This document shows, piece by piece, positions 1-64,000 of a stretch of 64,000 bases of DNA. Both the position numbers and the translations under genes were made by a program. The stretch's first letter is position 1; each line of letters begins with the position of its first letter. The stretch covers positions 1-64,000 of IMG/VR virus record IMGVR_UViG_3300042379_000183; one strand, given 5' to 3'. The DNA is from a virus. Below the pieces are notes generated by a model. The model worked only from the letters and a program-made list of their open reading frames with translations, made no database searches and was not told the origin of the DNA.

Positions 1-115
1 CTGAACTTAAACAGACCCAACTCCAGTATTTACCATTCCACCATCTAACAGAATGTGGAGCTACTGGCCACCAACCAACACTAGGTGGCGGACCGTAAGA
101 GCCATTTTTATTCAT
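1..115 (-). CDS. Small tryptophan-rich phage protein (partial, runs off left edge)
   Basis: The frame opens with an ATG at 115 and stays open to the window edge. The visible 38 residues have a proline stretch (GPPPSVGWW) and several Trp residues (RWWNGKYWSW). This look is common among short uncharacterised phage proteins in small early or accessory gene clusters. The ATG overlaps the end of the preceding gene (stop at 108-110), so translation is probably coupled. The function is unknown, and the C-terminus lies outside the window. Confidence 0.6.
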   Translation of the reverse strand, partial: MNKNGSYGPPPSVGWWPVAPHSVRWWNGKYWSWVCLSS

Positions 116-389
116 TACTACCTCCGTAGTTATAATCTTCATCTGTTCCGAATCCAGCAGATGCTAATGCAGATTGATGATCTCCATCCATCTCATCCGA
201 ATCTGAATTTAAACCTGAATCTGAATTGTTCCACTCACTAGTATCAGAAATTGCATATTGTAGATTTTCCAAAGTCATTAAAAGGAATCTTGCCAATATA
301 AAATCTGGCATATTGCATTCTGAATCCTTATTATAAGCATTTAGTAAACTACAAAGTCGCTTTTCAAACGCATTGTTATCGCTCATCAT
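108..389 (-). CDS. Hypothetical phage protein, 93 aa, acidic C-terminus
   Basis: The N-terminal half (about residues 8-47) contains the pattern NMPDFILARFLLMTLENL, which resembles a widespread short phage protein family of unknown function. The C-terminal half is acidic and rich in Ser, Asp and Gly, so it is probably disordered. The gene starts inside the end of the upstream 58-aa gene and overlaps the next gene downstream. This is typical of a tightly packed small-gene operon. No enzymatic motif is visible. Confidence 0.7.
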   Translation of the reverse strand: MMSDNNAFEKRLCSLLNAYNKDSECNMPDFILARFLLMTLENLQYAISDTSEWNNSDSGLNSDSDEMDGDHQSALASAGFGTDEDYNYGGSNE

Positions 390-552
390 TATACATCCAA
401 CTATTATAAGGGTTATCTTCGTCTAGTTCTTCTGCAGTATATCCAAATGGTGGAAGAGTTTTATCTCTTTCTCTTTCTTTATTATAATTATCTTTACAAT
501 AATTACAAAAGGCAGAAGGTTTTATATGTTCTTCACAACTAAAGGTTTCCAC
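376..552 (-). CDS. Small putative zinc-binding protein, 58 aa, GTG start
   Basis: This reading frame starts with GTG directly after the TAA of the upstream gene (553-555). It has a strong Shine-Dalgarno-like GGTGGAG just before it, inside the upstream gene. The protein has a C-E-E-H pair near residue 6 followed by C-N-Y-C near residues 16-19, a compact arrangement that could bind one zinc ion. The rest is charged and has no further recognisable domain. The RBS and the exact packing between neighbours support a real gene. The zinc binding is inferred. Confidence 0.65.
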   Translation of the reverse strand: METFSCEEHIKPSAFCNYCKDNYNKERERDKTLPPFGYTAEELDEDNPYNSWMYNDER

Positions 553-945
553 TTAACTCCACCAGATGTCATCTTTAAGTGCAATTGCGTATCGAACCAA
601 TCTAGTAAATTTAGGTAACATTCGGCTGATATACAAATCATCCTCCGTGTCTCTATATTGATCAATCTTATTAATAATATGTAATTCTAAATGTGTTAAG
701 AAGCTCAAGAAGACTTCTAATTCTTTATATAGAAGCTCTCCATGATATAGATGCTCAGGGTCATTTAAATTAAAGTACTTGACAACTTTTGCATAGTTGA
801 AATTAGATATATTTATTACTGGATAGATTTCTTCTTCAATAAACCTAGGATTATAAATTGGATCTTCAACTTCAAATGCATTGAAATTATGATTTTCTAC
901 TTTAGCACACGTAGTGTGATTTTTTAAAAAGAATGTGATTGACAT
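553..945 (-). CDS. Hypothetical protein, 130 aa
   Basis: No domain with a known function is recognisable. The central pattern, roughly INISNFNYAKVVKYFNLN followed by GELLYKELEVFL, resembles short conserved phage proteins of unknown function that carry an 'N-x-S-N-x-N' segment followed by an amphipathic helix. The start codon overlaps the stop of the upstream gene as TAATG (943-947), so translation is probably coupled. Confidence 0.7.
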   Translation of the reverse strand: MSITFFLKNHTTCAKVENHNFNAFEVEDPIYNPRFIEEEIYPVINISNFNYAKVVKYFNLNDPEHLYHGELLYKELEVFLSFLTHLELHIINKIDQYRDTEDDLYISRMLPKFTRLVRYAIALKDDIWWS

Positions 946-1247
946 TAGCTTAATCCTGATCCTCTACAAACATGACATGAGGAACCATCATAACTTCCTT
1001 CGCCCGTACCAAGACAGGTAGAGCAATCTCCATCATCATACTCCTCTTCCTCTTCGTCAATCTCGTCTTCTTCGTCTTCAATCTCTTCATTTACTTCAGA
1101 TGACTCTGGATGTGGTGTTTGAATCCCTATAAAGAATGGGTTCTTATGCCATGTATCATATTGAGAAAGTATCCAGCATTGATCTTTATGATTAGATCCA
1201 TACCAGAGTACAAACTCATTTACAGCATCTGTCATTGTTGCAAGCAT
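945..1247 (-). CDS. Acidic protein with DnaJ-type zinc motif, 100 aa
   Basis: A highly acidic tract of Glu and Asp (about residues 50-72) is followed by two CxxCxGxG motifs (CSTCLGTGEG and CHVCRGSG). This is the zinc-binding signature of DnaJ central domains. Phages often encode such stand-alone zinc-finger peptides, and their role is not established. The first in-frame Met and the Met at residue 5 are both possible starts. It may bind nucleic acid or a protein partner through the zinc module, but this is inference. Confidence 0.7.
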   Translation of the reverse strand: MLATMTDAVNEFVLWYGSNHKDQCWILSQYDTWHKNPFFIGIQTPHPESSEVNEEIEDEEDEIDEEEEEYDDGDCSTCLGTGEGSYDGSSCHVCRGSGLS

Positions 1248-1275
1248 ATTATATTTAAGGTTATACTGACAATTT

Positions 1276-1298
1276 AAAAAGGTAGCGATTTTGCTACC
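1276..1298 (-). terminator. Rho-independent terminator after the RNR/104-aa genes
   Basis: On the minus strand a perfect 6-bp stem GGTAGC/GCTACC with a short loop is followed immediately by a run of five T. It sits directly after the stop codon of the 104-aa gene and before the small-gene cluster at 945-1247. Confidence 0.8.
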
Positions 1299-1304
1299 TA
1301 TTCT

Positions 1305-1619
1305 TTATTTATTGATAGTGTGTAGTATTAAATAGAAATCTTCAATATTAAGATTAAATACTTCCTCGATTGTTGGTTGTTTATCATCTATTTTTACAAT
1401 AGATACAATTAGTTTTACAGATCGTATGATTACATTTTCATCTTGTGAATAAAAAACGTGTCCTAGCTTTACCTTGTATATAGTTGCAAAGCGACCGTCT
1501 GATAGAACTACTTCAGCTTTCTTATCGGATTGGACAAGCACCGGTTGCACACTCGTCGTTGCTTTCGAACTCAGCTGATTTGATTGAAGAGATAATCCGA
1601 GTTTTTGCAACCAATTCAT
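1305..1619 (-). CDS. Hypothetical protein, 104 aa, overlaps RNR end
   Basis: The frame begins inside the 3' end of the ribonucleotide reductase gene, overlapping it by about 98 nt in another frame. It has a plausible purine-rich RBS (GAGAAAGAG) a few bases before the ATG. Residues about 35-100 look like a small beta-rich domain. No family is recognisable. The gene ends just before a strong terminator, so it is probably the last gene of the replication operon. The overlap is long for a phage, and a later start cannot be excluded. Confidence 0.6.
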   Translation of the reverse strand: MNWLQKLGLSLQSNQLSSKATTSVQPVLVQSDKKAEVVLSDGRFATIYKVKLGHVFYSQDENVIIRSVKLIVSIVKIDDKQPTIEEVFNLNIEDFYLILHTINK

Positions 1620-3426
1620 TATACTCTTTCTCTGTTATTTCTTGGTAAGGCGCTTGAATAAAGCCATGTTCAGAATGCAAAAGAAAAGAAAGGCTCTTGT
1701 GATTTTCAGAATAGTTTGCCGCAAGATACTCTCTAATAATTGGAAGTTCTTCTTTACGATAATAGATAGTGCAAGATACACTATTATCAGACCAATCTGT
1801 TTGAAGACGTTTGATCTCTTTCAGTTGATCCAATGCAGTCATGTTATTTGCCAATTTAGTTCCTTCGGGATAGCTAAATGGAAATGTAACAACAACTGTA
1901 TTATAATCTTCGCTACTATCAAAATTCTTTACGTATTCAATTGGATAGCCTGCACCTCTACAAACTTCAACAAGTGGATGACCTGCTGCAATTCGAATTC
2001 TACGATACATATATTGTGCATATGCAGGGTGAATGCCAGGTGTAACTCCAGGTAACAAACTCAATGTACCGGATGGCTTAACCGTAGTTAATTTAATTGA
2101 AGGATTGAAGTCCTTAATCTCACTATAACGATTATCAAAATCTCTCAAATACTCATATCCTTCACGCATCCATGAATTTTGTTCTAATGTTGCTTGAAGA
2201 ATACCGGTCAGACCAATGCCCATTCGCATATTCTTGTGTACGATTGTTTCGGTTTCAATATTATGCGATGGCAGCGTTAGTGAGTGTTTATTAATTCGAT
2301 ACAGCAATTCAAGAATATCAAGGAACTCTTCTTTACTCTCTACATTAGGGAGAAAAACTTCAGCAAGACAACATGTCTCGTATGGAGCAAGAGATTGCTC
2401 AGCGCAGGGATTGTATCCCATAACTTCTGGATCAGGATACTCTGTTTCTCCTAGTCGTCCGACCTTTCTAGACAAGCTAAGATTGATCAAACCATAAGGT
2501 TCGCCTTTACCTTCATAACCGTCCCAGAAGTACTCATGTAAATCTTCAATCTTTTCACATGCAACACTGTTATTAGACATTGCACGCCATGAAGGAATGC
2601 TACCCATATCCCAGCGTTTAGCTAGCAAGAATTCAACATCATCAGGATCACCAATTGCAATTTGTGCACTTCTTCGAACATTACCAGCCACAATGATATG
2701 ACCAATAATATTCATAATATCAAGTGCATCAATTGGTCTAATCTTCTTACCATGTCTTTTCATGAGAATTTCAGAGATCTTCCCAATACCCCAACAAAGA
2801 TCTTCAGGTCCTGATGCAACACCGCCAAAGCCTTTAATTGGGGTTCCTTTCCCTCGGATAGCCTGTGTTGAATAAGTAAAGCTACCTTTCTCTTTTGTTT
2901 CAGAAAGGAATGCAGCCTTCAATGTCTTACCTAGAAACTTAACCCAACCCTCTCTAGAGTCTGGGATAATATAATCAGCACCACCATGATCTACACGTAC
3001 TGGTGCTTTAAACCATTCTCGAACAACTGGAAGTTTATTAATATACTTCGTCTGTAGATTATAACCAACACCTGAGCCTAGTGCCAGCATATCCATTGCC
3101 CAACAGAAAGGCCTAATTGGACTATCAATAACTGTAAATGCACAATTCTGCAAAGAAGCAAGGCCTAACCGATCGACTGTTTTTGTACCTAGTTGCCAAA
3201 GAAACCTACCAGCAACTGAGCACTTCAACTTAAGAAAATAATCACGTACTCGATCTTCTTCATCAGCTGTAAATCCAACATTCAGCTGATCATGACAGGC
3301 AGCAAGAATTCGTTCAATTGTTTCTGGAAACTCTTCACTATCTTCTCTGCCTTCAATCGGACGTGCGTAAGTTCTTTTATAAGTTAAGTAGCCAACAGTT
3401 GACCAAGGGGTTTCTATTGCATTCAT
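1522..3426 (-). CDS. nrdJ: Adenosylcobalamin-dependent (class II) ribonucleoside-triphosphate reductase
   Basis: This enzyme reduces ribonucleoside triphosphates to deoxyribonucleotides to supply phage DNA synthesis. The N-terminal VGYLTYKRTYAR block and the overall layout match the monomeric Lactobacillus-type enzyme. Visible catalytic features are Cys95 in an N-C-A context, the radical cysteine and glutamate in NPCAEQ (Cys341, Glu343), and a nearby Cys352-Cys353. The C-terminal redox pair CATGACPIR is at Cys626 and Cys631, and closely resembles the end of the Lactobacillus enzyme. At 634 residues it is about 100 shorter than that enzyme. Use of a B12 cofactor makes the reaction independent of oxygen, but cobalamin must come from the host. 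The gene follows the primase-helicase by 18 nt. Confidence 0.93.
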   Translation of the reverse strand: MNAIETPWSTVGYLTYKRTYARPIEGREDSEEFPETIERILAACHDQLNVGFTADEEDRVRDYFLKLKCSVAGRFLWQLGTKTVDRLGLASLQNCAFTVIDSPIRPFCWAMDMLALGSGVGYNLQTKYINKLPVVREWFKAPVRVDHGGADYIIPDSREGWVKFLGKTLKAAFLSETKEKGSFTYSTQAIRGKGTPIKGFGGVASGPEDLCWGIGKISEILMKRHGKKIRPIDALDIMNIIGHIIVAGNVRRSAQIAIGDPDDVEFLLAKRWDMGSIPSWRAMSNNSVACEKIEDLHEYFWDGYEGKGEPYGLINLSLSRKVGRLGETEYPDPEVMGYNPCAEQSLAPYETCCLAEVFLPNVESKEEFLDILELLYRINKHSLTLPSHNIETETIVHKNMRMGIGLTGILQATLEQNSWMREGYEYLRDFDNRYSEIKDFNPSIKLTTVKPSGTLSLLPGVTPGIHPAYAQYMYRRIRIAAGHPLVEVCRGAGYPIEYVKNFDSSEDYNTVVVTFPFSYPEGTKLANNMTALDQLKEIKRLQTDWSDNSVSCTIYYRKEELPIIREYLAANYSENHKSLSFLLHSEHGFIQAPYQEITEKEYNELVAKTRIISSIKSAEFESNDECATGACPIR

Positions 3427-3444
3427 TAATTTCCTCTATTTCTA

Positions 3445-5091
3445 TTAAATTGATACAAAATCTTCTTGTATTTCCGTAGTAGAGCTTATTAAGCGTCCAG
3501 TATCATAAATGTATTGAGAGCCCAATACATTGCCAGTAAGACCAGTGTAACGAGACTTTAGAATTCGCATTCTTATTGCGTTTCTTTCTGTCTCTTTAAT
3601 TGCTGTAAGGTTTCTCGCAAAGGAAATAATATCAAAAGAAATTTGTTTAATAGAACCAGAGCCTCTAATGTCATCAATAGATGGTAGTTTACCTTCTTCA
3701 AATGACTTGCCGCTACTAGGTGCTTTACGTAAGTGTGATACTAAACCAATCCAAACTGGATGTCGCTTTACAAGACGAAGTAAATCATTCATCACTTTAT
3801 CTTGAGCTTCATTACCAGTTAAGTTTTCAATGCCCTCTGAAACAAGAATAGTAATGTGGTCAATAAACAAGTACTTACAACCCGTAAGACACATATACTC
3901 GAGCTGATCAATAATACTATTGTCATTTATAGAACCTTGGTGATCTAGTAGAATTACTCGATCTGAAGCAAATACCCTATCAAAACCATCTTTTAGTTCT
4001 TCAGGCGTTAACTCTTCTTTTGCTGGATTTTTATTTAAAACCATTCCAGCTAATTTTCTTGCAGTTTCAGCAGGTGATTCTTCAAGACTTACAACACCAA
4101 TCTTTTCTTCTGTTGTCTCTAGCAAGTGTAGCATAATTTCTCTAAGCACTGTACTCTTTCCAGAGCCAGTTCCAGAGATAAATAATGCAATTTCTCCAGC
4201 TCTCATTCCTTTAAGCTTTGTATTCACACCACCTAAGCAAGGCGGATACGGTACTGAAGTAGATTTATTATAGTTCTGTAACGCAGCCCATAACTCTTCT
4301 TTTCCAATAATACCTGCGGGAACATATGCTGTAGCTTCAAATACACATTGTAAAAGACGATTGCCATCGAACTTCAATAGGACTTCATTTGGATCTTTAC
4401 AAGGAAGTTTTGCAATTCTTGCCTTATCGATTCCAATAATCTTAATTGCTTCTTCTGTAGCTTTCTTCCCAGCTTCATCATTATCTAGGCATAAGATAAC
4501 TTCATTAAAAGATCTAATCCAGTCTCTATTCTCCAACAATGATTTAGTCATTGATGCAGACGACATTGCTACAACTGGATATATTTTCTTATAACGATCA
4601 AAAGAAGCTTGAGCAATACTTAAAGCATCTATTTCGCCTTCAGTAATGATTAGTCTTTTTCCACCACCATTAAATTTAGTCTGTCCAAATAAGTTTGTAG
4701 ACTTATTTAACCAAGTAAAATCCTTTGGTAGCTTTCTGATCTTATATGCTTTATTATCATCATACGGATAGTAATGAGAATCAATTTCACCATTCTCTCC
4801 ATAAGTTACTCTTACATCAAAGAATTCTGTAACATCTTTTTTAATGTTTCTTTCTTTGAAACCTCTAATTGGTAACTCTTTTATTTCTTCTAAAGATAAA
4901 TGTTTCTTAAATGAAATTTGCGGTGATGTCACTGTTTTCTCTACTTCAAAACTTTCTTCATTATCCTGCTTTCCAAAGAAACCTTGACACGAAAAGCAAA
5001 AGGAAGTGCCAGTATCATAAAGCTGACGTGCATCACTCGAATTACAATCTGTATTTAGACAGCGGAGATTCTTCCTTATTATTTTGCTCAC
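3445..5091 (-). CDS. T7 gp4-like primase-helicase
   Basis: This bifunctional replication enzyme makes RNA primers and unwinds DNA at the fork. An N-terminal zinc ribbon is visible (Cys11, Cys16, Cys32, Cys35). A TOPRIM primase core follows, with ITEGEIDAL (Glu151) and LCLDNDEAG (Asp203, Asp205). A RecA-like hexameric helicase domain has Walker A SGTGSGKST near residues 306-314 and a Walker B-like LFIDHI further on. A conserved GSGSIKQISFDIISFARN segment near the end resembles DnaB/gp4 motif 4 and the arginine finger. Length (548 aa) and order match T7 gp4. The start overlaps the upstream 74-aa gene by about 50 nt. Confidence 0.93.
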   Translation of the reverse strand: MSKIIRKNLRCLNTDCNSSDARQLYDTGTSFCFSCQGFFGKQDNEESFEVEKTVTSPQISFKKHLSLEEIKELPIRGFKERNIKKDVTEFFDVRVTYGENGEIDSHYYPYDDNKAYKIRKLPKDFTWLNKSTNLFGQTKFNGGGKRLIITEGEIDALSIAQASFDRYKKIYPVVAMSSASMTKSLLENRDWIRSFNEVILCLDNDEAGKKATEEAIKIIGIDKARIAKLPCKDPNEVLLKFDGNRLLQCVFEATAYVPAGIIGKEELWAALQNYNKSTSVPYPPCLGGVNTKLKGMRAGEIALFISGTGSGKSTVLREIMLHLLETTEEKIGVVSLEESPAETARKLAGMVLNKNPAKEELTPEELKDGFDRVFASDRVILLDHQGSINDNSIIDQLEYMCLTGCKYLFIDHITILVSEGIENLTGNEAQDKVMNDLLRLVKRHPVWIGLVSHLRKAPSSGKSFEEGKLPSIDDIRGSGSIKQISFDIISFARNLTAIKETERNAIRMRILKSRYTGLTGNVLGSQYIYDTGRLISSTTEIQEDFVSI

Positions 5092-5266
5092 TTGTAGTCC
5101 CTACTATATTCTTTAAAATAGATGCAATAAATGCAGTTACAAATGAAATAATAGCACAATTGATTGCTGTAATTCCATCAGCAAAAGCTAGGTAACCTGC
5201 TGTTAAAGCATAGCCAAGCGCAATTATTGCAAGCACTCCACTAAAAAATCCTAGAACTCTTTGCAT
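5042..5266 (-). CDS. Small two-helix membrane protein, 74 aa
   Basis: Two hydrophobic segments are visible, near residues 5-28 and 34-54, followed by a polar charged tail. The protein should insert in the inner membrane as a hairpin. The gene lies between nuclease and primase-helicase genes and its end overlaps the primase-helicase start. No function can be assigned. Small membrane proteins in this position often act on host processes, but that is speculation here. Confidence 0.6.
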   Translation of the reverse strand: MQRVLGFFSGVLAIIALGYALTAGYLAFADGITAINCAIISFVTAFIASILKNIVGTTSEQNNKEESPLSKYRL

Positions 5267-5274
5267 TGCATTCC

Positions 5275-5772
5275 TTAAAAATTATGCCATTTACGAGCTA
5301 AATCTAATCTAGCCTTATGTCGTTCTGTAATGGTCTCTTTAACATTCCAAGAAACTTTTTCGATCAAAGTATTATACCACTCTTTAGATGTGGGTGCTTC
5401 AACTAAGCATAAAGACCATGTCTCCGAATATGATAAAGTACCTTTTGTTTTGTATTGCTCTATACAAATAAATTCAAATTCTTCTCTAGGACGAACTCTA
5501 AGTAATTCATTAAGGACCTTAGAAGAAGATGAATACTTCTTCCAGTTTGATTCTTTACCTTTATTTAAAGTTCCCATTCCATAATAAAGCTTCTTTCCAA
5601 GATAGAAGCGTTGTAATACTTTATCACGTATAACATAAATAAAGCCTACAACACCTATTCCCATTTGTTCTCCAAAGCTCCAATGTCCATTTTGAAATGA
5701 ATCTTTGGACTTTGTATTAACTTCGACTGACTTCGTTACCAAGGTTATTGGTAAAATTCCTTCGAATTTCAT
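5275..5772 (-). CDS. SegE-like GIY-YIG endonuclease
   Basis: The central region begins VGFIYVIRD and RFYLGKKLYYG, which fits the GIY and YIG strands of the fold. It continues with KESNWKKYSSSSKVLNELL and later YSETWSLCLVEA and a conserved Asn near WYNTLIE. This matches the SegE-type GIY-YIG pattern (W..Y.GSS..L, then E, then N) found in phage free-standing or resolvase-like nucleases. The expected activity is DNA cleavage, either in mobility (homing) or in DNA processing next to the replication genes. The N-terminal 30 residues are unassigned. Confidence 0.7.
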   Translation of the reverse strand: MKFEGILPITLVTKSVEVNTKSKDSFQNGHWSFGEQMGIGVVGFIYVIRDKVLQRFYLGKKLYYGMGTLNKGKESNWKKYSSSSKVLNELLRVRPREEFEFICIEQYKTKGTLSYSETWSLCLVEAPTSKEWYNTLIEKVSWNVKETITERHKARLDLARKWHNF

Positions 5773-5965
5773 ATCTAGTATTCCATTTTTTAATTATTTG
5801 TTTTAACATGTTTTCTTTAGTGTTATCCGAGTAAGATTGTATCATTTTCAAACTACATACATTACAAGTAATTGTCCAATTTTTATGGTATAGAATATCT
5901 CCTAATAGAGCATCATGACCACAGAAAGGGCAGTGGATTAGCTTAACTCTTGTATTATCGGCCAT
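5717..5965 (-). CDS. Lar-like zinc-ribbon protein, 82 aa
   Basis: The sequence has HCPFCG near residues 11-16 and, after a Trp, ITCNVC near residues 32-37, followed by KKWNTRYE. This CPFCG...C..C...WN.R layout matches the Lar restriction-alleviation family, small zinc ribbons common in phages that can blunt type I restriction. The 5' end overlaps the exonuclease gene and the 3' end overlaps the GIY-YIG gene. Function by family resemblance only; many homologues are untested. Confidence 0.6.
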   Translation of the reverse strand: MADNTRVKLIHCPFCGHDALLGDILYHKNWTITCNVCSLKMIQSYSDNTKENMLKQIIKKWNTRYEIRRNFTNNLGNEVSRS

Positions 5966-6759
5966 TGTTTAAAATTAAAGTAATCGTCTTTATCTCTTTG
6001 AAGATGTATCATTTTAGCATTGGAAAGGAGATAATCTTTCCATTCAAACTCACCATATGCTAATAGATACTGCTCTACGACTTGCTCTTGGAAATCTTTC
6101 TCAGTAGTAAATGGAGCTAGAATCTTTGCAGCTTTTACTTCACCTACACGTGGCACTCCAGGAATATTATCAGTTGGATCACCTTTCAATAACTGCTGGT
6201 AGTAATGCCGCATAGCTTCTTCTTCACTTATTTCAAGAATTTCTTTCTTATGCATTAGCCAGTGTCGTCCTGGAATACATTTTAGATCTTTATCAATAGA
6301 ACATATAATGTAATCTTCTCCAATTGCTCTTGCTTCTTCTGCCCAAATTCTCATTAGATCATCAGCTTCTCTGCCATCAGATTCAATTGCAAAGTCTTCC
6401 ATAACAGCCAATTTTCTCAGAACCGGAACAAATGCGTTCTGCTTAGTAGGATCAGCATGTCTGTTTAACTTATACTCTGGATACATTAGATTTCTAAAGT
6501 TACCAGGGCCTTTCACGGCCATAAGATATTCAGTACAATAAACTGTATCTAAAAGGTTTTGAAGATCTCTTTTAAGATTTTCCCACGATTCTTGTAAATA
6601 GATTCTATCTTCTTCTTTTGTATATTCAAATGCAACTCTCTTACCGTCATCATCTAAACTAACAAAAGCAGTTCCTTCTTCTATTCTTGCTTTCTTTTCC
6701 CATCTAGCTTTACAGGCTTGATAGCAGAGAACATCGCCATCAATTATTGCGATCGTCAT
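5938..6759 (-). CDS. T7 gp6-like 5'-3' exonuclease (FEN/PIN fold)
   Basis: The protein should remove RNA primers and degrade DNA from 5' ends during replication and recombination. The frame is open to 6807, but the Met at 6759 is preferred. A GAGG ribosome site lies just before it, it places IAIIDGDVLCY at the very N-terminus as in the family, and it leaves only a short overlap with the upstream gene. Metal-binding acidic residues are seen in IDGD (Asp7, Asp9), DGREADDLM and SIDKDLK. The helix-3-turn-helix DNA-binding motif is GDPTDNIPGVPRVGEVKAAKIL, interrupted here only by quotation. About 273 residues, close to T7 gp6. Confidence 0.9.
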   Translation of the reverse strand: MTIAIIDGDVLCYQACKARWEKKARIEEGTAFVSLDDDGKRVAFEYTKEEDRIYLQESWENLKRDLQNLLDTVYCTEYLMAVKGPGNFRNLMYPEYKLNRHADPTKQNAFVPVLRKLAVMEDFAIESDGREADDLMRIWAEEARAIGEDYIICSIDKDLKCIPGRHWLMHKKEILEISEEEAMRHYYQQLLKGDPTDNIPGVPRVGEVKAAKILAPFTTEKDFQEQVVEQYLLAYGEFEWKDYLLSNAKMIHLQRDKDDYFNFKQWPIIQELS

Positions 6760-6985
6760 CTTTTGGAACCTCACAAATGATAAATTTGTATTTAATTTCA
6801 GCATCAAATACAGCGTCCTTTACTACTCCTTTTACTTTTCCAACAGAAAAGAAATTTCCAGTAGGTACGACAACAGCCGAGTTAAGTGGATACTCAACAT
6901 CAGATTTATATGTATATGGCTTAGACCAATAGCCACGTTCATTAAATGATACGAAAATTGCGTAATTAGCATTAGTGGACATCAT
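6740..6985 (-). CDS. Conserved small phage protein with SH3-like look, 81 aa
   Basis: The sequence has FVSFNERGYWSKPYTYKSD followed by VVVPTGNFFSVGKVKGV. Small phage proteins with this 'F-N-E-x-G-Y-x-S-K-x-Y-x-Y' opening and a 'V-V-V-P-x-G-x-F-x-V-G-x-V' core are common near DNA polymerase genes, but their role is unknown. The second half resembles a small beta-barrel. The start codon lies within the end of the DNA polymerase gene and the stop lies just inside the exonuclease start, so the three are probably co-translated. Confidence 0.7.
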   Translation of the reverse strand: MMSTNANYAIFVSFNERGYWSKPYTYKSDVEYPLNSAVVVPTGNFFSVGKVKGVVKDAVFDAEIKYKFIICEVPKDDDRNN

Positions 6986-8840
6986 ACCAGTTATTTCCTA
7001 TTTTAGAACCACCATCCATGATGGTAACATTAAACAATTTTGGGCCATCTATAAAAGCCTGTTTTCCAATTTGACCTGCTTGTTCTGCAAATTCTTCTGG
7101 TACCATGAAATCAATTTCATCATGATAAAAGATACAAGGCCTATATGGAATTTTAGCTTCAGTTAACTTCTGTGCAGTTAACATTAATGCAGCTGTGCAT
7201 GTAATCTTTTCTGCAGACTGTAACAAATAAACTAAAAGCTTATGTGTAGAGTCTACATAAATCTTATTACCTGCTAATGATGGAATATAACCATCACCTA
7301 ACTCTGAAGTTGCTGTATATACAGTGTCTAGCTTATTCAATAGTGTCTCAAAGCCAGGAACAGCTTTAAGGAAACCATCTTTTAATTGTTTTCCTTTTTT
7401 AAGATTAAGTGTACCAAAAATATAACTCCACAACTTAGCACCAGAAGCCCCAAACAGAAAAGCATATAGAATCCTCTTTGCTTGTGCTCTTTTTACAACA
7501 TAGTCTTCACCAATACTTTCAAGAACCTTTGTCAAGACGTCGGCATTATATTGATGAATATCTCCATTGAGAAGAGTGTCAATATACTTAGGATCGCCAA
7601 GATAATGTGCCAAACCTCTTGCTTGATTACCTGCGGAATCACAACCAACCAATTTCCAACCTGGGAGACATCCGAATAAAGAACGCATTTCTTTACCCCA
7701 AGCACTATCCGCAGAAGGCACATTGACAATAATAGAATGGCGAGACCGCATACTAGGAGTACCAATGCCCATACAGTCGCCATGAAGCATTCCTGACTCA
7801 TCTGTGTTTTCAATCCATGTCTTTAAAATTCCGAATCGAGACTTAGCTGTAAGAAATTGAAGATATAGGATACCATCACCACCTAAGAACTCAAGACTAT
7901 CCTCTGTTATTTTAGGAGACGCCTTAACTTTCTTTCCAGTCTCTTCATTTAATTTAAAGTTCCATTCTGTTGGTTTCCATTTATTTCTAAACAAAAACAC
8001 TTTAACATCTGCAACAGAATCTAGACTCAAAGGTTGAAACTCAATTCTACAGTACTCACCTTCAACTAATCGTTCTTCTCCTTCATATCCAGACCAAGGA
8101 TCAATATCAAACCAATTAGCAGTATGAACGTCATAGCAACCCTTTAATGTCCACTTTGGTTTCTTAGTATCAACAATTCCCTTTTTAAGATCTACTGCAA
8201 CTGTCTTTGTTCCAAGCTTTGAGCTTAGCATTGTATATGCTTTACCCATTTCTACTTCAAGTTTTTTATAAAGACCTTCTGCAGCCTTCATATCAAAAGG
8301 CCAGCCTTTCAAACTAGCTTCTGTAGACCACTTAGCAGCTGCATGCTCTGAACGAATATAATGCTTTAATTGTGGTGCCTTAACTGCTAATTTTTTATAT
8401 TCAGCAATTAATGTTTGATACACCTTTACCGTGAGTCTAGTATCTTGAATACAATAGTCAATCATTTCTTGACTACATTTTGTCCAGTCACTGAATTCAC
8501 TTTTAGGGAAATCTAAGGCTTGACCCCATCTTTTTAAACTATGACCTTCTGACTCAAAACGTCTATAGTTTAAAACTTGAGAAAAGATTAAAGTATCTTG
8601 AAGTTCACATGTATCTGGAAACTCATAATTAAAAAGCTTCTTTAATACAAATACGTCATACCCTAAAATGTTATGTCCAATCGCCTTAGTTGCCTTATTA
8701 AAAAGCTCTTTCCAGCCAAAGTCATTTTCTTCAAAGACATGTACTTCATTCGTTTCAATATCGCATGCAGTTAATACCCACATGCGTGTACATTTGTTAA
8801 GTAAGTTATCTGATTCTATATCAAATACATAACTAGACAT
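6972..8840 (-). CDS. T7-like A-family DNA polymerase with 3'-5' exonuclease
   Basis: This is the replicative polymerase. The exonuclease domain starts at the N-terminus with VFDIES (Asp7, Glu9), then HNILGYDVFVL, and YCIQDTRLT (Asp133). Polymerase motif A is GCDSAGNQARGLAHYL with catalytic Asp401. Motif B is RAQAKRILYAFLFGASG (Arg451, Lys455, Tyr459). Motif C is YHDEIDF with His573, Asp574, Glu575. Length 622 aa is slightly below T7 gp5 (704 aa). An AGGAG site precedes the ATG. Presumed partners encoded nearby are the primase-helicase and the gp2.5-like SSB. Confidence 0.95.
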   Translation of the reverse strand: MSSYVFDIESDNLLNKCTRMWVLTACDIETNEVHVFEENDFGWKELFNKATKAIGHNILGYDVFVLKKLFNYEFPDTCELQDTLIFSQVLNYRRFESEGHSLKRWGQALDFPKSEFSDWTKCSQEMIDYCIQDTRLTVKVYQTLIAEYKKLAVKAPQLKHYIRSEHAAAKWSTEASLKGWPFDMKAAEGLYKKLEVEMGKAYTMLSSKLGTKTVAVDLKKGIVDTKKPKWTLKGCYDVHTANWFDIDPWSGYEGEERLVEGEYCRIEFQPLSLDSVADVKVFLFRNKWKPTEWNFKLNEETGKKVKASPKITEDSLEFLGGDGILYLQFLTAKSRFGILKTWIENTDESGMLHGDCMGIGTPSMRSRHSIIVNVPSADSAWGKEMRSLFGCLPGWKLVGCDSAGNQARGLAHYLGDPKYIDTLLNGDIHQYNADVLTKVLESIGEDYVVKRAQAKRILYAFLFGASGAKLWSYIFGTLNLKKGKQLKDGFLKAVPGFETLLNKLDTVYTATSELGDGYIPSLAGNKIYVDSTHKLLVYLLQSAEKITCTAALMLTAQKLTEAKIPYRPCIFYHDEIDFMVPEEFAEQAGQIGKQAFIDGPKLFNVTIMDGGSKIGNNWYDVH

Positions 8841-8843
8841 TCT

Positions 8844-9353
8844 TTACTCTCCTAGTGAAGCATGTACATCTTTCGCAAAAATAGGTTTATCACCATTTTC
8901 AATATACATAATCAGATATTGCAAATAGAATCTTGCTTTCTTTGTCTCTTGTAGTTCTGAATCTTTTTGACCATTTCTATCTAGATACTTTCTAATTTGA
9001 AGCTCGAGAGCGCCCTTAAAGATATCAGGATTTTCGAAACGCTTTATTCTAGACATTGCATCTAGCCATTCAAAGCCTGCCAAATACTCTTTATAATGCT
9101 TTGGATTAATTGCAGTCATTTCATCTTTCTTCCATACGGCAGATCTTTCTAGCGTAATTCGCCAGTTTTCAAGATCTTCAGGTGAATTAAGTACAGTTAA
9201 GATTTCGTAAGAATTTTGTTTCTTGATCTCAATTGTAAAGTCTAAGTCTTGGTTGTTTTCAACTATTCGTTCCAACGCTAAAAAATCATATGTCTGGTAT
9301 GCATAATGACTTGTCTTACGCCACTTTAGTCTATAAAAATATACAGGAATCAT
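8844..9353 (-). CDS. DUF3310-containing protein (T7 gp1.7-like C-terminus)
   Basis: Residues about 80-165 read INPKHYKEYLAGFEWLDAM, then an F-K-G-A-L-x-L-Q-I-R-K-Y-L-D-R-x-G-Q-K-D-S-E-L block, and A-R-F-Y-L-Q-Y-L. This fits the DUF3310 family, whose T7 member gp1.7 is a nucleotide kinase. The N-terminal 75 residues are unrelated to anything I recognise. The gene sits between SSB and DNA polymerase, consistent with nucleotide metabolism. A kinase function is by family only, since no catalytic residues can be pointed to. Confidence 0.6.
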   Translation of the reverse strand: MIPVYFYRLKWRKTSHYAYQTYDFLALERIVENNQDLDFTIEIKKQNSYEILTVLNSPEDLENWRITLERSAVWKKDEMTAINPKHYKEYLAGFEWLDAMSRIKRFENPDIFKGALELQIRKYLDRNGQKDSELQETKKARFYLQYLIMYIENGDKPIFAKDVHASLGE

Positions 9354-9368
9354 TTATTAATCCGATTT

Positions 9369-9402
9369 AAAGGGAGCTACCCTTTTACGAGTAACTCCCT
9401 TT
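9369..9402. terminator. Bidirectional-looking terminator hairpin after SSB gene
   Basis: A long hairpin with arms AAGGGAG and CTCCCTT plus an inner TAC/GTA pairing lies just after the SSB stop codon. It is followed by a T-rich tract on both strands (TTTATTATTT on plus, TTTAAAT on minus). It would end transcripts starting at the promoter-like element 9937-9956, at least in part. Confidence 0.7.
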
Positions 9403-9408
9403 TATTAT

Positions 9409-9903
9409 TTAGAAATCACTATTTTCAGTATCGTGCTCATCTACTGTTTGTGTTTCTGTCTCTCCAAATTCATCATTACGTGCTTTAGCCTTATAGACAA
9501 TATGCTTTGTAATTTGAATTCCCATAATTACAGAGGCAAGACCTTTGCCACCATCCTTACGTGGATATTCATATTGGAAGATACGAATGTTTCCAACCGA
9601 ACCATTACCAATTGAATTAGGATCAATCTCTTCGAGTTTTCCATTAATAACTTTAATAGGAGAAGCCGATTCCTTATCTTCCTTGATACTCTTCTTTCGA
9701 AGATTTACACGGAAATAAGGAGAACCTTCATCAGGCACAATTGCTTTAACAGGTAGCTGAAGCTCTTCCCAGATCTTCTTGATTGCTTTATCAGTTGTAC
9801 GAATCTGACATTCCCAAGTGGGATTTTCTTTATTGAACTTGTTGTTAGGACGCTTTGGGTCAAGCTTGCAGAACCACAATTCACAGTCTTTAATAATCGG
9901 CAT
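9409..9903 (-). CDS. T7 gp2.5-like single-stranded DNA-binding protein
   Basis: The protein should coat single-stranded DNA and recruit polymerase and helicase. It has an OB-like beta-rich body of about 140 residues with the pattern NPTWECQIRT near the start and GGKGLASVIMGIQITKHIVY near residue 120. It ends with a strongly acidic tail finishing in an aromatic residue (DEHDTENSDF). The acidic tail with terminal Phe is the hallmark of gp2.5, where it binds the other replication proteins. It has its own promoter-like element and terminator, which fits high expression. Confidence 0.85.
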   Translation of the reverse strand: MPIIKDCELWFCKLDPKRPNNKFNKENPTWECQIRTTDKAIKKIWEELQLPVKAIVPDEGSPYFRVNLRKKSIKEDKESASPIKVINGKLEEIDPNSIGNGSVGNIRIFQYEYPRKDGGKGLASVIMGIQITKHIVYKAKARNDEFGETETQTVDEHDTENSDF

Positions 9904-9936
9904 GTAATTTCCTTATGAAGTTAATTTCCTCGAAGA

Positions 9937-9956
9937 GGGTTAAGTTAACGGGTTGG
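9937..9956 (-). promoter_or_regulatory. Putative phage promoter element, copy 1 (upstream of SSB)
   Basis: The minus strand carries CAACCCGTTAACTTAACCC in the short gap upstream of the SSB gene. It is identical over 20 bp to 17308-17327 and differs by one base from 36905-36924. The centre GTTAA-C-TTAAC is an inverted repeat. A small hairpin (CCTC-TTC-GAGG) follows about where an mRNA 5' end would lie. The core CCCGTTAA resembles, from memory, the cyanophage Syn5 RNA polymerase promoter. Promoter function is inferred from position and conservation. Confidence 0.65.
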
Positions 9957-9969
9957 GTAATCGTAACCC

Positions 9970-10230
9970 TTAAATCTTTTCGTTAGAACCTGTACTATCA
10001 ACTTTTTTATAGATAGAAAAGTCAATCTTATTCTTAGCTACAATACTAATATGTTTTGCAACAGCTTCATCGAACTTATAAGTAAAGCGATTGTCCCAAG
10101 TTGTATCAATTTCAAGAGGTATACTATCCACAAGTGCATTCAAAATAGCTTCTGTAAAAGGAATTGCTATACCAGTCCTTGTGCCACCGACTGAAAGAAT
10201 AATCATAAGATTAGAAGTGTTATCATTCAT
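9970..10230 (-). CDS. Hypothetical protein, about 86 aa
   Basis: The frame is open to 10263, but the ATG at 10230 is preferred because GAGG lies 9 nt before it and because it slightly overlaps the upstream stop codon (ATGA-type coupling). The product begins MNDNTSNLMIILSVGG and has no recognisable domain. It lies between the RNA polymerase and SSB genes. An ordinary small phage protein of unknown function. Confidence 0.6.
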   Translation of the reverse strand: MNDNTSNLMIILSVGGTRTGIAIPFTEAILNALVDSIPLEIDTTWDNRFTYKFDEAVAKHISIVAKNKIDFSIYKKVDSTGSNEKI

Positions 10231-10429
10231 TTTCATTTTCCTCAAAAAGTGTATCCCATTCATCGGGACTAATTCCAGTTATAATAAATTCACGCTCATC
10301 GGAAGGTGTATCAGGCATTGCATCCTGAATCAGCATCCCAGATTTCCAGTTGTTATACTGCTCTTCTGTTACTGATATATCTAAAGTTCTCTCAAGACCA
10401 TCTAAAATTGATTTACGAGTTATCAACAT
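10223..10429 (-). CDS. Conserved small phage protein, 68 aa
   Basis: The sequence runs ITRKSILDGLERTLDISVTEEQYNNW, then DEREFIITGISPDEWDTLFEE, split here for quotation. The second part, 'D-E-R-E-F-x-x-T-G-I-x-P-x-E-W', is a familiar pattern of a short uncharacterised phage family. The acidic C-terminus overlaps the next gene. No catalytic motif is present. Function unknown. Confidence 0.7.
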   Translation of the reverse strand: MLITRKSILDGLERTLDISVTEEQYNNWKSGMLIQDAMPDTPSDEREFIITGISPDEWDTLFEENENE

Positions 10430-10868
10430 TTAAATACTCCTCTACTTCGACATATTCACAATTATTATATGCAATAGTTGCATCAATAGTAGGGAAGATA
10501 TCTGCAATAATACGAGGTATCAAGTATGTATTTCCACCTCCATTATTTGTACATAGTAAGACATATACGAAAGTATTATTTTCAATGTACTCACAGATAT
10601 CAAAAGCAGTAATTGCTTCTGTTATATTATAGTATCTATCTAAGGTTTCATGAAGTCGTAATGTTTCTACTTTAGTTAAATCTTCTGGTGTTTCTATTAA
10701 ATAAATACCACCACCAAGATCTACTTGAAAATTTGATCCATACTCTTCATCATAATAAACTTCAAAGTCTTCATTATGTTTTGCAAAAGATGTTTCAACA
10801 ATCTTTAGAAAATCAGGTGAAGGGCATCTCTGTCTTAACTCAACAAGATTATTACCAAGATCTATCAT
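10413..10868 (-). CDS. Hypothetical protein, about 151 aa
   Basis: The frame is open to 10901 (inside the RNA polymerase gene), but the ATG at 10868 is chosen because AGGA lies six bases before it and because it follows the polymerase stop at 10876. The protein has a Gly-rich turn (VDLGGGIYLIETPEDL) and a second one (CTNNGGGNTYLIPR). It looks globular and beta-containing. No family is recognised with confidence. Confidence 0.65.
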   Translation of the reverse strand: MIDLGNNLVELRQRCPSPDFLKIVETSFAKHNEDFEVYYDEEYGSNFQVDLGGGIYLIETPEDLTKVETLRLHETLDRYYNITEAITAFDICEYIENNTFVYVLLCTNNGGGNTYLIPRIIADIFPTIDATIAYNNCEYVEVEEYLNVDNS

Positions 10869-10875
10869 TTTATTC

Positions 10876-13146
10876 CTATGAGAAACAATACTCACTATCA
10901 AGAATTAAGCTAAGGTCTAGTGTACCGAATTTTACTGCATCTATGTTTCCATGTATATCCTTTATAATACTCGTTAATGGGTCAGCTTCATACAATTCTA
11001 CAAACGTCTTTCTAAGCTTTATAAACAACTGTGGCATATCAGCTAGAAGACAACCAAAAGAATCATGAATAGTTGTCACTGGAAAGTCTAACTGATTTAC
11101 TGTTATTGCTAAATGTGCAGCGTCTAAGCTATGGATAATATTTGGACTTGCACCTTGAGACTGCTTTCCCTTAGATGGTTTTACATCTTCAATAAAGCAT
11201 ATTGCAAGTTGCAATGTATTTGAATAATACCCACTACTTTTTCTTTCATCTTGAGGAGGTCCATACTGTACCCATATCTTCTTTACATTGCCCTCTGTAT
11301 AGTTTTGAACTACAGGAAAGTTAGTAATTGGTACAGTCCAAGATAAGAAACGCTCTTCTTTCTCAGCTTTCTTTCCAGCATCTTCAAAGACTTTTAGAAG
11401 CTGCATTGGACGTTCTAATGAGACTCGACAATCATTAAATACTTCTCTACCCAAATATGCACCCCACCTGTGTTCCATATAAAGCAAGAGATCAATATTA
11501 TGCTTTCTAGCATCATCGATAACTTGTTGACCTAGACCATATGCAGTACCACCATATGGAATTGTCATTGTATTTCTCTTGACAATTTTTCTTTTGTATT
11601 TAGCATCTTTGATTCGATACCAAAAGACAGGAGCTGCAATGCTTAGGAGATATTCATTATCTCTTTTGAACTCTTTTATCTGTTCAATTAGAGCCTTACG
11701 TAAATCACTTTTAGGCTCAGCTGCATTTATTTGTTTCTTAAGCTCAATTAGATTATCAATAAAGATCTCACAATCTTGTATCTCTTCATCTCGCATAAGA
11801 ACTAACTCTTGCTTTAAATGCTCCCATACGTGATCTCCTACATACTTATAGAGGTCTCCAGGTAGATCTAAAGGTACTAAGTTTACATGTGGTGCAATTA
11901 CTTCATCTTTTGTTAATGCTGAAAGATGTTGACTTCCATTATTAGAACCATCAAGATAGGCTTCAAGATGTGATTCATACTCATAAGAAGTATAATCATC
12001 TACTTTCGTTTGCCAAATTCTAAGTTTCATCAACTCAAAACAAGCAGCTAAGAATTGCCAAGGACTATCAGCTTGCATCCAACCTTGATTTACCTTTGGT
12101 GACTCTGCATAAGACAATAGAATTTCTTCATTATCTATAGCCCAAAGATATCTATCTTTCAATGGAATCTTGTCAGTCTTAGCATTATCTTGTCTTCCTG
12201 CATCTCCAGCCCAAGCGGAAGCAATACTCACAAGTAGCCAAAAGAAGCCATCTTTACCGATTGACTTCTTATCAGCTCTTAGAAGTAAACCTCGAGCTAG
12301 ATCGCTACCTTGTTCATGAAGATATGCGGTAGCAACATATTTTCTACCTCTGAAGTCATAGTAATAAAGGTGATAAAATATCTTATTAAGAAACCTTTTA
12401 GCAATATCACCAATTGCTTTCGCTTCTCTTAACTTTGTTGCACGTGCTTCTACATTATTTAATTCCCAAATATCTGAGAATGCTTCTGTTTTATTACGTA
12501 ATGCCCAAGAATGAATATTGAAGATTTCTGTGTTTATCTTCCAACCAGTTTCTTGTGCACGATTTACACAATCAAAGATAATAGGGTGTGTACTTATGGA
12601 TAAGCTATCGAGTACTTCTTTATTACCAGTCTTCACCAACCAAACACCTGTATCGTGTTTTGCTGTTACCCAAGGACTATATGGCTTCTCTGATGGTAAT
12701 TTTTCTATTTTGCTAGGATCAAGATTATTCCATAGATTACAGATACCATCATCATTTAAAACTTGAATAATATACGTAGCATGCCCTTTTGCACCTTGAC
12801 CGAGTACTACCTGAATATAACCGAGTTCTTCAAAAGTATAAAGCATAAATGCACCAGTCTTAGCTGCTAGCGCTGACTCTCGTTTAAGCTTATACTTGCT
12901 TCTGATGTTATGCCCAATTGCAGCAATAACTTCTGTCAGATAGATCGAATTTTTATTTGGTCCTCGTTTAGGTCGAGTATACAAATAAATAATTGAGACT
13001 AAGTTTTCAAGATAGTCTTTACACTTATATTGGAATAAATATTTTAATGGATTATGAGCAGACACCTCTATCTGTAATCTAGATTGAATTGAGTCTAGGA
13101 TAAGTTGAGCTTTAGAATTTGAAATAACTTTTTTCATCTCATTCAT
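10876..13146 (-). CDS. T7-like single-subunit RNA polymerase, 756 aa
   Basis: This DNA-dependent RNA polymerase would transcribe phage genes from phage-specific promoters without host subunits. All catalytic motifs are present. D-F-R-G-R is at 264-268. Motif A is LDGSNNGSQH with Asp399. Motif B is RKIVKRNTMTIPYGG with Arg519, Lys523, Tyr531 and Gly532. His672 lies in the IHSLD block, and motif C is TTIHDSFG with His694 and Asp695. Spacing agrees with T7 RNAP (883 aa), although the N-terminal domain is shorter. A clear AAGGAG site precedes the ATG, directly behind a 41-aa membrane protein gene. A second polymerase of the same superfamily is fused to a head protein at 36926-41554. Confidence 0.95.
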   Translation of the reverse strand: MNEMKKVISNSKAQLILDSIQSRLQIEVSAHNPLKYLFQYKCKDYLENLVSIIYLYTRPKRGPNKNSIYLTEVIAAIGHNIRSKYKLKRESALAAKTGAFMLYTFEELGYIQVVLGQGAKGHATYIIQVLNDDGICNLWNNLDPSKIEKLPSEKPYSPWVTAKHDTGVWLVKTGNKEVLDSLSISTHPIIFDCVNRAQETGWKINTEIFNIHSWALRNKTEAFSDIWELNNVEARATKLREAKAIGDIAKRFLNKIFYHLYYYDFRGRKYVATAYLHEQGSDLARGLLLRADKKSIGKDGFFWLLVSIASAWAGDAGRQDNAKTDKIPLKDRYLWAIDNEEILLSYAESPKVNQGWMQADSPWQFLAACFELMKLRIWQTKVDDYTSYEYESHLEAYLDGSNNGSQHLSALTKDEVIAPHVNLVPLDLPGDLYKYVGDHVWEHLKQELVLMRDEEIQDCEIFIDNLIELKKQINAAEPKSDLRKALIEQIKEFKRDNEYLLSIAAPVFWYRIKDAKYKRKIVKRNTMTIPYGGTAYGLGQQVIDDARKHNIDLLLYMEHRWGAYLGREVFNDCRVSLERPMQLLKVFEDAGKKAEKEERFLSWTVPITNFPVVQNYTEGNVKKIWVQYGPPQDERKSSGYYSNTLQLAICFIEDVKPSKGKQSQGASPNIIHSLDAAHLAITVNQLDFPVTTIHDSFGCLLADMPQLFIKLRKTFVELYEADPLTSIIKDIHGNIDAVKFGTLDLSLILDSEYCFS

Positions 13147-13154
13147 GGCGCTCC

Positions 13155-13280
13155 TTAAAATAAATTTTTTACTATGTACAATAATGTTATAACAAAGAGA
13201 TACAATGCAAAGACGTTAAACACAACAATTAGAAAGACCTTTAAAAGATTCAAAAGAATTTCTACTATGTTGTATTTCAT
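13155..13280 (-). CDS. Very small membrane protein, 41 aa
   Basis: An ATG with an AGGA site seven bases upstream starts a 41-codon frame that ends at the RBS of the RNA polymerase gene. Nearly the whole chain (about residues 8-38) is hydrophobic (VFLIVVFNVFALYLFVITLL), with Lys residues near both ends, so it is a single- or double-pass membrane peptide. It lies first in the replication operon, just after a terminator. Function unknown. Confidence 0.6.
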   Translation of the reverse strand: MKYNIVEILLNLLKVFLIVVFNVFALYLFVITLLYIVKNLF

Positions 13281-13355
13281 TCAATTCCTACTTATTTTGA
13301 TTGATTATAATAATAATAATGTCTAAGTAGATCGAAGGTATTCTATCGAAAAAGA

Positions 13356-13405
13356 AAAAAAAAAATAAGAGAAAGAAAAGAAACTATCCCACGAATGGGA
13401 TAGTT
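13356..13405 (-). terminator. Strong rho-independent terminator before the RNAP operon
   Basis: On the minus strand a perfect 10-bp stem (AACTATCCCA, tetraloop TTCG, TGGGATAGTT) is followed by a pyrimidine-rich tract ending in ten T residues. It overlaps the stop codon of the 100-aa gene at 13404, separating the accessory module from the RNA polymerase/replication operon. Confidence 0.88.
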
Positions 13406-13706
13406 AGGGTTGACATATATCTAAAATCTTATTGATTTTAAATAATGCCAATTGATGCTCTAGTGAGCGAGGTGATGATGTTTCTAACACTTGTTGCAAC
13501 TTCTTTATTTCAGCCCGTGTTACCTCTATCTCTTTCTGCCTACGCAACACTTCTTTTAGATGTAAGTCAACTGCTGATCTTAGACGAGCACCAGTTGAAA
13601 TACACTTTATTGTGTTTGAGATTGAGGAATCCTTTACACTTCCTGCAAAGAATTCCATCAATCTAAAACCTGCTGCTTTCTTACTCGAGCCTTTAGTTGA
13701 AGACAC
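13404..13706 (-). CDS. Hypothetical protein with coiled coil, 100 aa
   Basis: Residues about 45-75 (LHLKEVLRRQKEIEVTRAE and onward) form a heptad-like amphipathic helix that is probably a coiled coil. The N-terminus is basic and Ser-rich. The gene slightly overlaps the upstream membrane-anchored coiled-coil gene, so the two products might interact. No family recognised. Confidence 0.6.
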   Translation of the reverse strand: MSSTKGSSKKAAGFRLMEFFAGSVKDSSISNTIKCISTGARLRSAVDLHLKEVLRRQKEIEVTRAEIKKLQQVLETSSPRSLEHQLALFKINKILDICQP

Positions 13707-14127
13707 GATTCCAGCTCACTACTGCGATCTCCTTTGTATCCTTCCAGAGATTGGTTGTCACTGTTGCTACGGGAGCTACAATGTTTTCCTTAACAGCTGC
13801 TGTGACTGTAGCCTGAGGAATAATCGCAGCCTTCAAACTTGCGGTTGTAACTTGCAAATTTGCTTTTGTTACTGCTAATTCTACCTTGGCAGCGACTATC
13901 TCATCCCTCATTTGCGAAATTTGCTGTTCCGCAATAATAGCTTCAAGCTTCATTTTATCCATCAATTCTCTCTGAAGCGTAATCTTTTCTTCTACTTTCG
14001 TTATAGCAGCATCAATCTTTGTTTGTTCAACAACAATCTGCTCTTGTCTCATAGTACACATAACAGCTAACGCAATTACTCCAAAAGCAAGGAAGGTACT
14101 AACCACTGCACTAAAGGTTTTAGACAT
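13693..14127 (-). CDS. Membrane-anchored coiled-coil protein, about 144 aa
   Basis: The ATG at 14127 is preferred over 14139 because GGAG precedes it by six bases. Residues about 5-25 (FSAVVSTFLAFGVIALAVMC) form a single membrane anchor. The rest is a long Gln-, Glu-, Lys- and Ala-rich helix predicted to be a coiled coil. The topology resembles an inner-membrane spanin (Rz-like), and lysis genes are 1.7 kb upstream, but no partner lipoprotein is seen nearby. A spanin role is only a possibility. Confidence 0.6.
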   Translation of the reverse strand: MSKTFSAVVSTFLAFGVIALAVMCTMRQEQIVVEQTKIDAAITKVEEKITLQRELMDKMKLEAIIAEQQISQMRDEIVAAKVELAVTKANLQVTTASLKAAIIPQATVTAAVKENIVAPVATVTTNLWKDTKEIAVVSWNRVFN

Positions 14128-14193
14128 TTGAAACTCCATTTGGATTAGATGAACACATTAGACAGTTTGAAAACTTATCCAGGTTTAGCTTAC

Positions 14194-14496
14194 TTACAAC
14201 TTCCACACATCCGATTCAGAACAAACTGCAAAAGCCTTCTCTGCAGCTTCTTTTTTACTCTTAGCCTTACTCCCAACTTTAATTGCTAGAATGCTGAACT
14301 TACTTTCAACCGAGCCATCATCTTGCATTATTTCAATTATCATTTCAGTTTGAAACTTCTTCGAGTCTTTTTTCTTTAACTCATAGGCAACAGTGCTAGT
14401 TGTTGCTGCATCAAGACATATATTGAATTTTGAAACTTCTGCTGTACTTGCAAAAGAAACAAAAATCAATGTAGTCGCAATAAAGATCTTTTTCAT
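14194..14496 (-). CDS. Exported small protein, 100 aa
   Basis: The N-terminus is a classic signal peptide (MKKIFIATTLIFVSFASTA), with cleavage expected after about residue 19. The mature 80 residues contain two Cys that could form a disulphide in the periplasm and a short Lys/Glu-rich helix near the end. There is no lipobox. The gene follows a 30-bp promoter-like element at 14537-14566. A periplasmic role such as superinfection exclusion or lysis control is conceivable but unsupported. Confidence 0.7.
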   Translation of the reverse strand: MKKIFIATTLIFVSFASTAEVSKFNICLDAATTSTVAYELKKKDSKKFQTEMIIEIMQDDGSVESKFSILAIKVGSKAKSKKEAAEKAFAVCSESDVWKL

Positions 14497-14536
14497 TTCA
14501 ATTCTCCATTTGGTTTAGGTTGACAGACTTTTTGTC

Positions 14537-14566
14537 TATCATATAAGATACTCTTTTTTCCGCGTT
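14537..14566 (-). promoter_or_regulatory. 30-bp conserved element, copy A (putative promoter)
   Basis: This 30-bp stretch matches 15532-15561 at 27 of 30 positions, including AACGCGGAAA at one end and GTATCTTATATGATA at the other (minus strand). Both copies lie in gaps upstream of small genes. TATGAT could serve as a -10 box, but no good -35 is seen. TATC and GATA flank a 6-bp AT spacer as an inverted repeat. It may be a phage-specific promoter or operator. Confidence 0.55.
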
Positions 14567-14651
14567 ATAAATACGATAAGCCTATTAAAAACCAAGTAAC
14601 CAACATTGCTATCAATAGTAAATTGTTAAGAATAAAGTTAAGTGCCTTCAT
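14565..14651 (-). CDS. Very small membrane peptide, 28 aa
   Basis: An ideal AAAGGAGAT site directly precedes an ATG and a 28-codon frame. The peptide (MKALNFILNNLLLIAMLVTW then about eight more residues) is almost entirely a single hydrophobic helix. The stop codon coincides with the edge of the 30-bp repeat element. The strong ribosome site is the main evidence that it is translated. No function can be assigned. Confidence 0.55.
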   Translation of the reverse strand: MKALNFILNNLLLIAMLVTWFLIGLSYL

Positions 14652-14674
14652 ATCTCCTTTAAGGTTGATTTAAA

Positions 14675-14953
14675 TTAGTACTGATTATAAAATGTATACT
14701 CTGTTTCCAGAAGATACATCTTTTCGTTTGCTCTGATTGGATCAATTGTAAGTGCCTTAGCTGCACCCCATTGCTCTATCAGAAAGGCGCCTACATTGTA
14801 CGTTTCATTTTCTTCCAACCACTTAAATTCTTCATTTAATGCTTCTGCCTCTTCGTGAGTTACTTTAATTATTCTCCAAACAGGTATTTTAATGCGATTT
14901 CCAAATTTATCTTGTTCATTTCTCCAAGTTCTCAAAACATATGAATAGTCCAT
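14675..14953 (-). CDS. Hypothetical protein, 92 aa, downstream of a hammerhead ribozyme
   Basis: The frame begins with MDYSYVLRTWRNEQDKFGNR and has no recognisable domain. It looks globular and charged. AAAGGA lies seven bases before the ATG. The hammerhead ribozyme at 14972-15023 would cut the mRNA about 24 nt before this start codon, so the gene would be translated from a self-processed mRNA with a 5' hydroxyl end. Whether cutting raises or lowers expression cannot be told from the sequence. Confidence 0.7.
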   Translation of the reverse strand: MDYSYVLRTWRNEQDKFGNRIKIPVWRIIKVTHEEAEALNEEFKWLEENETYNVGAFLIEQWGAAKALTIDPIRANEKMYLLETEYTFYNQY

Positions 14954-14971
14954 TACAAGTCCTTTAAGTTT

Positions 14972-15023
14972 ATACAGGACGCCCTTTCAGGCGTTTCGGC
15001 TAATAAAGCCTCATCAGCTGTAC
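14972..15023 (-). ncRNA. Type I hammerhead ribozyme
   Basis: On the minus strand the full catalytic core is present in order. The stem I 5' arm is TACAG. CTGATGA (15017-15011) follows, then stem II GGC-TTTATTA-GCC, then GAAA (14997-14994). Stem III is CGCC, a short loop TGAAAG, and GGCG. TC then gives the cleavage triplet GTC, and CTGTA closes stem I. Stem I is perfectly complementary over 5 bp, stem II over 3 bp and stem III over 4 bp plus the A-T pair at the core. Every invariant core nucleotide of the hammerhead is matched. Cleavage is expected after 14978. The stop codon of the upstream 59-aa gene lies inside CTGATGA. Confidence 0.88.
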
Positions 15024-15193
15024 TGTTTAGTTATCAAATCTGCGTAACCGACAATTTCATTTTTGTCATTACGCGAATATGTAACTCTAGTATTACCATT
15101 GTATTCAAAGTCCGCTAACTGTTCTTCAGTTATCTTCTTTTGATAGAATGGTTCCCAAGTATCTTTGTCTATCTTTCTAAACCAGCAATCCAT
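15014..15193 (-). CDS. Small protein, 59 aa, ends inside the hammerhead ribozyme
   Basis: A strong AAAGGAG site precedes the ATG. The protein begins MDCWFRKIDKDTWEPFYQKK and is polar and charged. It contains ITEEQLADFEYNGNTRVTYS and no recognisable domain. Its stop codon TGA is part of the ribozyme core sequence CTGATGA, so ribosomes finishing this gene would sit on the ribozyme and could control its folding. The coupling idea is inference. The gene itself is supported by its RBS and codon content. Confidence 0.65.
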   Translation of the reverse strand: MDCWFRKIDKDTWEPFYQKKITEEQLADFEYNGNTRVTYSRNDKNEIVGYADLITKQYS

Positions 15194-15204
15194 TTTAGTC
15201 TCCT

Positions 15205-15303
15205 TTAGAGTGGGATGATATTAGTGTAGACAAGTAATCCAAAGACTATTGCAAATACTATCAATGCACAATCCCAGAATTGGTTTTCTTTTTCGTTAGA
15301 CAT
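15205..15303 (-). CDS. Small single-pass membrane protein, 32 aa
   Basis: The start at 15303 is preferred over the longer frame because AAGGA lies six bases upstream and the codon overlaps the stop of the preceding gene. The peptide begins MSNEKENQFWD and continues with one hydrophobic helix (CALIVFAIVFGLLVYTNIIP). A charged N-terminus with one membrane helix is the only visible feature. Function unknown. Confidence 0.55.
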   Translation of the reverse strand: MSNEKENQFWDCALIVFAIVFGLLVYTNIIPL

Positions 15304-15496
15304 ACGTTTCCTTTTCAAGGTAATCAGACAGACGAGAGATTCTTTCGGCATAACAATTCGACATATATCGTGCTTGTTCCTCATGTGACTTATACTGTAG
15401 ATAAAGCTTCTTAGCGTCTGCAAGTTCTAGTCTTGCGTATTCAGTTGAATCGATTTGTTTAAAAAGTTTCTTTACAATAATCAATAGATGGTTCAT
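15296..15496 (-). CDS. Hypothetical helical protein, 66 aa
   Basis: The frame opens MNHLLIIVKKLFKQ and is mostly a charged amphipathic helix (YARLELADAKKLYLQY...EEQARYMSNCYAERISRL). It is the first gene after the second 30-bp element and a terminator, so it should head a transcription unit running down to the exported protein gene. The ribosome site before the ATG is weak. No family recognised. Confidence 0.55.
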   Translation of the reverse strand: MNHLLIIVKKLFKQIDSTEYARLELADAKKLYLQYKSHEEQARYMSNCYAERISRLSDYLEKETYV

Positions 15497-15531
15497 ATTT
15501 AAATAGAGTTAAGGGCGATATGCTATTTGCT

Positions 15532-15561
15532 TATCATATAAGATACCATTATTTCCGCGTT
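15532..15561 (-). promoter_or_regulatory. 30-bp conserved element, copy B (putative promoter)
   Basis: 27 of 30 bases are identical with 14537-14566. It lies directly behind a terminator (15573-15595) and upstream of the small-gene cluster 15496-14953, which is where a promoter would be expected. The motif is unlike the 20-bp element at 9937, 17308 and 36905, so a different polymerase or sigma factor may read it. Confidence 0.58.
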
Positions 15562-15572
15562 TTATTTTGATT

Positions 15573-15595
15573 AAAAACCCCACTCATTGGTGGGG
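15573..15595 (-). terminator. Rho-independent terminator after the lysis module
   Basis: On the minus strand CCCCAC, a short loop and GTGGGG form a 6-bp GC-rich stem followed by TTTTT. It follows the 48-aa membrane protein gene that ends at 15610 and closes the lysis transcription unit. Confidence 0.85.
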
Positions 15596-15609
15596 CAAAT
15601 AAAAACATT

Positions 15610-15756
15610 TTAGACTTTGTTATATAGCTCGAAAAGAGTTTTTACTTTTTCTTCCATCATTTTAAGTCTTACATCCATCTTAGCAAAAAGCACAATGACC
15701 ATAACAACCGCAACGCCGATAGGCCAAAGTTTGCTTACTGTATCTAATACATCCAT
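15610..15756 (-). CDS. Small membrane protein of the lysis module, 48 aa
   Basis: GGAG lies four to five bases before an ATG that opens a 48-codon frame. Residues about 10-25 (LWPIGVAVVMVIVLFAKMD) form one membrane helix, followed by a charged amphipathic helix (VRLKMMEEKVKTLFELYNKV). It lies between the lysozyme gene and a terminator. A helix plus a charged cytoplasmic tail fits a holin- or antiholin-like accessory, but other roles are possible. Confidence 0.6.
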   Translation of the reverse strand: MDVLDTVSKLWPIGVAVVMVIVLFAKMDVRLKMMEEKVKTLFELYNKV

Positions 15757-15781
15757 AGCATCTCCGACAAATCACTAACAA

Positions 15782-16285
15782 CTATTTAGCTGAAAAACAT
15801 TTACTTTCAGCTACTCTTCGTTTTGTTAGACCTTTTAGCACGATACCTCCTGCTTTATTCCAGCAAAGAAATTCATTTGCGGCTTCACTATATTCTAATC
15901 GATTTACAAGCCTACGTAACGTACTTGCTTGTAGATTTCCAACGCCAACATTAAAAGCAAAGTCAGTTAATGCGGCTTCTTGGTTAACTGTTAATGGTGC
16001 ACTGATATATTTTAGTACACCCTTATTTGCTGTTTTCAGGTCTTCCTCTAACCAGAGATCAGCAGTTTCTTGATTTATTAAAGGGAAAGTAGTTTGGAGC
16101 CATTGATCTGCTTCTAATTTACTTTTACCTTCTTCCAAATGTTTTTTTAAACTATATCTAGAAACTAATCTTCCCCATCCTTGAGTAGGTAATCCATGTG
16201 GATGAGGATCCCAATACGATTTCAGAAAACAGCGCTCAAATGGTTTTGCAAGAGATGCAGCTAATTCTGCAACATCCTTATTCAT
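15782..16285 (-). CDS. T4/P21-type lysozyme (GH24 endolysin), 167 aa
   Basis: The enzyme cleaves the glycan strands of peptidoglycan at lysis. The active-site block FERCFLKSYWDPHPHGLPTQ then GWG gives the catalytic triad Glu17, Asp26 and Thr34, with spacing close to T4 lysozyme. Later segments VNQEAALTDFAFNVGVGNLQ and the R..E...F..W..AGG.VLKGL..RR end match the family. Length is normal. There is no signal peptide, so export would depend on a holin, which fits the membrane proteins on both sides. Confidence 0.92.
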   Translation of the reverse strand: MNKDVAELAASLAKPFERCFLKSYWDPHPHGLPTQGWGRLVSRYSLKKHLEEGKSKLEADQWLQTTFPLINQETADLWLEEDLKTANKGVLKYISAPLTVNQEAALTDFAFNVGVGNLQASTLRRLVNRLEYSEAANEFLCWNKAGGIVLKGLTKRRVAESKCFSAK

Positions 16286-16300
16286 AATATTCTTTCGTTG

Positions 16301-16405
16301 TTAGCATGTGTGATAAAAGAGAATCATAACACATACAAAAAGAATTACTGCCGTTACAAGAATTAGAAACCATGATGCTATTTGTGTAACATCATCTTCT
16401 TGCAT
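16301..16405 (-). CDS. Very small membrane protein, 34 aa (holin-like)
   Basis: Stop and start of the two genes overlap as TAATG at 16403-16407, so this 34-codon frame is translationally coupled to the upstream 3-TM protein. After an acidic start (MQEDDVTQIASW) the chain is a single hydrophobic helix (FLILVTAVILFVCVMILFYH). Its position directly before the lysozyme gene suggests a holin, pinholin or antiholin role. The exact overlap is the main evidence that it is real. Confidence 0.6.
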   Translation of the reverse strand: MQEDDVTQIASWFLILVTAVILFVCVMILFYHTC

Positions 16406-16956
16406 TACGCACCCTTATACGCTGTATTTGCAGATCCGCCGAAGGCAGCTTTAGCAGCTCTTTGGCCAAACCAATAGGATAATACCAAAATAACAATAGA
16501 CATGTCTGATGATGTCCATACGGCAAGTACTGCTTGTTGCCATTGATCTGGAGCAGCCTTTAATGCAGTTTGTAGTTGAGCCCATTTTACAATAGAATAG
16601 AATGAGAACGCTGCATACGTAATAGCCGGTCTAACAAGACTCGAAACAAAATCGAGTAATATAAATAAATAAAAGGCAGGTGTAAGAACCCACCCACTCA
16701 TATTATATCCTTTGGCCGCATCAAGTAGCTGCACACCAAATGAATGGACTGGTTGATGTAATCCTTTAGACTCTTCGATATCAGCAGTTGCTGAAATCTC
16801 TTCCATCTTGTAAATATGTTCTTGTGATTTAGCTTTGATTTGTAAATCCATCATTGCTAATTCATGAAGATTGTCTTGTTTCCTTTGAAAGAACTTAAAG
16901 ATCTCTGTTGCAAATGGTGCAAAGAAACCAAATCCTGCAGATAGTAATTCTATCAT
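16405..16956 (-). CDS. Multi-helix phage membrane protein, putative holin, 183 aa
   Basis: The N-terminal part is a charged helix (FFQRKQDNLHELAMMDLQIK). Three hydrophobic segments follow, near residues 88-110 (WVLTPAFYLFILLDFVSSLV), 112-125 and 150-165 (MSIVILVLSYWFGQRAAK). This layout is typical of the '3TM' phage holin or virion-associated membrane proteins found beside lysozyme genes in phages of aquatic bacteria. It lies directly upstream of the small TM gene and lysozyme. Confidence 0.7.
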   Translation of the reverse strand: MIELLSAGFGFFAPFATEIFKFFQRKQDNLHELAMMDLQIKAKSQEHIYKMEEISATADIEESKGLHQPVHSFGVQLLDAAKGYNMSGWVLTPAFYLFILLDFVSSLVRPAITYAAFSFYSIVKWAQLQTALKAAPDQWQQAVLAVWTSSDMSIVILVLSYWFGQRAAKAAFGGSANTAYKGA

Positions 16957-16957
16957 T

Positions 16958-17203
16958 TTATAACCTTAACGTACAGATTAACCCAAGGGAACCACCTAAT
17001 GCAGTAGCAACGAAATCCATTGGATCAGGTGTTCCTTTTCCTGAGACTTTATCATAGATCTCTTTAGCTGCACCAATAGCTATAGCAAGACCTAGGCCTG
17101 CTTGCCAACCAAAAATATAATGACCTGCCGCAAACAAAATAACCCCACCTAACGCATGTAATGCTTTATCATATGGGATACTGGATAACAAAGGAATTTG
17201 CAT
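16958..17203 (-). CDS. Small membrane protein of the lysis module, 81 aa
   Basis: The pattern DKALHALGGVILFAAGHYIF, GLGLAIAIGAAKEIYDK and TPDPMDFVATALGG is shared with small phage and bacterial membrane proteins of the YfiM-like type. Conserved His (about 16), Glu/Asp and Gly residues lie inside two to three hydrophobic segments. It is first in the lysis operon, 105 bp behind the promoter-like element 17308-17327. It may be a holin component or regulator. Confidence 0.68.
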   Translation of the reverse strand: MQIPLLSSIPYDKALHALGGVILFAAGHYIFGWQAGLGLAIAIGAAKEIYDKVSGKGTPDPMDFVATALGGSLGLICTLRL

Positions 17204-17328
17204 ATGATTCTCCTAACAAATTGATACTTACTTTAGTTAATTTTATTATTCTCAACTGGACTAGGACTAACATAATTAGAAAAGGGATATAATAGGGGGA
17301 CGTCGTAGGGTTAAGTTAACGGGTTGGT
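17204..17328 (-). other. Leader region of the lysis operon
   Basis: This stretch has no convincing gene. It holds the promoter-like element (17308-17327) and an AT-rich leader before the 81-aa gene. On the minus strand CCCCCTATTATATCCC lies about 15 bp after the element. I see no terminator. Confidence 0.5.
17308..17327 (-). promoter_or_regulatory. Putative phage promoter element, copy 2 (upstream of lysis genes)
   Basis: All 20 bp are identical to 9937-9956 (CAACCCGTTAACTTAACCC plus one C). The copy lies in the gap between the acetyltransferase-like gene and the lysis operon and points the same way as these genes. Conservation in non-coding DNA at three module boundaries supports a promoter. 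Confidence 0.68.
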
Positions 17329-17490
17329 CTAAGTAGGAATGTCATATTCAATAGTAAATCTAGTTCTGAAAATAAACAAATTAAAGCGGTCCAAGAGGGC
17401 AAGTGAGCCCGCAAGGGATACCACAGGGATGCCACCAAAAAATTTCTTGATGGTGGCCCAATCTGGTACCTTCTTGGGGCTTCTCCATGC
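17329..17490 (-). other. Possible readthrough extension or small ORF after the GNAT-like gene
   Basis: After the TAG stop of the acetyltransferase-like gene (17491-17493) the same frame stays open for 53 more codons, giving a protein-like sequence (residues such as KKVPDWATIKKFFGGIPVV and SLAGSLALLDRFNLFIFRTR) before a second TAG at 17329. There is no ATG in this frame, and a GTG near the middle is a weak alternative start. The stretch is richer in G+C than its surroundings and includes a hairpin GCCACCA/TGGTGGC. Amber readthrough, a diverged gene or an RNA element are all possible. Confidence 0.35.
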
Positions 17491-17979
17491 CTAGCCTACC
17501 ATCAGTTTCGGACTAATGATTGGCATATTGTAATGAGACGTTTTCTTAAGACTAATATGACCTCTTCTTTCCCAACCTAGCTTCTCTAAAATACGTGTAA
17601 AGATGTAATGCTCATCTAAATGACTACCTACTGAGAATACAAATTGATATTTATTTTTCTCAGCATATTCTAACATGGCATCATGTAAAATCCTAATTGC
17701 ACGATATGCTGCATGTCCTTTTAATACAGAACAATAATATTGTTGTTGGAGTACGCTATGTCTAAAGTGTAAACTACCTCCAGCATCTGCATAGATCCAA
17801 GCAACAATTTTATTGTCTATTTCTAAAGCTCTTACAAATTTCTTTCTTCTTATTGCAAGTGATAAATTAGCTATTGCAAATTCAAAATCAATTGGTAAGA
17901 ATTCATAATCATTTTGATCCGCATACAATTCAATACAATAACGTACTTGTTGAAATGTTTGGATATTAATGAGATTCAT
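17491..17979 (-). CDS. GNAT-like acetyltransferase, 162 aa
   Basis: The order of strands and helices and the late segment FVFSVGSHLDEHYIFTRIL then EKLGWERRGHISLKK resemble GNAT N-acetyltransferases that occur in phages next to tail genes. RIGxG-type acetyl-CoA binding residues are not obvious, so catalytic activity is uncertain. Such proteins are often small and located just downstream of tail fibre genes. The substrate is unknown. The gene ends in TAG followed by an open in-frame extension. Confidence 0.55.
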   Translation of the reverse strand: MNLINIQTFQQVRYCIELYADQNDYEFLPIDFEFAIANLSLAIRRKKFVRALEIDNKIVAWIYADAGGSLHFRHSVLQQQYYCSVLKGHAAYRAIRILHDAMLEYAEKNKYQFVFSVGSHLDEHYIFTRILEKLGWERRGHISLKKTSHYNMPIISPKLMVG

Positions 17980-17996
17980 TTGAAGTTAGAATCGCA

Positions 17997-18413
17997 TTAG
18001 GTTGGTGCCACTGGCCAAGTAATATTAAATGGATCTGTTTGAGTAGTTATATCCCTTAATGCTTGACGGTAGTCTTTCCACGACTGTGAGATGGGAATAC
18101 CAGTGTCTGTGGCTTTTACTACTCGCCAGTCTGATTGTTCAAGTAATCTATTTCTTTGGCCTTTAATCTCCGTCCATTGTATATTTAATCTTACTTCTGG
18201 ACTACGTAAATCTTCCCATTTTTTATCTGTCCAATTCCAAGTACATTGAATGTAAGGCTGTGGTGGAAAGGGAATTATATTACCATTTTCAACGTAACCT
18301 TCTATCATATTATCAGGCATCGGTACACAGGCCTCACCTTCGTTTGATTCTTCATGAGAAGTATAGCGTGTAATTTGTCCTGTATTTATTTTATATATAT
18401 AATAGTTATTCAT
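17997..18413 (-). CDS. Tail assembly chaperone-like protein, 138 aa
   Basis: The C-terminal half has RNRLLEQSDWRVVKATDTG and SWKDYRQALRDITTQTDP, ending ITWPVAP. This is the signature of the phage tail assembly chaperone family often found behind tail fibre or tip genes (R..LL..SDW...W..YRQALRDI..Q....WP..P). It probably helps fold or attach the tip or fibre protein encoded just before it. The start overlaps the tip gene stop as ATGA. Confidence 0.8.
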   Translation of the reverse strand: MNNYYIYKINTGQITRYTSHEESNEGEACVPMPDNMIEGYVENGNIIPFPPQPYIQCTWNWTDKKWEDLRSPEVRLNIQWTEIKGQRNRLLEQSDWRVVKATDTGIPISQSWKDYRQALRDITTQTDPFNITWPVAPT

Positions 18414-21400
18414 CGTTTTACTTCGAGTAAGGTTATTGAACCGCTTGAATAGGCAAACTGGTAAGGCAGTGCAGCCCCTCCGTTATTATCCTGTAAGTAC
18501 AGTCCGATTGTAACTGTACCATTACCAAAAGTGAAAGCTTTAGTCGGCATTGTTAAAACATTAAATCCGACATTTGGAAAAATTGAAAATGCAAGATTAT
18601 CTACTAGAGTATATACCCCTCCAGAATAGTACATTAATGCAAAACGTATTGATCCGCCACCTAAGGTATATAGACAACTAGCATTTATAATAATCGGGAA
18701 ACCGGTAGAAGCTATTGAAGCGCTTACAATATGATGTGGATATGAAGGAGTGCTACCTGCTGCTAAATTTATAAATCCTGCAGCTTGGCTTGCTGTTCTT
18801 AGTACTGTTATGTTTTCAGAAAGAATTTTAGATGTAATTATTGCATTAGTTGCTACATTACCAGTTTGGACTACAGGACCATTTAAATAAATTGCAGCAC
18901 CTGTACTTACAATACTAGAAGTTTGGCCGCCCATTGCAAACTGACCTTGGTTATTCAATAAAATACCTTGACCAGTCATTGCACCTGTATTAACATTAAA
19001 CCCAGGACTATTACTTCCAAGAGTTAGAGAGCCTGCACTAATATCGCCTAAATTAGATTGAATTGCAGCTAAAGAAGTTGTATATATTGAACCGGCTACT
19101 ACTGAGCCACTTACTAATAAATTACCATTTATCTTTTGTGAAAAAATAACCCAGCCTTGAGAGTTGGGTTGTAACATTCTTGTCTCAGCAAAACCAGTTC
19201 CATAGATTGTAACTACATCACCAGGCTGAGCAGCTCCTCCATTATTCGGCGCTGCGGCTATAACTGCGGATGCTGCATTATCAGACCAAACCGTTCCAGA
19301 AGTAGTTGCATTTATAGATGCTCTTATTTGTTGAATCCAAGCAGATCCATTATATACCCATGTAGCTTTGGTTGCTCCATTTAACTGCTCATACCAAATA
19401 TCACCATTATATAGTGTTCCTGTAGGTGCATTAATTTGATTGAATATTCTATTGGTTGTAGCATTAGTCACATTACTAGGTACGCCGCTTACGCCACTCC
19501 AAGTTGCTAAAGTGGCTGCTTGAGCTGCGATTGCATTCAATAAAGCCTGTCTTGCATTATAATAATTTACAAATGAATTTTTAAAAGAAGTAGCATTAAT
19601 AGGAGTATCATAACCAATACTATAATACACCGGACTTAATGTTGCTAAATAGTTTACTAGTGCAGTATATGCTGTTTGATAAGCGGTTGGGCTTGCACCT
19701 AACGCATATGCTTTTGTATTAATGTCTGTATATTCGCCAGTTATAGCTTCCATTTCGCGAACTATTGCAGGTTTTTCATCTCTAGATAAGTAAGAATCAG
19801 AAACAATAATTGCGATATCACTATTTGCAGTATTTGCAGAAGCCTGAGCAGCAATTGCTGAACCATTAGCATTAATAGCAGTATTATATGCAGTTGTAGC
19901 ATTATTGTTTGCAGTAGACGCATTGGTTAGTGCAGTTGATGCATTACTTACTACAGTGTTTGCAGCTGTACTGCCAATATATAATGTACCACCATCCCAA
20001 GTTAAACTACTACTTGCATCACCTACTTTAAACTTATAACCAGCTGTACCTGTAGAATCATAACCTAAAAAGAAACCAGCTGTAGCTGAAGAGTAATTTG
20101 CTTTACCACCAACAATAGAGCCTGTATTGTCCATTGTCAAAGCGCCTACATTAGCAGTAATAGCTTGTAGACTACCTACTTTAAATGAGCTAAGGTATGG
20201 TAAGCTCCAAGTAGTTGCTGTATCGTCTTGTGGGGTAATACCATCACTTTGGAATTGAGCTTGTATACCTGTTAGGCTAACTGGAACAGGTGACCATCCT
20301 ACTGGAGTTGCACCATTAATTGTAGTACCAACAATCACACTAGGAATTGTTACCGCTGAAGCAGATAAAATATAAGCTCTATGAGTCTGTGCGCCTGACT
20401 TACCTAATTGAGTAAGAACTACCGGTGTTGACCACTCTGTAGATAGAATCTCATCTGTAAGATCTGGACTATACGCCGTAGCACTAGTAATCCAAAGAGG
20501 ATCACTACCTGACGGAAGAACTTTAAGCCAACTATTAGCTAATGTTCCAGGGGATGTAATAGCCTTACTTGCAAATGTGTAAGTGACTGTACCAGGATTG
20601 TCCGTTACAGAAGCTAAGGCACTTCTCTTATATACAGTAACTAGAGCAGAGTCAGAACTTACTGCATTATACTTATCTAATGTAATTGTAGCAACATTAG
20701 AGAAACCGCTTTCTAGATCTCGAGAAGATACTAAAATTACTTTATAGAGAAGGTCACCGTATTCTGAAGATGGATCAACATACGTATTATTAAATGAAGT
20801 TCCAATTTGATTATATACAGCTACTGCTGGAGCAACTACCGCCTTAGCTCTGTATACTTTAGTTAATGAGTGATCAAAGTAAGATAAGCCACCAGTCCTT
20901 GTTGCTGGAATTGTCCAAGTCAAATATACAACTTGATTAAAGTCACCAGCCAGTATTGCTACTAAGTTTGTAGCATTAGGCGGTACCATTGGAGTATCGA
21001 GATTAACAGCTAATGTTGCGTCAGTAGTTGTTAGAGCAGATGTAGTAGTATTAGTAAAAGCTTTTACACCAAAAATACCGCTACTTACACCTAAGTCTGG
21101 TACATAAAATGGATAGGTAGTAGCTCTACCAATCTCATTAAAAGCAGGTTGTCCATTAGAGTTCAAGTCTCCAGATTTATGAAAATATAAAATATAACCA
21201 CTAATTGATGGACCTGAAGAAAGCTCCCATGTTAATGTCCCTGGAGAATTTGTAAGTACATTGCTGCCTGGTGTAAACGTAAGAGATGCAGGAGCAGCTA
21301 AAGCAAAATTGTATAAGTTAGGTGATACTACTAATTGAGCTGGTTTGACCGACCATGCTAATTGTGTATAATCAAATCTACTTCCTGTTACCTCACAAAT

Positions 21401-23551
21401 AGCACCGTCTTGTAACTTAATATCATTTACTTTAACATAAAAGTTAGCTGAAGCTCCAATATTAAGAGTTGTACTATCTAACTTAATAATATCACCAGGT
21501 TCCAAATACTTATCTTTTACAATATATTCAAATTTTACACCAATCGCTGATCGGCTGGTTCTCACCATTTCTTCAGCTTTTGCTAAAGCATGATAATAGT
21601 CTGTAACACCCTCTGCATACACTTCAGTTTCAAGCTTAACTTGATTGTCTTCAGCAAGCATTGCTAAATAAATTGTATCCGTTACTGCAGTATTTACAAA
21701 TGAAGAAAAGGCTTCATTCCTACTACTCCAAAACATAGTGTTATCTGGAGCAGTTAGTGTAGCACCTGCTGCTCTAGCACCGCCAGAATCATTTGCAGTA
21801 ATAGTAATAACGTATTCTATATTTGCAGTTAAAGAACGAGTAGTTGATGCAACAGTTTGCCAATTATCATGACTAGTAGTATGACTAGTAGAACCTCCAG
21901 CAATGGTAACAGTAAGTGAATTATCTGCAGTAAATTTTAATGTATATGTTCCAGTTATCTTTGGAATAACTTTCCAAGTCATTGATGTCTCATAAGTACC
22001 ACCAGACCATACACCATAGTTGTTTAAGAAAATTCCACCTGGAAGGGGTGAGCCTTGCGAGTTTACAACATCATAACCAGACATTGGACTATAGCGTTTA
22101 GAACCGATACCTCGAATTAATTGTTGTGTTATTTTTGGTGGCCAAGAAACAGAATCATCTTTAAAGTTATTGGCTTCATTACTAAATTTAACTGTACAAC
22201 TATTTAATCGTTCGCTTGATGACGGCCAATTAAGTGAGACTTGTTTGTCATGTGCAAGATTATCATCAGTTAACGTAGTGGCTAAATTAATAGCTGCATT
22301 AGTTAGTGGATATTGAAGATTTAATTTATAAGTACCCTGTGACCAAACAAGTCTTGCATCACCCATTGTAAATAAAATAGATTCAACATTTTGTCTAATT
22401 GGTTTTGTAACATCAATGATTATGTTACATTCGTATAAGGGTAAATCTTTAGTTGTAATGTTTCTACCAACTTGAGCTTGCCCTCCAACTGCTGGTGTAT
22501 AATCTGTTGTCTGATAAATTTTACCACCAACATTAACGCCAGATTGGACTGTTGTTGCACAAATTAGACTTGCATCATAGAATGATTTCAAATCAATTTG
22601 AGATAATGACAACCCCTTGCCTGATATATTATCTAATAAATAATCTAACAGACATAGAGAAGGATTATTAGAGTAACTTGCATTTGCTGCTAGCCCATAA
22701 GTACCAGTACCGGCATCATAGGTAATTGCTTTTACTAATTTACCTTCAATTAAAGTTTGAATATCTGGAACTTTGTCAAATTGTGGATTATCTCTATCGA
22801 GTCTGACAACTGCTGAAAGATAAGCTAATCCAGTAAAATTAGATTCTGCTCTTTCATTAAAATTTTTAGTTAATAAAGCGTCTACACCACCATTGTAAAA
22901 GTAAGAAAGACGTAATGCAGCGACTGGATTTTGATCAGCAGCCCATGCATTGTTTCTAAACACCCAATCATAAGAACTAACATATGATTCACCAATCCCT
23001 GGGTCATCTAGGTATTGACTACTATTAATGACTACATCATGTACAGCATGAATTGGACCTTGGCATAAAGCTTGCTGAAAGAATAAAAATTCATTCTTGG
23101 TTCCATTAAGGTCTTCATCTAATTTCTTAGTACCAACAGCATCATAATACGTGGTTACAGTTGTATCATAGGCAGGGTACCCGTCTTGTCCTCCTACTGC
23201 CTCATGATGTGTTACGGTATCATATGAACCCGCTGGAGTCGAATTAGCACCAGTACTAAATGTCTTATTTGCCGCATTCGCAGCATAAATAAAATTGCTT
23301 GCAGTATTATGATAAACTCTGGCACCACCTACCATAGCACGGCCATATACAATTGGTAGTGAGGTTACACCACCATCAACAATCATTTCAAAACCCTTAC
23401 GGGCTTCTGCTGCCTCTCTTGCAGCTGCTCTCATTTTTGAAGCTTGAATACTCTGATACGCTATAGAGGCAATCGTGGCATAAATTGAAATAATCTGCAT
23501 TGTAGTCACAGTGAGCTGCATTGCAGCAGCAATTGCGGCAATTATGGCCAT
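18410..23551 (-). CDS. J-like tail tip / host specificity protein, about 1713 aa
   Basis: This is the central tail tip protein that contacts the host receptor and starts DNA entry. The start at 23551 (TAATG overlap with the upstream gene, good RBS) gives an N-terminal hydrophobic segment (MAIIAAIAAAMQLTVTTMQI) followed by GGVTSLPIVYGRAMVGGARV, typical of lambda J-type tip proteins. The middle contains a PA14-like block (SMTWKVIPKITGTYTLKFTA) and fibronectin-III-like beta domains. The C-terminal part has Ala/Asn-rich helical heptads (STALTNASTANNNATTAYNT), then KPAIVREMEAITGEY, and a beta-rich end. Known J proteins are about 1100-1300 aa, so this is long. Confidence 0.88.
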   Translation of the reverse strand: MAIIAAIAAAMQLTVTTMQIISIYATIASIAYQSIQASKMRAAAREAAEARKGFEMIVDGGVTSLPIVYGRAMVGGARVYHNTASNFIYAANAANKTFSTGANSTPAGSYDTVTHHEAVGGQDGYPAYDTTVTTYYDAVGTKKLDEDLNGTKNEFLFFQQALCQGPIHAVHDVVINSSQYLDDPGIGESYVSSYDWVFRNNAWAADQNPVAALRLSYFYNGGVDALLTKNFNERAESNFTGLAYLSAVVRLDRDNPQFDKVPDIQTLIEGKLVKAITYDAGTGTYGLAANASYSNNPSLCLLDYLLDNISGKGLSLSQIDLKSFYDASLICATTVQSGVNVGGKIYQTTDYTPAVGGQAQVGRNITTKDLPLYECNIIIDVTKPIRQNVESILFTMGDARLVWSQGTYKLNLQYPLTNAAINLATTLTDDNLAHDKQVSLNWPSSSERLNSCTVKFSNEANNFKDDSVSWPPKITQQLIRGIGSKRYSPMSGYDVVNSQGSPLPGGIFLNNYGVWSGGTYETSMTWKVIPKITGTYTLKFTADNSLTVTIAGGSTSHTTSHDNWQTVASTTRSLTANIEYVITITANDSGGARAAGATLTAPDNTMFWSSRNEAFSSFVNTAVTDTIYLAMLAEDNQVKLETEVYAEGVTDYYHALAKAEEMVRTSRSAIGVKFEYIVKDKYLEPGDIIKLDSTTLNIGASANFYVKVNDIKLQDGAICEVTGSRFDYTQLAWSVKPAQLVVSPNLYNFALAAPASLTFTPGSNVLTNSPGTLTWELSSGPSISGYILYFHKSGDLNSNGQPAFNEIGRATTYPFYVPDLGVSSGIFGVKAFTNTTTSALTTTDATLAVNLDTPMVPPNATNLVAILAGDFNQVVYLTWTIPATRTGGLSYFDHSLTKVYRAKAVVAPAVAVYNQIGTSFNNTYVDPSSEYGDLLYKVILVSSRDLESGFSNVATITLDKYNAVSSDSALVTVYKRSALASVTDNPGTVTYTFASKAITSPGTLANSWLKVLPSGSDPLWITSATAYSPDLTDEILSTEWSTPVVLTQLGKSGAQTHRAYILSASAVTIPSVIVGTTINGATPVGWSPVPVSLTGIQAQFQSDGITPQDDTATTWSLPYLSSFKVGSLQAITANVGALTMDNTGSIVGGKANYSSATAGFFLGYDSTGTAGYKFKVGDASSSLTWDGGTLYIGSTAANTVVSNASTALTNASTANNNATTAYNTAINANGSAIAAQASANTANSDIAIIVSDSYLSRDEKPAIVREMEAITGEYTDINTKAYALGASPTAYQTAYTALVNYLATLSPVYYSIGYDTPINATSFKNSFVNYYNARQALLNAIAAQAATLATWSGVSGVPSNVTNATTNRIFNQINAPTGTLYNGDIWYEQLNGATKATWVYNGSAWIQQIRASINATTSGTVWSDNAASAVIAAAPNNGGAAQPGDVVTIYGTGFAETRMLQPNSQGWVIFSQKINGNLLVSGSVVAGSIYTTSLAAIQSNLGDISAGSLTLGSNSPGFNVNTGAMTGQGILLNNQGQFAMGGQTSSIVSTGAAIYLNGPVVQTGNVATNAIITSKILSENITVLRTASQAAGFINLAAGSTPSYPHHIVSASIASTGFPIIINASCLYTLGGGSIRFALMYYSGGVYTLVDNLAFSIFPNVGFNVLTMPTKAFTFGNGTVTIGLYLQDNNGGAALPYQFAYSSGSITLLEVKR

Positions 23552-24117
23552 TATCCTTTGCCCCACTTTAAATTAACAGGGCCTGATCCTTCATATACTT
23601 GATCAAAACAACTGTCAGTTGGATATTTGTTTCTCATAAAATCTTTACTAGCCGTAAAGGGTTTTGCTAAATCTAAATTACTCATAGGACTTGTTCCTGT
23701 TATTGCAAGTGCAACACTGCCATTATTACCAGTGTCAATTGAATAAGCAATGTTATCTACAGCACCCTTGTATACTAAGATAGTATCTTCTACACTCGTC
23801 AATGGAAGATTTGTAGTTGGATTAATAAATAAAAGTCTTACTTCAAAGTCTTGACCAACTAATCCAGTTTGCATCAAATTGCCAAGTGCATAATCTGAAT
23901 CTGTTAACAATACCTTATAAAGCTCTCTATCTACCGTTGTAGATAATCTAGGAGGATCTACGGTAACAAGTTTACCATCAGCTAGATAAGTAACATTGTT
24001 TATAGCAGTATTGTTAAAGTAGCTAGTAGTTGCGTAACTTCCAATCTTAACTATATAAAATGTTTCAATACTTGGATTCTCAAGAATTGCAATAATTGCT
24101 GGGCTAAATGTAATCAT
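23551..24117 (-). CDS. Distal tail / hub protein (L-like), 188 aa
   Basis: It begins ITFSPAIIAILENPSIETFY and ends MRNKYPTDSCFDQVYEGSGP then VNLKWGKG. Phage proteins with this ending, between tape measure and tip genes, form the distal tail or hub. The two Cys-less middle parts are beta-rich (VEDTILVYKGAVDNIAYSID). It overlaps both neighbours by a few bases. No iron-sulphur Cys cluster like that of lambda gpL is present. Confidence 0.7.
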   Translation of the reverse strand: MITFSPAIIAILENPSIETFYIVKIGSYATTSYFNNTAINNVTYLADGKLVTVDPPRLSTTVDRELYKVLLTDSDYALGNLMQTGLVGQDFEVRLLFINPTTNLPLTSVEDTILVYKGAVDNIAYSIDTGNNGSVALAITGTSPMSNLDLAKPFTASKDFMRNKYPTDSCFDQVYEGSGPVNLKWGKG

Positions 24118-24725
24118 AGTCGTTCAATCAGCTTAATTGTACCCATATCCATTAAGACACCATCTGTATATGACATTCCTGATATGGCATCAGTATCATA
24201 CATACAATTCATTATTACATCATCTCTAAATGATACAACAATCGAAGTTATCGAAACTCTTAATGTTGGAAATATGTTTAATGGATATGCAGTTCCTGTA
24301 CTAGTTGGAATACAATCGCTAGTAACCATATACACTTTATTGTGATTTGCAAACTTAATAAAAGTGCCTTTACTAATTTTACCAACCATTCCAGTTAAAG
24401 AAAGTTGAGAAGCACTAACTGAACCTGTAACTAAACCACTTCCAGCTGTTAAAATTGTAGTTCTCTTAGAGCCATTATTCTGAGGCACTATAATTGTAAC
24501 TGTTTCTGAATACCCTTTTGTCACTAAATTAACAAATAGATCTTGTGCATCATAAGCGAGAGGTTCCAAATTTGTTGTAATCTCCCATCTCTGTGCTGCA
24601 CGTTTAGATACTTGTCTTTTTAATGAAAGGGTATCTGAAACGAAAATTGGCTGATTGCTTTTGATTGTAAGCGGAGTTACAAACTGAGCAATCACCTTTC
24701 CATTTTCATAGATACCATATGCCAT
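24114..24725 (-). CDS. Minor tail (distal tail) protein, 203 aa
   Basis: The gene lies directly behind the tape measure gene (TAATG overlap) where distal tail or minor tail proteins lie in long-tailed phages. The sequence is beta-rich with LKRQVSKRAAQRWEITTNLE in the first third and RVSITSIVVSFRDDVIMNCM near the end. This fits a lambda gpM-like or HK97-type minor tail protein. The assignment rests mostly on position and general look. Confidence 0.65.
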   Translation of the reverse strand: MAYGIYENGKVIAQFVTPLTIKSNQPIFVSDTLSLKRQVSKRAAQRWEITTNLEPLAYDAQDLFVNLVTKGYSETVTIIVPQNNGSKRTTILTAGSGLVTGSVSASQLSLTGMVGKISKGTFIKFANHNKVYMVTSDCIPTSTGTAYPLNIFPTLRVSITSIVVSFRDDVIMNCMYDTDAISGMSYTDGVLMDMGTIKLIERL

Positions 24726-27700
24726 TATCTTCTATAGCCTTTCTCACGATTATGTGAATTGACACCTTCAGCAATTGAAGGCAACATTTGATAAATCTCA
24801 GATCTTGTTTGACGACTAATATCGCCAGTAATATTTACATTAATTACTTGATTAGATGTGCTATTCATATTATCTGCAGCACTGATATTTGCCATTGCTG
24901 GCGTACTTAAGACTGCTGTTGCTAAACCACCTGCTGCAAACTTCTTAATGTTACTAGAGTTGATTGCAGATAATAAGCCTAAGTTAGCTTTTGCTGCTTT
25001 TGCATTAATAACAAATTCGCCATTGGAAAGCATTGCAGGAATAGAATCAGATGTACTTGTTCCCATTCCTCTGACATAACCTCCAGTTGCCATTGGTATC
25101 ATACCCGCTCCAGCGAGAGCAGCAGGACTCATTGCTGCAGCTCCTCCGCCAAACAGAAAACCAAGTCCTGGGATATTACTACCCATTGAACTAAGACCAC
25201 TAAAAATAGTTTTAAAGACACTACCTATTGCATCTGTAAATGTACTAAATAATCCTTTAAAGTCAATAGTCTTAAATGCTCCAGTAAACTTACCCCAAAG
25301 TCCAGCAACAGTAGTATCTACCGTAGCTGGCGAAATTGAATCAACGTCTCCTGACGGCAAAGGTGCACCTTCTGGATTAGTTGGACTTCCAAGGATTTTA
25401 CTTCCAGTATCATAGATACTAGTACCTAATCCACCTATGTATTTTGTAATTGCTCCATTCTTTCCAGTTAATGGATCCATTAAGCCTTTTACAAAGGTAT
25501 CAATAATACTTGAGGTAAACGTATCTAGAACACCCTTTAAAACACCTTCAAGAGATACCGCTTTACCTTTTAACAAATTAGAAAGACCATTTGAAATACC
25601 AGAACTTAATGAAGTGGCAAGCTCATCACCTGCAATCATTCCTTTTGTTTTATAATCTAATGCTTTAGTTTTAAAGATATCACTAATTGCAACACCAAAC
25701 TGATCAACTTCATGTTGAAGTCTGATTCTTGTAGCTTCTGCAGTCTGTGGTGTAATCTTTCGAGACTTGATTTCGTTAACGTAAGATTCAATAACAAGTC
25801 TTTCAGCATCTGTCAATAAATTGTAAATATTCTTTTCAACAGAAACTCCAACATTAGAAAGATCTATTTTAAACGATTCGAAACCACCAACAGCTTTTCC
25901 AAAAGATTCGGTCAGTAGTTTATTAATTTTGTCAATAGTTTTCTTTAATTGTAGCTGTGCTAATGTTCGAAATTCTTCAGGCATGTCTGGCGTTTCAGTT
26001 ACCTTCTTTGCATCTTGAGCAGCATCTAAATAAGATTTTAAGATAGCTCTACTTGCTTCATCTAGAAAATTATAAACATCTTCTGAAATATTAATTTGAA
26101 GTTTTTCAAACTCTGTTTTTATATTTGCAAATGGCACTCGAATGTTTGCAATACTACTTCTTGCAAGTCCTTGCGCAGCAACTCGATCAGCTTCAACCTT
26201 TTGTCTTCCTTCTAAGGCTGCCACTCTTTGAGTTGGAGGACCTTCTAAAGTACCAAGAACTTTCGTCTCAGCTTCTTCAGTCCTTTTTTCAATCGCTTTT
26301 GCGTTAGCAAAGATATTTTCTCTTACTTCATCTGAAATTTTAAGGAGTTCTTTTGCAGTTAAACCTAAGTCTGGAAATACTTTATTGATAAGAGAAAGTT
26401 GATCTTTTAATTTAAGAACAGTAGGTTTTTCTTCTGGAGGAGGCGTGATAAATGTATCTGGGACCTTTGCAATCTTTGATTGAGCTAAAATAGAAGCAAG
26501 TTCTTTATAAACATCTTGAGCCGTATCACGATTTATTGTGCGCACTAAATCACCTAATACAGAACTCTGTCCTCGTTTAGGATCCATTGCAGCATTTGCT
26601 TTATCAATCAATTCACCAATTTTTAGAATTTGAGCCGGACTCTGTTTTGAAAGTTCATTAAGAGCTTTATTATCAATGTCTTTAAAGCCGACTTTTTCTA
26701 ATTCAGTTCCAACACGTCTAAGACTATCTCCTAAGTTTTTACTATTTACTAGCAATGATCTAATACCAGGGACTTCAGTTTCAGTGGTTTTTGGAGTAGG
26801 TGCAGTTAAAGATTTAAAGGGCGACATTGCTTTAAAAGTCTTAAACAATTCATCAAATTTATCTTTTAAATTCTTAAAAAACTCGTTTGTTTGAGTATTA
26901 ATTCCACTAGAAACATTGGCTTCAGGAGGTACAATATCAAATGCTTTTACACTGGTTTGCGTACCAGTAGCAAATTGTTTAACACCCATACCACTATTAA
27001 TAGCAGTTAATAGTCCCCAATTCTTTTGAGCGTCTTTAGCATTAACAACAAATTCGCCATTAGATAACATTGCGGGAATGGAATCGGATGTACCAGAGCC
27101 TGAACCTGCTACTCCTCCAGTTGCCATCTTAGTAGATGAAAACAAGGACTTTACAAATGTTCGAAGCTGATCACCCAATCCACCTAAAAATTCAAAAACT
27201 TGCTCTTGAAGATTAGTAAGAGGGGGTGCATAGTCTACAGATTCATTTTTATTAGGATTAGGAACAGTATAAGAATTAGGTTTATCCGTTTTAAATTTTT
27301 CAAAACCTGAAACATTTGCTTTTGCTAGTTCTTTATAAAAGGCATTTTTGATTTTATCATTTTCTGAAGTCTGAACATCTTTAAATTTTAACGCATGATT
27401 ATCGGCATTTGCTAGCGTCTTATTACCTACACGAACTACACCCTTACCATTCCATCGACCACTTGAAAATATATCTTTAAGTGTCGGCAAATTTGCTTCT
27501 GCTTGTTTTAAAAAAGCTCTAAAAACATAGTTAGCTCCAAAACCGCCTGCAGTCACATTAATGTTGTTTAAATTTGGATTATCAGATTCACTGAATTGAG
27601 TAGCCCGATTGATTCCACTAGACATTTGGTCTTCATTGTCTTTTAAAAAATTAGAAAGCTCAGTTGAAGTTTTAAATGATGTTTTTAAATATGTATTGAT

Positions 27701-30700
27701 AATACTAAGTGCGCTCTTATTCATGTCATTATAGCGCTGATTCTTATTATCTTTGCCAACGCGATAAAGAAGGGTATTTGTACCAAAATCAGACCTATTC
27801 TCAACTAAAGAATTAAAGAATAAAGCATCAATATCTTCCTTTGATAATTTAAAGCCTAAGTCTTGCGCATTCTTTATACCATTTGCTAGATCAGGAAGAT
27901 TTGTATTATATAATAACTCTGGAGCATACTTACCAGTTGCTGTTTTCTTACTTCTGAAAAATTGATTATCGTATTTAAGAAGATCTGTACCCTTAGCAAA
28001 ACCTTGTATTCCTCTACCGCTATTGATAGCAGTTAAAATATCCCAATTATTCTTTGCATCTTTAGCATTTACTACAAACTCACCATTAGACAGCATAGCA
28101 GGAATAGAGTCTGATGTACCAGAACCTGCTCCAAAGATACCACCACCTGTTGCTTTTCCAGCTGGTGCATTTCCATCACTAGTTGGAATTTGTGCTTGTA
28201 TATTTTTAATTGCATCAGCAACTACTTTTTTATCAGTTCCAAAAATAGCATCACCAATCCATTTTAAAATATTATAAACAAGAGCACCCACACCGGCGCC
28301 GAAGGCGATAGCCCCAGGCCCCTTACTCATACCATATGCCATTGCAATTTTTAATTGCTCTATAACTATCTGCCCTACTCCCGAAAGAGGTCCAGTAGAG
28401 CTTAAGCTTGTTTTAATATTATTCGCACCAGCAGCTAATGAATCTTTTAATAAACTAAAACTCATAGACAAACCAGAAAGATTAGACGCGTATACCTTTC
28501 TAATGTTTGTAGCTATAGTATTAAAAAGACCATACTTTTCACCCACCGCTACGAATGCAGCGGCAGCAGCAGCGGCTGACAAAGTGCCTTGTACGACTTC
28601 TCTCGTAGACATTGTACCACCACCGTCAGGTGACTTAGGTTTATCAAGATTTAATTTAGATTTAATCTCTGCCCAAATTGAACTTAATTTATCTGTTAGT
28701 CCTTGAAGAATTGGTGTAATATATTCAGACCAAAATGATTTAAAACTAGCAAAAACTGAAACTAATACATCCCAATTTAAGGCTACAGCAAGTATTGCAC
28801 CAAGTAAGGCAATTGCTGCTAAAACAGGACTTGCAATAATTGCTCCAATACCTGCTATTGCTAAACTGAATGCAGCTGCAATACCAGTACCAATCAAACC
28901 TACAGCACCTATTAATGCTGAGGCAAGGATACTACCAATACCTGCACCAACTGCTTGCCCAACAAAAGAGATAGCCATTGCCACACCGACTCTTGCCCAG
29001 TCAGTTAGTCCAGTCATTCCTTTTGCTATTTCAGTACCTAGTTGGAAGCCTGCAACAGCGCCTAGCAAACCACCTGCACCTGCACCAGCAAATTTAACAC
29101 CTTCCTTAAGGGCTGCCCTTTGCTCTGAAAGGGCTTCAGTAATTCTAGTAGAGGCCGCTTGTGATGCAAGCAAAGACGCTTGTAATGGCGCCAATGTAGT
29201 GTTAAGTCTAGCAAGATCAGCTCTACTACCTTGTAATGCTGTTTGATTCCTGATAGCTTCAACAAGTTGTCTTTGAACTGCACCTGTGCCTAAAGCGGAA
29301 GTATCACCAACTCGAATTGCGTCTCTTGCTGCTCTATTTGTAATAATATTACCAGCAGCATCTCTTTGACCTACAATACTATTTAGACTATCATTAAATG
29401 CTCTTCTATTACTTTCTAGAACCGTATTTAATTGTCTAGGTGCTTCTGCTAACTTTGCGGTAGACTTAGCAATATCGCGATTTAATAAGTTTCTTTCTAA
29501 TATAGATGTTACGGTTGTTGCAGCTCTTGTAGGTGCTGTTGCAATTCCAAGTGCAGCTCTTCCAATTAATTCTCGACCTGCCGCAAACAGTAATGATGTC
29601 TTAGCAATGATAGCTAAAAATCCAAATGGATCTTTTAAAACATTACCACCAAATAAAGCTGTAATCCCCTTTTTTACAATAGATACAAAACCAAATGCAG
29701 CTTTTGCAAAGAACTCAGACCGTTCGCTTGCAGCAACAGTGCTAGTTGCAAAAATTCCAGCAAGTGTAGTTGCAACACTTAATAGAGCAGTTCTAGCAAT
29801 TCCTGACTGTGTTCCCGCAACTATAGCAAGACCAACGGCAGTTGTTAATGCTACAATAATAGGCATTTGCCAACCAGGTGGAAATGCATTAAGAATATCG
29901 TGACCAGGAGTTCGATTTGGATCAGATCTAAATGGGCCACGTCCTACCTGCGCAGTTGCTCTAGTATCAATAGTTTGACCAAACATTTGTCCTGGGTTGC
30001 TATCATTAATACCAAAGATTTGTTTTAATGTTCTACCAATACCTGACGTAGCAAATGATTCAGATGTTGATTTAAATGTACTGTTTATCGCCTTTCCAAC
30101 TTTAGATTTATCAAAAGATTCTTTTGTATCTTTTCCAAGTTTCTTTAACCAATCAATAGAACTCGAAAGCAATTGATTCGTTCTTGCTGCAATAGTAATA
30201 TTAGGAGAGCCACCTGTTTGATCGTCTGTTCCTATCTTGAGTTTACCATTCTTGAATAAAGCAAACCCAGTAAGAATAGCCGCAATAGTAGTGAGTACAC
30301 CTAATAAACCCAATAAAGAAGATTTGTATTTATTAATTGCAGCAATACCAGCAAGAAAAGGACCAACAAACTTAATTTTTGAAAAAGCACTATTTGAGGA
30401 CGTTGCAAACTTAGAAATTGATTCGGTTGGACCTTTTGCAAGCTTTGCTGTCCAGCTGATAACTCCTGTGATAAGATCAGGAATCCAAGAACGTCCAATA
30501 ACTTTATCATAGAGCCAGAAAAACCATTGTTCCGCTTTCATTGCCCATGATTTTAAAACATCAAGTGAAGCTTTAAGGCCTAAGAAGACTGTATTGACAT
30601 CAATTGTTGGTAATTGATTTCTTAATTTATTAAAACTAGTTACAATAAACTGAACAAACGTATCTAATATTGGTTTCCAACTCTTCAGTGTCTCTCCAAA

Positions 30701-31765
30701 ATGAGAGAAAATCTTTGAAAAATCTAACTCAGACAGTTTCTTAATTAATAAAATAAAACCAGCACTTACAACTGCTAAAAAGTTTTCTATTACTGGTTGT
30801 AATGAATCTTTTAACTTAAGAGCAATAGCACCTATTTTGGTATTAGTAAGATCTAGCGTTTTCCAAAACTCACTAAAGCCTATAATAACATCTGTTATAA
30901 ATAATAAAACAGATAACTTAGCACTAAGTAATGAGACTTTAAAGTTTGTTGCAAAGTTAAATATACCATCAGCTAACTTATTAATTACAGTAGCTAAAGA
31001 ACCAGTAGCTCCAAAGAATCCTTTTTTAACTTCATCAAATAAAATAACTATGGAGGTACCTAGATTTCTAAAGGCTTGACCATATGTTATTTGAACTTTT
31101 GTAAAGTTTGTATCAATCTCACTTTGTTGCTTTAAGATTGCTTTAAAAACTTTATCAGAAGTTAATGTACCTTGCTCGCCTAATGCTCTTAATTTTCCAA
31201 TAGAAACACCAAGGCCTTTAGCGATTTGCTCAGCTAAAACGGGTGCATTTTCTAAAACAGATCTTAATTCGTCACCAGCAAGTTTGCCAGATGAAAGTGC
31301 TTGACCTAACTGCTGAATTGCAGCATTTGCCTCTTGTGCACCAGAGCCAGACATTGCAATTGATTTGCTAACAAGGCTTGTTACACGTGCAACTGAAGCT
31401 TGTGAAGCACCAAAGGCGGTACTGGATCTTGCTAACCTACTATACAGTGAAGCAACAGATTCTAAGTCACCTCTAGTTGCATTAGCAGTAGATCTTACTG
31501 CATTTAATGCAAATCTGAATTCATCTTGACCTCGTGTAACTAATCTTATCTTTGTTTCAATATCAGTAAGCGTATCAGCTAACTTTGTATATGATGCAAT
31601 TGCAGCAGTACCTGCAAGACCTATTGAAATCAATCTAGTAAAATTAGCAAATTTCGTAGAAACGTTCTCTACACTATCTTGAATACTATTAACTGATGTT
31701 CTTAATTTGGCAAGGTCTGCTCTCGCCTCTTCAGAATCAGATATAGTTTTTAGAACTATAGCCAT
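24725..31765 (-). CDS. Tail tape measure protein, 2346 aa
   Basis: It sets tail length and may help channel DNA into the cell. Residues about 1-230 match the lambda H-type N-terminal tape measure domain (AANAAIQQLGQALSSGKLAG then DELRSVLENAPVLAEQIAKG). Long hydrophobic stretches occur in the centre (around 28.8-29.1 kb). A Gly-rich block GSGTSDSIPAMLSNGEFVVN occurs three times (about 28.02-28.17, 26.96-27.12 and 24.93-25.08 kb). Between copies 1 and 2 an inserted domain begins near ALFFNSLVENRSDFGTNTLL. If the usual relation of about 1.5 angstrom per residue holds, the tail would be several hundred nanometres long. A terminator lies just upstream of its start. Confidence 0.93.
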   Translation of the reverse strand: MAIVLKTISDSEEARADLAKLRTSVNSIQDSVENVSTKFANFTRLISIGLAGTAAIASYTKLADTLTDIETKIRLVTRGQDEFRFALNAVRSTANATRGDLESVASLYSRLARSSTAFGASQASVARVTSLVSKSIAMSGSGAQEANAAIQQLGQALSSGKLAGDELRSVLENAPVLAEQIAKGLGVSIGKLRALGEQGTLTSDKVFKAILKQQSEIDTNFTKVQITYGQAFRNLGTSIVILFDEVKKGFFGATGSLATVINKLADGIFNFATNFKVSLLSAKLSVLLFITDVIIGFSEFWKTLDLTNTKIGAIALKLKDSLQPVIENFLAVVSAGFILLIKKLSELDFSKIFSHFGETLKSWKPILDTFVQFIVTSFNKLRNQLPTIDVNTVFLGLKASLDVLKSWAMKAEQWFFWLYDKVIGRSWIPDLITGVISWTAKLAKGPTESISKFATSSNSAFSKIKFVGPFLAGIAAINKYKSSLLGLLGVLTTIAAILTGFALFKNGKLKIGTDDQTGGSPNITIAARTNQLLSSSIDWLKKLGKDTKESFDKSKVGKAINSTFKSTSESFATSGIGRTLKQIFGINDSNPGQMFGQTIDTRATAQVGRGPFRSDPNRTPGHDILNAFPPGWQMPIIVALTTAVGLAIVAGTQSGIARTALLSVATTLAGIFATSTVAASERSEFFAKAAFGFVSIVKKGITALFGGNVLKDPFGFLAIIAKTSLLFAAGRELIGRAALGIATAPTRAATTVTSILERNLLNRDIAKSTAKLAEAPRQLNTVLESNRRAFNDSLNSIVGQRDAAGNIITNRAARDAIRVGDTSALGTGAVQRQLVEAIRNQTALQGSRADLARLNTTLAPLQASLLASQAASTRITEALSEQRAALKEGVKFAGAGAGGLLGAVAGFQLGTEIAKGMTGLTDWARVGVAMAISFVGQAVGAGIGSILASALIGAVGLIGTGIAAAFSLAIAGIGAIIASPVLAAIALLGAILAVALNWDVLVSVFASFKSFWSEYITPILQGLTDKLSSIWAEIKSKLNLDKPKSPDGGGTMSTREVVQGTLSAAAAAAAFVAVGEKYGLFNTIATNIRKVYASNLSGLSMSFSLLKDSLAAGANNIKTSLSSTGPLSGVGQIVIEQLKIAMAYGMSKGPGAIAFGAGVGALVYNILKWIGDAIFGTDKKVVADAIKNIQAQIPTSDGNAPAGKATGGGIFGAGSGTSDSIPAMLSNGEFVVNAKDAKNNWDILTAINSGRGIQGFAKGTDLLKYDNQFFRSKKTATGKYAPELLYNTNLPDLANGIKNAQDLGFKLSKEDIDALFFNSLVENRSDFGTNTLLYRVGKDNKNQRYNDMNKSALSIINTYLKTSFKTSTELSNFLKDNEDQMSSGINRATQFSESDNPNLNNINVTAGGFGANYVFRAFLKQAEANLPTLKDIFSSGRWNGKGVVRVGNKTLANADNHALKFKDVQTSENDKIKNAFYKELAKANVSGFEKFKTDKPNSYTVPNPNKNESVDYAPPLTNLQEQVFEFLGGLGDQLRTFVKSLFSSTKMATGGVAGSGSGTSDSIPAMLSNGEFVVNAKDAQKNWGLLTAINSGMGVKQFATGTQTSVKAFDIVPPEANVSSGINTQTNEFFKNLKDKFDELFKTFKAMSPFKSLTAPTPKTTETEVPGIRSLLVNSKNLGDSLRRVGTELEKVGFKDIDNKALNELSKQSPAQILKIGELIDKANAAMDPKRGQSSVLGDLVRTINRDTAQDVYKELASILAQSKIAKVPDTFITPPPEEKPTVLKLKDQLSLINKVFPDLGLTAKELLKISDEVRENIFANAKAIEKRTEEAETKVLGTLEGPPTQRVAALEGRQKVEADRVAAQGLARSSIANIRVPFANIKTEFEKLQINISEDVYNFLDEASRAILKSYLDAAQDAKKVTETPDMPEEFRTLAQLQLKKTIDKINKLLTESFGKAVGGFESFKIDLSNVGVSVEKNIYNLLTDAERLVIESYVNEIKSRKITPQTAEATRIRLQHEVDQFGVAISDIFKTKALDYKTKGMIAGDELATSLSSGISNGLSNLLKGKAVSLEGVLKGVLDTFTSSIIDTFVKGLMDPLTGKNGAITKYIGGLGTSIYDTGSKILGSPTNPEGAPLPSGDVDSISPATVDTTVAGLWGKFTGAFKTIDFKGLFSTFTDAIGSVFKTIFSGLSSMGSNIPGLGFLFGGGAAAMSPAALAGAGMIPMATGGYVRGMGTSTSDSIPAMLSNGEFVINAKAAKANLGLLSAINSSNIKKFAAGGLATAVLSTPAMANISAADNMNSTSNQVINVNITGDISRQTRSEIYQMLPSIAEGVNSHNREKGYRR

Positions 31766-31780
31766 AACATTACTTTCAAT

Positions 31781-31809
31781 AAAAAACCCAGGATTGTATT
31801 TATCCTGGG
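31781..31809 (-). terminator. Rho-independent terminator directly before the tape measure gene
   Basis: On the minus strand CCCAGGAT-AAATACA-ATCCTGGG is a perfect 8-bp stem followed by six T. It lies in the 50-bp gap between the gp10-like gene and the tape measure start, so it would reduce expression of the tape measure compared with tail tube and capsid genes. Confidence 0.9.
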
Positions 31810-31815
31810 TATGTG

Positions 31816-32145
31816 TTACTGTTGTTCGATTTCCACAATCGTTCCTAATGGTTTACCATAATTTAATGCAATAGCTTCTATGAAATAACTCGGTGCTTGT
31901 TTAGAAGAACCTTGATTTAAATGCTGAATATAATCAGTTGTATTTTTCACAACAAATACTTTATTTAGCTCACTAACTTCCCAGGAACTTCTTGCTAGTC
32001 CTGTGTCAATAGGTGTAGCTGCTTTTAAGTCATTTACCATTGCACTTACTGCTATCCTTGCTTGTGCTTTAGTTGTTTGGTCTCTTATCTGAAGTAACTT
32101 TTTAAATTCATTTTCAACATTGTCAAGCTTCATTTTAAATTTCAT
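31816..32145 (-). CDS. HK97 gp10-like tail completion protein, 109 aa
   Basis: The pattern ATPIDTGLARSSWEV, then DYIQHLNQGSSKQAPSYFIE matches the HK97 gp10-like family (also Mu gpG-like or lambda gpZ-like), which join tail and head or complete the tail. The first 35 residues form a helix (VENEFKKLLQIRDQTTKAQA). In most relatives this gene lies before the tail tube gene; here it lies between the chaperones and the tape measure. Confidence 0.8.
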   Translation of the reverse strand: MKFKMKLDNVENEFKKLLQIRDQTTKAQARIAVSAMVNDLKAATPIDTGLARSSWEVSELNKVFVVKNTTDYIQHLNQGSSKQAPSYFIEAIALNYGKPLGTIVEIEQQ

Positions 32146-32152
32146 ACAATCC

Positions 32153-32787
32153 TTACATTTCTAATTTATCTCCACCAGTAGAAAGTAACATTTTCTGTAA
32201 CAGCGAAGAACCAACAAGTTTTTGAGCTAATGGTGTAACTGCCTTAGGTACACTAAATAATACACTAAGACTAGGAAAGATTTCTTGTGGTGAACGTTTT
32301 TCACCAAGTGCTTTAATTATATAAGCAGCACGAAGATCATCTCTCCACTCAAGTGGCTTTCTTTCAAAATATGAAATCCAACCAAGTAACTCATCGTATG
32401 GCATCTCCTCCATTAGCTTATACAATGGAAGTCTCAGTGAAAAAGCTATTTCATGTAAAATAACTTCTTCATCTGAGAGAATTACTTTCCCTGATCACCA
32501 GCAATTCCGGAGAATCGCATAATTTCATTAGAAAGCTTAGATAATTCATCCATTGGAAAACTATCAAAATCTTCATCAGTTAGATCGTCTGAACCTTCTA
32601 CAGACATTCGAATAACTGTCTTCAAAAGATCAAAACCGGAATCATGATCTTCTCCAGAGATTTTTGCTCTGTTTTGAATTTCCATTACATCTGAAACACT
32701 CAATTTAACGATCTTAACATCTTCGTTAATAAATTTAACAGTCTTAGTCATCTTCTTACCAACTAGACTTTTAATGCCTGTAGCCAT
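32153..32787 (-). CDS. Tail assembly chaperone GT fusion made by -1 frameshift, about 211 aa
   Basis: Ribosomes that slip back one base at GGGAAAG (32485-32491) skip the TAA of the G-like gene and continue in the second frame with VILSDEEVILHEIAFSLRLP and then YKLMEEMPYDELLGWISYFE. The second part (PYDELLGWISYFERKPLEWR with D and A..I following) resembles lambda gpT. The second frame has no good start of its own (only TTG, without an RBS). The product helps assemble the tail tube around the tape measure and is not in the finished virion. Confidence 0.85.
32482..32787 (-). CDS. Tail assembly chaperone G-like protein, about 101 aa
   Basis: This is the unshifted product of the chaperone gene. 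The start at 32787 (AAAGGAG six bases upstream) is chosen over an earlier ATG at 32832 that lies inside the upstream gene. The chain has TKTVKFINEDVKIVKLSVSD and VMEIQNRAKI followed by an acidic helical end (DDLTDEDFDSFPMDELSKLS). Such Glu/Asp-rich short proteins before a tape measure gene are tail chaperones of the lambda G type. Confidence 0.82.
   Translation of the reverse strand: MATGIKSLVGKKMTKTVKFINEDVKIVKLSVSDVMEIQNRAKISGEDHDSGFDLLKTVIRMSVEGSDDLTDEDFDSFPMDELSKLSNEIMRFSGIAGDQGK
32485..32491 (-). other. Programmed -1 frameshift site GGGAAAG
   Basis: The minus strand reads G-GGA-AAG-TAA at the end of the G-like frame. The heptamer GGGAAAG fits X-XXY-YYZ and is the slippery sequence of the lambda G/T frameshift. 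The stop codon follows directly. The -1 frame is open through the whole T-like region. Confidence 0.85.
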
Positions 32788-32788
32788 C

Positions 32789-33025
32789 TTACTCTCCTTT
32801 AAAATCCCTGGAATTACTAGCTTGGAAGTCATCCAATTGCTTCCTCATGGTATGTAATATTGATAATGTCTGAAATACCTCTTGAGATTTTGGTTGATCA
32901 CCAGCAAACTCAGAAATACGTTCAAATGTTTTACGAATACTAATATCAATACTTTTTCGCATATGTTTTGCTGTAGTACGTAAAACATATCCTGTACTGA
33001 ATGGTCGATCTGTATTTTCGTCCAT
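32789..33025 (-). CDS. Hypothetical helical protein between tail tube and chaperone genes, 78 aa
   Basis: The chain is charged and helical (KHMRKSIDISIRKTFERISE, then QTLSILHTMRKQLDDFQASN). Small genes in this place occur in several long-tailed phages. Its stop overlaps the chaperone ribosome site. No known domain is seen. Confidence 0.65.
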   Translation of the reverse strand: MDENTDRPFSTGYVLRTTAKHMRKSIDISIRKTFERISEFAGDQPKSQEVFQTLSILHTMRKQLDDFQASNSRDFKGE

Positions 33026-33100
33026 ATTTTCTTTATAATAAAAACGGGCTAGTTTAAATACTTTATTTAAGTACTTTGTAAGTACACCCCAAACTATTAA

Positions 33101-33697
33101 TTAGGCAGCGTTGCTAGTAAACGCACCATAAAAGTCAGATTGAACCGTAATTGTTACTGTAGCAGTATTTGCGTCAGTGAGTTGCGGCGTAACAAGCAAA
33201 GCCTCAATCTTTCCAAACCAGAAGTACTGGCTATTTTCAGTACTGCCAAGGCCTGCAGCTGCTGAAGAATAAACACCTGTAGTTGGCTCAGCATTAAGCA
33301 AAGTGAAACGAAACAAACGACGGACACCATCTCCAACCATAATACCTAAAAAGTTAGGAGTTTTCTGCCAATCAGTACCAACATAGTTAAGTGTAATCTC
33401 AATCGAAGGCGAATCGGATTGACCCTGAATCTGCTGTGAAGACTTTTGCCCATAAACTGCAATATTCACAACGTTAGGCGGAGTACCCATTGCAGGGAAT
33501 TCACGAACGTTTCTAATACGAATAAATTCACCAGAGGCCGTACCCGACGGTGCTACGCCGTTAGCTACTGCATTAGCAAAAGCTAATTTAAAGTTAGCTT
33601 CGGTAGGTGTAGCAAAAGCATCTGAAACTTGTGTTGCATCAACACAAACTGATAAATCAGAGAAAAGACCTGCGCCAATCGACGTAATATGTGCCAT
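33101..33697 (-). CDS. Major tail tube protein, 198 aa
   Basis: This beta-rich protein follows the tail terminator-like gene and precedes the chaperones, the standard place for the tail tube subunit. It begins AHITSIGAGLFSDLSVCVDA and contains EFIRIRNVREFPAMGTPPNV and SPSIEITLNYVGTDWQKTPN, a layout common in tail tube proteins. The coding region is richer in G+C than neighbours and lacks rare-looking codons, which fits high expression. Confidence 0.8.
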   Translation of the reverse strand: MAHITSIGAGLFSDLSVCVDATQVSDAFATPTEANFKLAFANAVANGVAPSGTASGEFIRIRNVREFPAMGTPPNVVNIAVYGQKSSQQIQGQSDSPSIEITLNYVGTDWQKTPNFLGIMVGDGVRRLFRFTLLNAEPTTGVYSSAAAGLGSTENSQYFWFGKIEALLVTPQLTDANTATVTITVQSDFYGAFTSNAA

Positions 33698-33700
33698 TTA

Positions 33701-34105
33701 TTAAACTCCAAAGTAATTGAATGAAATCGTGTAACTAGACCTATATAGTGCTGGATTATCTTTATCTATTCCAATGTTTGTTAAGGAGCTAGTAGAGAAT
33801 TGCGTGACTACCTGTGCTTGAGTAGTAATGCTTTTTCCAACAAGATACTGATCTAATTTGTCTGCAATAAGAGAGGTGGATCCAGGTCCATTTCCTGCAG
33901 ATGTAAATATATCTATTAAAAGTATGCCAGCAACTGACCGTAGATTTAACCCGTAGGTTCCTGAAACGATTGTGACTCTAATAAATTCATTTCCTTGACC
34001 ACTTATCGTAAAGTTAGTTGGAAATGTTTTTATATTTTCAGCTTTCCAAGCATTGCTATCAAAGATAGAGAAAACATTAGCTTGTAAATCAGTAAATTTA
34101 CCCAT
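33701..34105 (-). CDS. Tail terminator-like protein, 134 aa
   Basis: Position directly before the tail tube gene and the pattern DLQANVFSIFDSNAWKAENI then NEFIRVTIVSG and LLIDIFTSAGNG fit a tail terminator (lambda gpU-like or SPP1 gp17-like), which caps the growing tail. It is separated from the tail tube gene by three bases. Confidence 0.7.
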   Translation of the reverse strand: MGKFTDLQANVFSIFDSNAWKAENIKTFPTNFTISGQGNEFIRVTIVSGTYGLNLRSVAGILLIDIFTSAGNGPGSTSLIADKLDQYLVGKSITTQAQVVTQFSTSSLTNIGIDKDNPALYRSSYTISFNYFGV

Positions 34106-34458
34106 TATGTTTCCTTGTAGATATTCACTACTATAATAAAACCATTGCCCTTTAAGACTTCACCGACATTCCAAACTTGAGAATCAATTGTAATAGTAGA
34201 ATATGCATTGATATCACCAACTTCCTTAGACTTTAACATTAGCTGTTTTTCAAGCGTGTTTCTGCCTTTGGTTTTATTCTCTAATTCACTTACAACGGCT
34301 TTTGTTGTAATAGTTTGCGTAGAACTTATTTCAGTAACAGAAGCTCCAAAATTAAAAGTTGGATTTATTTTCTTAGTTAAAGTAACAGTTACAGCAAGAT
34401 CTTTAATTGAATTAAAGGCTTTATTTAAGTTAGTGTCAATTAATGTTTGATAAGACAT
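34105..34458 (-). CDS. Head-tail connector (head closure) protein, 117 aa
   Basis: It lies between the DnaT-like connector gene and the tail terminator gene and overlaps both by one base. It has an N-terminal helix (TLIDTNLNKAFNSIKDLAVT) and a beta-rich second half (INAYSTITIDSQVWNVGEVL). This fits the head closure protein position. No strong family motif is seen; the call is by synteny. Confidence 0.65.
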   Translation of the reverse strand: MSYQTLIDTNLNKAFNSIKDLAVTVTLTKKINPTFNFGASVTEISSTQTITTKAVVSELENKTKGRNTLEKQLMLKSKEVGDINAYSTITIDSQVWNVGEVLKGNGFIIVVNIYKET

Positions 34459-34937
34459 TAATTAGCTCTCCACCACAAATTAGCTCCATTGTTTACACGA
34501 AGTGGTTTAATAATTCGTTTAACATTATTTGGAACCTTTGAAGCAGGAAGTATTGTAGATAATTTAATACTACCAATTGATAAATCTTTTACAATGCCGG
34601 TATCATCTAGAAGGCCATCATTATTAAGTAAGTGATATGCTAGTTCGTATGTTGCTATAATGATCCGACTAGGTACAGATGTAGGCGATAAAGATACATC
34701 AATACCTAATCTTGGATCAAAATAAACACCATTTCTTGGAAATGCCAAAGACTGAACTTCACTTATAGCAACTCCAACCCATTCCAAAGTTTCTAGAATA
34801 TTTGTAGCAGTGACCAGAGCCTGCGCTTTTTGTGGCGCAGAAGCAGCTGTCCATGCTGCAACATCAATTCGATCTTCGAAATATGTTTCAGCTTCTGCAA
34901 CAGTCGCATAAGAGTTTGTTCCTTTAGCGAGTGCCAT
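34458..34937 (-). CDS. Head-tail adaptor, DnaT-like family, 159 aa
   Basis: The N-terminus MALAKGTNSYATVAEAETYF followed by QKAQALVTATNILETLEWVG and SLAFPRNGVYFDPRLG matches the phage 'putative DnaT-like ssDNA-binding' family. In practice these are head-tail adaptors located directly after the major capsid gene. The gene order here agrees, with 18 bp between it and the capsid gene. Confidence 0.82.
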   Translation of the reverse strand: MALAKGTNSYATVAEAETYFEDRIDVAAWTAASAPQKAQALVTATNILETLEWVGVAISEVQSLAFPRNGVYFDPRLGIDVSLSPTSVPSRIIIATYELAYHLLNNDGLLDDTGIVKDLSIGSIKLSTILPASKVPNNVKRIIKPLRVNNGANLWWRAN

Positions 34938-34955
34938 AAGTGTCTTTCTTATTTA

Positions 34956-36143
34956 TTAAGAGTGGAAAACCGGGAGAATACCAAGAGTCAATGCCGATTG
35001 TGTTTTGCGAATCCATGTTCCAGTTGTGGAAGCTAGGGTACCGGACACAACATCAGTCAGCGCAAGTGGAGTAGAGCCTTCAATCGCATAGCCATAAGAA
35101 GCATTAGACGGGAACGCGCTATCCAAACCGGCCCAATTGTAGCCAGCCGGGTGAAGCACATAGCCCCAACGATTCCACACAGCAGTAGTACCACCACCTT
35201 TATAGGCAGCAGCCGAGCGCTGAATTTCAACATTTTCAGGGATTGTCAGCGATTCCATTGCAAGAGCACCAGGCAACACAAGGAACGAGGTCTTTGTACC
35301 AACAACATCAACACCAGCACCAGTATTGATTTTAGTCAATTCAGCGGTGCTAAAACCCTGAGAGGCACGAGTTTGAATCAAACGGAATTTACCATTAAAG
35401 ATGGTGCTGAAATTAACGTTACCATCAGCAATTGTAGTCGAATCAACTAAATTAGCAGAACGGAAAGAGGCTAATGTTTCAGGACTGCAAACCAGATAAG
35501 CATAATCAGGCTCATAATCTTTAAATGCCATACCGAATGCACGAAGGAAACCTTCAGCACGAGCAGCACCTTGGACAGCAGCAGTAGCATCAATAACAGG
35601 CTTTGCGGCACCCAAGTCAACATAAAAGCCATAACGCTTGTTGGTAGGATCATTATCAAATGTCTGACCACCAAGGCCAACAGCACCAGAGGCAGCTGCA
35701 GCGCCATTCAGCGTCTCAGAAAGAGCAACACCACGAAGCACGGCAAGAATAGCGTTATGCTCGTCTTGCGCACGGGTTTCACCAAAGTCACGACCAATTT
35801 TAGCAAGACCATCAACTTGAGTAACCACTTGCTGCAGATTAACTTTAGTAGCGCCATGAGTGCGAACACTCTTAACGTACGTCATGTAATCCGAAGCGTA
35901 TGTAGTACCAGTACCATCAGTCGAATCAGTAAGCGAAGCAATGTTGATGGTAGGGGTCAAAGGCTTGTACCAGCGCATTTGACCGATAAATGTTTCGGTA
36001 TTAACATCAATCAGGGGATTAGCACCAACAATACCAGTACCCGATAACTTTCTTGCATTTGTATATGCTTCGTCAGAGTAAGCGCTAATGCTCTCTTGTA
36101 AGACAAAGTTATCTGCGCCAGCAAGATTTGTTTTCACAGTCAT
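34956..36143 (-). CDS. Major capsid protein, 395 aa
   Basis: The protein follows a scaffold gene and precedes connector genes. It contains a typical HK97-fold length and an E-loop-like region (DVNTETFIGQMRWYKPLTPT), then KINLQQVV-like helical parts (GATKVNLQQVVTQVDGLAKI), and a large A-domain-like segment (EPDYAYLVCSPETLASFRSA). The coding region has markedly higher G+C and regular codon use, as expected for the most abundant virion protein. A promoter-like element lies upstream of the scaffold-capsid pair. Confidence 0.9.
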   Translation of the reverse strand: MTVKTNLAGADNFVLQESISAYSDEAYTNARKLSGTGIVGANPLIDVNTETFIGQMRWYKPLTPTINIASLTDSTDGTGTTYASDYMTYVKSVRTHGATKVNLQQVVTQVDGLAKIGRDFGETRAQDEHNAILAVLRGVALSETLNGAAAASGAVGLGGQTFDNDPTNKRYGFYVDLGAAKPVIDATAAVQGAARAEGFLRAFGMAFKDYEPDYAYLVCSPETLASFRSANLVDSTTIADGNVNFSTIFNGKFRLIQTRASQGFSTAELTKINTGAGVDVVGTKTSFLVLPGALAMESLTIPENVEIQRSAAAYKGGGTTAVWNRWGYVLHPAGYNWAGLDSAFPSNASYGYAIEGSTPLALTDVVSGTLASTTGTWIRKTQSALTLGILPVFHS

Positions 36144-36154
36144 TTTAATTCCTT

Positions 36155-36820
36155 TTATCGTCTATTAGTAGGAAGTTTACCTTCCCGAGCCATTTTCATA
36201 ACATCTTCTTGTGACATTGAAAAGAGTGATTTCTTTTCTGTACTCGAAGTATTTGTAGTTCCTACAGATGTGCTACCACTGCCATTAGAAGCCTTAGGCT
36301 TTAACAGAAATGAATTAGATTCATTATCTGTAAATTGCTTCACAAAATCCCTTAATGGAATTCCAGATTTATGGAGCCAGACACCTTGTTCATTTCTGAC
36401 AAGTTGCGTTACAATTTCACGATAGGCCATATCAGAAGCACTATCATTCCTAAATGTGTACGCCTGGAGAGCATTACGCAGTTCTAGATCTCGTGTGAGT
36501 TCAATAGTACGCGTTTCTAATGCTTCTCTTTTTGCTCTTTCTTCTGCAAGTTGCAATTCTAAAGCTTCTTTGTGCTTTCCTTCGTCTTGAAGCCTTTTTA
36601 ATTCAGCTTCCTTACGAACTTGATCCATCTCAGCAACCTTACGAAGAGCATCATCACGTCCCTTATAGGCTTTATCAAGGTTTTCCTTCATATTGCCAAT
36701 AGCTTCTGCAACCTTTTCTCTTACAAGCTTCTGAACGGGATCTTCAGTTTGTTGTGAATCTTGACCCTTATTTTCAGTGTCTTCGATAACAACATTGGTA
36801 CTAGTAACATCATCTGACAT
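36155..36820 (-). CDS. Scaffolding protein, 221 aa
   Basis: The protein is acidic at the start, then has a long coiled coil (about residues 30-115; KEALELQLAEERAKREALET), then a globular end (FLLKPKASNGSGSTSVG and EDVMKMAREGKLPTNRR). This is the usual layout of capsid scaffolds of the DUF4355/Gp20-like type, and it lies directly before the capsid gene. It should direct shell assembly and leave or be degraded before packaging. Confidence 0.85.
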   Translation of the reverse strand: MSDDVTSTNVVIEDTENKGQDSQQTEDPVQKLVREKVAEAIGNMKENLDKAYKGRDDALRKVAEMDQVRKEAELKRLQDEGKHKEALELQLAEERAKREALETRTIELTRDLELRNALQAYTFRNDSASDMAYREIVTQLVRNEQGVWLHKSGIPLRDFVKQFTDNESNSFLLKPKASNGSGSTSVGTTNTSSTEKKSLFSMSQEDVMKMAREGKLPTNRR

Positions 36821-36904
36821 TTTATTTCCTTTGAGTACAACTCATATTAATAAAGATACAATCTTTACTTAAATCGATTAGGTGAATTTATGTAAATCAC
36901 ACCT

Positions 36905-36924
36905 GGGTTAATTTAACGGGTTGG
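36905..36924 (-). promoter_or_regulatory. Putative phage promoter element, copy 3 (upstream of scaffold-capsid)
   Basis: CAACCCGTTAAATTAACCC on the minus strand differs by one base, in the centre of the inverted repeat, from the copies at 9937 and 17308. It lies one base after the MuF-RNA polymerase stop codon and about 85 bp before the scaffold start. This position fits a late promoter driving capsid and tail genes. Confidence 0.68.
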
Positions 36925-36925
36925 C

Positions 36926-39900
36926 TTAACCAACACCATACCAACTAAAATCAGTCACAAACCCTGGAGGAACCTTTTTTAAAATATCTTCCTTCTTTAA
37001 GATATCAGATTCTTTAAGAAGTTTTCCACCAACACGAGACCTACCAGGAACTGGAATAAGTCCAATATCAATAGCTTCATTTAGATATTTATCATATAAT
37101 GCAGGAGGGAGTCCTCTTGCTTTCATCTCATTTAAGGTCATTAAGATAACATTGTTATTTAACATTTCAGCATAGATTTCTCTTAGTGCTTGTCTTGCTG
37201 GTAACATGTCCGTTGCATTTGCAAAGAAAGCATCATGGATTGTAGAAGTAGGTACCTTATTCTTTTTACCCCATAAATGAAATTGTTTAACAATAACAGC
37301 ATCATTAGAATGATTACCATTAACAGCAAAAGCAGTTCTTGCCTTACCTGAGTCTGCAATATCATTTATCTTACCAGACTTATTAATAACTTGTTGCCAC
37401 CAAGTAGCCTCTGTCTTTTGTGGGATTTGAAGAATGTTAGTAGTCCAATTTCCATCTTTATCTCTATACGTTAATCGCTCTTCAAATGTTTGGGTAAAAT
37501 TCTGTTCAATTGTCTTTCCATCAAAATTTACCCAAGGAATATTTGTCCAGCTTTTTGGTAGTTTATTAGCATAAAAGATTTCTAATTCATTTAGATTTTT
37601 AACTTCTAATAAATCAACTTTTAAGTACTTTCCACCAGTACGTCTTGTCTCTGCTGCTTTAACTCCATATATAATATCACTGAGCGTTCCATTTGGTTCC
37701 CAAAAGCCAAAACGCTTTAATATCTTTTCACTAACAGCTTCATTAGCTTTTAAACCTAAAAGACGACTAACTGAATCAGGTAAAACATAACCTTTTTTCT
37801 TTTGACCTAACAAAGAGATCTTAGCAATTGTCTTCCAATCAAAATCACTATCAGAAGGTTTTGCGTTAATGATAAAATCTTCTGCAAGCCTGCCAAAATA
37901 CTTAGTGAAATCTTTCAAGATAGGAACTTGCTCACTTAAGTACTCACTCATTATCTTTGCAATATTTTTAAAGTCCTCTGGTGTAACAATTTTATCATAT
38001 GACCTAGTCATCTTCTCAACTAAGTCTCTAGTTGCTGGATCTAAGAAATATAATTGTTCCATTATGTCATCACCAGGATCAAGACCCTTATTAAAAATAT
38101 CTTTTACATTTTCTCTGAGAACTCTTAATTCATTTGCAGTATCCATATCAAACTTCTCAAATCGTGCTATTCTAGCAGAGATTTCGTTTAATACAATCTC
38201 TCTATCAGATGCTTTTACAACTAAGACATTTTCATCTTTACCTAAGATTTTAGAAAGCTTTCCTTCTACATTCAATGCACCTGTTCTTTCACCGGCACCA
38301 TAGAAGGTTACCATATTCTGTGCTTTAGCAGCCTTCCTTAAATCTTTTTCAGATAAGCCTAACTTTTCATTTAACTTTCTAAATCTAATATCATTAAATG
38401 TTGAGCTAGCAATTTCGTCATATAGTCTTTTCTTTTGGGAAGTAGGGACTACATTACTTAGTTCTGCAAGTTGTTTATTCTTAGTCGTTAATGCAATAAT
38501 TTGTGCACCAGAAGAAGAAGCATCTTGCTCTAACGCTAATGCGATTTCATAGTCTTTTAACTTTAACAAGTTCTTAGCAGTATAACTACCTTCTAAATAA
38601 TTATCTATCTTTGCTATCTCTAAAGCAAATCGTAGAAATTTATTTAACTCTTCACCATCTACTTTAGAAAAAATCTCTGAATCTAAAATAGCACGTAAGT
38701 CTGCTGGTTTCTTACGAAGCATATTATTGCCAAGTTTAACCAGCTCTGGTCGCCATTTTACTGCAATTTTTTGTCTACCTGTAACAGTTAGTGAATTAAA
38801 CTTACCTTCAAAATGATCGCTTAATCCACCTAAGAATGCACCAACTTGATCTTGTAAGTTACCGAAGTCATCAACACTAAACTTTTTAATTTCAGCTGTA
38901 TTTAAAAATGGTCTGAATGTCTCGCCTGATTGAGGACTAATAAGACCTCTATCATAAATTCTCGCTCTATGATCGATAAAAGGATGGTTACTAAAGGCAG
39001 TATCATCTTTACGTAACCACTCCATTGCTTTGAATCGTTCATAGGCATCACCGCGATTTGCAATATATTTTCTATATTCATTCAAATCATTATACTTCTT
39101 TGCTTGACCTCTATCATCTTCAAAGTACAGCAATTTTTGTGTGAAATCAAAATAGTCTTTATCTATTCGATACTTAGTTTTTGAAGCCCAATTTAATGCA
39201 TCTATTAAATTCTTATCAACAAACTCTTCTGGAAAATCGCTAAAGCTAGAAGTAGAGGTAATTGGAATACGAGTATCCTCATAACCAAAGATACCTTGAT
39301 CAATAAAATATGTTTTATAACCTTCTCTAAAGACTAATTTATTTTTATCTTCTGTTACACTAACTCTTAATCCAACTTCAACTTTACGAGTGAGTTTAGA
39401 GTATTCCTGAATTCTAGGATCGGTAACACGGATATTATAAGATAATGTATCGTAGTATGGACCAAAGTAACTATTACTCAAACGACTCTTCATTCTTCTT
39501 TTCTGCACACCAAAAGTCTCTACTTCAAAGAACTTACTCACATTCTTTGCTTCTAATAGCTTAGAGCCTAATTCATACCAGGTACGACGATATCCATTTA
39601 CATTTGCTAAGTTATACAAGTCACGACCGAGAGCTACTGCAAATTGATCTCTATCTGGTGTATCTGCTAAACTAAGACGATGTGCAAATCTTAAATAGAA
39701 CTGTTGTAAATCTCTATCTGAAATTCTACTACTTATCAGTAATGGAATTTTTCTATCAAAGACATTTCTAAGTTCTAACGCTATCTTTGGTGCAACAGTA
39801 TCTTCCCATTTATTCTTAGCAAGAATATTAGGAATGAAGTTATCATGTAAGTCTTGTAACTGAGTGGGACCAAGAACTGGATCTAAGTAACTATCTTGTA

Positions 39901-41554
39901 ATAGCTTCTTTAAAAAATCAGAATTCTTTCTAATTTGTGTTTCAATTGAATCAGAAACGTTCATGATATCGAACTTGATTTGACTCTGAACAACAGCTTT
40001 AAAATTAGTCCAAATCTCTTTATTATCTCGGTATCTACCAAAAATAATTCTTAAATTATCAGCAACAACAGCTTGCTCATTAACACTCATTTTATCTGCT
40101 AACGTATTAATAACAGAGTTAATAAATGTTTTGTCATCTTCTAATAACTTATCACTAGTTTCAATAAGTCTTAAATTATTAGTTAACACACTAGGATTAG
40201 GTTGATAAAGTCTTACATCTTCATATCTAGAAGTAATTGGATTAAACTTAAGCTGATCCTCTCTAGGTGGATTTGCTAATACTCTATTCTTTACACCTCT
40301 CTTTACATTTAGTAAGGTGCCTCTATAATTTGTTAAAGAAAGTGTACCATCTAACTCACCAGATTGCAGAAGATAATAATCAATTAATGTTTGTTTTAAT
40401 TTAGAATTAGAAATAAAATCATCAGGAGTAGATGCACCTAGTTGCATAGCATCTAACTTCTCTTTTGCTTTTGCAAATTTACGTGTATCGTTTGGTAATG
40501 TATAACTACTATCAGACAATGTACGTAATTCTTTAATACCAATTGAATTACCTTCTGGATTTGTAAATCTATCTAAAGTTAGTTGACCTGAGTTAAATAA
40601 TTCAACTTTCTGATAATCACCAAGATGTCTAATTTTTACATCTTGTGGTTGTCGTAATAGCCAAGTGTTATACGACTCTCTCATTGGCGTTAGGCCATCA
40701 TAAAACTGAATTTCAGCGTCAGATAATCCTTTTAAGTTTCTACGTCTAACTTGTGATACACCTTCTAATTTACCAATATCTTCCCATGATTTAAAAACAG
40801 GAACTGTAGTAGATCTACAATGAAAGTGTGCAGGAGGTAAATGTACTGTGTCAGTTGTTGGATAAATCGTTCCATCTCTATGTGCGCATAAGGAAGTTGT
40901 TCTTGAATCTAGGACTGCAACATATTGCCAACCGGTTAAGGCTTTCTCATTTGCTTTATAGATTGCTTGATCTGTTTGAGCCGTTACCGATGTAATTGCA
41001 GTAATGACAAGTGCTTTAGACTGAGTTCTACTGATATTATAAATATTAGTTTTTCTTACCTCTAAAGCAATTTCATCAACTGTCATTCCAGTAGCAATAC
41101 CACGTCTGATTGTGGCATCAATACGTTTCTTTTCATTAATACTTACGCTAGCCCAACCAGCAGCTAATGTTTTGTTTTCAAATAAAGGCTGATTAAGAAC
41201 TACATCTTCAGCAATACGTACTGGAGGTCTTTCTGCCTTCCAGATCTTTCCCATTGATGTTTCAATAGTTTGATAGGTAAAAGAAAGTTGATCAGAAACT
41301 AAATCTAATAAAGATCTCTTTGATGTGTTAAAGGTTTCTTTAAATGTAGCTTGTAGCTCTTGATCAACTGCTTCTCTAAGTGTCTCAAAGCCCTTTTGAG
41401 ATGCCGTAGCATTTTTAATAAGTTTATCTAATCGGACTTCATGGCCATCCAATACTAACGATATCTTACTATTTACACGACGCTCATAAAGCCGAATCAT
41501 TGCGGCACGATCAAGAGTCCTATCGTAAATTTTGGTATTAGCATTGGATAGCAT
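36926..41554 (-). CDS. MuF head protein fused to N4/T7-type RNA polymerase, 1542 aa (putative virion RNA polymerase)
   Basis: Residues about 140-270 are a MuF minor head domain (LDSRTTSLCAHRDGT with Asp216, Cys223; PPAHFHCRST with Pro240, His243, Cys246, Arg247). The C-terminal half has the single-subunit RNA polymerase motifs: D-H-R-A-R at 861-865; motif A EQDASSSGAQ with Asp1011; motif B RKAAKAQNMVTFYGAG with Arg1073, Lys1077, Tyr1085; His1415 in GNHSND; and motif C STIHDAFF with His1456-equivalent 1440 and Asp1441. Motif B to C is about 364 residues, long as in N4 virion polymerase rather than T7. The middle third is unassigned. The ATG at 41554 is preferred to an upstream GTG at 41602, which lies inside the 49-aa gene. 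Portal is encoded just upstream and scaffold downstream. It should be packaged near the portal and injected; this is inferred. Confidence 0.88.
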   Translation of the reverse strand: MLSNANTKIYDRTLDRAAMIRLYERRVNSKISLVLDGHEVRLDKLIKNATASQKGFETLREAVDQELQATFKETFNTSKRSLLDLVSDQLSFTYQTIETSMGKIWKAERPPVRIAEDVVLNQPLFENKTLAAGWASVSINEKKRIDATIRRGIATGMTVDEIALEVRKTNIYNISRTQSKALVITAITSVTAQTDQAIYKANEKALTGWQYVAVLDSRTTSLCAHRDGTIYPTTDTVHLPPAHFHCRSTTVPVFKSWEDIGKLEGVSQVRRRNLKGLSDAEIQFYDGLTPMRESYNTWLLRQPQDVKIRHLGDYQKVELFNSGQLTLDRFTNPEGNSIGIKELRTLSDSSYTLPNDTRKFAKAKEKLDAMQLGASTPDDFISNSKLKQTLIDYYLLQSGELDGTLSLTNYRGTLLNVKRGVKNRVLANPPREDQLKFNPITSRYEDVRLYQPNPSVLTNNLRLIETSDKLLEDDKTFINSVINTLADKMSVNEQAVVADNLRIIFGRYRDNKEIWTNFKAVVQSQIKFDIMNVSDSIETQIRKNSDFLKKLLQDSYLDPVLGPTQLQDLHDNFIPNILAKNKWEDTVAPKIALELRNVFDRKIPLLISSRISDRDLQQFYLRFAHRLSLADTPDRDQFAVALGRDLYNLANVNGYRRTWYELGSKLLEAKNVSKFFEVETFGVQKRRMKSRLSNSYFGPYYDTLSYNIRVTDPRIQEYSKLTRKVEVGLRVSVTEDKNKLVFREGYKTYFIDQGIFGYEDTRIPITSTSSFSDFPEEFVDKNLIDALNWASKTKYRIDKDYFDFTQKLLYFEDDRGQAKKYNDLNEYRKYIANRGDAYERFKAMEWLRKDDTAFSNHPFIDHRARIYDRGLISPQSGETFRPFLNTAEIKKFSVDDFGNLQDQVGAFLGGLSDHFEGKFNSLTVTGRQKIAVKWRPELVKLGNNMLRKKPADLRAILDSEIFSKVDGEELNKFLRFALEIAKIDNYLEGSYTAKNLLKLKDYEIALALEQDASSSGAQIIALTTKNKQLAELSNVVPTSQKKRLYDEIASSTFNDIRFRKLNEKLGLSEKDLRKAAKAQNMVTFYGAGERTGALNVEGKLSKILGKDENVLVVKASDREIVLNEISARIARFEKFDMDTANELRVLRENVKDIFNKGLDPGDDIMEQLYFLDPATRDLVEKMTRSYDKIVTPEDFKNIAKIMSEYLSEQVPILKDFTKYFGRLAEDFIINAKPSDSDFDWKTIAKISLLGQKKKGYVLPDSVSRLLGLKANEAVSEKILKRFGFWEPNGTLSDIIYGVKAAETRRTGGKYLKVDLLEVKNLNELEIFYANKLPKSWTNIPWVNFDGKTIEQNFTQTFEERLTYRDKDGNWTTNILQIPQKTEATWWQQVINKSGKINDIADSGKARTAFAVNGNHSNDAVIVKQFHLWGKKNKVPTSTIHDAFFANATDMLPARQALREIYAEMLNNNVILMTLNEMKARGLPPALYDKYLNEAIDIGLIPVPGRSRVGGKLLKESDILKKEDILKKVPPGFVTDFSWYGVG

Positions 41555-41555
41555 G

Positions 41556-41705
41556 TTACGCCTTTGATTGTTTAACTTTCTTCTTTGCTTCTTTAGCAAC
41601 ACTTAATGCAATAGCCACAGCTTGCTTTTGTGGTTTTCCCGATTTCATTTCTTTGCCAATATTAGAAGAAACTGTTTTTGGCGAGTATCCCTTTTTTAAT
41701 GGCAT
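41556..41705 (-). CDS. Small basic phage protein, 49 aa
   Basis: A frame with an AAGGA site before the ATG encodes MPLKKGYSPKTVSSNIGKEM followed by a Lys-, Ala- and Gln-rich helix (GKPQKQAVAIALSVAKEAKK). This matches a widespread very short phage protein family (PLKKG....I..NI...M.SGKP.KQAVAIAL..A). The role is unknown. Location between portal and MuF genes suggests a head or DNA-associated role. Its stop lies two bases before the MuF-polymerase ATG. Confidence 0.78.
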   Translation of the reverse strand: MPLKKGYSPKTVSSNIGKEMKSGKPQKQAVAIALSVAKEAKKKVKQSKA

Positions 41706-41717
41706 TTAATTTCCTTA

Positions 41718-43292
41718 TTAAACTTGCTGATCTTGTAGTTGTTTAGCATATTGATCTGAACCGTTTGCTGTCATTGCAGCTGCAGCATCTTCGGTTATTT
41801 CAACTTTACCACTCTCATCATCATAGTCAGGAGGTAAGATATCATTTTGCTTAAGAATCATTAACCAAACAGATCTAGGGATTAATCCTTGTTGATACCA
41901 TTCAGTTGTAAGTCTTAACCAATCCGCACCTAATGGCGTAGGATTGAAGTCAGCAGAAAGACTAAATTTAACATCATAGACTTTTAATTCTGTATTATAT
42001 CTCCAGTTAATCATAAATGCAATAACTTGAGCTAAGATAGCACTAACTTTAGTATTAAGAGTACCTAACTGAGCTGTTTGTGCAGCATTCCTAATTTCTA
42101 AAGCAACACCAGACTGAGCAGTTTCAGGTGTTAGCATCCTGATACCTAACTTAGCCATCTCTTCAATAGTTGCTGCAATGGCTCTATCCATATCCTGAAG
42201 AGCTGCTGTAGGTGTTTCTAATACTTTAGCATCATCACCTTGACGTAACCTAATCCAAGTACCTAAACCAGAATCAACAATATTCTGAAAGTCATCATCT
42301 GACATATCAGAGATAATAACAGGTGTATAGGTAGATGCACCATATAATAAATGGTTCCTTCTACTTAGCTTATTGTAAAGGCTTAATTCCTTATCAATAA
42401 TCGGTGATAGCATTGGTTCTACTGCATCAATACTACCATTCAAAGGCCAAGCAGGAATCATGGTAAGACGTTCACCATTTGCAAGAATATTAGTTAAAGT
42501 TTCAACTAATTCAAAATGTGCTTTATTTTGACTAGGTTGTTTAATCTGTTGTCCTGCAATAATAGGAACATTTGTTACGCTATCAAGTCTTTGAAAGATT
42601 CTAATTTGATATTGATTTGATTCATCTAGTTCATGAACCCAAACAGTATCTTTAAATGTAGGATGAAACTCATTCTGATTATATTCTTCTTTATAACCAC
42701 GAACAATAACTCTATCTAAGATTGTTTTACCATACTCATTATCTCTTACTCTCCAATTTACAATAGTTTCTGCCTTATGTAAAATAGGGTAAGGCTTAAA
42801 AAGTAACTTTTCCGAAGTAGTCAGTGTCTCTGGATTAGCTACAGAAGGATAATCCACAAACACCCAAGCACGACTTGTTTGTACTTCTTCCCAAAGAGCA
42901 GCATCTAAAAAAGATGACATGGAACTATCATCTCTTCCAAATTCATTCATGATCCAATCATAAGCTTCTTGGGGAGCTGAATCTGGTAATTCAAGGATAG
43001 GCTTTTTACGTAATAGACCACCAACAATCATTTTAGAAAACTGTGCAGTAATACCCGGTAACTCTGCTTCTGCTTTATAAAAATTATATTGCTGTTGAGA
43101 CATACTGGGCGAGAAAGGAATCAATAGATTGCTAAAACTAATTGTATCAACAATACCATCAAAGTCCTTTACAAAACGCTCCCCACTACACACAGCCCTA
43201 CTTTTGTTCCAAAGGGGTTTCAATGATTCATACGACGCATTTGGGTCTGCAACTGTCTTAACTGCAGCTTGGGCAGCGTTTACTACGGCCAT
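41718..43292 (-). CDS. Portal protein (DUF4055-like), 524 aa
   Basis: The portal ring is the DNA entry and exit channel of the head. The sequence fits the DUF4055 portal family: SYESLKPLWNKSRAVCSGER near the start, then SFSNLLIPFSPSMSQQQYNF and GITAQFSKMIVGGLLRKKPI. It continues with ALEIRNAAQTAQLGTLNTKV and WYQQGLIPRSVWLMILKQND near the end. The Gln-rich tail follows. It lies between small virion genes and the MuF gene, as usual for a portal. Confidence 0.88.
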   Translation of the reverse strand: MAVVNAAQAAVKTVADPNASYESLKPLWNKSRAVCSGERFVKDFDGIVDTISFSNLLIPFSPSMSQQQYNFYKAEAELPGITAQFSKMIVGGLLRKKPILELPDSAPQEAYDWIMNEFGRDDSSMSSFLDAALWEEVQTSRAWVFVDYPSVANPETLTTSEKLLFKPYPILHKAETIVNWRVRDNEYGKTILDRVIVRGYKEEYNQNEFHPTFKDTVWVHELDESNQYQIRIFQRLDSVTNVPIIAGQQIKQPSQNKAHFELVETLTNILANGERLTMIPAWPLNGSIDAVEPMLSPIIDKELSLYNKLSRRNHLLYGASTYTPVIISDMSDDDFQNIVDSGLGTWIRLRQGDDAKVLETPTAALQDMDRAIAATIEEMAKLGIRMLTPETAQSGVALEIRNAAQTAQLGTLNTKVSAILAQVIAFMINWRYNTELKVYDVKFSLSADFNPTPLGADWLRLTTEWYQQGLIPRSVWLMILKQNDILPPDYDDESGKVEITEDAAAAMTANGSDQYAKQLQDQQV

Positions 43293-43294
43293 AA

Positions 43295-43573
43295 TTAACC
43301 TCTCAATTTAATATTAAATTCTTCAATAGTTCCAACAAAAACTTCAGATGAATCATTATTCTTTGCAGTAATAATATCATTCTCTTCTGAAATGAACCAA
43401 CTTGATGGATTTCTATTCACAAAAGCAGTACTTACAGTTACGGTTTGGATTGGAGCTACTGAAACCATTGAAACAGGTGTCAATACAACTTCTGGTACTA
43501 TCATATCAGGTGCCATCATTTTATCGGGTACCATTACCTTATCAGTTACTGTTAATTTCATTTTTGGTTCCAT
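43295..43573 (-). CDS. Small virion-type protein, 92 aa
   Basis: The first half is a low-complexity repeat of V, P, M and D (DKVMVPDKMMAPDMIVPEVV). The second half (FVNRNPSSWFISEENDIITA then DSSEVFVGTIEEFNIKLRG) resembles short phage proteins found beside portal genes. Function unknown; a head-associated role is suggested only by its place. Confidence 0.6.
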   Translation of the reverse strand: MEPKMKLTVTDKVMVPDKMMAPDMIVPEVVLTPVSMVSVAPIQTVTVSTAFVNRNPSSWFISEENDIITAKNNDSSEVFVGTIEEFNIKLRG

Positions 43574-43830
43574 TATCTATCAGCTTTGTTACTGAGTTTA
43601 TCGTCGATGCGATCTAATTTCTTAAATATTGCATCTGCTATTTTATCAAACTCTTCTCGTTTGACGTAGTTACCTGCAACTAAAACTTCAATAGATGATA
43701 GTTTTTCAGCAAGCTGTCGATCAGCAGTTTGGAGATCCTTTAAAGTTTCCCACATTACTTTCATCCACCAGCCTCCAAGAACACCTAAAATTGATAAAAC
43801 AAAATCAAAAAGCCGTGGTACCGAATCCAT
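43573..43830 (-). CDS. Small membrane protein with coiled coil, 85 aa
   Basis: An N-terminal hydrophobic helix (FDFVLSILGVLGGWWMKVMW) is followed by a long charged helix with heptads (LQTADRQLAEKLSSIEVLVA, FDKIADAIFKKLDRIDDKLS). Similar proteins are found near structural genes of marine and freshwater phages and have been called holin-like. It might act in lysis or in DNA entry. It is one base from the next gene, so co-translated. Confidence 0.62.
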   Translation of the reverse strand: MDSVPRLFDFVLSILGVLGGWWMKVMWETLKDLQTADRQLAEKLSSIEVLVAGNYVKREEFDKIADAIFKKLDRIDDKLSNKADR

Positions 43831-43873
43831 TGGATCCTCCGTTTTTTCTAATTTTAATATTCATAATGATTAT

Positions 43874-44179
43874 TTAATAATATTCAATTAATTGCCAGTT
43901 AGCTGAAGAACTCATCCAATAGCTGGAATTCCTATAAAATGGCCCATATAAAGTAAGAACAGTAGCCGCTATTGAACTAAGTTGGGCTTGAATAATCATT
44001 GGATTAAGCATGCTATTGGGAGTAATATCAAAGTACCCACCGCTAACTATAACCATACATTTAAGCGGATTAACCGTACTAATTGATATAGCTGTACTAG
44101 AACCACCGTTTGACGTTGAATATGAACCGGATTGTATTGACTTTACCCCACCTGTTGTAAATTGAGTTAAATTACTCAT
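43874..44179 (-). CDS. Small tail fibre-associated protein, about 101 aa, paralogue A
   Basis: The ATG at 44179 (ATGA overlap with the upstream stop) is preferred. GGVKSIQSGSYSTSNGGSST and VTLTLYGPFYRNSSYWM..WQLIEYY-like ends match the 99-aa protein at 53226-53525 (GAVKSVQRGSYTPPNGGSSY, TVLTVYGPFYYGS, WQIIEYV). Both look like small beta-sandwich decoration or fibre-tip domains. Two copies in one fibre cluster suggest duplication. Confidence 0.7.
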   Translation of the reverse strand: MSNLTQFTTGGVKSIQSGSYSTSNGGSSTAISISTVNPLKCMVIVSGGYFDITPNSMLNPMIIQAQLSSIAATVLTLYGPFYRNSSYWMSSSANWQLIEYY

Positions 44180-44706
44180 AATGTGATCCACCCTAGAGTT
44201 GTATTAATATATCTAAGCTGTAATGTAATATAAGCTGTGGTATTTATTGTAAGATTTTCTAATAATCCCATTATTTTATTTCCATTATACGCAATTACAT
44301 TAGTAGATAGTGCATTACCTGAGGTAATATAAATCAAATTTCCAGCAATAGGACTGGCTGGTAATGTTATTGTAGATGCGGAAGCATTAGTTAATACATA
44401 ATGATTTCCCGCAGTAGCTGTTTGAGTGGTGGCAGTAACAATAATTAGAGTTGGTGCACCTGTTGCAGCAGTTACTTGAATTGTAGCGTCTGGAAATTTA
44501 AAGCCACTAGTAGTAGATTCTATTTGTCCCACAACAGTAAGTTTACTAGTCGGAGAAGCAGTTCCAATACCCATACCACCTGTGGTAGTAATACTTGTAG
44601 CGGAAACTGTCCCAGTAGTAATTGCTGTGGCATTTAAATTAAGATAACTGCCTGATTGATCTAGTGCATTAGGTACCGCTGTTAATAATTTAGCTTTGGT
44701 GGTCAT
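44176..44706 (-). CDS. Short fibre protein, about 176 aa, paralogue of the 778-aa fibre C-terminus
   Basis: The start at 44706 (ATGA overlap) is preferred to 44742. KLTVVGQIESTTSGFKFPDA and YVLTNASASTITLPASPIAG match the end of the 778-aa fibre (KLTVAGQIESTLTGFKFPDG, YVLTNVAVSTLTLPASPAAG), and both end in RYINxTLGW. The KLTV..IES..GFKFPDG block is typical of phage fibres before an intramolecular chaperone or tip domain. Confidence 0.75.
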   Translation of the reverse strand: MTTKAKLLTAVPNALDQSGSYLNLNATAITTGTVSATSITTTGGMGIGTASPTSKLTVVGQIESTTSGFKFPDATIQVTAATGAPTLIIVTATTQTATAGNHYVLTNASASTITLPASPIAGNLIYITSGNALSTNVIAYNGNKIMGLLENLTINTTAYITLQLRYINTTLGWITL

Positions 44707-45062
44707 GTTGGTGTAACAGGAATGAGATTCATAATTACCCAAGTCCCTGTGGTTTCATTCCAAGTATAAATGTTACTGTCAGTTGGTCGAGGTAGCGGAG
44801 CTTCCCACAGACATGTATCTTCATTAAGTAACCAGCTTGGATATGGTTTCGGAGGAATAAAAGCATCCCTGACTAAATCGTACGTATAGCCTACACCCGC
44901 GTAATTCTTACGTAAAGGTGTACCTTCTGGATGTGCGCCGCCATATGTATTATAACTAGTTTGAACCCAGCTTGTGCCAAATAGACCCGAGTCGATGACG
45001 TCTTGATCCGCTACAATTACGTTAGTAACGATGCCGTCAACTACTTGTGCAAAATGAGACAT
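44703..45062 (-). CDS. Conserved aquatic-phage structural protein, 119 aa
   Basis: It begins MSHFAQVVDGIVTNVIVADQ and continues with TSWVQTSYNTYGGAHPEGTP and YAGVGYTYDLVRDAFIPPKP, ending with LNEDTCLWEAPLP. This short family is common in cyanophages and other aquatic phages, usually beside fibre or tail genes. It is likely a virion or fibre accessory protein. Exact role unknown. Confidence 0.78.
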   Translation of the reverse strand: MSHFAQVVDGIVTNVIVADQDVIDSGLFGTSWVQTSYNTYGGAHPEGTPLRKNYAGVGYTYDLVRDAFIPPKPYPSWLLNEDTCLWEAPLPRPTDSNIYTWNETTGTWVIMNLIPVTPT

Positions 45063-45073
45063 ATTTTCTCTCC

Positions 45074-45946
45074 TTAAAATGTAATTGAACCTGAAGCAGT
45101 GAACTTATACGTTCTATAACCGCTAGCAGTAGTTATTGTGGGAGATCCAGTAGTAGTAGCAGGAGCGTATTTATCTATATATCTAATAATTATTACTCCT
45201 GATCCACCTGTAGTAGTTCCTGTAGGCCCACCACCTCCACCGCTACCTGTATTTATTGTACCTGCGACTGCATCACCAGCACTTTGATAACCCCCAGCAC
45301 TCTGTCCTCCGGCACCTCCTCCACCAGTTCCTCCTGCAGCACCGTATGCAAAAATAAAATCATTACTGCAACCTCCACCACCTCCGCCAGCATAATAGGT
45401 ACCTGAACCAACGGGCCATTCTTTTCCTGCACCACCAGCGCCACAATAATTATACGAGTTTGCGGCAGGATTGTAACCACGCGCAGTACCTGCCCCAACA
45501 CCTCCAGCACCTCCACCTCCTCCCGTTACACTTGAGTATTGTTCTCCATTTAGTCCTCCTGCATAACCTTGGCCTGGAATTGCTGTACCTCCCCGATACC
45601 AACCACCGCCACCACTACCGCCAGAAAAAGCGTATCCATTACTACCGTTGCCTCCACCATATGCTGTTAAAGTAGAGAATACGCTATTTACACCTTGACT
45701 GCCACCAGTAGTACCGCCAGCCCCAATGGTAATAGCATAATTAGTCCCGGTAGATATTATTAAAGTTCCGTTTAATAAACCTCCGGCACCGCCTCCGCCA
45801 CCAAAACCAGAGTAACCTGCACCACCTCCTGCTATTACTAGGTATTCAACACTCATAGGTATTTGTAATAAATCAGAAATACTTACCAAACCTATTTTAC
45901 TACTGGGGGCACTGCTATTTACTAATTTAGCATTAAACTTAGACAT
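45074..45946 (-). CDS. Glycine-rich fibre protein, 290 aa
   Basis: After a short N-terminal region (SKFNAKLVNSSAPSSKIGLV) comes YLVIAGGGAGYSGFGGGGGA, the start of a glycine-rich domain of about 190 residues with repeated GGGG blocks, and it ends RTYKFTASGSITF. The same domain, including the ending, occurs three times in the 1785-aa fibre. Such polyglycine-II-like domains occur at fibre tips and bind receptors in phages such as S16. Receptor binding is inferred. Confidence 0.78.
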   Translation of the reverse strand: MSKFNAKLVNSSAPSSKIGLVSISDLLQIPMSVEYLVIAGGGAGYSGFGGGGGAGGLLNGTLIISTGTNYAITIGAGGTTGGSQGVNSVFSTLTAYGGGNGSNGYAFSGGSGGGGWYRGGTAIPGQGYAGGLNGEQYSSVTGGGGGAGGVGAGTARGYNPAANSYNYCGAGGAGKEWPVGSGTYYAGGGGGGCSNDFIFAYGAAGGTGGGGAGGQSAGGYQSAGDAVAGTINTGSGGGGGPTGTTTGGSGVIIIRYIDKYAPATTTGSPTITTASGYRTYKFTASGSITF

Positions 45947-45948
45947 GG

Positions 45949-46320
45949 TTAGCTAATCGTTTCGTAACTTGTAATGTATTCAATAGCAGCACTAGTTCCA
46001 CTAGTCACAACTAAGCTTTTATCTTCGGTAAGATATACAAAATTACCTTTATCAATTAATTGTAGTGAACTTGCAGCAGGAATAGAAATAAGATACGCTA
46101 ATCTATAGGCAGTACCAGCACCTGCAGCACTGCTAGTAACTGATACGGTTACTGTTGCAGCACTTGCAGATACATTAGTACAAGTAAGAGAGTTAATTTT
46201 AATTACTGAGGCAGATGATGCTGCATTTGATACCACTACGTTAGCAGTTGTATTTGCAGGCGCTACATATGATAGTCCTGCTGTAATATTTGTGACATTT
46301 ACAATATTAGGTGCTGCCAT
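45949..46320 (-). CDS. Small virion/fibre protein, about 123 aa
   Basis: The ATG at 46320 has GGAGG five bases upstream and is preferred. The chain is Ala-, Thr-, Ser- and Val-rich and beta-like (TANVVVSNAASSASVIKINS, VTVSVTSSAAGAGTAYRLAY), ending with TSGTSAAIEYITSYETIS. Such small beta proteins in aquatic phages decorate head or fibre. No known family can be named. Confidence 0.65.
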   Translation of the reverse strand: MAAPNIVNVTNITAGLSYVAPANTTANVVVSNAASSASVIKINSLTCTNVSASAATVTVSVTSSAAGAGTAYRLAYLISIPAASSLQLIDKGNFVYLTEDKSLVVTSGTSAAIEYITSYETIS

Positions 46321-46321
46321 G

Positions 46322-46594
46322 TTAGCCTCCAAATATCATTGCCATTGCAATGACTTTACCTGTTGAAATCCCTGGTGCAGGAGTCGCAGGAGTCGTGCTA
46401 ATCCAGGTTGTACCATTGCTAGTAAGAAGATTACCAGAAGTACCGGCGGAAGTTAATCCAGTACCACCGTACAGCACTGAAAGTGTGCTAGTGGTACTAG
46501 GTAACTTCCATGCTGTACCATTCCATGTCCAAATTTTACTGCCTAAAGTATAAGTTTGCCCAACTGTAGGGCTTGAAGGTAATGATATTGCCAT
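46322..46594 (-). CDS. Small fibre-type protein, 90 aa
   Basis: It begins MAISLPSSPTVGQTYTLGSK, then WTWNGTAWKLPSTT and YGGTGLTSAGTSGNLLTSNG. The 'P..G..Y..G...W.WNGTAW' and 'GGTGLTS.G..G..L.SNGT.W' blocks are common repeats in phage tail fibres. It may assemble with the giant fibre encoded just before it. Confidence 0.72.
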   Translation of the reverse strand: MAISLPSSPTVGQTYTLGSKIWTWNGTAWKLPSTTSTLSVLYGGTGLTSAGTSGNLLTSNGTTWISTTPATPAPGISTGKVIAMAMIFGG

Positions 46595-46601
46595 ACTATC
46601 C

Positions 46602-49600
46602 TTAGAAAGTTATTGAACCTGAAGCAGTAAATTTATAAACACGATAGCCATTAACTACTGTATAAGTTGGAGAACCTGTAGTGGCTGAAGCTGGTAGATA
46701 GGTGTCAAGGTAACGTATGATTACTACTCCTGAACCTCCAGCACCAATGCCATAGTAACCACCGCCACCACCACCACCAGTATTAGCGGTACCTGATACT
46801 GCAGATATGTTGCTATAGTAACAACCACCTGCACCGCCACCACCGCCACCACCCGCTGCTATGCCGTATCCAGCTGTTGGTGTATGCCCACCACCACCAC
46901 CACCATAGTACGTTGGTATACCACTAATACTATAAGCAGTACCAATACCACCACCACCACCAGTATACCCAGAATGATTTGTACCTACAGCACTAGCACC
47001 TCCTCCACCCCCTGAGCCATAATAATTAGAATTATCATAACCACCAGAAGTTCCACCGGCGTTGCCTTGCCCAATGATTCCATAGCCGCCAACTTGAGTT
47101 GACACAATACTATGACCACCGCCTCCGCCGCCGGAACCCCCAAATCTACCAGCAAATCCTTGATAATGTCCAGCCCCGCCTCCGCCAACCGAAGTCATGG
47201 TGCCAAACCTAGAGTAACTACCGTCGCCTCCACTTGAGTATGATGTAGTGCCTGCAATGCCTCCGGCACCGACTGTGATTACGTATGAAGATCCAGATGT
47301 TACAGTATATAATGGATTATGGATTAAACCGCCCGCTCCACCACCACCACCCCAACCGCCGCCGCCTGCTCCACCTGCAACTACTAATGTTTCTATTGCG
47401 AGTGGCATAGCGCTAGCTGCTACTGGAGCAACTAGCTGTGGTACAAAAGGAAGCGCTGTTACAGGAGGCGTGAACGCCGCTGTGTATCGTGCTACACCCT
47501 TTGTAATGCGTAGGTCATCGATGTAGCCATTCCAATGGCCACCCGCTGCCACTGCACCTCCAACAGTTATAGCAGATGTGGGACTGTTCAATGTTTGGGT
47601 AATTGATACAGTTGTTCCTAAAACGCCGTTTTTGAATGGATACAAAGTGTTACCACTTCTGCAAATAGCGTAATGAATCCATGACCCTGTTGTGATTGTC
47701 CCAAGTGTTGCAGGGCCGTATAGTGTTACCCCAGAAACCCAGTAAAAGTTCATACTTGAACCAACTGACTCCAAGACATAGGAATTACTCGCACTACCAT
47801 CGCTAGCAGGCCATTGTGCAAATACTCCGTTATACGAATTAAGTGCATTAGCGTAAACCCAGCCTTCAATCGTAAAATCTCCACTTCCAAAAGCAAGTGC
47901 AGGCGTAGCAGGTGTAGACAAATAATCACCAGTACCATCAAACTTCAAACTACCTGTACCATACTGTCTAACTGCAGTACTGATCTGAGAATCACCGACT
48001 GTTTCTAATATATTGTTACCAGTAGTATCAACAATTGCGGCATTAGCACCATTAAGTAATAAACCTGTAGGACTAGTGCCCCATTTTATTGTGCCGCTCG
48101 ATGTAAAAGTGTACGTGGTATAACCACCTGAGGTCACAATTGTAGGGGATCCCGTTGTAGTAGCTATAGGGAAAAGGTCTAAATGCCTAAGAATAACAAT
48201 ACCTGAACCGCCATCTGGAGCATTGGGCGCAGTATTGTTCCCAGATCCGCCACCGCCGCCACCACCAGTATTTGCAACACCTACAGTAGCATTAGTAGAA
48301 GCACCGTCTCTCCCTCGCCCGCCACCACCTTTTGCACCAGTGTTAGAACCTGGAATATTAGTTGGCGTAATTGGACCGTTTGTATAATATCCTCCGCCGC
48401 CACCACCTGCAAACCAACCAGCAGGAAATCCAGCATTGGTGAATTGCTGATAATAACGTCCAATGCCGCCATTGCTTGCTGTTGATGATCCGCCTCCAGT
48501 AGCAGTTCCACCAGCGCCACCGCCACCGGAACCCTCATGAGGAACCGCATGACTAGAATCTTCAGCTGTAGTTGGCCCTCCGGGACCTCTACTACCTCCG
48601 GGAAAGCCATATCCAGTTCCACCACCGCTATTTGTTTGAGTTGCTAAACCACCCCTAGATGCTCCAGGGTTTGCAACTCCAAAATAGTAATCGCCAGCGC
48701 CGCCTCCACTACCACCATTCTTATATACGCTGTCAGTGTAGAATGCTTCGTTGCCTCCACCACCACCTTGCGCTATTATATCTCCAAATACGCTATTGCC
48801 TCCTGCAAATCCGTGCGAGTTATTAGTTGTGCCATAACTTCCAGTTGTTGAAGCAGCATAATATCTCCCGCCCTGGCCACCAGCACCGATAATAATTGGT
48901 ATGCCAGCACCAAAAGCAACGGTTTTATTGGGATGGTATACTAATCCGCCTGCACCACCGCCACCGCCTGCACCGTGTGATCCACCACCACCGCCACCGC
49001 CTGCTACGACTAGTGATTCTAGGCTAAAAGGTATAGCTGTAGGAGTAGGGCTAATTGAAAATTGAATAGTACCACTAGTGTTAAATTTATAAATGCGGTA
49101 TCCGTTAGAAGTAGTTACTACTGGGGATCCTGTGGTAATTGCAACCGGTTCTGTACTAAGATGACGTATGATTACGACTCCATCCCCTCCTGTGCCTCCT
49201 GAACCGGTGCCGGCATAAACATAACAACCACCACCACCGCCACCGCCAGTATTAGCAATACCATTTGGTGCCACAGTATTAGTTACAGATTCACCACTGG
49301 CCCCACCGCCTAAACCTCCTACACCAGCTACCTGTCCGGCAATAGCCCCATACCCTGCACCACCCCCTCCGCCAGCATAATACGTGGATGTTCCAGTAAT
49401 ACTTGATGTTAGACCAACACCGCCAAAGCCCCCGCCTGCAGCAACACCGGGCGAACCTGCACCCCCTGCTCCACCGCCGCCGCCTGAGTTATAAGTATTG
49501 CGTCCTAGTGTAGAACCTCCTGCGTATCCCTGTCCATCTGTTCCTGCACCGCCATTATGTGTTTGTGCAACTTCTGAACTACCTGCACCACCGCCAGAAC

Positions 49601-51902
49601 CACCTACGTTACCATCATTTCCAGTAAGAGTATATCCATTATATGCACCACCACCACCACCACCTACTGTAGTAATAGTAGCAAATGTAGAACTACCTCC
49701 ATTAGACCCATGACTACCCTGCCCTGTACCTTTTAATCCACCAGCACCTACAGTAACGGTAATAGGTGTACCCGTACCAACTACTAAATTAGAGCCTGCT
49801 AGTAGTCCTCCACCACCACCACCACCTGCTAGTGAGCCCCCACCTCCACCTCCACCAGCAACTACTAGGTAATCTACAATAGAAGCTATAACATTAGTTG
49901 GTACTGTTTCAGTAATAGCACCAATATTCGATATAGCATTAGCAACTTGTGTTTTTGCAAGCGGCGCAGTTGGGGGCGTGAATGCACCGGTATATACTGC
50001 TACTCCCTTGACTATGCGTAAATTAGAGATATATCCATTCCATGTGTATCCACTATATCCTGGAATTCCACTAATCCATAACGCATTAGCATTATTATAA
50101 TTATATCCAGTTGTAGTTCCACCGGCTAGTGTTTGAAGTACGCCATTATAATAAACAGAAACGGCTCCGGCATTTAAAACAAACGCAACATGAACCCAAG
50201 TATTTAAAGATATTGCACTAGTACAATACACAACTGCATTACCAGTAGTATCTACAAACGAAACTCTATTGCTACTATCTAAAAATAAATCAATAGCGGA
50301 ACCAGAGTTAGTTATACTAACGAATCGTTGGTTAACCTGACCGCCTAAAGTACAATAGAGCCAAGCTTCTATAGTACCAGTAGTGCCTAATGCCCAAGTT
50401 GAACTCGCTGGCAATGTAAGATAATCTGAAGTGCCTCCAGAAAAATACATCGAACCACTTCCAAGATTTACGTCGTATGGATACGTTTTAGTAAAGGGAC
50501 TGACGGAGCCTTGAGTAACTTTTCCATTGCGCGTTATTGCAACAGCATTGACACTACCGTCTAAAAATACATTGTTGTTACGTGTATTCGCAGGACCATC
50601 TGCTTGAAGTAATAAGCTAACGTTATTCCAGTAAGGATCGGTCTCGACCCAACCACCTGTGATGGCTTTTAACTGTGCCTCGTTCATGGCAGTATTATAA
50701 TACTCAACCTTCTGAATTCGTCCTCTCCATGCAAATAGGTTGTCGACCGGACGACTACCTATAGTAAGAGTAGTAGCCGGATTAGGGATACTTACTGAGG
50801 TATTAGAACCAGATGTTGTTCCATTGCAGCAGGATAGCTGTTTATTTCTAGTATTAGACATAGCTATCTTACCGAGCGTGAACGCTGGCCAGATCGGTTC
50901 TATGTCTAGTAGCGTGTTGGTACCCTGAGCGGTAACAACTCCAATGCCTGCACCGAAATAATAGCGAGCAAGGTTCATTCGGTTCTGGAAGGCACCATTG
51001 CTAAGCGGCCCTGTATAAGACTTATCGTGCAGCGCAACACAGTTTTGTAATGGGCTTAGTAGTGTAGCCGTAGGTATACCCTGGAAAAACAACGTGCTGG
51101 CTTCAGAGTTGTAGAAGGACGAGATCGAGTTGACTTCTGCGATGTCAATACCACGTGTAACAGCTACCGTAGTAGTAGGAATATATGAGCTTGAGGTGTC
51201 ACCAAGTTCCGCTTGCATGCCCCATATATATACAGTTGAACTGGCACCTGGAATTAAACAGGTAGAATAATATGTAGTAGACGCAGCACAAGATGTCACA
51301 ACAGTACATTTATACCAACCATTTCCGGCATTCTCAATATAAGCATTCTGGTTACCGGCTCCACCATATGTTAAGATGGTTCCAACAGCACCGTTTGTCA
51401 AGTCAAACGTACAATTAATGCCGGCTCCATAACCAGATGTTGCTAGACTAACACTTATCGTAGTAGAGGTGCCGGCTTTTGCATACACCGAAGTTGAATA
51501 TATGCTAGCAGAAGTAGTGAAACCCTGATATACATAACCACCCGCAGTAGTATCAGTCAGTAGTGTAGCTGTGGTACCGTCTGGTGCTGTACCAGAAGCA
51601 CTAACCGTTGCCGCATTTAGTACCCATGGGGCAGTACCAAACGACTGACTATATAATAAGACATTAGTACGTGCATCTTCAACTAGAAGTCCGCGCATCG
51701 CTAGTGTAGCAGGATCATAATCAAAGCGGGGAATATTAATTGCAGCAGTTTGAATTAGCCCATTACTACCTACATAAGTACCCGTAGTATCACGCGCAAA
51801 CGTAATTTTAGGATCTAAAATGCCTGTAGTAAAGTCTAAAGATAATGCTGCATTGCCAATCGATTTAAGAATGGCAAAGAACGTTCTAAATGAGCTTAAC
51901 AT
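46602..51902 (-). CDS. Giant modular tail fibre, about 1766 aa
   Basis: The start at 51902 (just after the upstream TGA) is preferred to 51959. Domains run as follows, by nucleotide position. An N-terminal phage beta domain (FARDTTGTYVGSNGLIQTAA; 51.8-51.1 kb). A laminin-G/ConA-like domain (GTIEAWLYC; 50.6-49.95 kb). Glycine-rich domains at about 49.9-49.05 and 49.0-48.1 kb. A second laminin-G-like domain (GSGDFTIEGWVYA; 48.05-47.45 kb). A third glycine-rich domain (47.4-46.6 kb). Laminin-G-like domains bind sugars, and glycine-rich ends often determine receptor choice. The repeats are clear internal duplications. Confidence 0.88.
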   Translation of the reverse strand: MLSSFRTFFAILKSIGNAALSLDFTTGILDPKITFARDTTGTYVGSNGLIQTAAINIPRFDYDPATLAMRGLLVEDARTNVLLYSQSFGTAPWVLNAATVSASGTAPDGTTATLLTDTTAGGYVYQGFTTSASIYSTSVYAKAGTSTTISVSLATSGYGAGINCTFDLTNGAVGTILTYGGAGNQNAYIENAGNGWYKCTVVTSCAASTTYYSTCLIPGASSTVYIWGMQAELGDTSSSYIPTTTVAVTRGIDIAEVNSISSFYNSEASTLFFQGIPTATLLSPLQNCVALHDKSYTGPLSNGAFQNRMNLARYYFGAGIGVVTAQGTNTLLDIEPIWPAFTLGKIAMSNTRNKQLSCCNGTTSGSNTSVSIPNPATTLTIGSRPVDNLFAWRGRIQKVEYYNTAMNEAQLKAITGGWVETDPYWNNVSLLLQADGPANTRNNNVFLDGSVNAVAITRNGKVTQGSVSPFTKTYPYDVNLGSGSMYFSGGTSDYLTLPASSTWALGTTGTIEAWLYCTLGGQVNQRFVSITNSGSAIDLFLDSSNRVSFVDTTGNAVVYCTSAISLNTWVHVAFVLNAGAVSVYYNGVLQTLAGGTTTGYNYNNANALWISGIPGYSGYTWNGYISNLRIVKGVAVYTGAFTPPTAPLAKTQVANAISNIGAITETVPTNVIASIVDYLVVAGGGGGGGSLAGGGGGGGLLAGSNLVVGTGTPITVTVGAGGLKGTGQGSHGSNGGSSTFATITTVGGGGGGAYNGYTLTGNDGNVGGSGGGAGSSEVAQTHNGGAGTDGQGYAGGSTLGRNTYNSGGGGGAGGAGSPGVAAGGGFGGVGLTSSITGTSTYYAGGGGGAGYGAIAGQVAGVGGLGGGASGESVTNTVAPNGIANTGGGGGGGCYVYAGTGSGGTGGDGVVIIRHLSTEPVAITTGSPVVTTSNGYRIYKFNTSGTIQFSISPTPTAIPFSLESLVVAGGGGGGGSHGAGGGGGAGGLVYHPNKTVAFGAGIPIIIGAGGQGGRYYAASTTGSYGTTNNSHGFAGGNSVFGDIIAQGGGGGNEAFYTDSVYKNGGSGGGAGDYYFGVANPGASRGGLATQTNSGGGTGYGFPGGSRGPGGPTTAEDSSHAVPHEGSGGGGAGGTATGGGSSTASNGGIGRYYQQFTNAGFPAGWFAGGGGGGYYTNGPITPTNIPGSNTGAKGGGGRGRDGASTNATVGVANTGGGGGGGSGNNTAPNAPDGGSGIVILRHLDLFPIATTTGSPTIVTSGGYTTYTFTSSGTIKWGTSPTGLLLNGANAAIVDTTGNNILETVGDSQISTAVRQYGTGSLKFDGTGDYLSTPATPALAFGSGDFTIEGWVYANALNSYNGVFAQWPASDGSASNSYVLESVGSSMNFYWVSGVTLYGPATLGTITTGSWIHYAICRSGNTLYPFKNGVLGTTVSITQTLNSPTSAITVGGAVAAGGHWNGYIDDLRITKGVARYTAAFTPPVTALPFVPQLVAPVAASAMPLAIETLVVAGGAGGGGWGGGGGAGGLIHNPLYTVTSGSSYVITVGAGGIAGTTSYSSGGDGSYSRFGTMTSVGGGGAGHYQGFAGRFGGSGGGGGGHSIVSTQVGGYGIIGQGNAGGTSGGYDNSNYYGSGGGGGASAVGTNHSGYTGGGGGIGTAYSISGIPTYYGGGGGGHTPTAGYGIAAGGGGGGGAGGCYYSNISAVSGTANTGGGGGGGYYGIGAGGSGVVIIRYLDTYLPASATTGSPTYTVVNGYRVYKFTASGSITF

Positions 51903-51903
51903 A

Positions 51904-52794
51904 TCAATATGTAAATCCCTGTGCCGTTGATCCATACCAATTAGTACCATCAGAAACAAATGAAAATATATCCATTTTATTTACTGCAGCAGTTACAATC
52001 GGTGCGCCTGAAGAACCCCATTTAACATTAGTAAAAGTTGCTGTAGTTGGTGTACCTGTAGTAGGTTGTTTTAAGATTAAAGTAAATGAAGCTCCGGCTG
52101 CAACTGTAGGCATAGTAAATGTACATGCAGTCGCTGTGGTAAGAGTAGCAGTTAAAACTGTACCCGCTGAAATAGCTAATGTAGCTGTAGCTCCTACTGT
52201 GCCATTGACTACTACACTTTCAATAAATCCAGAAATTACTGGTCTAGTGAGTGTAGGAGTAGTACTAAATACTAAGGAGCCGCTACCTGTTTCATCTGTC
52301 ACTGCTGCAAGTAAGTTAGCACTATTGGGGGTAGCTAGGAAAGTAGATACATTAGCACCTAATCCGGTTATACTAGCAAGAGTGCCTCCTGGCCCTACCG
52401 GGCCTACAGCTCCACCACCTGCCTGAGAAGCTTCAATCCAAGCACCTGTCATCCTAACATATAAAGAGCCATCTGTAGTATCATACCAGACGGTACCATC
52501 TATAGGTAAAGAAGGTGCTGTTGCACCTGCATATGTAGCTACAATAGATGCATCATTTAAATATCCAAGTACTTCGATCTCATCATTAAGTGCAGCACCT
52601 ACCACTAATGTAATCGAAGTTCCCGTAGTTGCAGTATAGTCTGTAGCATTTAAATGTACACCATTCTGGTATACTTCTACAAATGAAGGGGAATAAGTTA
52701 CCGCAAAGATTGTCTGCCCTGCGGTAGCTATGTAACTTCTCTTATCTATGGCAGTTTTACCACTACCTTGTACTAATGCACTTAACTGAGTCAT
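51904..52794 (-). CDS. Tail fibre with N-terminal attachment domain, 296 aa
   Basis: It begins MTQLSALVQGSGKTAIDKRS then QTIFAVTYSPSFVEVYQNGV and LNDEIEVLGYLNDASIVATY, a beta-rich fibre attachment domain common in cyanophage and T7-like fibres. In the middle are WYDTTDGSLYVRMTGAWIEA and a short collagen-like GGGAVGPVGPGGT. The end is a beta fibre region. It overlaps the giant fibre start by almost nothing, so the two are probably co-translated. Confidence 0.8.
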   Translation of the reverse strand: MTQLSALVQGSGKTAIDKRSYIATAGQTIFAVTYSPSFVEVYQNGVHLNATDYTATTGTSITLVVGAALNDEIEVLGYLNDASIVATYAGATAPSLPIDGTVWYDTTDGSLYVRMTGAWIEASQAGGGAVGPVGPGGTLASITGLGANVSTFLATPNSANLLAAVTDETGSGSLVFSTTPTLTRPVISGFIESVVVNGTVGATATLAISAGTVLTATLTTATACTFTMPTVAAGASFTLILKQPTTGTPTTATFTNVKWGSSGAPIVTAAVNKMDIFSFVSDGTNWYGSTAQGFTY

Positions 52795-52797
52795 AAG

Positions 52798-53217
52798 TTA
52801 TCTTTCGTTAGGCTGAATAGGATCAGTTAGAATCTTAGCAGCACGTTCCTGGGTGAGTAAACCTTTGGTTACTAACATCGGGAATCCTGCAACTACTCTG
52901 CTACCATCAGCCAAGTCAATTGTAGTAGCAGCATCGAATCTAGTTTTCCAGAGCTCTACTTCCGCATTAGTTTTGGCAGCATTAATGATGCCGATAAATT
53001 CCGCATCGGTCATGCGATTTAGGAGTGCTAACTTAGTAATAATACTAGGTAATACTACAGCGGGTCCATCAACGAATACGTTGTTCTCATATTTTTTACC
53101 TAGCATGACAATGTCATATTCTGCAATTTCTATCATGTTTGGTAAATCTATAATACCGGCAGCTTGAGTTACTCCAACTACAATATTGTTATCATTTAAT
53201 TGTGCATAATTTGTCAT
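52798..53217 (-). CDS. Fibre-associated protein, 139 aa
   Basis: It begins NYAQLNDNNIVVGVTQAAGI and contains SIITKLALLNRMTDAEFIGI and WKTRFDAATTIDLADGSRVV. The second half resembles the phage segment 'T.L.LLNR.TD.EF..I..A' found in tail and fibre accessory proteins of aquatic phages. Role in fibre assembly is plausible but unproven. Confidence 0.65.
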   Translation of the reverse strand: MTNYAQLNDNNIVVGVTQAAGIIDLPNMIEIAEYDIVMLGKKYENNVFVDGPAVVLPSIITKLALLNRMTDAEFIGIINAAKTNAEVELWKTRFDAATTIDLADGSRVVAGFPMLVTKGLLTQERAAKILTDPIQPNER

Positions 53218-53225
53218 ATTATTCC

Positions 53226-53525
53226 TTAAACATATTCAATTATTTGCCAATACCCACCAAACCCCGTCCACATACTACCATAATAAAAGGGCCCATAAAC
53301 TGTAAGTACAGTACTAGTTAGTGATTGTGGCGTAGGATCAATACTGGCACTTGCACCCCCAGCAGCATATCCGCCGTATAAAAATACTAGTGATTTAGCG
53401 GGGTTAATAGCACTAATAGATATAGAATAACTACTTCCGCCATTTGGTGGTGTATAAGATCCACGTTGAACGCTCTTTACAGCCCCTACACCAGGACCGG
53501 TAGAAGGTATTGTATATAATGCCAT
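53226..53525 (-). CDS. Small fibre-associated protein, 99 aa, paralogue B
   Basis: The sequence shares GAVKSVQRGSYTPPNGGSSY, SISISAINPAKSLVFLYGGY and TVLTVYGPFYYGS...WQIIEY with the protein at 43874-44179. It is probably a small beta-sandwich that forms a fibre tip or decorates the tail. Its start overlaps the stop of the 442-aa gene by one base. Confidence 0.7.
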   Translation of the reverse strand: MALYTIPSTGPGVGAVKSVQRGSYTPPNGGSSYSISISAINPAKSLVFLYGGYAAGGASASIDPTPQSLTSTVLTVYGPFYYGSMWTGFGGYWQIIEYV

Positions 53526-54853
53526 TATTTTACCCTTATATATTGGTTAAGTGTAGAATCCGTACGTCCCACATGAGTTGCAGCTAATCCTGGAAGCGTT
53601 GTAAAATTATTATTGGGATTTGCGCTATTTAAAGTATTAAATAACATAAAAGGGCTGCTACTGCTGCTAATAGTACCTAAAAATGTTATATTAGTTGAAC
53701 CCGCTGCCATTCCAGAGACTAAAATAGGGGCAAGAGGTGTCCAAGTTATCCCGTCAGTAGATGAATAAATAGCAGGACTTACCATATTACTTGAACCATT
53801 ATCTCGGTATATATAAAATACATTATTAATAACTGTTATTCTAGTTGAAGTAGACACAGCACTCTGAGTTAAATCAACTTGCGCTCCTGGGTAAAGTCCT
53901 AGACTTGCAAAACTAGTAGCTGTAAAAGTTACTCCATTTGCTGTGCGTATAATATACCAGTCAAAGGGACTTACGCTATTGCGCGCAAGCATAACAGTCG
54001 CATTTGTAGAATTTGCGCATAATGCGCTTTGACCCCATATACCACCATTACCTACATCTATATTGCCAGGTAATCCAGCTATTGTCGTACCTAATTTAAC
54101 CCAAGCGATACCGTCAGTGCTAGTTCCATATTCCCCGTTACCTCCAATAACAATAAATTTTGAGGCGGCTATTGACCAGGTCAATAAAAGTGGAATATAT
54201 ATTGATCCTGTTATAGTAGTAGTGACAAGAGTTGGACCTCCGGCTGGCGTCCACTTAAACATTGTAGTAGACGCATTGTCAATAGTAGTCTTACTACCTA
54301 TTACTAAAGACCCATCGGGTTTACTAGCTAATGCAGTCCAGTTGGTAGCACCAGTTGAACCCAATACAATGAGAGTAGTAGGACTAGCACCTGATATAGC
54401 CATAATACAATTATACCCTGCAGGACCATTATATCCCGACATGAATATATAGGGGGTAGCAGCAGGAACAGCTATCGCATCCCATATGGCATAACTACTA
54501 GACATTCCAGCGTCTGAGCTGATAGGTCCAGTTAAATTTGAGGTTCTATAAGATATATTATTTGCTGCAGAAATATTAGGAGTTACAATAAATGTTGTAG
54601 TTCCTGCACCTAATACAAAAGGTCTAAGTACTGTAGCCGTCGATGTTGTAGCGCTATAAACACCAGTATTTGATACAATTGCTCCTAAACCTGGATTAGA
54701 AGCTAATGAGGTTTCATAACCTGCTACAGTATCAAGAACTCCTGCGCGTAAGAAGATTTGTCCATTAATAGTAACTTGACTTGAACTATGGTTAAGTGTA
54801 ATACTTTCGCCAATAGCTATTTGGCGTCCTGCAAATTGTGCTGCATATGTCAT
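53525..54853 (-). CDS. Fibre protein with BNR-like repeats, 442 aa
   Basis: Short motifs of the type 'S-T-D-G-I-x-W-x-x-L' recur (GTSTDGIAWVKLGTTIAGLP, YSSTDGITWTPLAPILVSG), and with WTALASKPDGSLVIGSKTT suggest Asp-box/BNR repeats as in beta-propellers of sialidases and other sugar-binding proteins. The N-terminal 100 residues start TYAAQFAGRQIAIGESITLN and may attach it to a partner. It may bind or cleave host surface sugars; no catalytic residues can be named. Confidence 0.65.
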   Translation of the reverse strand: MTYAAQFAGRQIAIGESITLNHSSSQVTINGQIFLRAGVLDTVAGYETSLASNPGLGAIVSNTGVYSATTSTATVLRPFVLGAGTTTFIVTPNISAANNISYRTSNLTGPISSDAGMSSSYAIWDAIAVPAATPYIFMSGYNGPAGYNCIMAISGASPTTLIVLGSTGATNWTALASKPDGSLVIGSKTTIDNASTTMFKWTPAGGPTLVTTTITGSIYIPLLLTWSIAASKFIVIGGNGEYGTSTDGIAWVKLGTTIAGLPGNIDVGNGGIWGQSALCANSTNATVMLARNSVSPFDWYIIRTANGVTFTATSFASLGLYPGAQVDLTQSAVSTSTRITVINNVFYIYRDNGSSNMVSPAIYSSTDGITWTPLAPILVSGMAAGSTNITFLGTISSSSSPFMLFNTLNSANPNNNFTTLPGLAATHVGRTDSTLNQYIRVK

Positions 54854-57189
54854 TACATTATTCTCCAGCCTAGGGTGGCATTAATATATCGCATTTGATA
54901 ATTTGCGTTTGCGTTATCTAGTATCATATCTTCTGCCGTTCCCATTATATTATTACCGTTTCTAGCCAAGATATTTGTAAGAAGACCATTACCTGGAGTT
55001 GCCCAAACAATATCTCCGGCTGCAGGGCTTGCTGGTAATGTCAGTGTAGATACTGCCACATTAGTTAGAACATATTGATTATAAGCTACAGCAGTCTGAG
55101 TAGTTGTAGTAACTATATTCAGATCGGGAGTACCTGCTAGACCCTGGGGCCCAATCGGACCTATTGGACCCTGTGGGCCAATATTTGACATAACCTGCCA
55201 AGTAGTTCCATCATAAATCAATTGAACCATTAAGCCTTTAACATCAAATACTAAATCGGTAGTAGAAGCTTCAATTGTACTACCATTACGTGCTACAGTT
55301 AAGTTATTAGTTGCCCAATTTCCTGCATCCATAAAGTAAACGTAATCGCCTGCTGCTGGACTAGCTGGTAGAGTGACTGTGAATGCTGCTGCAGTAGTAT
55401 CTGTTACATACTGTTTTTTAGTAGTTGCAGTAGTATTCGCAGTGATTTTTTCCCAAGCTCCTCCACCTGTAGCAGCAGTTGCTTGAACGGTACCATCTGG
55501 GAACTTGAAACCAGTTAGTGTGGATTCTATCTGTCCGGCTACTGTTAATTTACTACCTGAGCTAACAGTACCAATACTTAAACGCCCGGAAGAATCTAAA
55601 CGCATTCTTTCAGGGATGCTAATAGCACTAGTATTATCTAAACCAGTTCCCCAAACTATTCCACCATCAGCACCAGCACCACCATTAAACTGCTGCCAAG
55701 CCATCCAAGTAGCATCAATCTTTTGTTGAAATCTAAATCCTGCAGTTAACCAATTGTTTCCAGTAGCAGTTCTAGTATTAGTAATTTCCAAATAGTCTGC
55801 ATTTCCTGAACCTGAGAATAGTTGTATAAGTTTATCTTGGCTACCTGCAATTGAGCCTAAAGCAGCACCACCAATATCTAGTTTATAAGTTGGAGCAGTT
55901 CGACCGATTCCTAGATTACCAGCTAAGTAATTATCAGCAGTACCTGCCATGTACAGGTTGTAGCGGTTGGTGCCTGCTGCTATTGCGCCGTAGAAACCGT
56001 AGTTGTAGGTTGCGCCAGTAAGGCCGGAAGAAACGAGATAACCGTATTGGCTTGTAATTGATGAACCGGCTCCAATATCCCCGGATGCGTTAAAATGTAC
56101 AAGAGAACTTAAATTAAACGCTGCGGCCTGCGTAACAATATAAGAGTTAAAGCCGTAAACAGCCGAAGTTACATCTGATGATACACTTGCAGATAGCGCA
56201 AAACCATAACTGTTAACTGCACCCGTTATATTTTTTAAGCTGGCGACAGAAAACCCCGCAGGAGCAGTACCCCCAATACCAACGTTACCAGAACTACCAA
56301 TGCGCATACGTTCATTAGTACCAGCAGCAATGATTACAGTATCCGACAGGCCAGCAGTCCCGGCAACTGATCCTATGATTGTGTTGTTGCTGCCTGTGGT
56401 TAGGGAGGAGCCCGCACCAGAACCTATACCAATATTGGTTGAGCCTGTACTGGCGACCAAAGAATTGTTACCAATTGAGGTATTGGAACCACCAGATATA
56501 TTTGCGTATAACGCCAAATACCCAACCGCCGCATTTGACACCCCTGTGGTATTTTGAGCAAGCGCCCCAAATCCAAATGCGTTATTATAATTTCCTGAAG
56601 TATTAGCATTGAGTGCGTATGCACCCGCTCCTGTGTTATTACCCCCACTGAGAGTAGCTGCGCCCAGCGCCCCGACACCAACCGCAGTATTGTTGGCAAC
56701 AGCATTAGCCCCCAGCCCCACGGTCAGACCTTGGATCACTGCGCCGCCAGTTAGGGTTGAGACGCCTGTGACACCAAGGGTTGTGCTGGCTGTGATCGCT
56801 GCGGCCCCAAGTGTGCCAGTAAAAGTAGGACTAGCAGTAGGCGCTTTATTATTAAAAGTAAGCCAATTTGTATTACTTAAATAGCCTGCCGCTGTTCCAC
56901 TTGCTACTGGAATACTAATAGCTGGAGTAGTTCCACCACTTGATATAATAGGTGCAGTAGCAGTTACTGATGTGACTCCACCTGGAGATCCATTAGCTGC
57001 TGCTGTAATTCTACCTCGAGAATCTACGGTTAAATTAGTATTAGTATAAGCACCAGCCGTAACTGCAGTATTAGCAAGTGCAGCTACAACGTCTGTATTA
57101 AGATTGATAAAGTTATTATCAAGTTGTGTGTTGGATAGAGGCCCATTTATAGCAGTTGCCCCGGTATCACGTGTAACTATAGTAGCCAT
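54853..57189 (-). CDS. Tail fibre with YadA-head-like repeats and collagen-like segment, 778 aa
   Basis: The N-terminus NTQLDNNFINLNTDVVAALA is followed by fibre repeats. About residues 165-290 contain YadA-like head repeats of type 'N-x-A-x-G-x-x-A-L' (NNTAVGVGALGAATLSGGNN, NAFGFGALAQNTTGVSNAAV), which form left-handed beta-rolls in trimeric adhesins. Near the end come KLTVAGQIESTLTGFKFPDG, a short collagen-like GPIGPIGPQGLAG, and a final domain shared with the 176-aa fibre. The head-repeat region has higher G+C than flanks, suggesting acquisition from another phage. Confidence 0.88.
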   Translation of the reverse strand: MATIVTRDTGATAINGPLSNTQLDNNFINLNTDVVAALANTAVTAGAYTNTNLTVDSRGRITAAANGSPGGVTSVTATAPIISSGGTTPAISIPVASGTAAGYLSNTNWLTFNNKAPTASPTFTGTLGAAAITASTTLGVTGVSTLTGGAVIQGLTVGLGANAVANNTAVGVGALGAATLSGGNNTGAGAYALNANTSGNYNNAFGFGALAQNTTGVSNAAVGYLALYANISGGSNTSIGNNSLVASTGSTNIGIGSGAGSSLTTGSNNTIIGSVAGTAGLSDTVIIAAGTNERMRIGSSGNVGIGGTAPAGFSVASLKNITGAVNSYGFALSASVSSDVTSAVYGFNSYIVTQAAAFNLSSLVHFNASGDIGAGSSITSQYGYLVSSGLTGATYNYGFYGAIAAGTNRYNLYMAGTADNYLAGNLGIGRTAPTYKLDIGGAALGSIAGSQDKLIQLFSGSGNADYLEITNTRTATGNNWLTAGFRFQQKIDATWMAWQQFNGGAGADGGIVWGTGLDNTSAISIPERMRLDSSGRLSIGTVSSGSKLTVAGQIESTLTGFKFPDGTVQATAATGGGAWEKITANTTATTKKQYVTDTTAAAFTVTLPASPAAGDYVYFMDAGNWATNNLTVARNGSTIEASTTDLVFDVKGLMVQLIYDGTTWQVMSNIGPQGPIGPIGPQGLAGTPDLNIVTTTTQTAVAYNQYVLTNVAVSTLTLPASPAAGDIVWATPGNGLLTNILARNGNNIMGTAEDMILDNANANYQMRYINATLGWRIM

Positions 57190-57222
57190 AATAGCCTCCT
57201 CCTATTTAATAAATAAAGCGAG

Positions 57223-57693
57223 TTAAGCGATCGTAATTTTCCAAGTGATCGTCAAGGTATCATTTGTACCTTTATTGATCACGGCAAATGTTGTTCTTGC
57301 AAGCATTGTAGCTGTATTCGCGGTAACAACATTGAAAATACCAGCTTCTGTTAACGCGGCAGTGCCTGTCCCGGCAGCAAACGTAGTAACATACTGAACG
57401 GTATCACTTGCAACAGTTGTTGTAGTAATCGTGACAGCAGAAGAACTACGAGCAACTTCAGCACCTAACAGTGTTTGTGTATCAGCAGTTGGTGATGTAG
57501 CATTGGCCGAACCTGTACCAACAGCAATCCAACCCATTGCAGCAGGACTTGTCACACCTGCCATACGAGCTGCAATATATGTTAATCCACTATCAACAAC
57601 AATATTTGTACTTCTAGTATCTTTTACATTGCCATTTTCGTCTTTTAGAACGAATTGAACAACACCAGTTGCACTAATCTTTTCTTGTAACAT
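57223..57693 (-). CDS. Conserved tail/fibre structural protein, 156 aa
   Basis: It reads VVQFVLKDENGNVKDTRSTN, then VVDSGLTYIAARMAGV and MGWIAVGTGSANATSPTADT, ending TFAVINKGTNDTLTITWKIT. This family ('L.G.V.F.LKDENG..K....NLVV..G..YI..R' and 'GWIAVGTG') is widespread in tailed phages of aquatic bacteria beside fibre genes. It likely forms part of the tail or fibre. Confidence 0.78.
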   Translation of the reverse strand: MLQEKISATGVVQFVLKDENGNVKDTRSTNIVVDSGLTYIAARMAGVTSPAAMGWIAVGTGSANATSPTADTQTLLGAEVARSSSAVTITTTTVASDTVQYVTTFAAGTGTAALTEAGIFNVVTANTATMLARTTFAVINKGTNDTLTITWKITIA

Positions 57694-57716
57694 TTAAATT
57701 CCTTAATTTGATAGTC

Positions 57717-59126
57717 TTAGAAGACTCGAATTTGTCCAACATACCCCGGAGTAACATATGCATTTGCAAAGTAACCTTGATTATATATAAGTCCACTTTC
57801 TACTGTTGCTGAAAGTTCTAAAAATGTTTTAGCAGTTAAAAGATAAGTAGTATCTGTTGCATTTAATAATTCAATATCAAGTGTTTTTCCAACAAATGCA
57901 TATTGTTCATCGTCAATACTTGCTGCACCTAATACATCATCACTAGCATATACAGTATCATTTTCAATTCTACCAAATAAGGGAATTAAAGACGAACTGT
58001 CAGAAATACTAACAAAATCTGTTAATTGTTTATTAAACGCACTTATTGAAAATAATTCATTACTTGTTGCTGTTTCTAAAGGAATTCGATTAAAGTCGCT
58101 GATTGTATTAATGACATCCGTTGATAAAGGAGTATCAAACAAATCTCTATTAAAAGCAGTTACATTAGAAAAGATGTCTGAAGATGTTGTTGTGTCTATT
58201 AAAATTCTTCCATAACCAATAGAAAATAAAACGTCTTCTATTGAAGTTGTGGAATCAGCAATCTCTCTATTAAATAACATTAAAGTACTAAGAACATCTG
58301 TACTTGTTGTATTATCTAATAAAGTTGGATTAAAACTAACTACTACAATAACAACATCAGAGCCTGTTGCGGTATTTGTTAAGTTTCTATCAAAATTAAT
58401 AGTGGTTGCAAACAATTCTGATGTTGTACTTGTCTCTTGAAGATTTTTAGAAAATGCATTAATGATTGTTTCTGAAATAATGCTATTGTCAACTAATACT
58501 CTATTAAAAAGATTAGTTGTTATAAATACTTCTGAAGTAATCAGATCATCGAACACACTTTTTCCAACAAATGCATATTGATCATCATCAATATTAGCTT
58601 CGCCAAGAACGTCATCTGTTGGAAAAACACTATCTAATACAGTTCTATTAAATACGGCACTAGAACTAAATACTTCAAAAACAGTGCTTGAATCAATTTG
58701 TGCTTTAGCAAATAAACTTAAATATTGTTCAGATGCTACTCCAGTTTCAGTAATTTCTTTACTTGCATTAAAATAGATGAAATCACTAGTTATTCCAGAT
58801 TCATTAAATCCTTTTCCAATTAACTTTAAATTACTTTCTGAGCTTTGGAGCGTTTCATAGGTAATTTTATTTGGGTTAAGGATAACTACTTCATTTACTG
58901 AACTAAAATCTTCATTAAATTTAAATAGTATTGGTTCTAAGATTGAATCTTCACCATAATTTGATAAAACTATCTCAAATGCTGGATCAGATAGTTGTCC
59001 TTGTATCAATGGCTCACTAATACTACCTTGAATAACTGGTTCGATAACAACTGTTTCTTTTATCGTGTTATCAATAGGAATTGTGTATTCTTTTGCAGTG
59101 GCAGTTATAATCTTAATATCTGCCAT
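57717..59126 (-). CDS. Repetitive structural protein, 469 aa
   Basis: After an N-terminal beta region the chain contains about ten degenerate units of 25-30 residues around FNRxLxDxxxxxDVxxxxxx (VTAFNRDLFDTPLSTDVINT, ISDFNRIPLETATSNELFSI). A longer block occurs twice: DDVLGEANIDDDQYAFVGKS and DDVLGAASIDDEQYAFVGKT. The end reads SGLIYNQGYFANAYVTPGYV. Similar repeat proteins occur in aquatic phages as fibre or whisker proteins. Function is inferred from place and repeats. Confidence 0.72.
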   Translation of the reverse strand: MADIKIITATAKEYTIPIDNTIKETVVIEPVIQGSISEPLIQGQLSDPAFEIVLSNYGEDSILEPILFKFNEDFSSVNEVVILNPNKITYETLQSSESNLKLIGKGFNESGITSDFIYFNASKEITETGVASEQYLSLFAKAQIDSSTVFEVFSSSAVFNRTVLDSVFPTDDVLGEANIDDDQYAFVGKSVFDDLITSEVFITTNLFNRVLVDNSIISETIINAFSKNLQETSTTSELFATTINFDRNLTNTATGSDVVIVVVSFNPTLLDNTTSTDVLSTLMLFNREIADSTTSIEDVLFSIGYGRILIDTTTSSDIFSNVTAFNRDLFDTPLSTDVINTISDFNRIPLETATSNELFSISAFNKQLTDFVSISDSSSLIPLFGRIENDTVYASDDVLGAASIDDEQYAFVGKTLDIELLNATDTTYLLTAKTFLELSATVESGLIYNQGYFANAYVTPGYVGQIRVF

Positions 59127-59131
59127 CGTAA

Positions 59132-59722
59132 TTAGCCTACTACTAATTCAGTTGGACTAAATAGAATCTCAACCATACCTCTAATTGGTTTCCAGGTTCT
59201 TCTGAAGATACTATTGTTTGGTTCAGTTACTCTTAATTCAAAGAAGCCATACACTGAAGCGTTCACGGCAGGAGCAACAGACCAAGTAGAACTTAGTGTA
59301 CTTGGAAATTGAATATAAATCTTATTCAATGTAGTTTCAATCCAAAATGGATCACTATTTGGTGTAACTGCACTAATCCTTGCAACACCAGTAGAAAGCT
59401 TATAATACTTTCCACCATAGTATACAACTTCTTCCATATTATAGGCAGAAGCTGAATCCCAATTACCACGCTTTACTGGAGTTCTAACAGTTAATCCTGT
59501 TTGAATACCATTAGGTTGAATTGCAATTGGTTTCTCATCAGAGTTAACTACATTTAAGGCTTCAATGACAACTGCCTCATATGTATATCCAAGTGTTACA
59601 TCTGCAACAAAGTTCATTGTTACAGGAAATTCAAGTTGTTCACCTTTAATGAAAGACCACAAGACTGATCCGGAGTCAGTGATGAGGTCGTCAGCCAATT
59701 CAGTCAGTTGTGATCTTGCCAT
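59132..59722 (-). CDS. Structural protein, 196 aa
   Basis: It begins SQLTELADDLITDSGSVLWS and contains VVIEALNVVNSDEKPIAIQP, NMEEVVYYGGKYYKLSTGVA and FELRVTEPNNSIFRRTWKPI, ending RGMVEILFSPTELV. 'W..Y..G..V.Y.GKYY' is a common carbohydrate-binding-like segment in phage virion proteins. It probably belongs to the tail fibre or neck. It lies downstream of a terminator. Confidence 0.68.
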   Translation of the reverse strand: MARSQLTELADDLITDSGSVLWSFIKGEQLEFPVTMNFVADVTLGYTYEAVVIEALNVVNSDEKPIAIQPNGIQTGLTVRTPVKRGNWDSASAYNMEEVVYYGGKYYKLSTGVARISAVTPNSDPFWIETTLNKIYIQFPSTLSSTWSVAPAVNASVYGFFELRVTEPNNSIFRRTWKPIRGMVEILFSPTELVVG

Positions 59723-59748
59723 ACTATTCCTAAGTTTTACGTTTTAAA

Positions 59749-59770
59749 GAGGAGCTTTCTAAGGCTCCTC
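59749..59770 (-). terminator. Probable terminator within fibre cluster
   Basis: A perfect 7-bp stem GAGGAGC/GCTCCTC with an 8-base loop lies between two fibre genes. On the minus strand it is followed by TTTAAAAC, a weak T-tract, so termination may be partial. Confidence 0.6.
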
Positions 59771-59795
59771 GTGTACAAATAAAATAAATGCTAAA

Positions 59796-60356
59796 TCAAA
59801 CAGTATTCCAATTAGTGCCACGGAATACCAATGTAACGCTACCATTTGTCCCTGCAACAATCGTCAAAGAGGCAAGGCCTTCAATAGTCTCCACACCATT
59901 TGGTGTAATGCTAACGTTACTTGTACTTCCAGCTTCTGATTTAACAATATAAGTATCGCCATCAATACCAGCAGGCAATCCAATAAGAATTGGAGCAAGT
60001 ACACCACTCACGCCAATGTAATAATCAGAAGCTAATACAGTATAAGGACTAGCTGCGTTATTAACAAGAGTAGTAGCATATAAAGGTGTGCTTGAGGCAT
60101 TAATCGTTAAACTAGGTGCTGTACCTGTAATCGTGATATTGGTACCAGCAGTTAACGTTGTAATGACTCTATTAGTATTATCAAAGACATCACCACCGTT
60201 AATAGATGTTGTGCCATTGATCACATCAAAAGTTACAGTAGCTGTTGTTGCGACACTCTGAGGAATATCGATAACACCTGTGACTACATCAATGTTTGTA
60301 CCGACTTCAACTACGCCAAAGTTAGTCGTTGAAGCGATTGGGGAATTGTATGACAT
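59796..60356 (-). CDS. Fibre-type protein, 186 aa
   Basis: It begins MSYNSPIASTTNFGVVEVGT, as does the protein at 60717-61268 (MSYNTPLASVTDFGVMKVGT). The end contains LPAGIDGDTYIVKSEAGSTS and SVTLVFRGTNWNTV, a beta domain shared with the 146-aa and 100-aa proteins nearby. These are probably paralogous fibre or decoration subunits that exchange end domains. Confidence 0.7.
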   Translation of the reverse strand: MSYNSPIASTTNFGVVEVGTNIDVVTGVIDIPQSVATTATVTFDVINGTTSINGGDVFDNTNRVITTLTAGTNITITGTAPSLTINASSTPLYATTLVNNAASPYTVLASDYYIGVSGVLAPILIGLPAGIDGDTYIVKSEAGSTSNVSITPNGVETIEGLASLTIVAGTNGSVTLVFRGTNWNTV

Positions 60357-60414
60357 TTTATTGCTTTCTTTTTATTATTTGTGCAATTTAATGAATTGTT
60401 TTAAACCGAAACAT

Positions 60415-60717
60415 TTACGCTATAACCATCCAATTATTACCATCGTATGCCACTTGTAAATGACTATACGCACCATTAAGCATAGCAAAAGAGACACCAT
60501 TGATTTTCTTACCTCCAGCAGCTGTGATTGTTATAGGATTAACAACAGAGGTTCCAGAGTAATCTTTGATATAGAAGGTTTTTCCATCATCGTCATCGTG
60601 CAATGAAGGCAGTATGACTGAAGAAGGCGCATTCCTATTTATAAATAAGATAGTGCTATTTTTATTTATAGTATACGGTGAAGTTGTAACTATTGTTGTG
60701 TTTAGGTCTAATGACAT
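60415..60717 (-). CDS. Small fibre-type protein, 100 aa
   Basis: The chain (SVILPSLHDDDDGKTFYIKD, NPITITAAGGKKINGVSFAM, LQVAYDGNNWMVI) is a stand-alone copy of the end domain of the neighbouring fibre-type proteins. The 'LP....GK.F.IKD..G......I.I......I.G' pattern is a common phage beta domain at fibre ends. Its start overlaps the upstream stop by one base. Confidence 0.7.
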   Translation of the reverse strand: MSLDLNTTIVTTSPYTINKNSTILFINRNAPSSVILPSLHDDDDGKTFYIKDYSGTSVVNPITITAAGGKKINGVSFAMLNGAYSHLQVAYDGNNWMVIA

Positions 60718-61268
60718 TATGAGATCCTTGTCAATGTTACTTTAGCACTAGCACCTGTTGGTCTAGTTGGAGTAACTGCTGCTGGTAAGGCTGTTAAGGC
60801 TGTTGTAATATCAGCACTACTCCAAAACAATTGAACATTACTACCTGCGGTCATGTCTAAGGTGAAGTTACCTGAAGCAAACACTTGAGCTAATGTATTA
60901 GTAAGTTGTAAATCTTGTCGTGATAATGGAATATCCACACCATTGTAACGTAACCAGAAACTAATAGTATCGGTACCACCAGATGTCTTACCTACTAGAA
61001 CAGTAAACATTAGTGTATAGGTACCTGCATTAGCTACAGTTATTTCAGAAGTATTTACTATACTTACACCGTTAGCAGGATTGACATTACTAAGGGTTAC
61101 AGGATTTGCAGTACTTGCTACTGGATTAGTTTGTGTACCGTTAGTAAGAAAGCCGTAATTCAATAGGCCTAGTGTGGCAGCGACAACTCCATTAGTAGCA
61201 GTTAAGCCAGTACCAACTTTCATTACGCCAAAGTCTGTTACCGAAGCCAAGGGTGTATTATAGCTCAT
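60717..61268 (-). CDS. Fibre-type protein with C1q/TNF-like end domain, about 183 aa
   Basis: The ATG at 61268 (ATGA overlap) is preferred to 61280. The N-terminus MSYNTPLASVTDFGVMKVGT is paralogous to the 186-aa protein. The C-terminal 120 residues (AGTYTLMFTVLVGKTSGGTD, ISFWLRYNGVDIPLSRQDLQ, SNVQLFWSSADITTALTALP) look like a jelly-roll of the C1q/TNF type, common in trimeric phage fibres. Confidence 0.72.
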   Translation of the reverse strand: MSYNTPLASVTDFGVMKVGTGLTATNGVVAATLGLLNYGFLTNGTQTNPVASTANPVTLSNVNPANGVSIVNTSEITVANAGTYTLMFTVLVGKTSGGTDTISFWLRYNGVDIPLSRQDLQLTNTLAQVFASGNFTLDMTAGSNVQLFWSSADITTALTALPAAVTPTRPTGASAKVTLTRIS

Positions 61269-61705
61269 ACGACATTCCATTCTGTTCCATTAAATACTAA
61301 GGTGATGCTTCCAAAGTTAGTATTTAAGATAAAGCTTGGAGCTGTATCAATAGTCGTTGTGGCTGTAACAGTAATAGGGGTAGCTTGTGCAGTTCCATTT
61401 ATATCTTTAATGATAAATACCTTACCTGTAACAGATGCAGGTAAGACAACAGAACTAGGGCCTACGACATTAACACCAATAAAATAGTCTGTAGATATAG
61501 GGGCAAATGGTGTGGTTATTGCAATCGTAACAGGTATTACTGATGTACCAGAAGGCCCAGGAGGTCCGGGTGGTCCAGGGGGTCCAGGAGGACCAACAGT
61601 ATTACTTATAAACAAATCATTATCGCTACCACAAGGAAAACCAAGATTTGGAAAGGGTGGTGTCGGCCATAAATATGGCGGCATCCCTTGAAATTGATTT
61701 TGCAT
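61265..61705 (-). CDS. Collagen-like fibre protein, 146 aa
   Basis: About residues 33-50 are a collagen-like run of G-P-P triplets (GPPGPPGPPGPPGPSG), which forms a trimeric stalk. The following 90 residues (SVVLPASVTGKVFIIKDING, ITVTATTTIDTAPSFILNTN, SITLVFNGTEWNVV) form the beta end domain also seen in its neighbours. The N-terminus is Pro-rich and may attach to the virion. Confidence 0.78.
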   Translation of the reverse strand: MQNQFQGMPPYLWPTPPFPNLGFPCGSDNDLFISNTVGPPGPPGPPGPPGPSGTSVIPVTIAITTPFAPISTDYFIGVNVVGPSSVVLPASVTGKVFIIKDINGTAQATPITVTATTTIDTAPSFILNTNFGSITLVFNGTEWNVV

Positions 61706-61718
61706 ACAAATCCTTTAA

Positions 61719-61748
61719 ATCCCCCATAACTTATTAGCTATGGGGGGA
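61719..61748 (-). terminator. Hairpin, possible terminator before the fibre cluster
   Basis: An 8-bp stem CCCCCATA/TATGGGGG lies between the 321-aa gene and the collagen-like gene. On the minus strand it is followed only by ATTTAAAGG, so it is a weak terminator or an mRNA processing/stability hairpin. Confidence 0.5.
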
Positions 61749-61762
61749 AGATTTACTTAATA

Positions 61763-62728
61763 TTAACGAATATTAGTATTAGTATTTGCAGGATTTGCAG
61801 TCAAAGTGCCGCTACCAACGTTAATTGCTTCGTTAGTAGAGCGGATCGACTGGCCTAGGCCCCAGATCATGTTAGCCAATTGGCCATACTGCTGCTGTTG
61901 CTGTTGCTGCGATTGCATCTGATTGATGTTGTTCGTGGTAGTAACTTCGATACCACGGCTACGTTCAGCACCGTCAAAGCGCGCTTGCAATGCGATAACT
62001 GCCGAATTAGCATCGGACAATTGTCTATTGAGGGTAGCTTCATACTGCGAAACAATCAACGAACGAGTGAGCGCACCATCCATGGTAATGTCTTTCGACA
62101 ATTCATAGCGGTTCTGCATAACTTGCTGCTGAACACCATTCAATTGCTGAGCAAGAACCATTGTTCCCGCATTAACAACGTCTTTGACAGCGTCAATTCG
62201 ACCTTGCAGTGGAGCCGTCACGCCATTAATTGCGCCAATAATACCTAGCGACTGAGTCGCTTGGGAGGCTTCCATTGTTGCTGTAGAAAGAGCAACTGAC
62301 TTATCAACACCACCAATAGCAGCCATCAAGTCCATGTTGGCTTGGTTTTGCTCAGGCGGGTTACGCAGAGTTGCACCCAAGGCACCAGCTCCAGCGCCAT
62401 CTCCACCACCAAGCAGATTGCCGTTGTTACGCAGTAAACTACCCAGGATTAGGCCACCGATCATGCCACCACCACCAAACATACCACCATCTCCACCACT
62501 ATTACCAGACTTTTGAGCCATTGCCATCAGTGCTGCGGTACCGCTATCCATATCAGCCATGTTAGTTCCTTTTTCTTTTAGTTTTTGTTGTAATTCGGAA
62601 ACACTTCGCCAAATCCTATTAACATGCTCATCTACATCTTCGAACTTTGCTTCATTCGAGCCAGCGTGTTCAATTAGAGCATCCCTAACTCCTCCCAGAG
62701 TTTCGGGTACCATCATACTAGTAGCCAT
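61763..62728 (-). CDS. Glycine- and glutamine-rich virion protein, 321 aa, possibly two fused genes
   Basis: Residues 1-56 are a charged helix (ALIEHAGSNEAKFEDVDEHV, VSELQQKLKEKGTN). From Met57 a second part starts (MADMDSGTAALMAMAQKSGN) with AAGGA six bases before the ATG, then a Gly-rich region (GGMFGGGGMIGGLILGSLLR), a helical region, and a poly-Gln stretch (NQMQSQQQQQQQYGQ). Internal initiation at Met57 could give a 265-aa product. It probably is a virion protein; it lies directly after the terminase gene. Confidence 0.68.
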   Translation of the reverse strand: MATSMMVPETLGGVRDALIEHAGSNEAKFEDVDEHVNRIWRSVSELQQKLKEKGTNMADMDSGTAALMAMAQKSGNSGGDGGMFGGGGMIGGLILGSLLRNNGNLLGGGDGAGAGALGATLRNPPEQNQANMDLMAAIGGVDKSVALSTATMEASQATQSLGIIGAINGVTAPLQGRIDAVKDVVNAGTMVLAQQLNGVQQQVMQNRYELSKDITMDGALTRSLIVSQYEATLNRQLSDANSAVIALQARFDGAERSRGIEVTTTNNINQMQSQQQQQQQYGQLANMIWGLGQSIRSTNEAINVGSGTLTANPANTNTNIR

Positions 62729-62769
62729 ACTACTATTCCTTTTATTATAATATTACGAATCTTTGTTCG

Positions 62770-62783
62770 CTTATTTAAATAAG
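62770..62783. other. 14-bp perfect palindrome in terminase-downstream gap
   Basis: CTTATTTAAATAAG is a perfect palindrome in the 60-bp gap between the terminase and 321-aa genes. It is all A and T inside, so it is a poor terminator. It might be a protein-binding site, or chance in AT-rich DNA. Confidence 0.35.
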
Positions 62784-62788
62784 ACAAA

Positions 62789-64000
62789 TTAAAAGTTAAA
62801 CCCTCTAATAGTACGCTTGGTCCCTTGTTGTACCGGAAATAAATATTCAACACCATATCTAATTCCATCAGAAAAGTGTTCAACACCTTCCGATTTATCA
62901 AGGACTGCCATATCAGGATTATTATCAACCCACTTTGTACGTTCTAATGAATTAATAACACCTACGCATCGAGGATGTACACAAAGACCAATGTCACCTG
63001 CCGCAGTTAAGAGTTTCTTATTTACTGCAGCAACAGAATCAATAATAGGTGGAGCTTTAGAATGTGCTAAACACTGTATTTTATATGATTCTAAAATGCT
63101 AAAGTCAGTTCTACCTACAGGAGCAGATGTCTTTCTTGCTCTCCCAGATGGGTCAGGATAAGCATAAATCTTATGACCTTTATACTTTTCTACTATAGAC
63201 ATAGCTAGAGTCTCAGTGTCCGGATGTCCCTTAAATTCATCGATAATATGAATCTGTTTCCCACGAACTGCGAAAACAGAGGAACATTGCAGACCTACGT
63301 TAAAGTCGATATTGATATGTACATCTTCACCTAATGCACCATCAATGCCTTCTTCAAAATAGGGTAAATCATCTCTGATATGTTTCTTACGTTCAAAACA
63401 ATAGAATACACGGTTACCAGACTCTTGGAATGATGCGAGATACTCAGCAGCAAACTCTAAAGGATCTAGGTTATGTTTAATTCTTTCAATTTCATTAACA
63501 TCAAGAAACGGAGAGGTCTTATAATCAAAATGATATGACTTCCAATTTTTATCTAATGTCTCATATCCATGTAGCTCATGAAAATAGTTATAGCCCTTAG
63601 GAGTACTAATTATCAACGCTCTACCGGGAGACTTAGCACCGTATTCAAGGGCTCTTTTATTGGACCAACGAGTAATGATGGTAGGCTGGATAACACCTTG
63701 CCAAGCTTCTTTTGGGGTAATACCTTTTCTGCATGAAGAGACTTCGTCCCACACAACAAAATAGGCACCTTTACCGCGCATCCGTTCCACTGCTTCATAT
63801 GATAATAGCCTTAGTTCTACATTATTAGGAAATATAAATCTTCCAAGATCTCGAGAAGATTTTAACGCATAATGCTCCATACCAAGATCAAAGTTAATCA
63901 ACGGATAATAAATATCAGTTACTTGATCATAAGTAGGAGCGATAATGTAGACTATCTTATTAGGAATATTAACTCGTAATTCCAATAATTCAAAGATAGC
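62789..64000 (-). CDS. terL: Large terminase subunit (partial, N-terminus outside window)
   Basis: The motor pumps DNA into the head and cuts it. The frame is open to the right edge (AIFELLELRVNIPNKIVYII then APTYDQ), so the N-terminus with Walker A is missing. An internal TTG at 63985 is not a likely start. Visible are the adenine/strand motif YIIAPTY, Walker B VVWDEVSS, motif III ALIISTPKGYNYFHE, and the nuclease residues: DFNVG, YPDPSGRARKT and HFSDGIRYGVEYLF. The layout resembles large terminases of T7/N4-like and siphovirus types. About 403 codons are visible of an expected 450-600. Confidence 0.92.
   Translation of the reverse strand, partial: AIFELLELRVNIPNKIVYIIAPTYDQVTDIYYPLINFDLGMEHYALKSSRDLGRFIFPNNVELRLLSYEAVERMRGKGAYFVVWDEVSSCRKGITPKEAWQGVIQPTIITRWSNKRALEYGAKSPGRALIISTPKGYNYFHELHGYETLDKNWKSYHFDYKTSPFLDVNEIERIKHNLDPLEFAAEYLASFQESGNRVFYCFERKKHIRDDLPYFEEGIDGALGEDVHINIDFNVGLQCSSVFAVRGKQIHIIDEFKGHPDTETLAMSIVEKYKGHKIYAYPDPSGRARKTSAPVGRTDFSILESYKIQCLAHSKAPPIIDSVAAVNKKLLTAAGDIGLCVHPRCVGVINSLERTKWVDNNPDMAVLDKSEGVEHFSDGIRYGVEYLFPVQQGTKRTIRGFNF

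Follow-up and report, generated by a model that had tools for sequence, protein, structure and literature searches.

In a stretch of viral DNA of 64,000 nucleotides (hereafter, the window), taken from a linear IMG/VR contig of 65,375 bases, we found one uninterrupted open reading frame on the minus strand (36926-41554, 1542 aa) that joins an N-terminal MuF domain, of the kind found in portal-associated minor head proteins, to a complete single-subunit RNA polymerase. We consider it probable (roughly 0.7) that this protein, MuF-RNAP, is a virion RNA polymerase that enters the cell with the DNA and fires a promoter-like motif (m2), and that a second, free RNA polymerase then acts on another motif (m1). 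The original prediction, made from the letters of the window, was of a MuF protein fused to a complete single-subunit RNA polymerase and a candidate virion enzyme of a new type. That reading is supported by the protein families matched, by the conservation of 59 sequences and by two structure models, as well as by the synteny with portal and capsid genes, by a second RNA polymerase in the same genomes and by a clade-specific promoter-like motif of the early region. Hundreds of uncultured lytic phages bear a MuF domain fused to an intact T7-type RNA polymerase, and each virion probably brings its own polymerase. To our knowledge, only a few groups are known to have virion RNA polymerases (N4-like, phiKZ-like and crAss-like phages and P23-45).

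The fusion gene and its genomic context

The fusion gene, like all other genes and motifs of the window located below, lies on the minus strand. It may start at the ATG at 41554, from which residues are numbered here, or at an in-frame GTG at 41602 (1558 aa); the former is the likelier start, since a small ORF terminates just 5' of it. The MuF domain (40805-41125) was identified by Pfam (PF04233, Phage_Mu_F, E=2.8e-13) and PHROG (head morphogenesis, E=2.7e-60; the PHROG 241 match spans 40508-41566), and the polymerase by Pfam (PF00940, RNA_pol, E=2.5e-12) and PHROG (RNA polymerase, E=3.2e-20), so that both domain matches are far beyond chance. Just 5' of the fusion, with a single small ORF in between, lies the portal gene (41718-43292; PHROG 145, E=7.6e-55), and downstream are those for the scaffold protein (36155-36820; PHROG 206, E=3e-8) and the major head protein (34956-36143; PHROG 247, E=1.9e-20). 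This position between portal and scaffold/capsid is the usual site of a MuF gene, and the order portal, MuF-RNAP, scaffold and capsid is preserved in EBPR siphovirus 1 and in roseophage DSS3_VP1. A tape measure protein of 2346 aa (24725-31765; Pfam TMP_3, E=4.3e-53) indicates a long-tailed virion. As a minor observation, the G+C content reaches up to 0.44-0.46 between 44000 and 52000, over glycine-rich and lectin-like tail genes, the flanks having 0.34-0.37 and 0.38-0.40.

The window carries replication genes of the T7 kind (primase/helicase, DNA polymerase, exonuclease and ssDNA-binding protein) and encodes a second, free T7-like RNA polymerase of 756 aa (10876-13146; PHROG 414, E=4.5e-110; Pfam, E=5.6e-63; phmmer to T7 RNAP, E=6.9e-45). 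A free RNAP is also encoded in 16 of the 18 fusion-bearing records, DSS3_VP1 included, the two others being a partial record and a linear contig. When bacterial and archaeal genomes were scanned (84,980 species, one genome each), the family appeared in two contigs of one metagenome-assembled bin only, one of them of 74 kb and phage-like, so that this is probably a family of lytic phages; such near-absence speaks against a prophage or host origin of the fusion. A 74-kb phage contig of the MuF-RNAP clade (JAOUJT010000001.1) sits in a gammaproteobacterial MAG, which may reflect contamination or be a hint of the host.

Two promoter-like motifs and the proposed infection programme

The intergenic regions of the MuF-RNAP genomes yielded two unrelated, conserved and promoter-like motifs, m1 (ACCCGTTAAMTTAACCC) and m2 (GCGsAAAAnnnnGTATCTTATATGA). 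In the window, m1 was found at three sites, against 0.03 expected: 5' of the ssDNA-binding protein and replication genes (9937-9955), 5' of the lysis region (17308-17326) and 2 nt past the MuF-RNAP stop, 5' of scaffold and capsid (36905-36923). Fifteen genomes contained 53 forward and 2 reverse sites, while a Markov-shuffled set gave 1, and most of these genomes have an m1 that starts no more than a dozen bases from the MuF-RNAP stop and precedes scaffold and capsid. The m1 core resembles the promoter of the Syn5 RNAP (ATTGGGCACCCGTAA; PMC3950665), which fits the free RNAP as the reader of m1. In two genomes (G002 and G003) m1 was altered (ACCCGTTAAATTAATGA-like) or absent and m2 was kept, suggesting that the two motif classes evolve separately. 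DSS3_VP1 presents a different repeat, AGGtTACGTTAAAGAGGGG (at 1085, 5332, 6160, 17954, 17989, 18078 and 28148), with a resemblance to SP6-type promoters; it is likely the promoter of the free RNAP of that phage, distinct from the m1 of the window clade.

The m2 sites, which we regard as candidate early promoters, are located in the window at 14537-14564 and at 15532-15559, the latter just past a terminator-like hairpin (15577-15596). We found 42 of them in 15 genomes (4 expected), 40 in the transcription sense, mainly 5' of the early genes and the free RNAP and, in nearly all genomes with this region, at a distance of 1-6 kb 5' of the gene for the free RNAP. This part of the genome, in which m2 sits, should be the first to be transcribed. 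In a protein-blind scan of 2.9 million viral contigs, the exact 25-mer was present in 101 stretches; among the source contigs of at least 40 kb (n=26), MuF-RNAP was encoded in 21, the free RNAP in 25 and at least one of the two in all 26, which makes m2 a property of the MuF-RNAP clade. Further relatives gave 11 matches to the m2 pattern versus 1 for a reversed-pattern control. The motif was not found in the partial record of EBPR siphovirus 1, and an m2-like 25-mer occurs twice in DSS3_VP1 against 0.7 expected, a suggestive result only.

A stem of at least 6 bp was present directly 3' of m2 in 10 of 39 sites (1.05 expected). Since such stems are enriched yet limited to a minority of the sites, they are more suggestive of hairpins at the 5' ends of mRNAs than of a hairpin that the promoter requires, and an obligatory one is improbable, most sites being devoid of it. 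Several genomes, including that of the window (13382-13405), have a terminator-like hairpin that often bears a TTCG loop. It is located some 200-400 nt 5' of the free RNAP gene; as it stands between the early genes and that gene, transcripts from m2 would need to read through it. An Rfam search of the window gave no match. Early promoters of the sigma-70 kind were also considered and rejected, since sigma-70-like sites showed no enrichment in the early region (39 versus 36 expected).

We propose the following programme. From MuF homology alone we infer that MuF-RNAP is present in virions; by analogy, a few copies would be packaged and would reach the cell along with the DNA. On infection, MuF-RNAP would exit the head together with the DNA, passing the tail tube probably in an unfolded state, and refold in the cell, where it would transcribe the early genes from m2 without waiting for the host RNA polymerase. 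The last gene of the early region is that of the free T7-like RNAP, whose product would be made from that region and would then take over, transcribing the replication, lysis and capsid modules from m1. Here we infer the packaging, ejection and catalytic activity of the protein, the promoter nature of m1 and m2, and the pairing of each enzyme with its motif. With a confidence only a little above even, we extend this to a large, overlooked clade of lytic long-tailed phages in which a T7-type RNAP anchored to the portal by MuF would fire m2 independently of the host RNA polymerase, perhaps during genome entry, and hand over to a second T7-type RNAP with its own promoter class; this programme of two polymerases would have arisen independently of N4 and P23-45.

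It is possible, although considerably less probable than the programme above, that MuF-RNAP is a virion RNA polymerase and m2 is read by another enzyme, either the free RNAP or the RNA polymerase of the host, equipped with an unusual sigma. In that case the virion enzyme would serve genome entry or other, so far unrecognised, start sites. One enzyme could read both m1 and m2, because the RNAP of KP34 is known to recognise promoters of two unrelated classes (PMC6834552). Moreover, among the few m2 sites that lie elsewhere in the genomes, some adjoin m1 (G004, G005, G008 and G001), and the m2-like repeat of DSS3_VP1 contains TATAAT. The variation of the likely specificity hairpin of the RNAPs does not follow the m2 variant of G009; as this loop co-variation is uninformative, m2 is assigned to MuF-RNAP by its position only. 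On the other hand, m2 has no match to sigma-70 promoters, more than 15 of its positions are conserved among phages whose RNAPs are divergent, and the region in which it lies needs a transcriber that is present at injection, before the free RNAP exists, all of which speaks against this alternative.

We think it unlikely that the fusion is a late product at work in the producing cell, in late or packaging-coupled transcription at the portal, rather than in the next host. The location of the gene within the structural module presumably implies late expression, but by then the free RNAP is already available for the late genes, m1 precedes the capsid genes, and the MuF extensions known so far are viewed as effectors that are delivered (PMC5512222).

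Conservation and fold of the polymerase

The residues highlighted in the original prediction were all confirmed at their positions, namely LDSRTTSLC (215) and PPAHFHC (240) in the MuF domain and DHRAR (861), DASSSG (1011), H1415 and H1440-D1441 in the polymerase. The D-x-R-A-R motif (861-865; 38960-38974) is the counterpart of the DxxGR of T7 RNAP, and is followed by motif A, DASSSGAQ, with the catalytic Asp1011 (38501-38524), by motif B, R1073-x3-K1077-x7-Y1085-G (RKAAKAQNMVTFYG, residues 1073-1086; 38297-38338), by NGNHSND with His1415, corresponding to T7 His784 (37301-37321), and by motif C, His1440-Asp1441 (37232-37237). In an alignment to T7 RNAP, the motifs are colinear.

A search of viral contigs with the window protein yielded 29 relatives, and a search with the family alignment 588 confirmed stretches, 80 of which were retained. 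As to whether other MuF-RNAP fusions exist, we counted 59 distinct full-length ones (IMG/VR loci plus DSS3_VP1), and these were used to assess conservation. D861, R863, R865, D1011, K1077, Y1085, H1415, H1440 and D1441 were kept in all 59, at identities down to 31%, and R1073 was present in 56; the MuF region displayed its D/PP/CR signature in 59 of 59, and PF00940 matched 52 of 52 RNAP cores. The fourth position of D-x-R-A-R was Ala in 53 fusions, Gly in four and Val in two, the D, R and R being invariant. Accordingly, the Ala in place of the Gly of D-x-R-G-R that had been pointed out in the window is real, although it is the norm of the family and not a diverged oddity of one phage. That the catalytic residues are invariant even at 31% identity points to an active enzyme.

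A first structure model (residues 364-1542) reached a pLDDT of 73.9 and a pTM of 0.70, and a model of the polymerase core (36929-39385) built on a 52-sequence alignment reached 86.8 and 0.84, respectively. In a Foldseek search of the PDB with the core model, T7 and mitochondrial RNAPs ranked on top (probability 1.00, E about 1e-15), with TM-scores of about 0.5 that point to a distant kinship. The palm/fingers fold expected from the comparison with T7 was therefore recovered, and MuF-RNAP is predicted by these models to have the full fold of a single-subunit RNAP. At the sequence level, the family profile matched T7 RNAP among PDB entries (E=1.6e-4), and a PDB sequence search with the single window protein gave no convincing match.

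The long distance between motifs B and C had been taken as an N4-like trait. In profile comparisons (hhalign), however, the probability was 80 versus T7 and 0.4 versus the N4 virion RNAP, and in a fold search of a viral library the best match was a protein of 1463 aa, as long as the DSS3_VP1 fusion, followed by T7-like RNAPs, with the N4 virion RNAPs lower. These results place MuF-RNAP nearer to the T7-like and mitochondrial RNAPs and argue against a kinship with N4, so that the long spacing does not reflect an N4 ancestry. Neither did we find a double-psi beta-barrel (two-barrel) core, the sequence and fold matches being all to the T7/mitochondrial superfamily. With the latter, MuF-RNAP shares the catalytic motifs and the predicted fold; it differs from these enzymes by an identity of only about 12-14%, a long insert between motif B and His1415, the N-terminal MuF domain and linker and, in most members, D-x-R-A-R instead of D-x-R-G-R.

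C-terminal effector domains are frequent in MuF proteins, and the polymerase domain could be conceived as a relic or as a non-catalytic effector borne by MuF, like the toxin domains of the polymorphic MuF proteins. This is very improbable given the nine motif residues that are invariant in 59 of 59 fusions and the complete single-subunit RNAP fold of the predicted model. An assembly or annotation artefact joining two genes is refuted by the 59 distinct fusions, which come from independent samples and include the isolate genome of DSS3_VP1.

The RNAP half is interrupted in six relatives (L021, L025, L026, L028, L029 and L030) at two exact places, residue 880/881, just past D-x-R-A-R, and about residue 1082, inside motif B. 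Rfam identified group I introns at or near these sites in L021, L025, L026 and L028, motif B being a point of group I intron insertion in the relatives. Selfish elements usually settle in essential, conserved codons, and insertions at the catalytic motifs thus fit an important gene. One of these relatives also carries an in-frame, intein-like insert of about 340 aa (CYLEDTEI...GSN/C; L026, 5974-9648) that splits the MuF signature PPAHWH/CR before the conserved Cys. The free RNAPs of two genomes (G006 and G015) show an in-frame insertion, possibly an intein, at the same residue 531, with open frames of 926 and 994 aa.

Comparison with known systems

The N4 virion RNAP (gp50, Schitoviridae) and MuF-RNAP both belong to the single-subunit superfamily, both coexist with a second phage RNAP and both act in early transcription, a role that is proposed in the case of MuF-RNAP. 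In contrast, the N4 enzyme has 3500 aa, uses promoter hairpins and matches the MuF-RNAP fold more weakly than the T7-like enzymes do, whereas here the polymerase is borne by a minor head protein, and the motif m2 is linear, with a hairpin following it in part of the sites only. In the analysis of Iyer and colleagues, N4-like virion RNAP modules turned up only in N4-like phages or prophages (PMC5512222). In Thermus phage P23-45, gp96 is a virion RNAP of the two-barrel kind fused to the tape measure (PMC10770324). That phage resembles the MuF-RNAP phages in that a structural protein carries its virion RNAP, in having a further RNAP that is not in the virion and in the presence of two different promoter motifs (PMC10770324), which here are candidate motifs; it differs in that its RNAPs belong to the two-barrel type and the virion one is borne by the tape measure of the tail, in place of a T7-type enzyme on the head protein MuF. 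With respect to the MuF proteins that carry effectors (SPP1 gp7, Mu gpF, VIP2 and other fusions), MuF-RNAP is similar in the location of MuF just past the portal gene and in the C-terminal extension, and differs in that its passenger is a transcription enzyme.

In keeping with the original prediction, which knew of no described MuF-RNAP fusion, a targeted search of open-access papers found none; the description of DSS3_VP1 (Rihtman 2021) falls outside that scope and may mention one. The main text of a survey covering 1515 MuF proteins makes no mention of RNA polymerase (PMC5576092). The parts are of known kinds, and it is their combination and the genome-wide programme that appear to be new.

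If our reading is correct, a T7-type enzyme anchored by MuF would represent a separate origin of virion RNA polymerases, a portal-bound minor head protein would be able to deliver a whole transcription machine, and there would be an explanation for how lytic phages, hundreds of them uncultured, could begin without the host RNA polymerase. Two candidate promoter motifs are at hand, with the isolate relative DSS3_VP1 as a test system, and these phages could supply RNA synthesis with new polymerases of the T7 type that use distinct promoters.

Annotated phages with the same fusion are EBPR siphovirus 1 and the roseophages DSS3_VP1 and DSS3_PM1 (28-60% identity); their records label it as 'head protein' or 'minor head protein-like' and do not name the polymerase domain. 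The two roseophages and EBPR siphovirus 1 (gp47-gp49) share with the window both the fusion and the gene order, and DSS3_VP1 also the second RNAP. Unlike that of the window, the fusion gene of EBPR siphovirus 1 is split at motif B by an insertion with an HNH gene.
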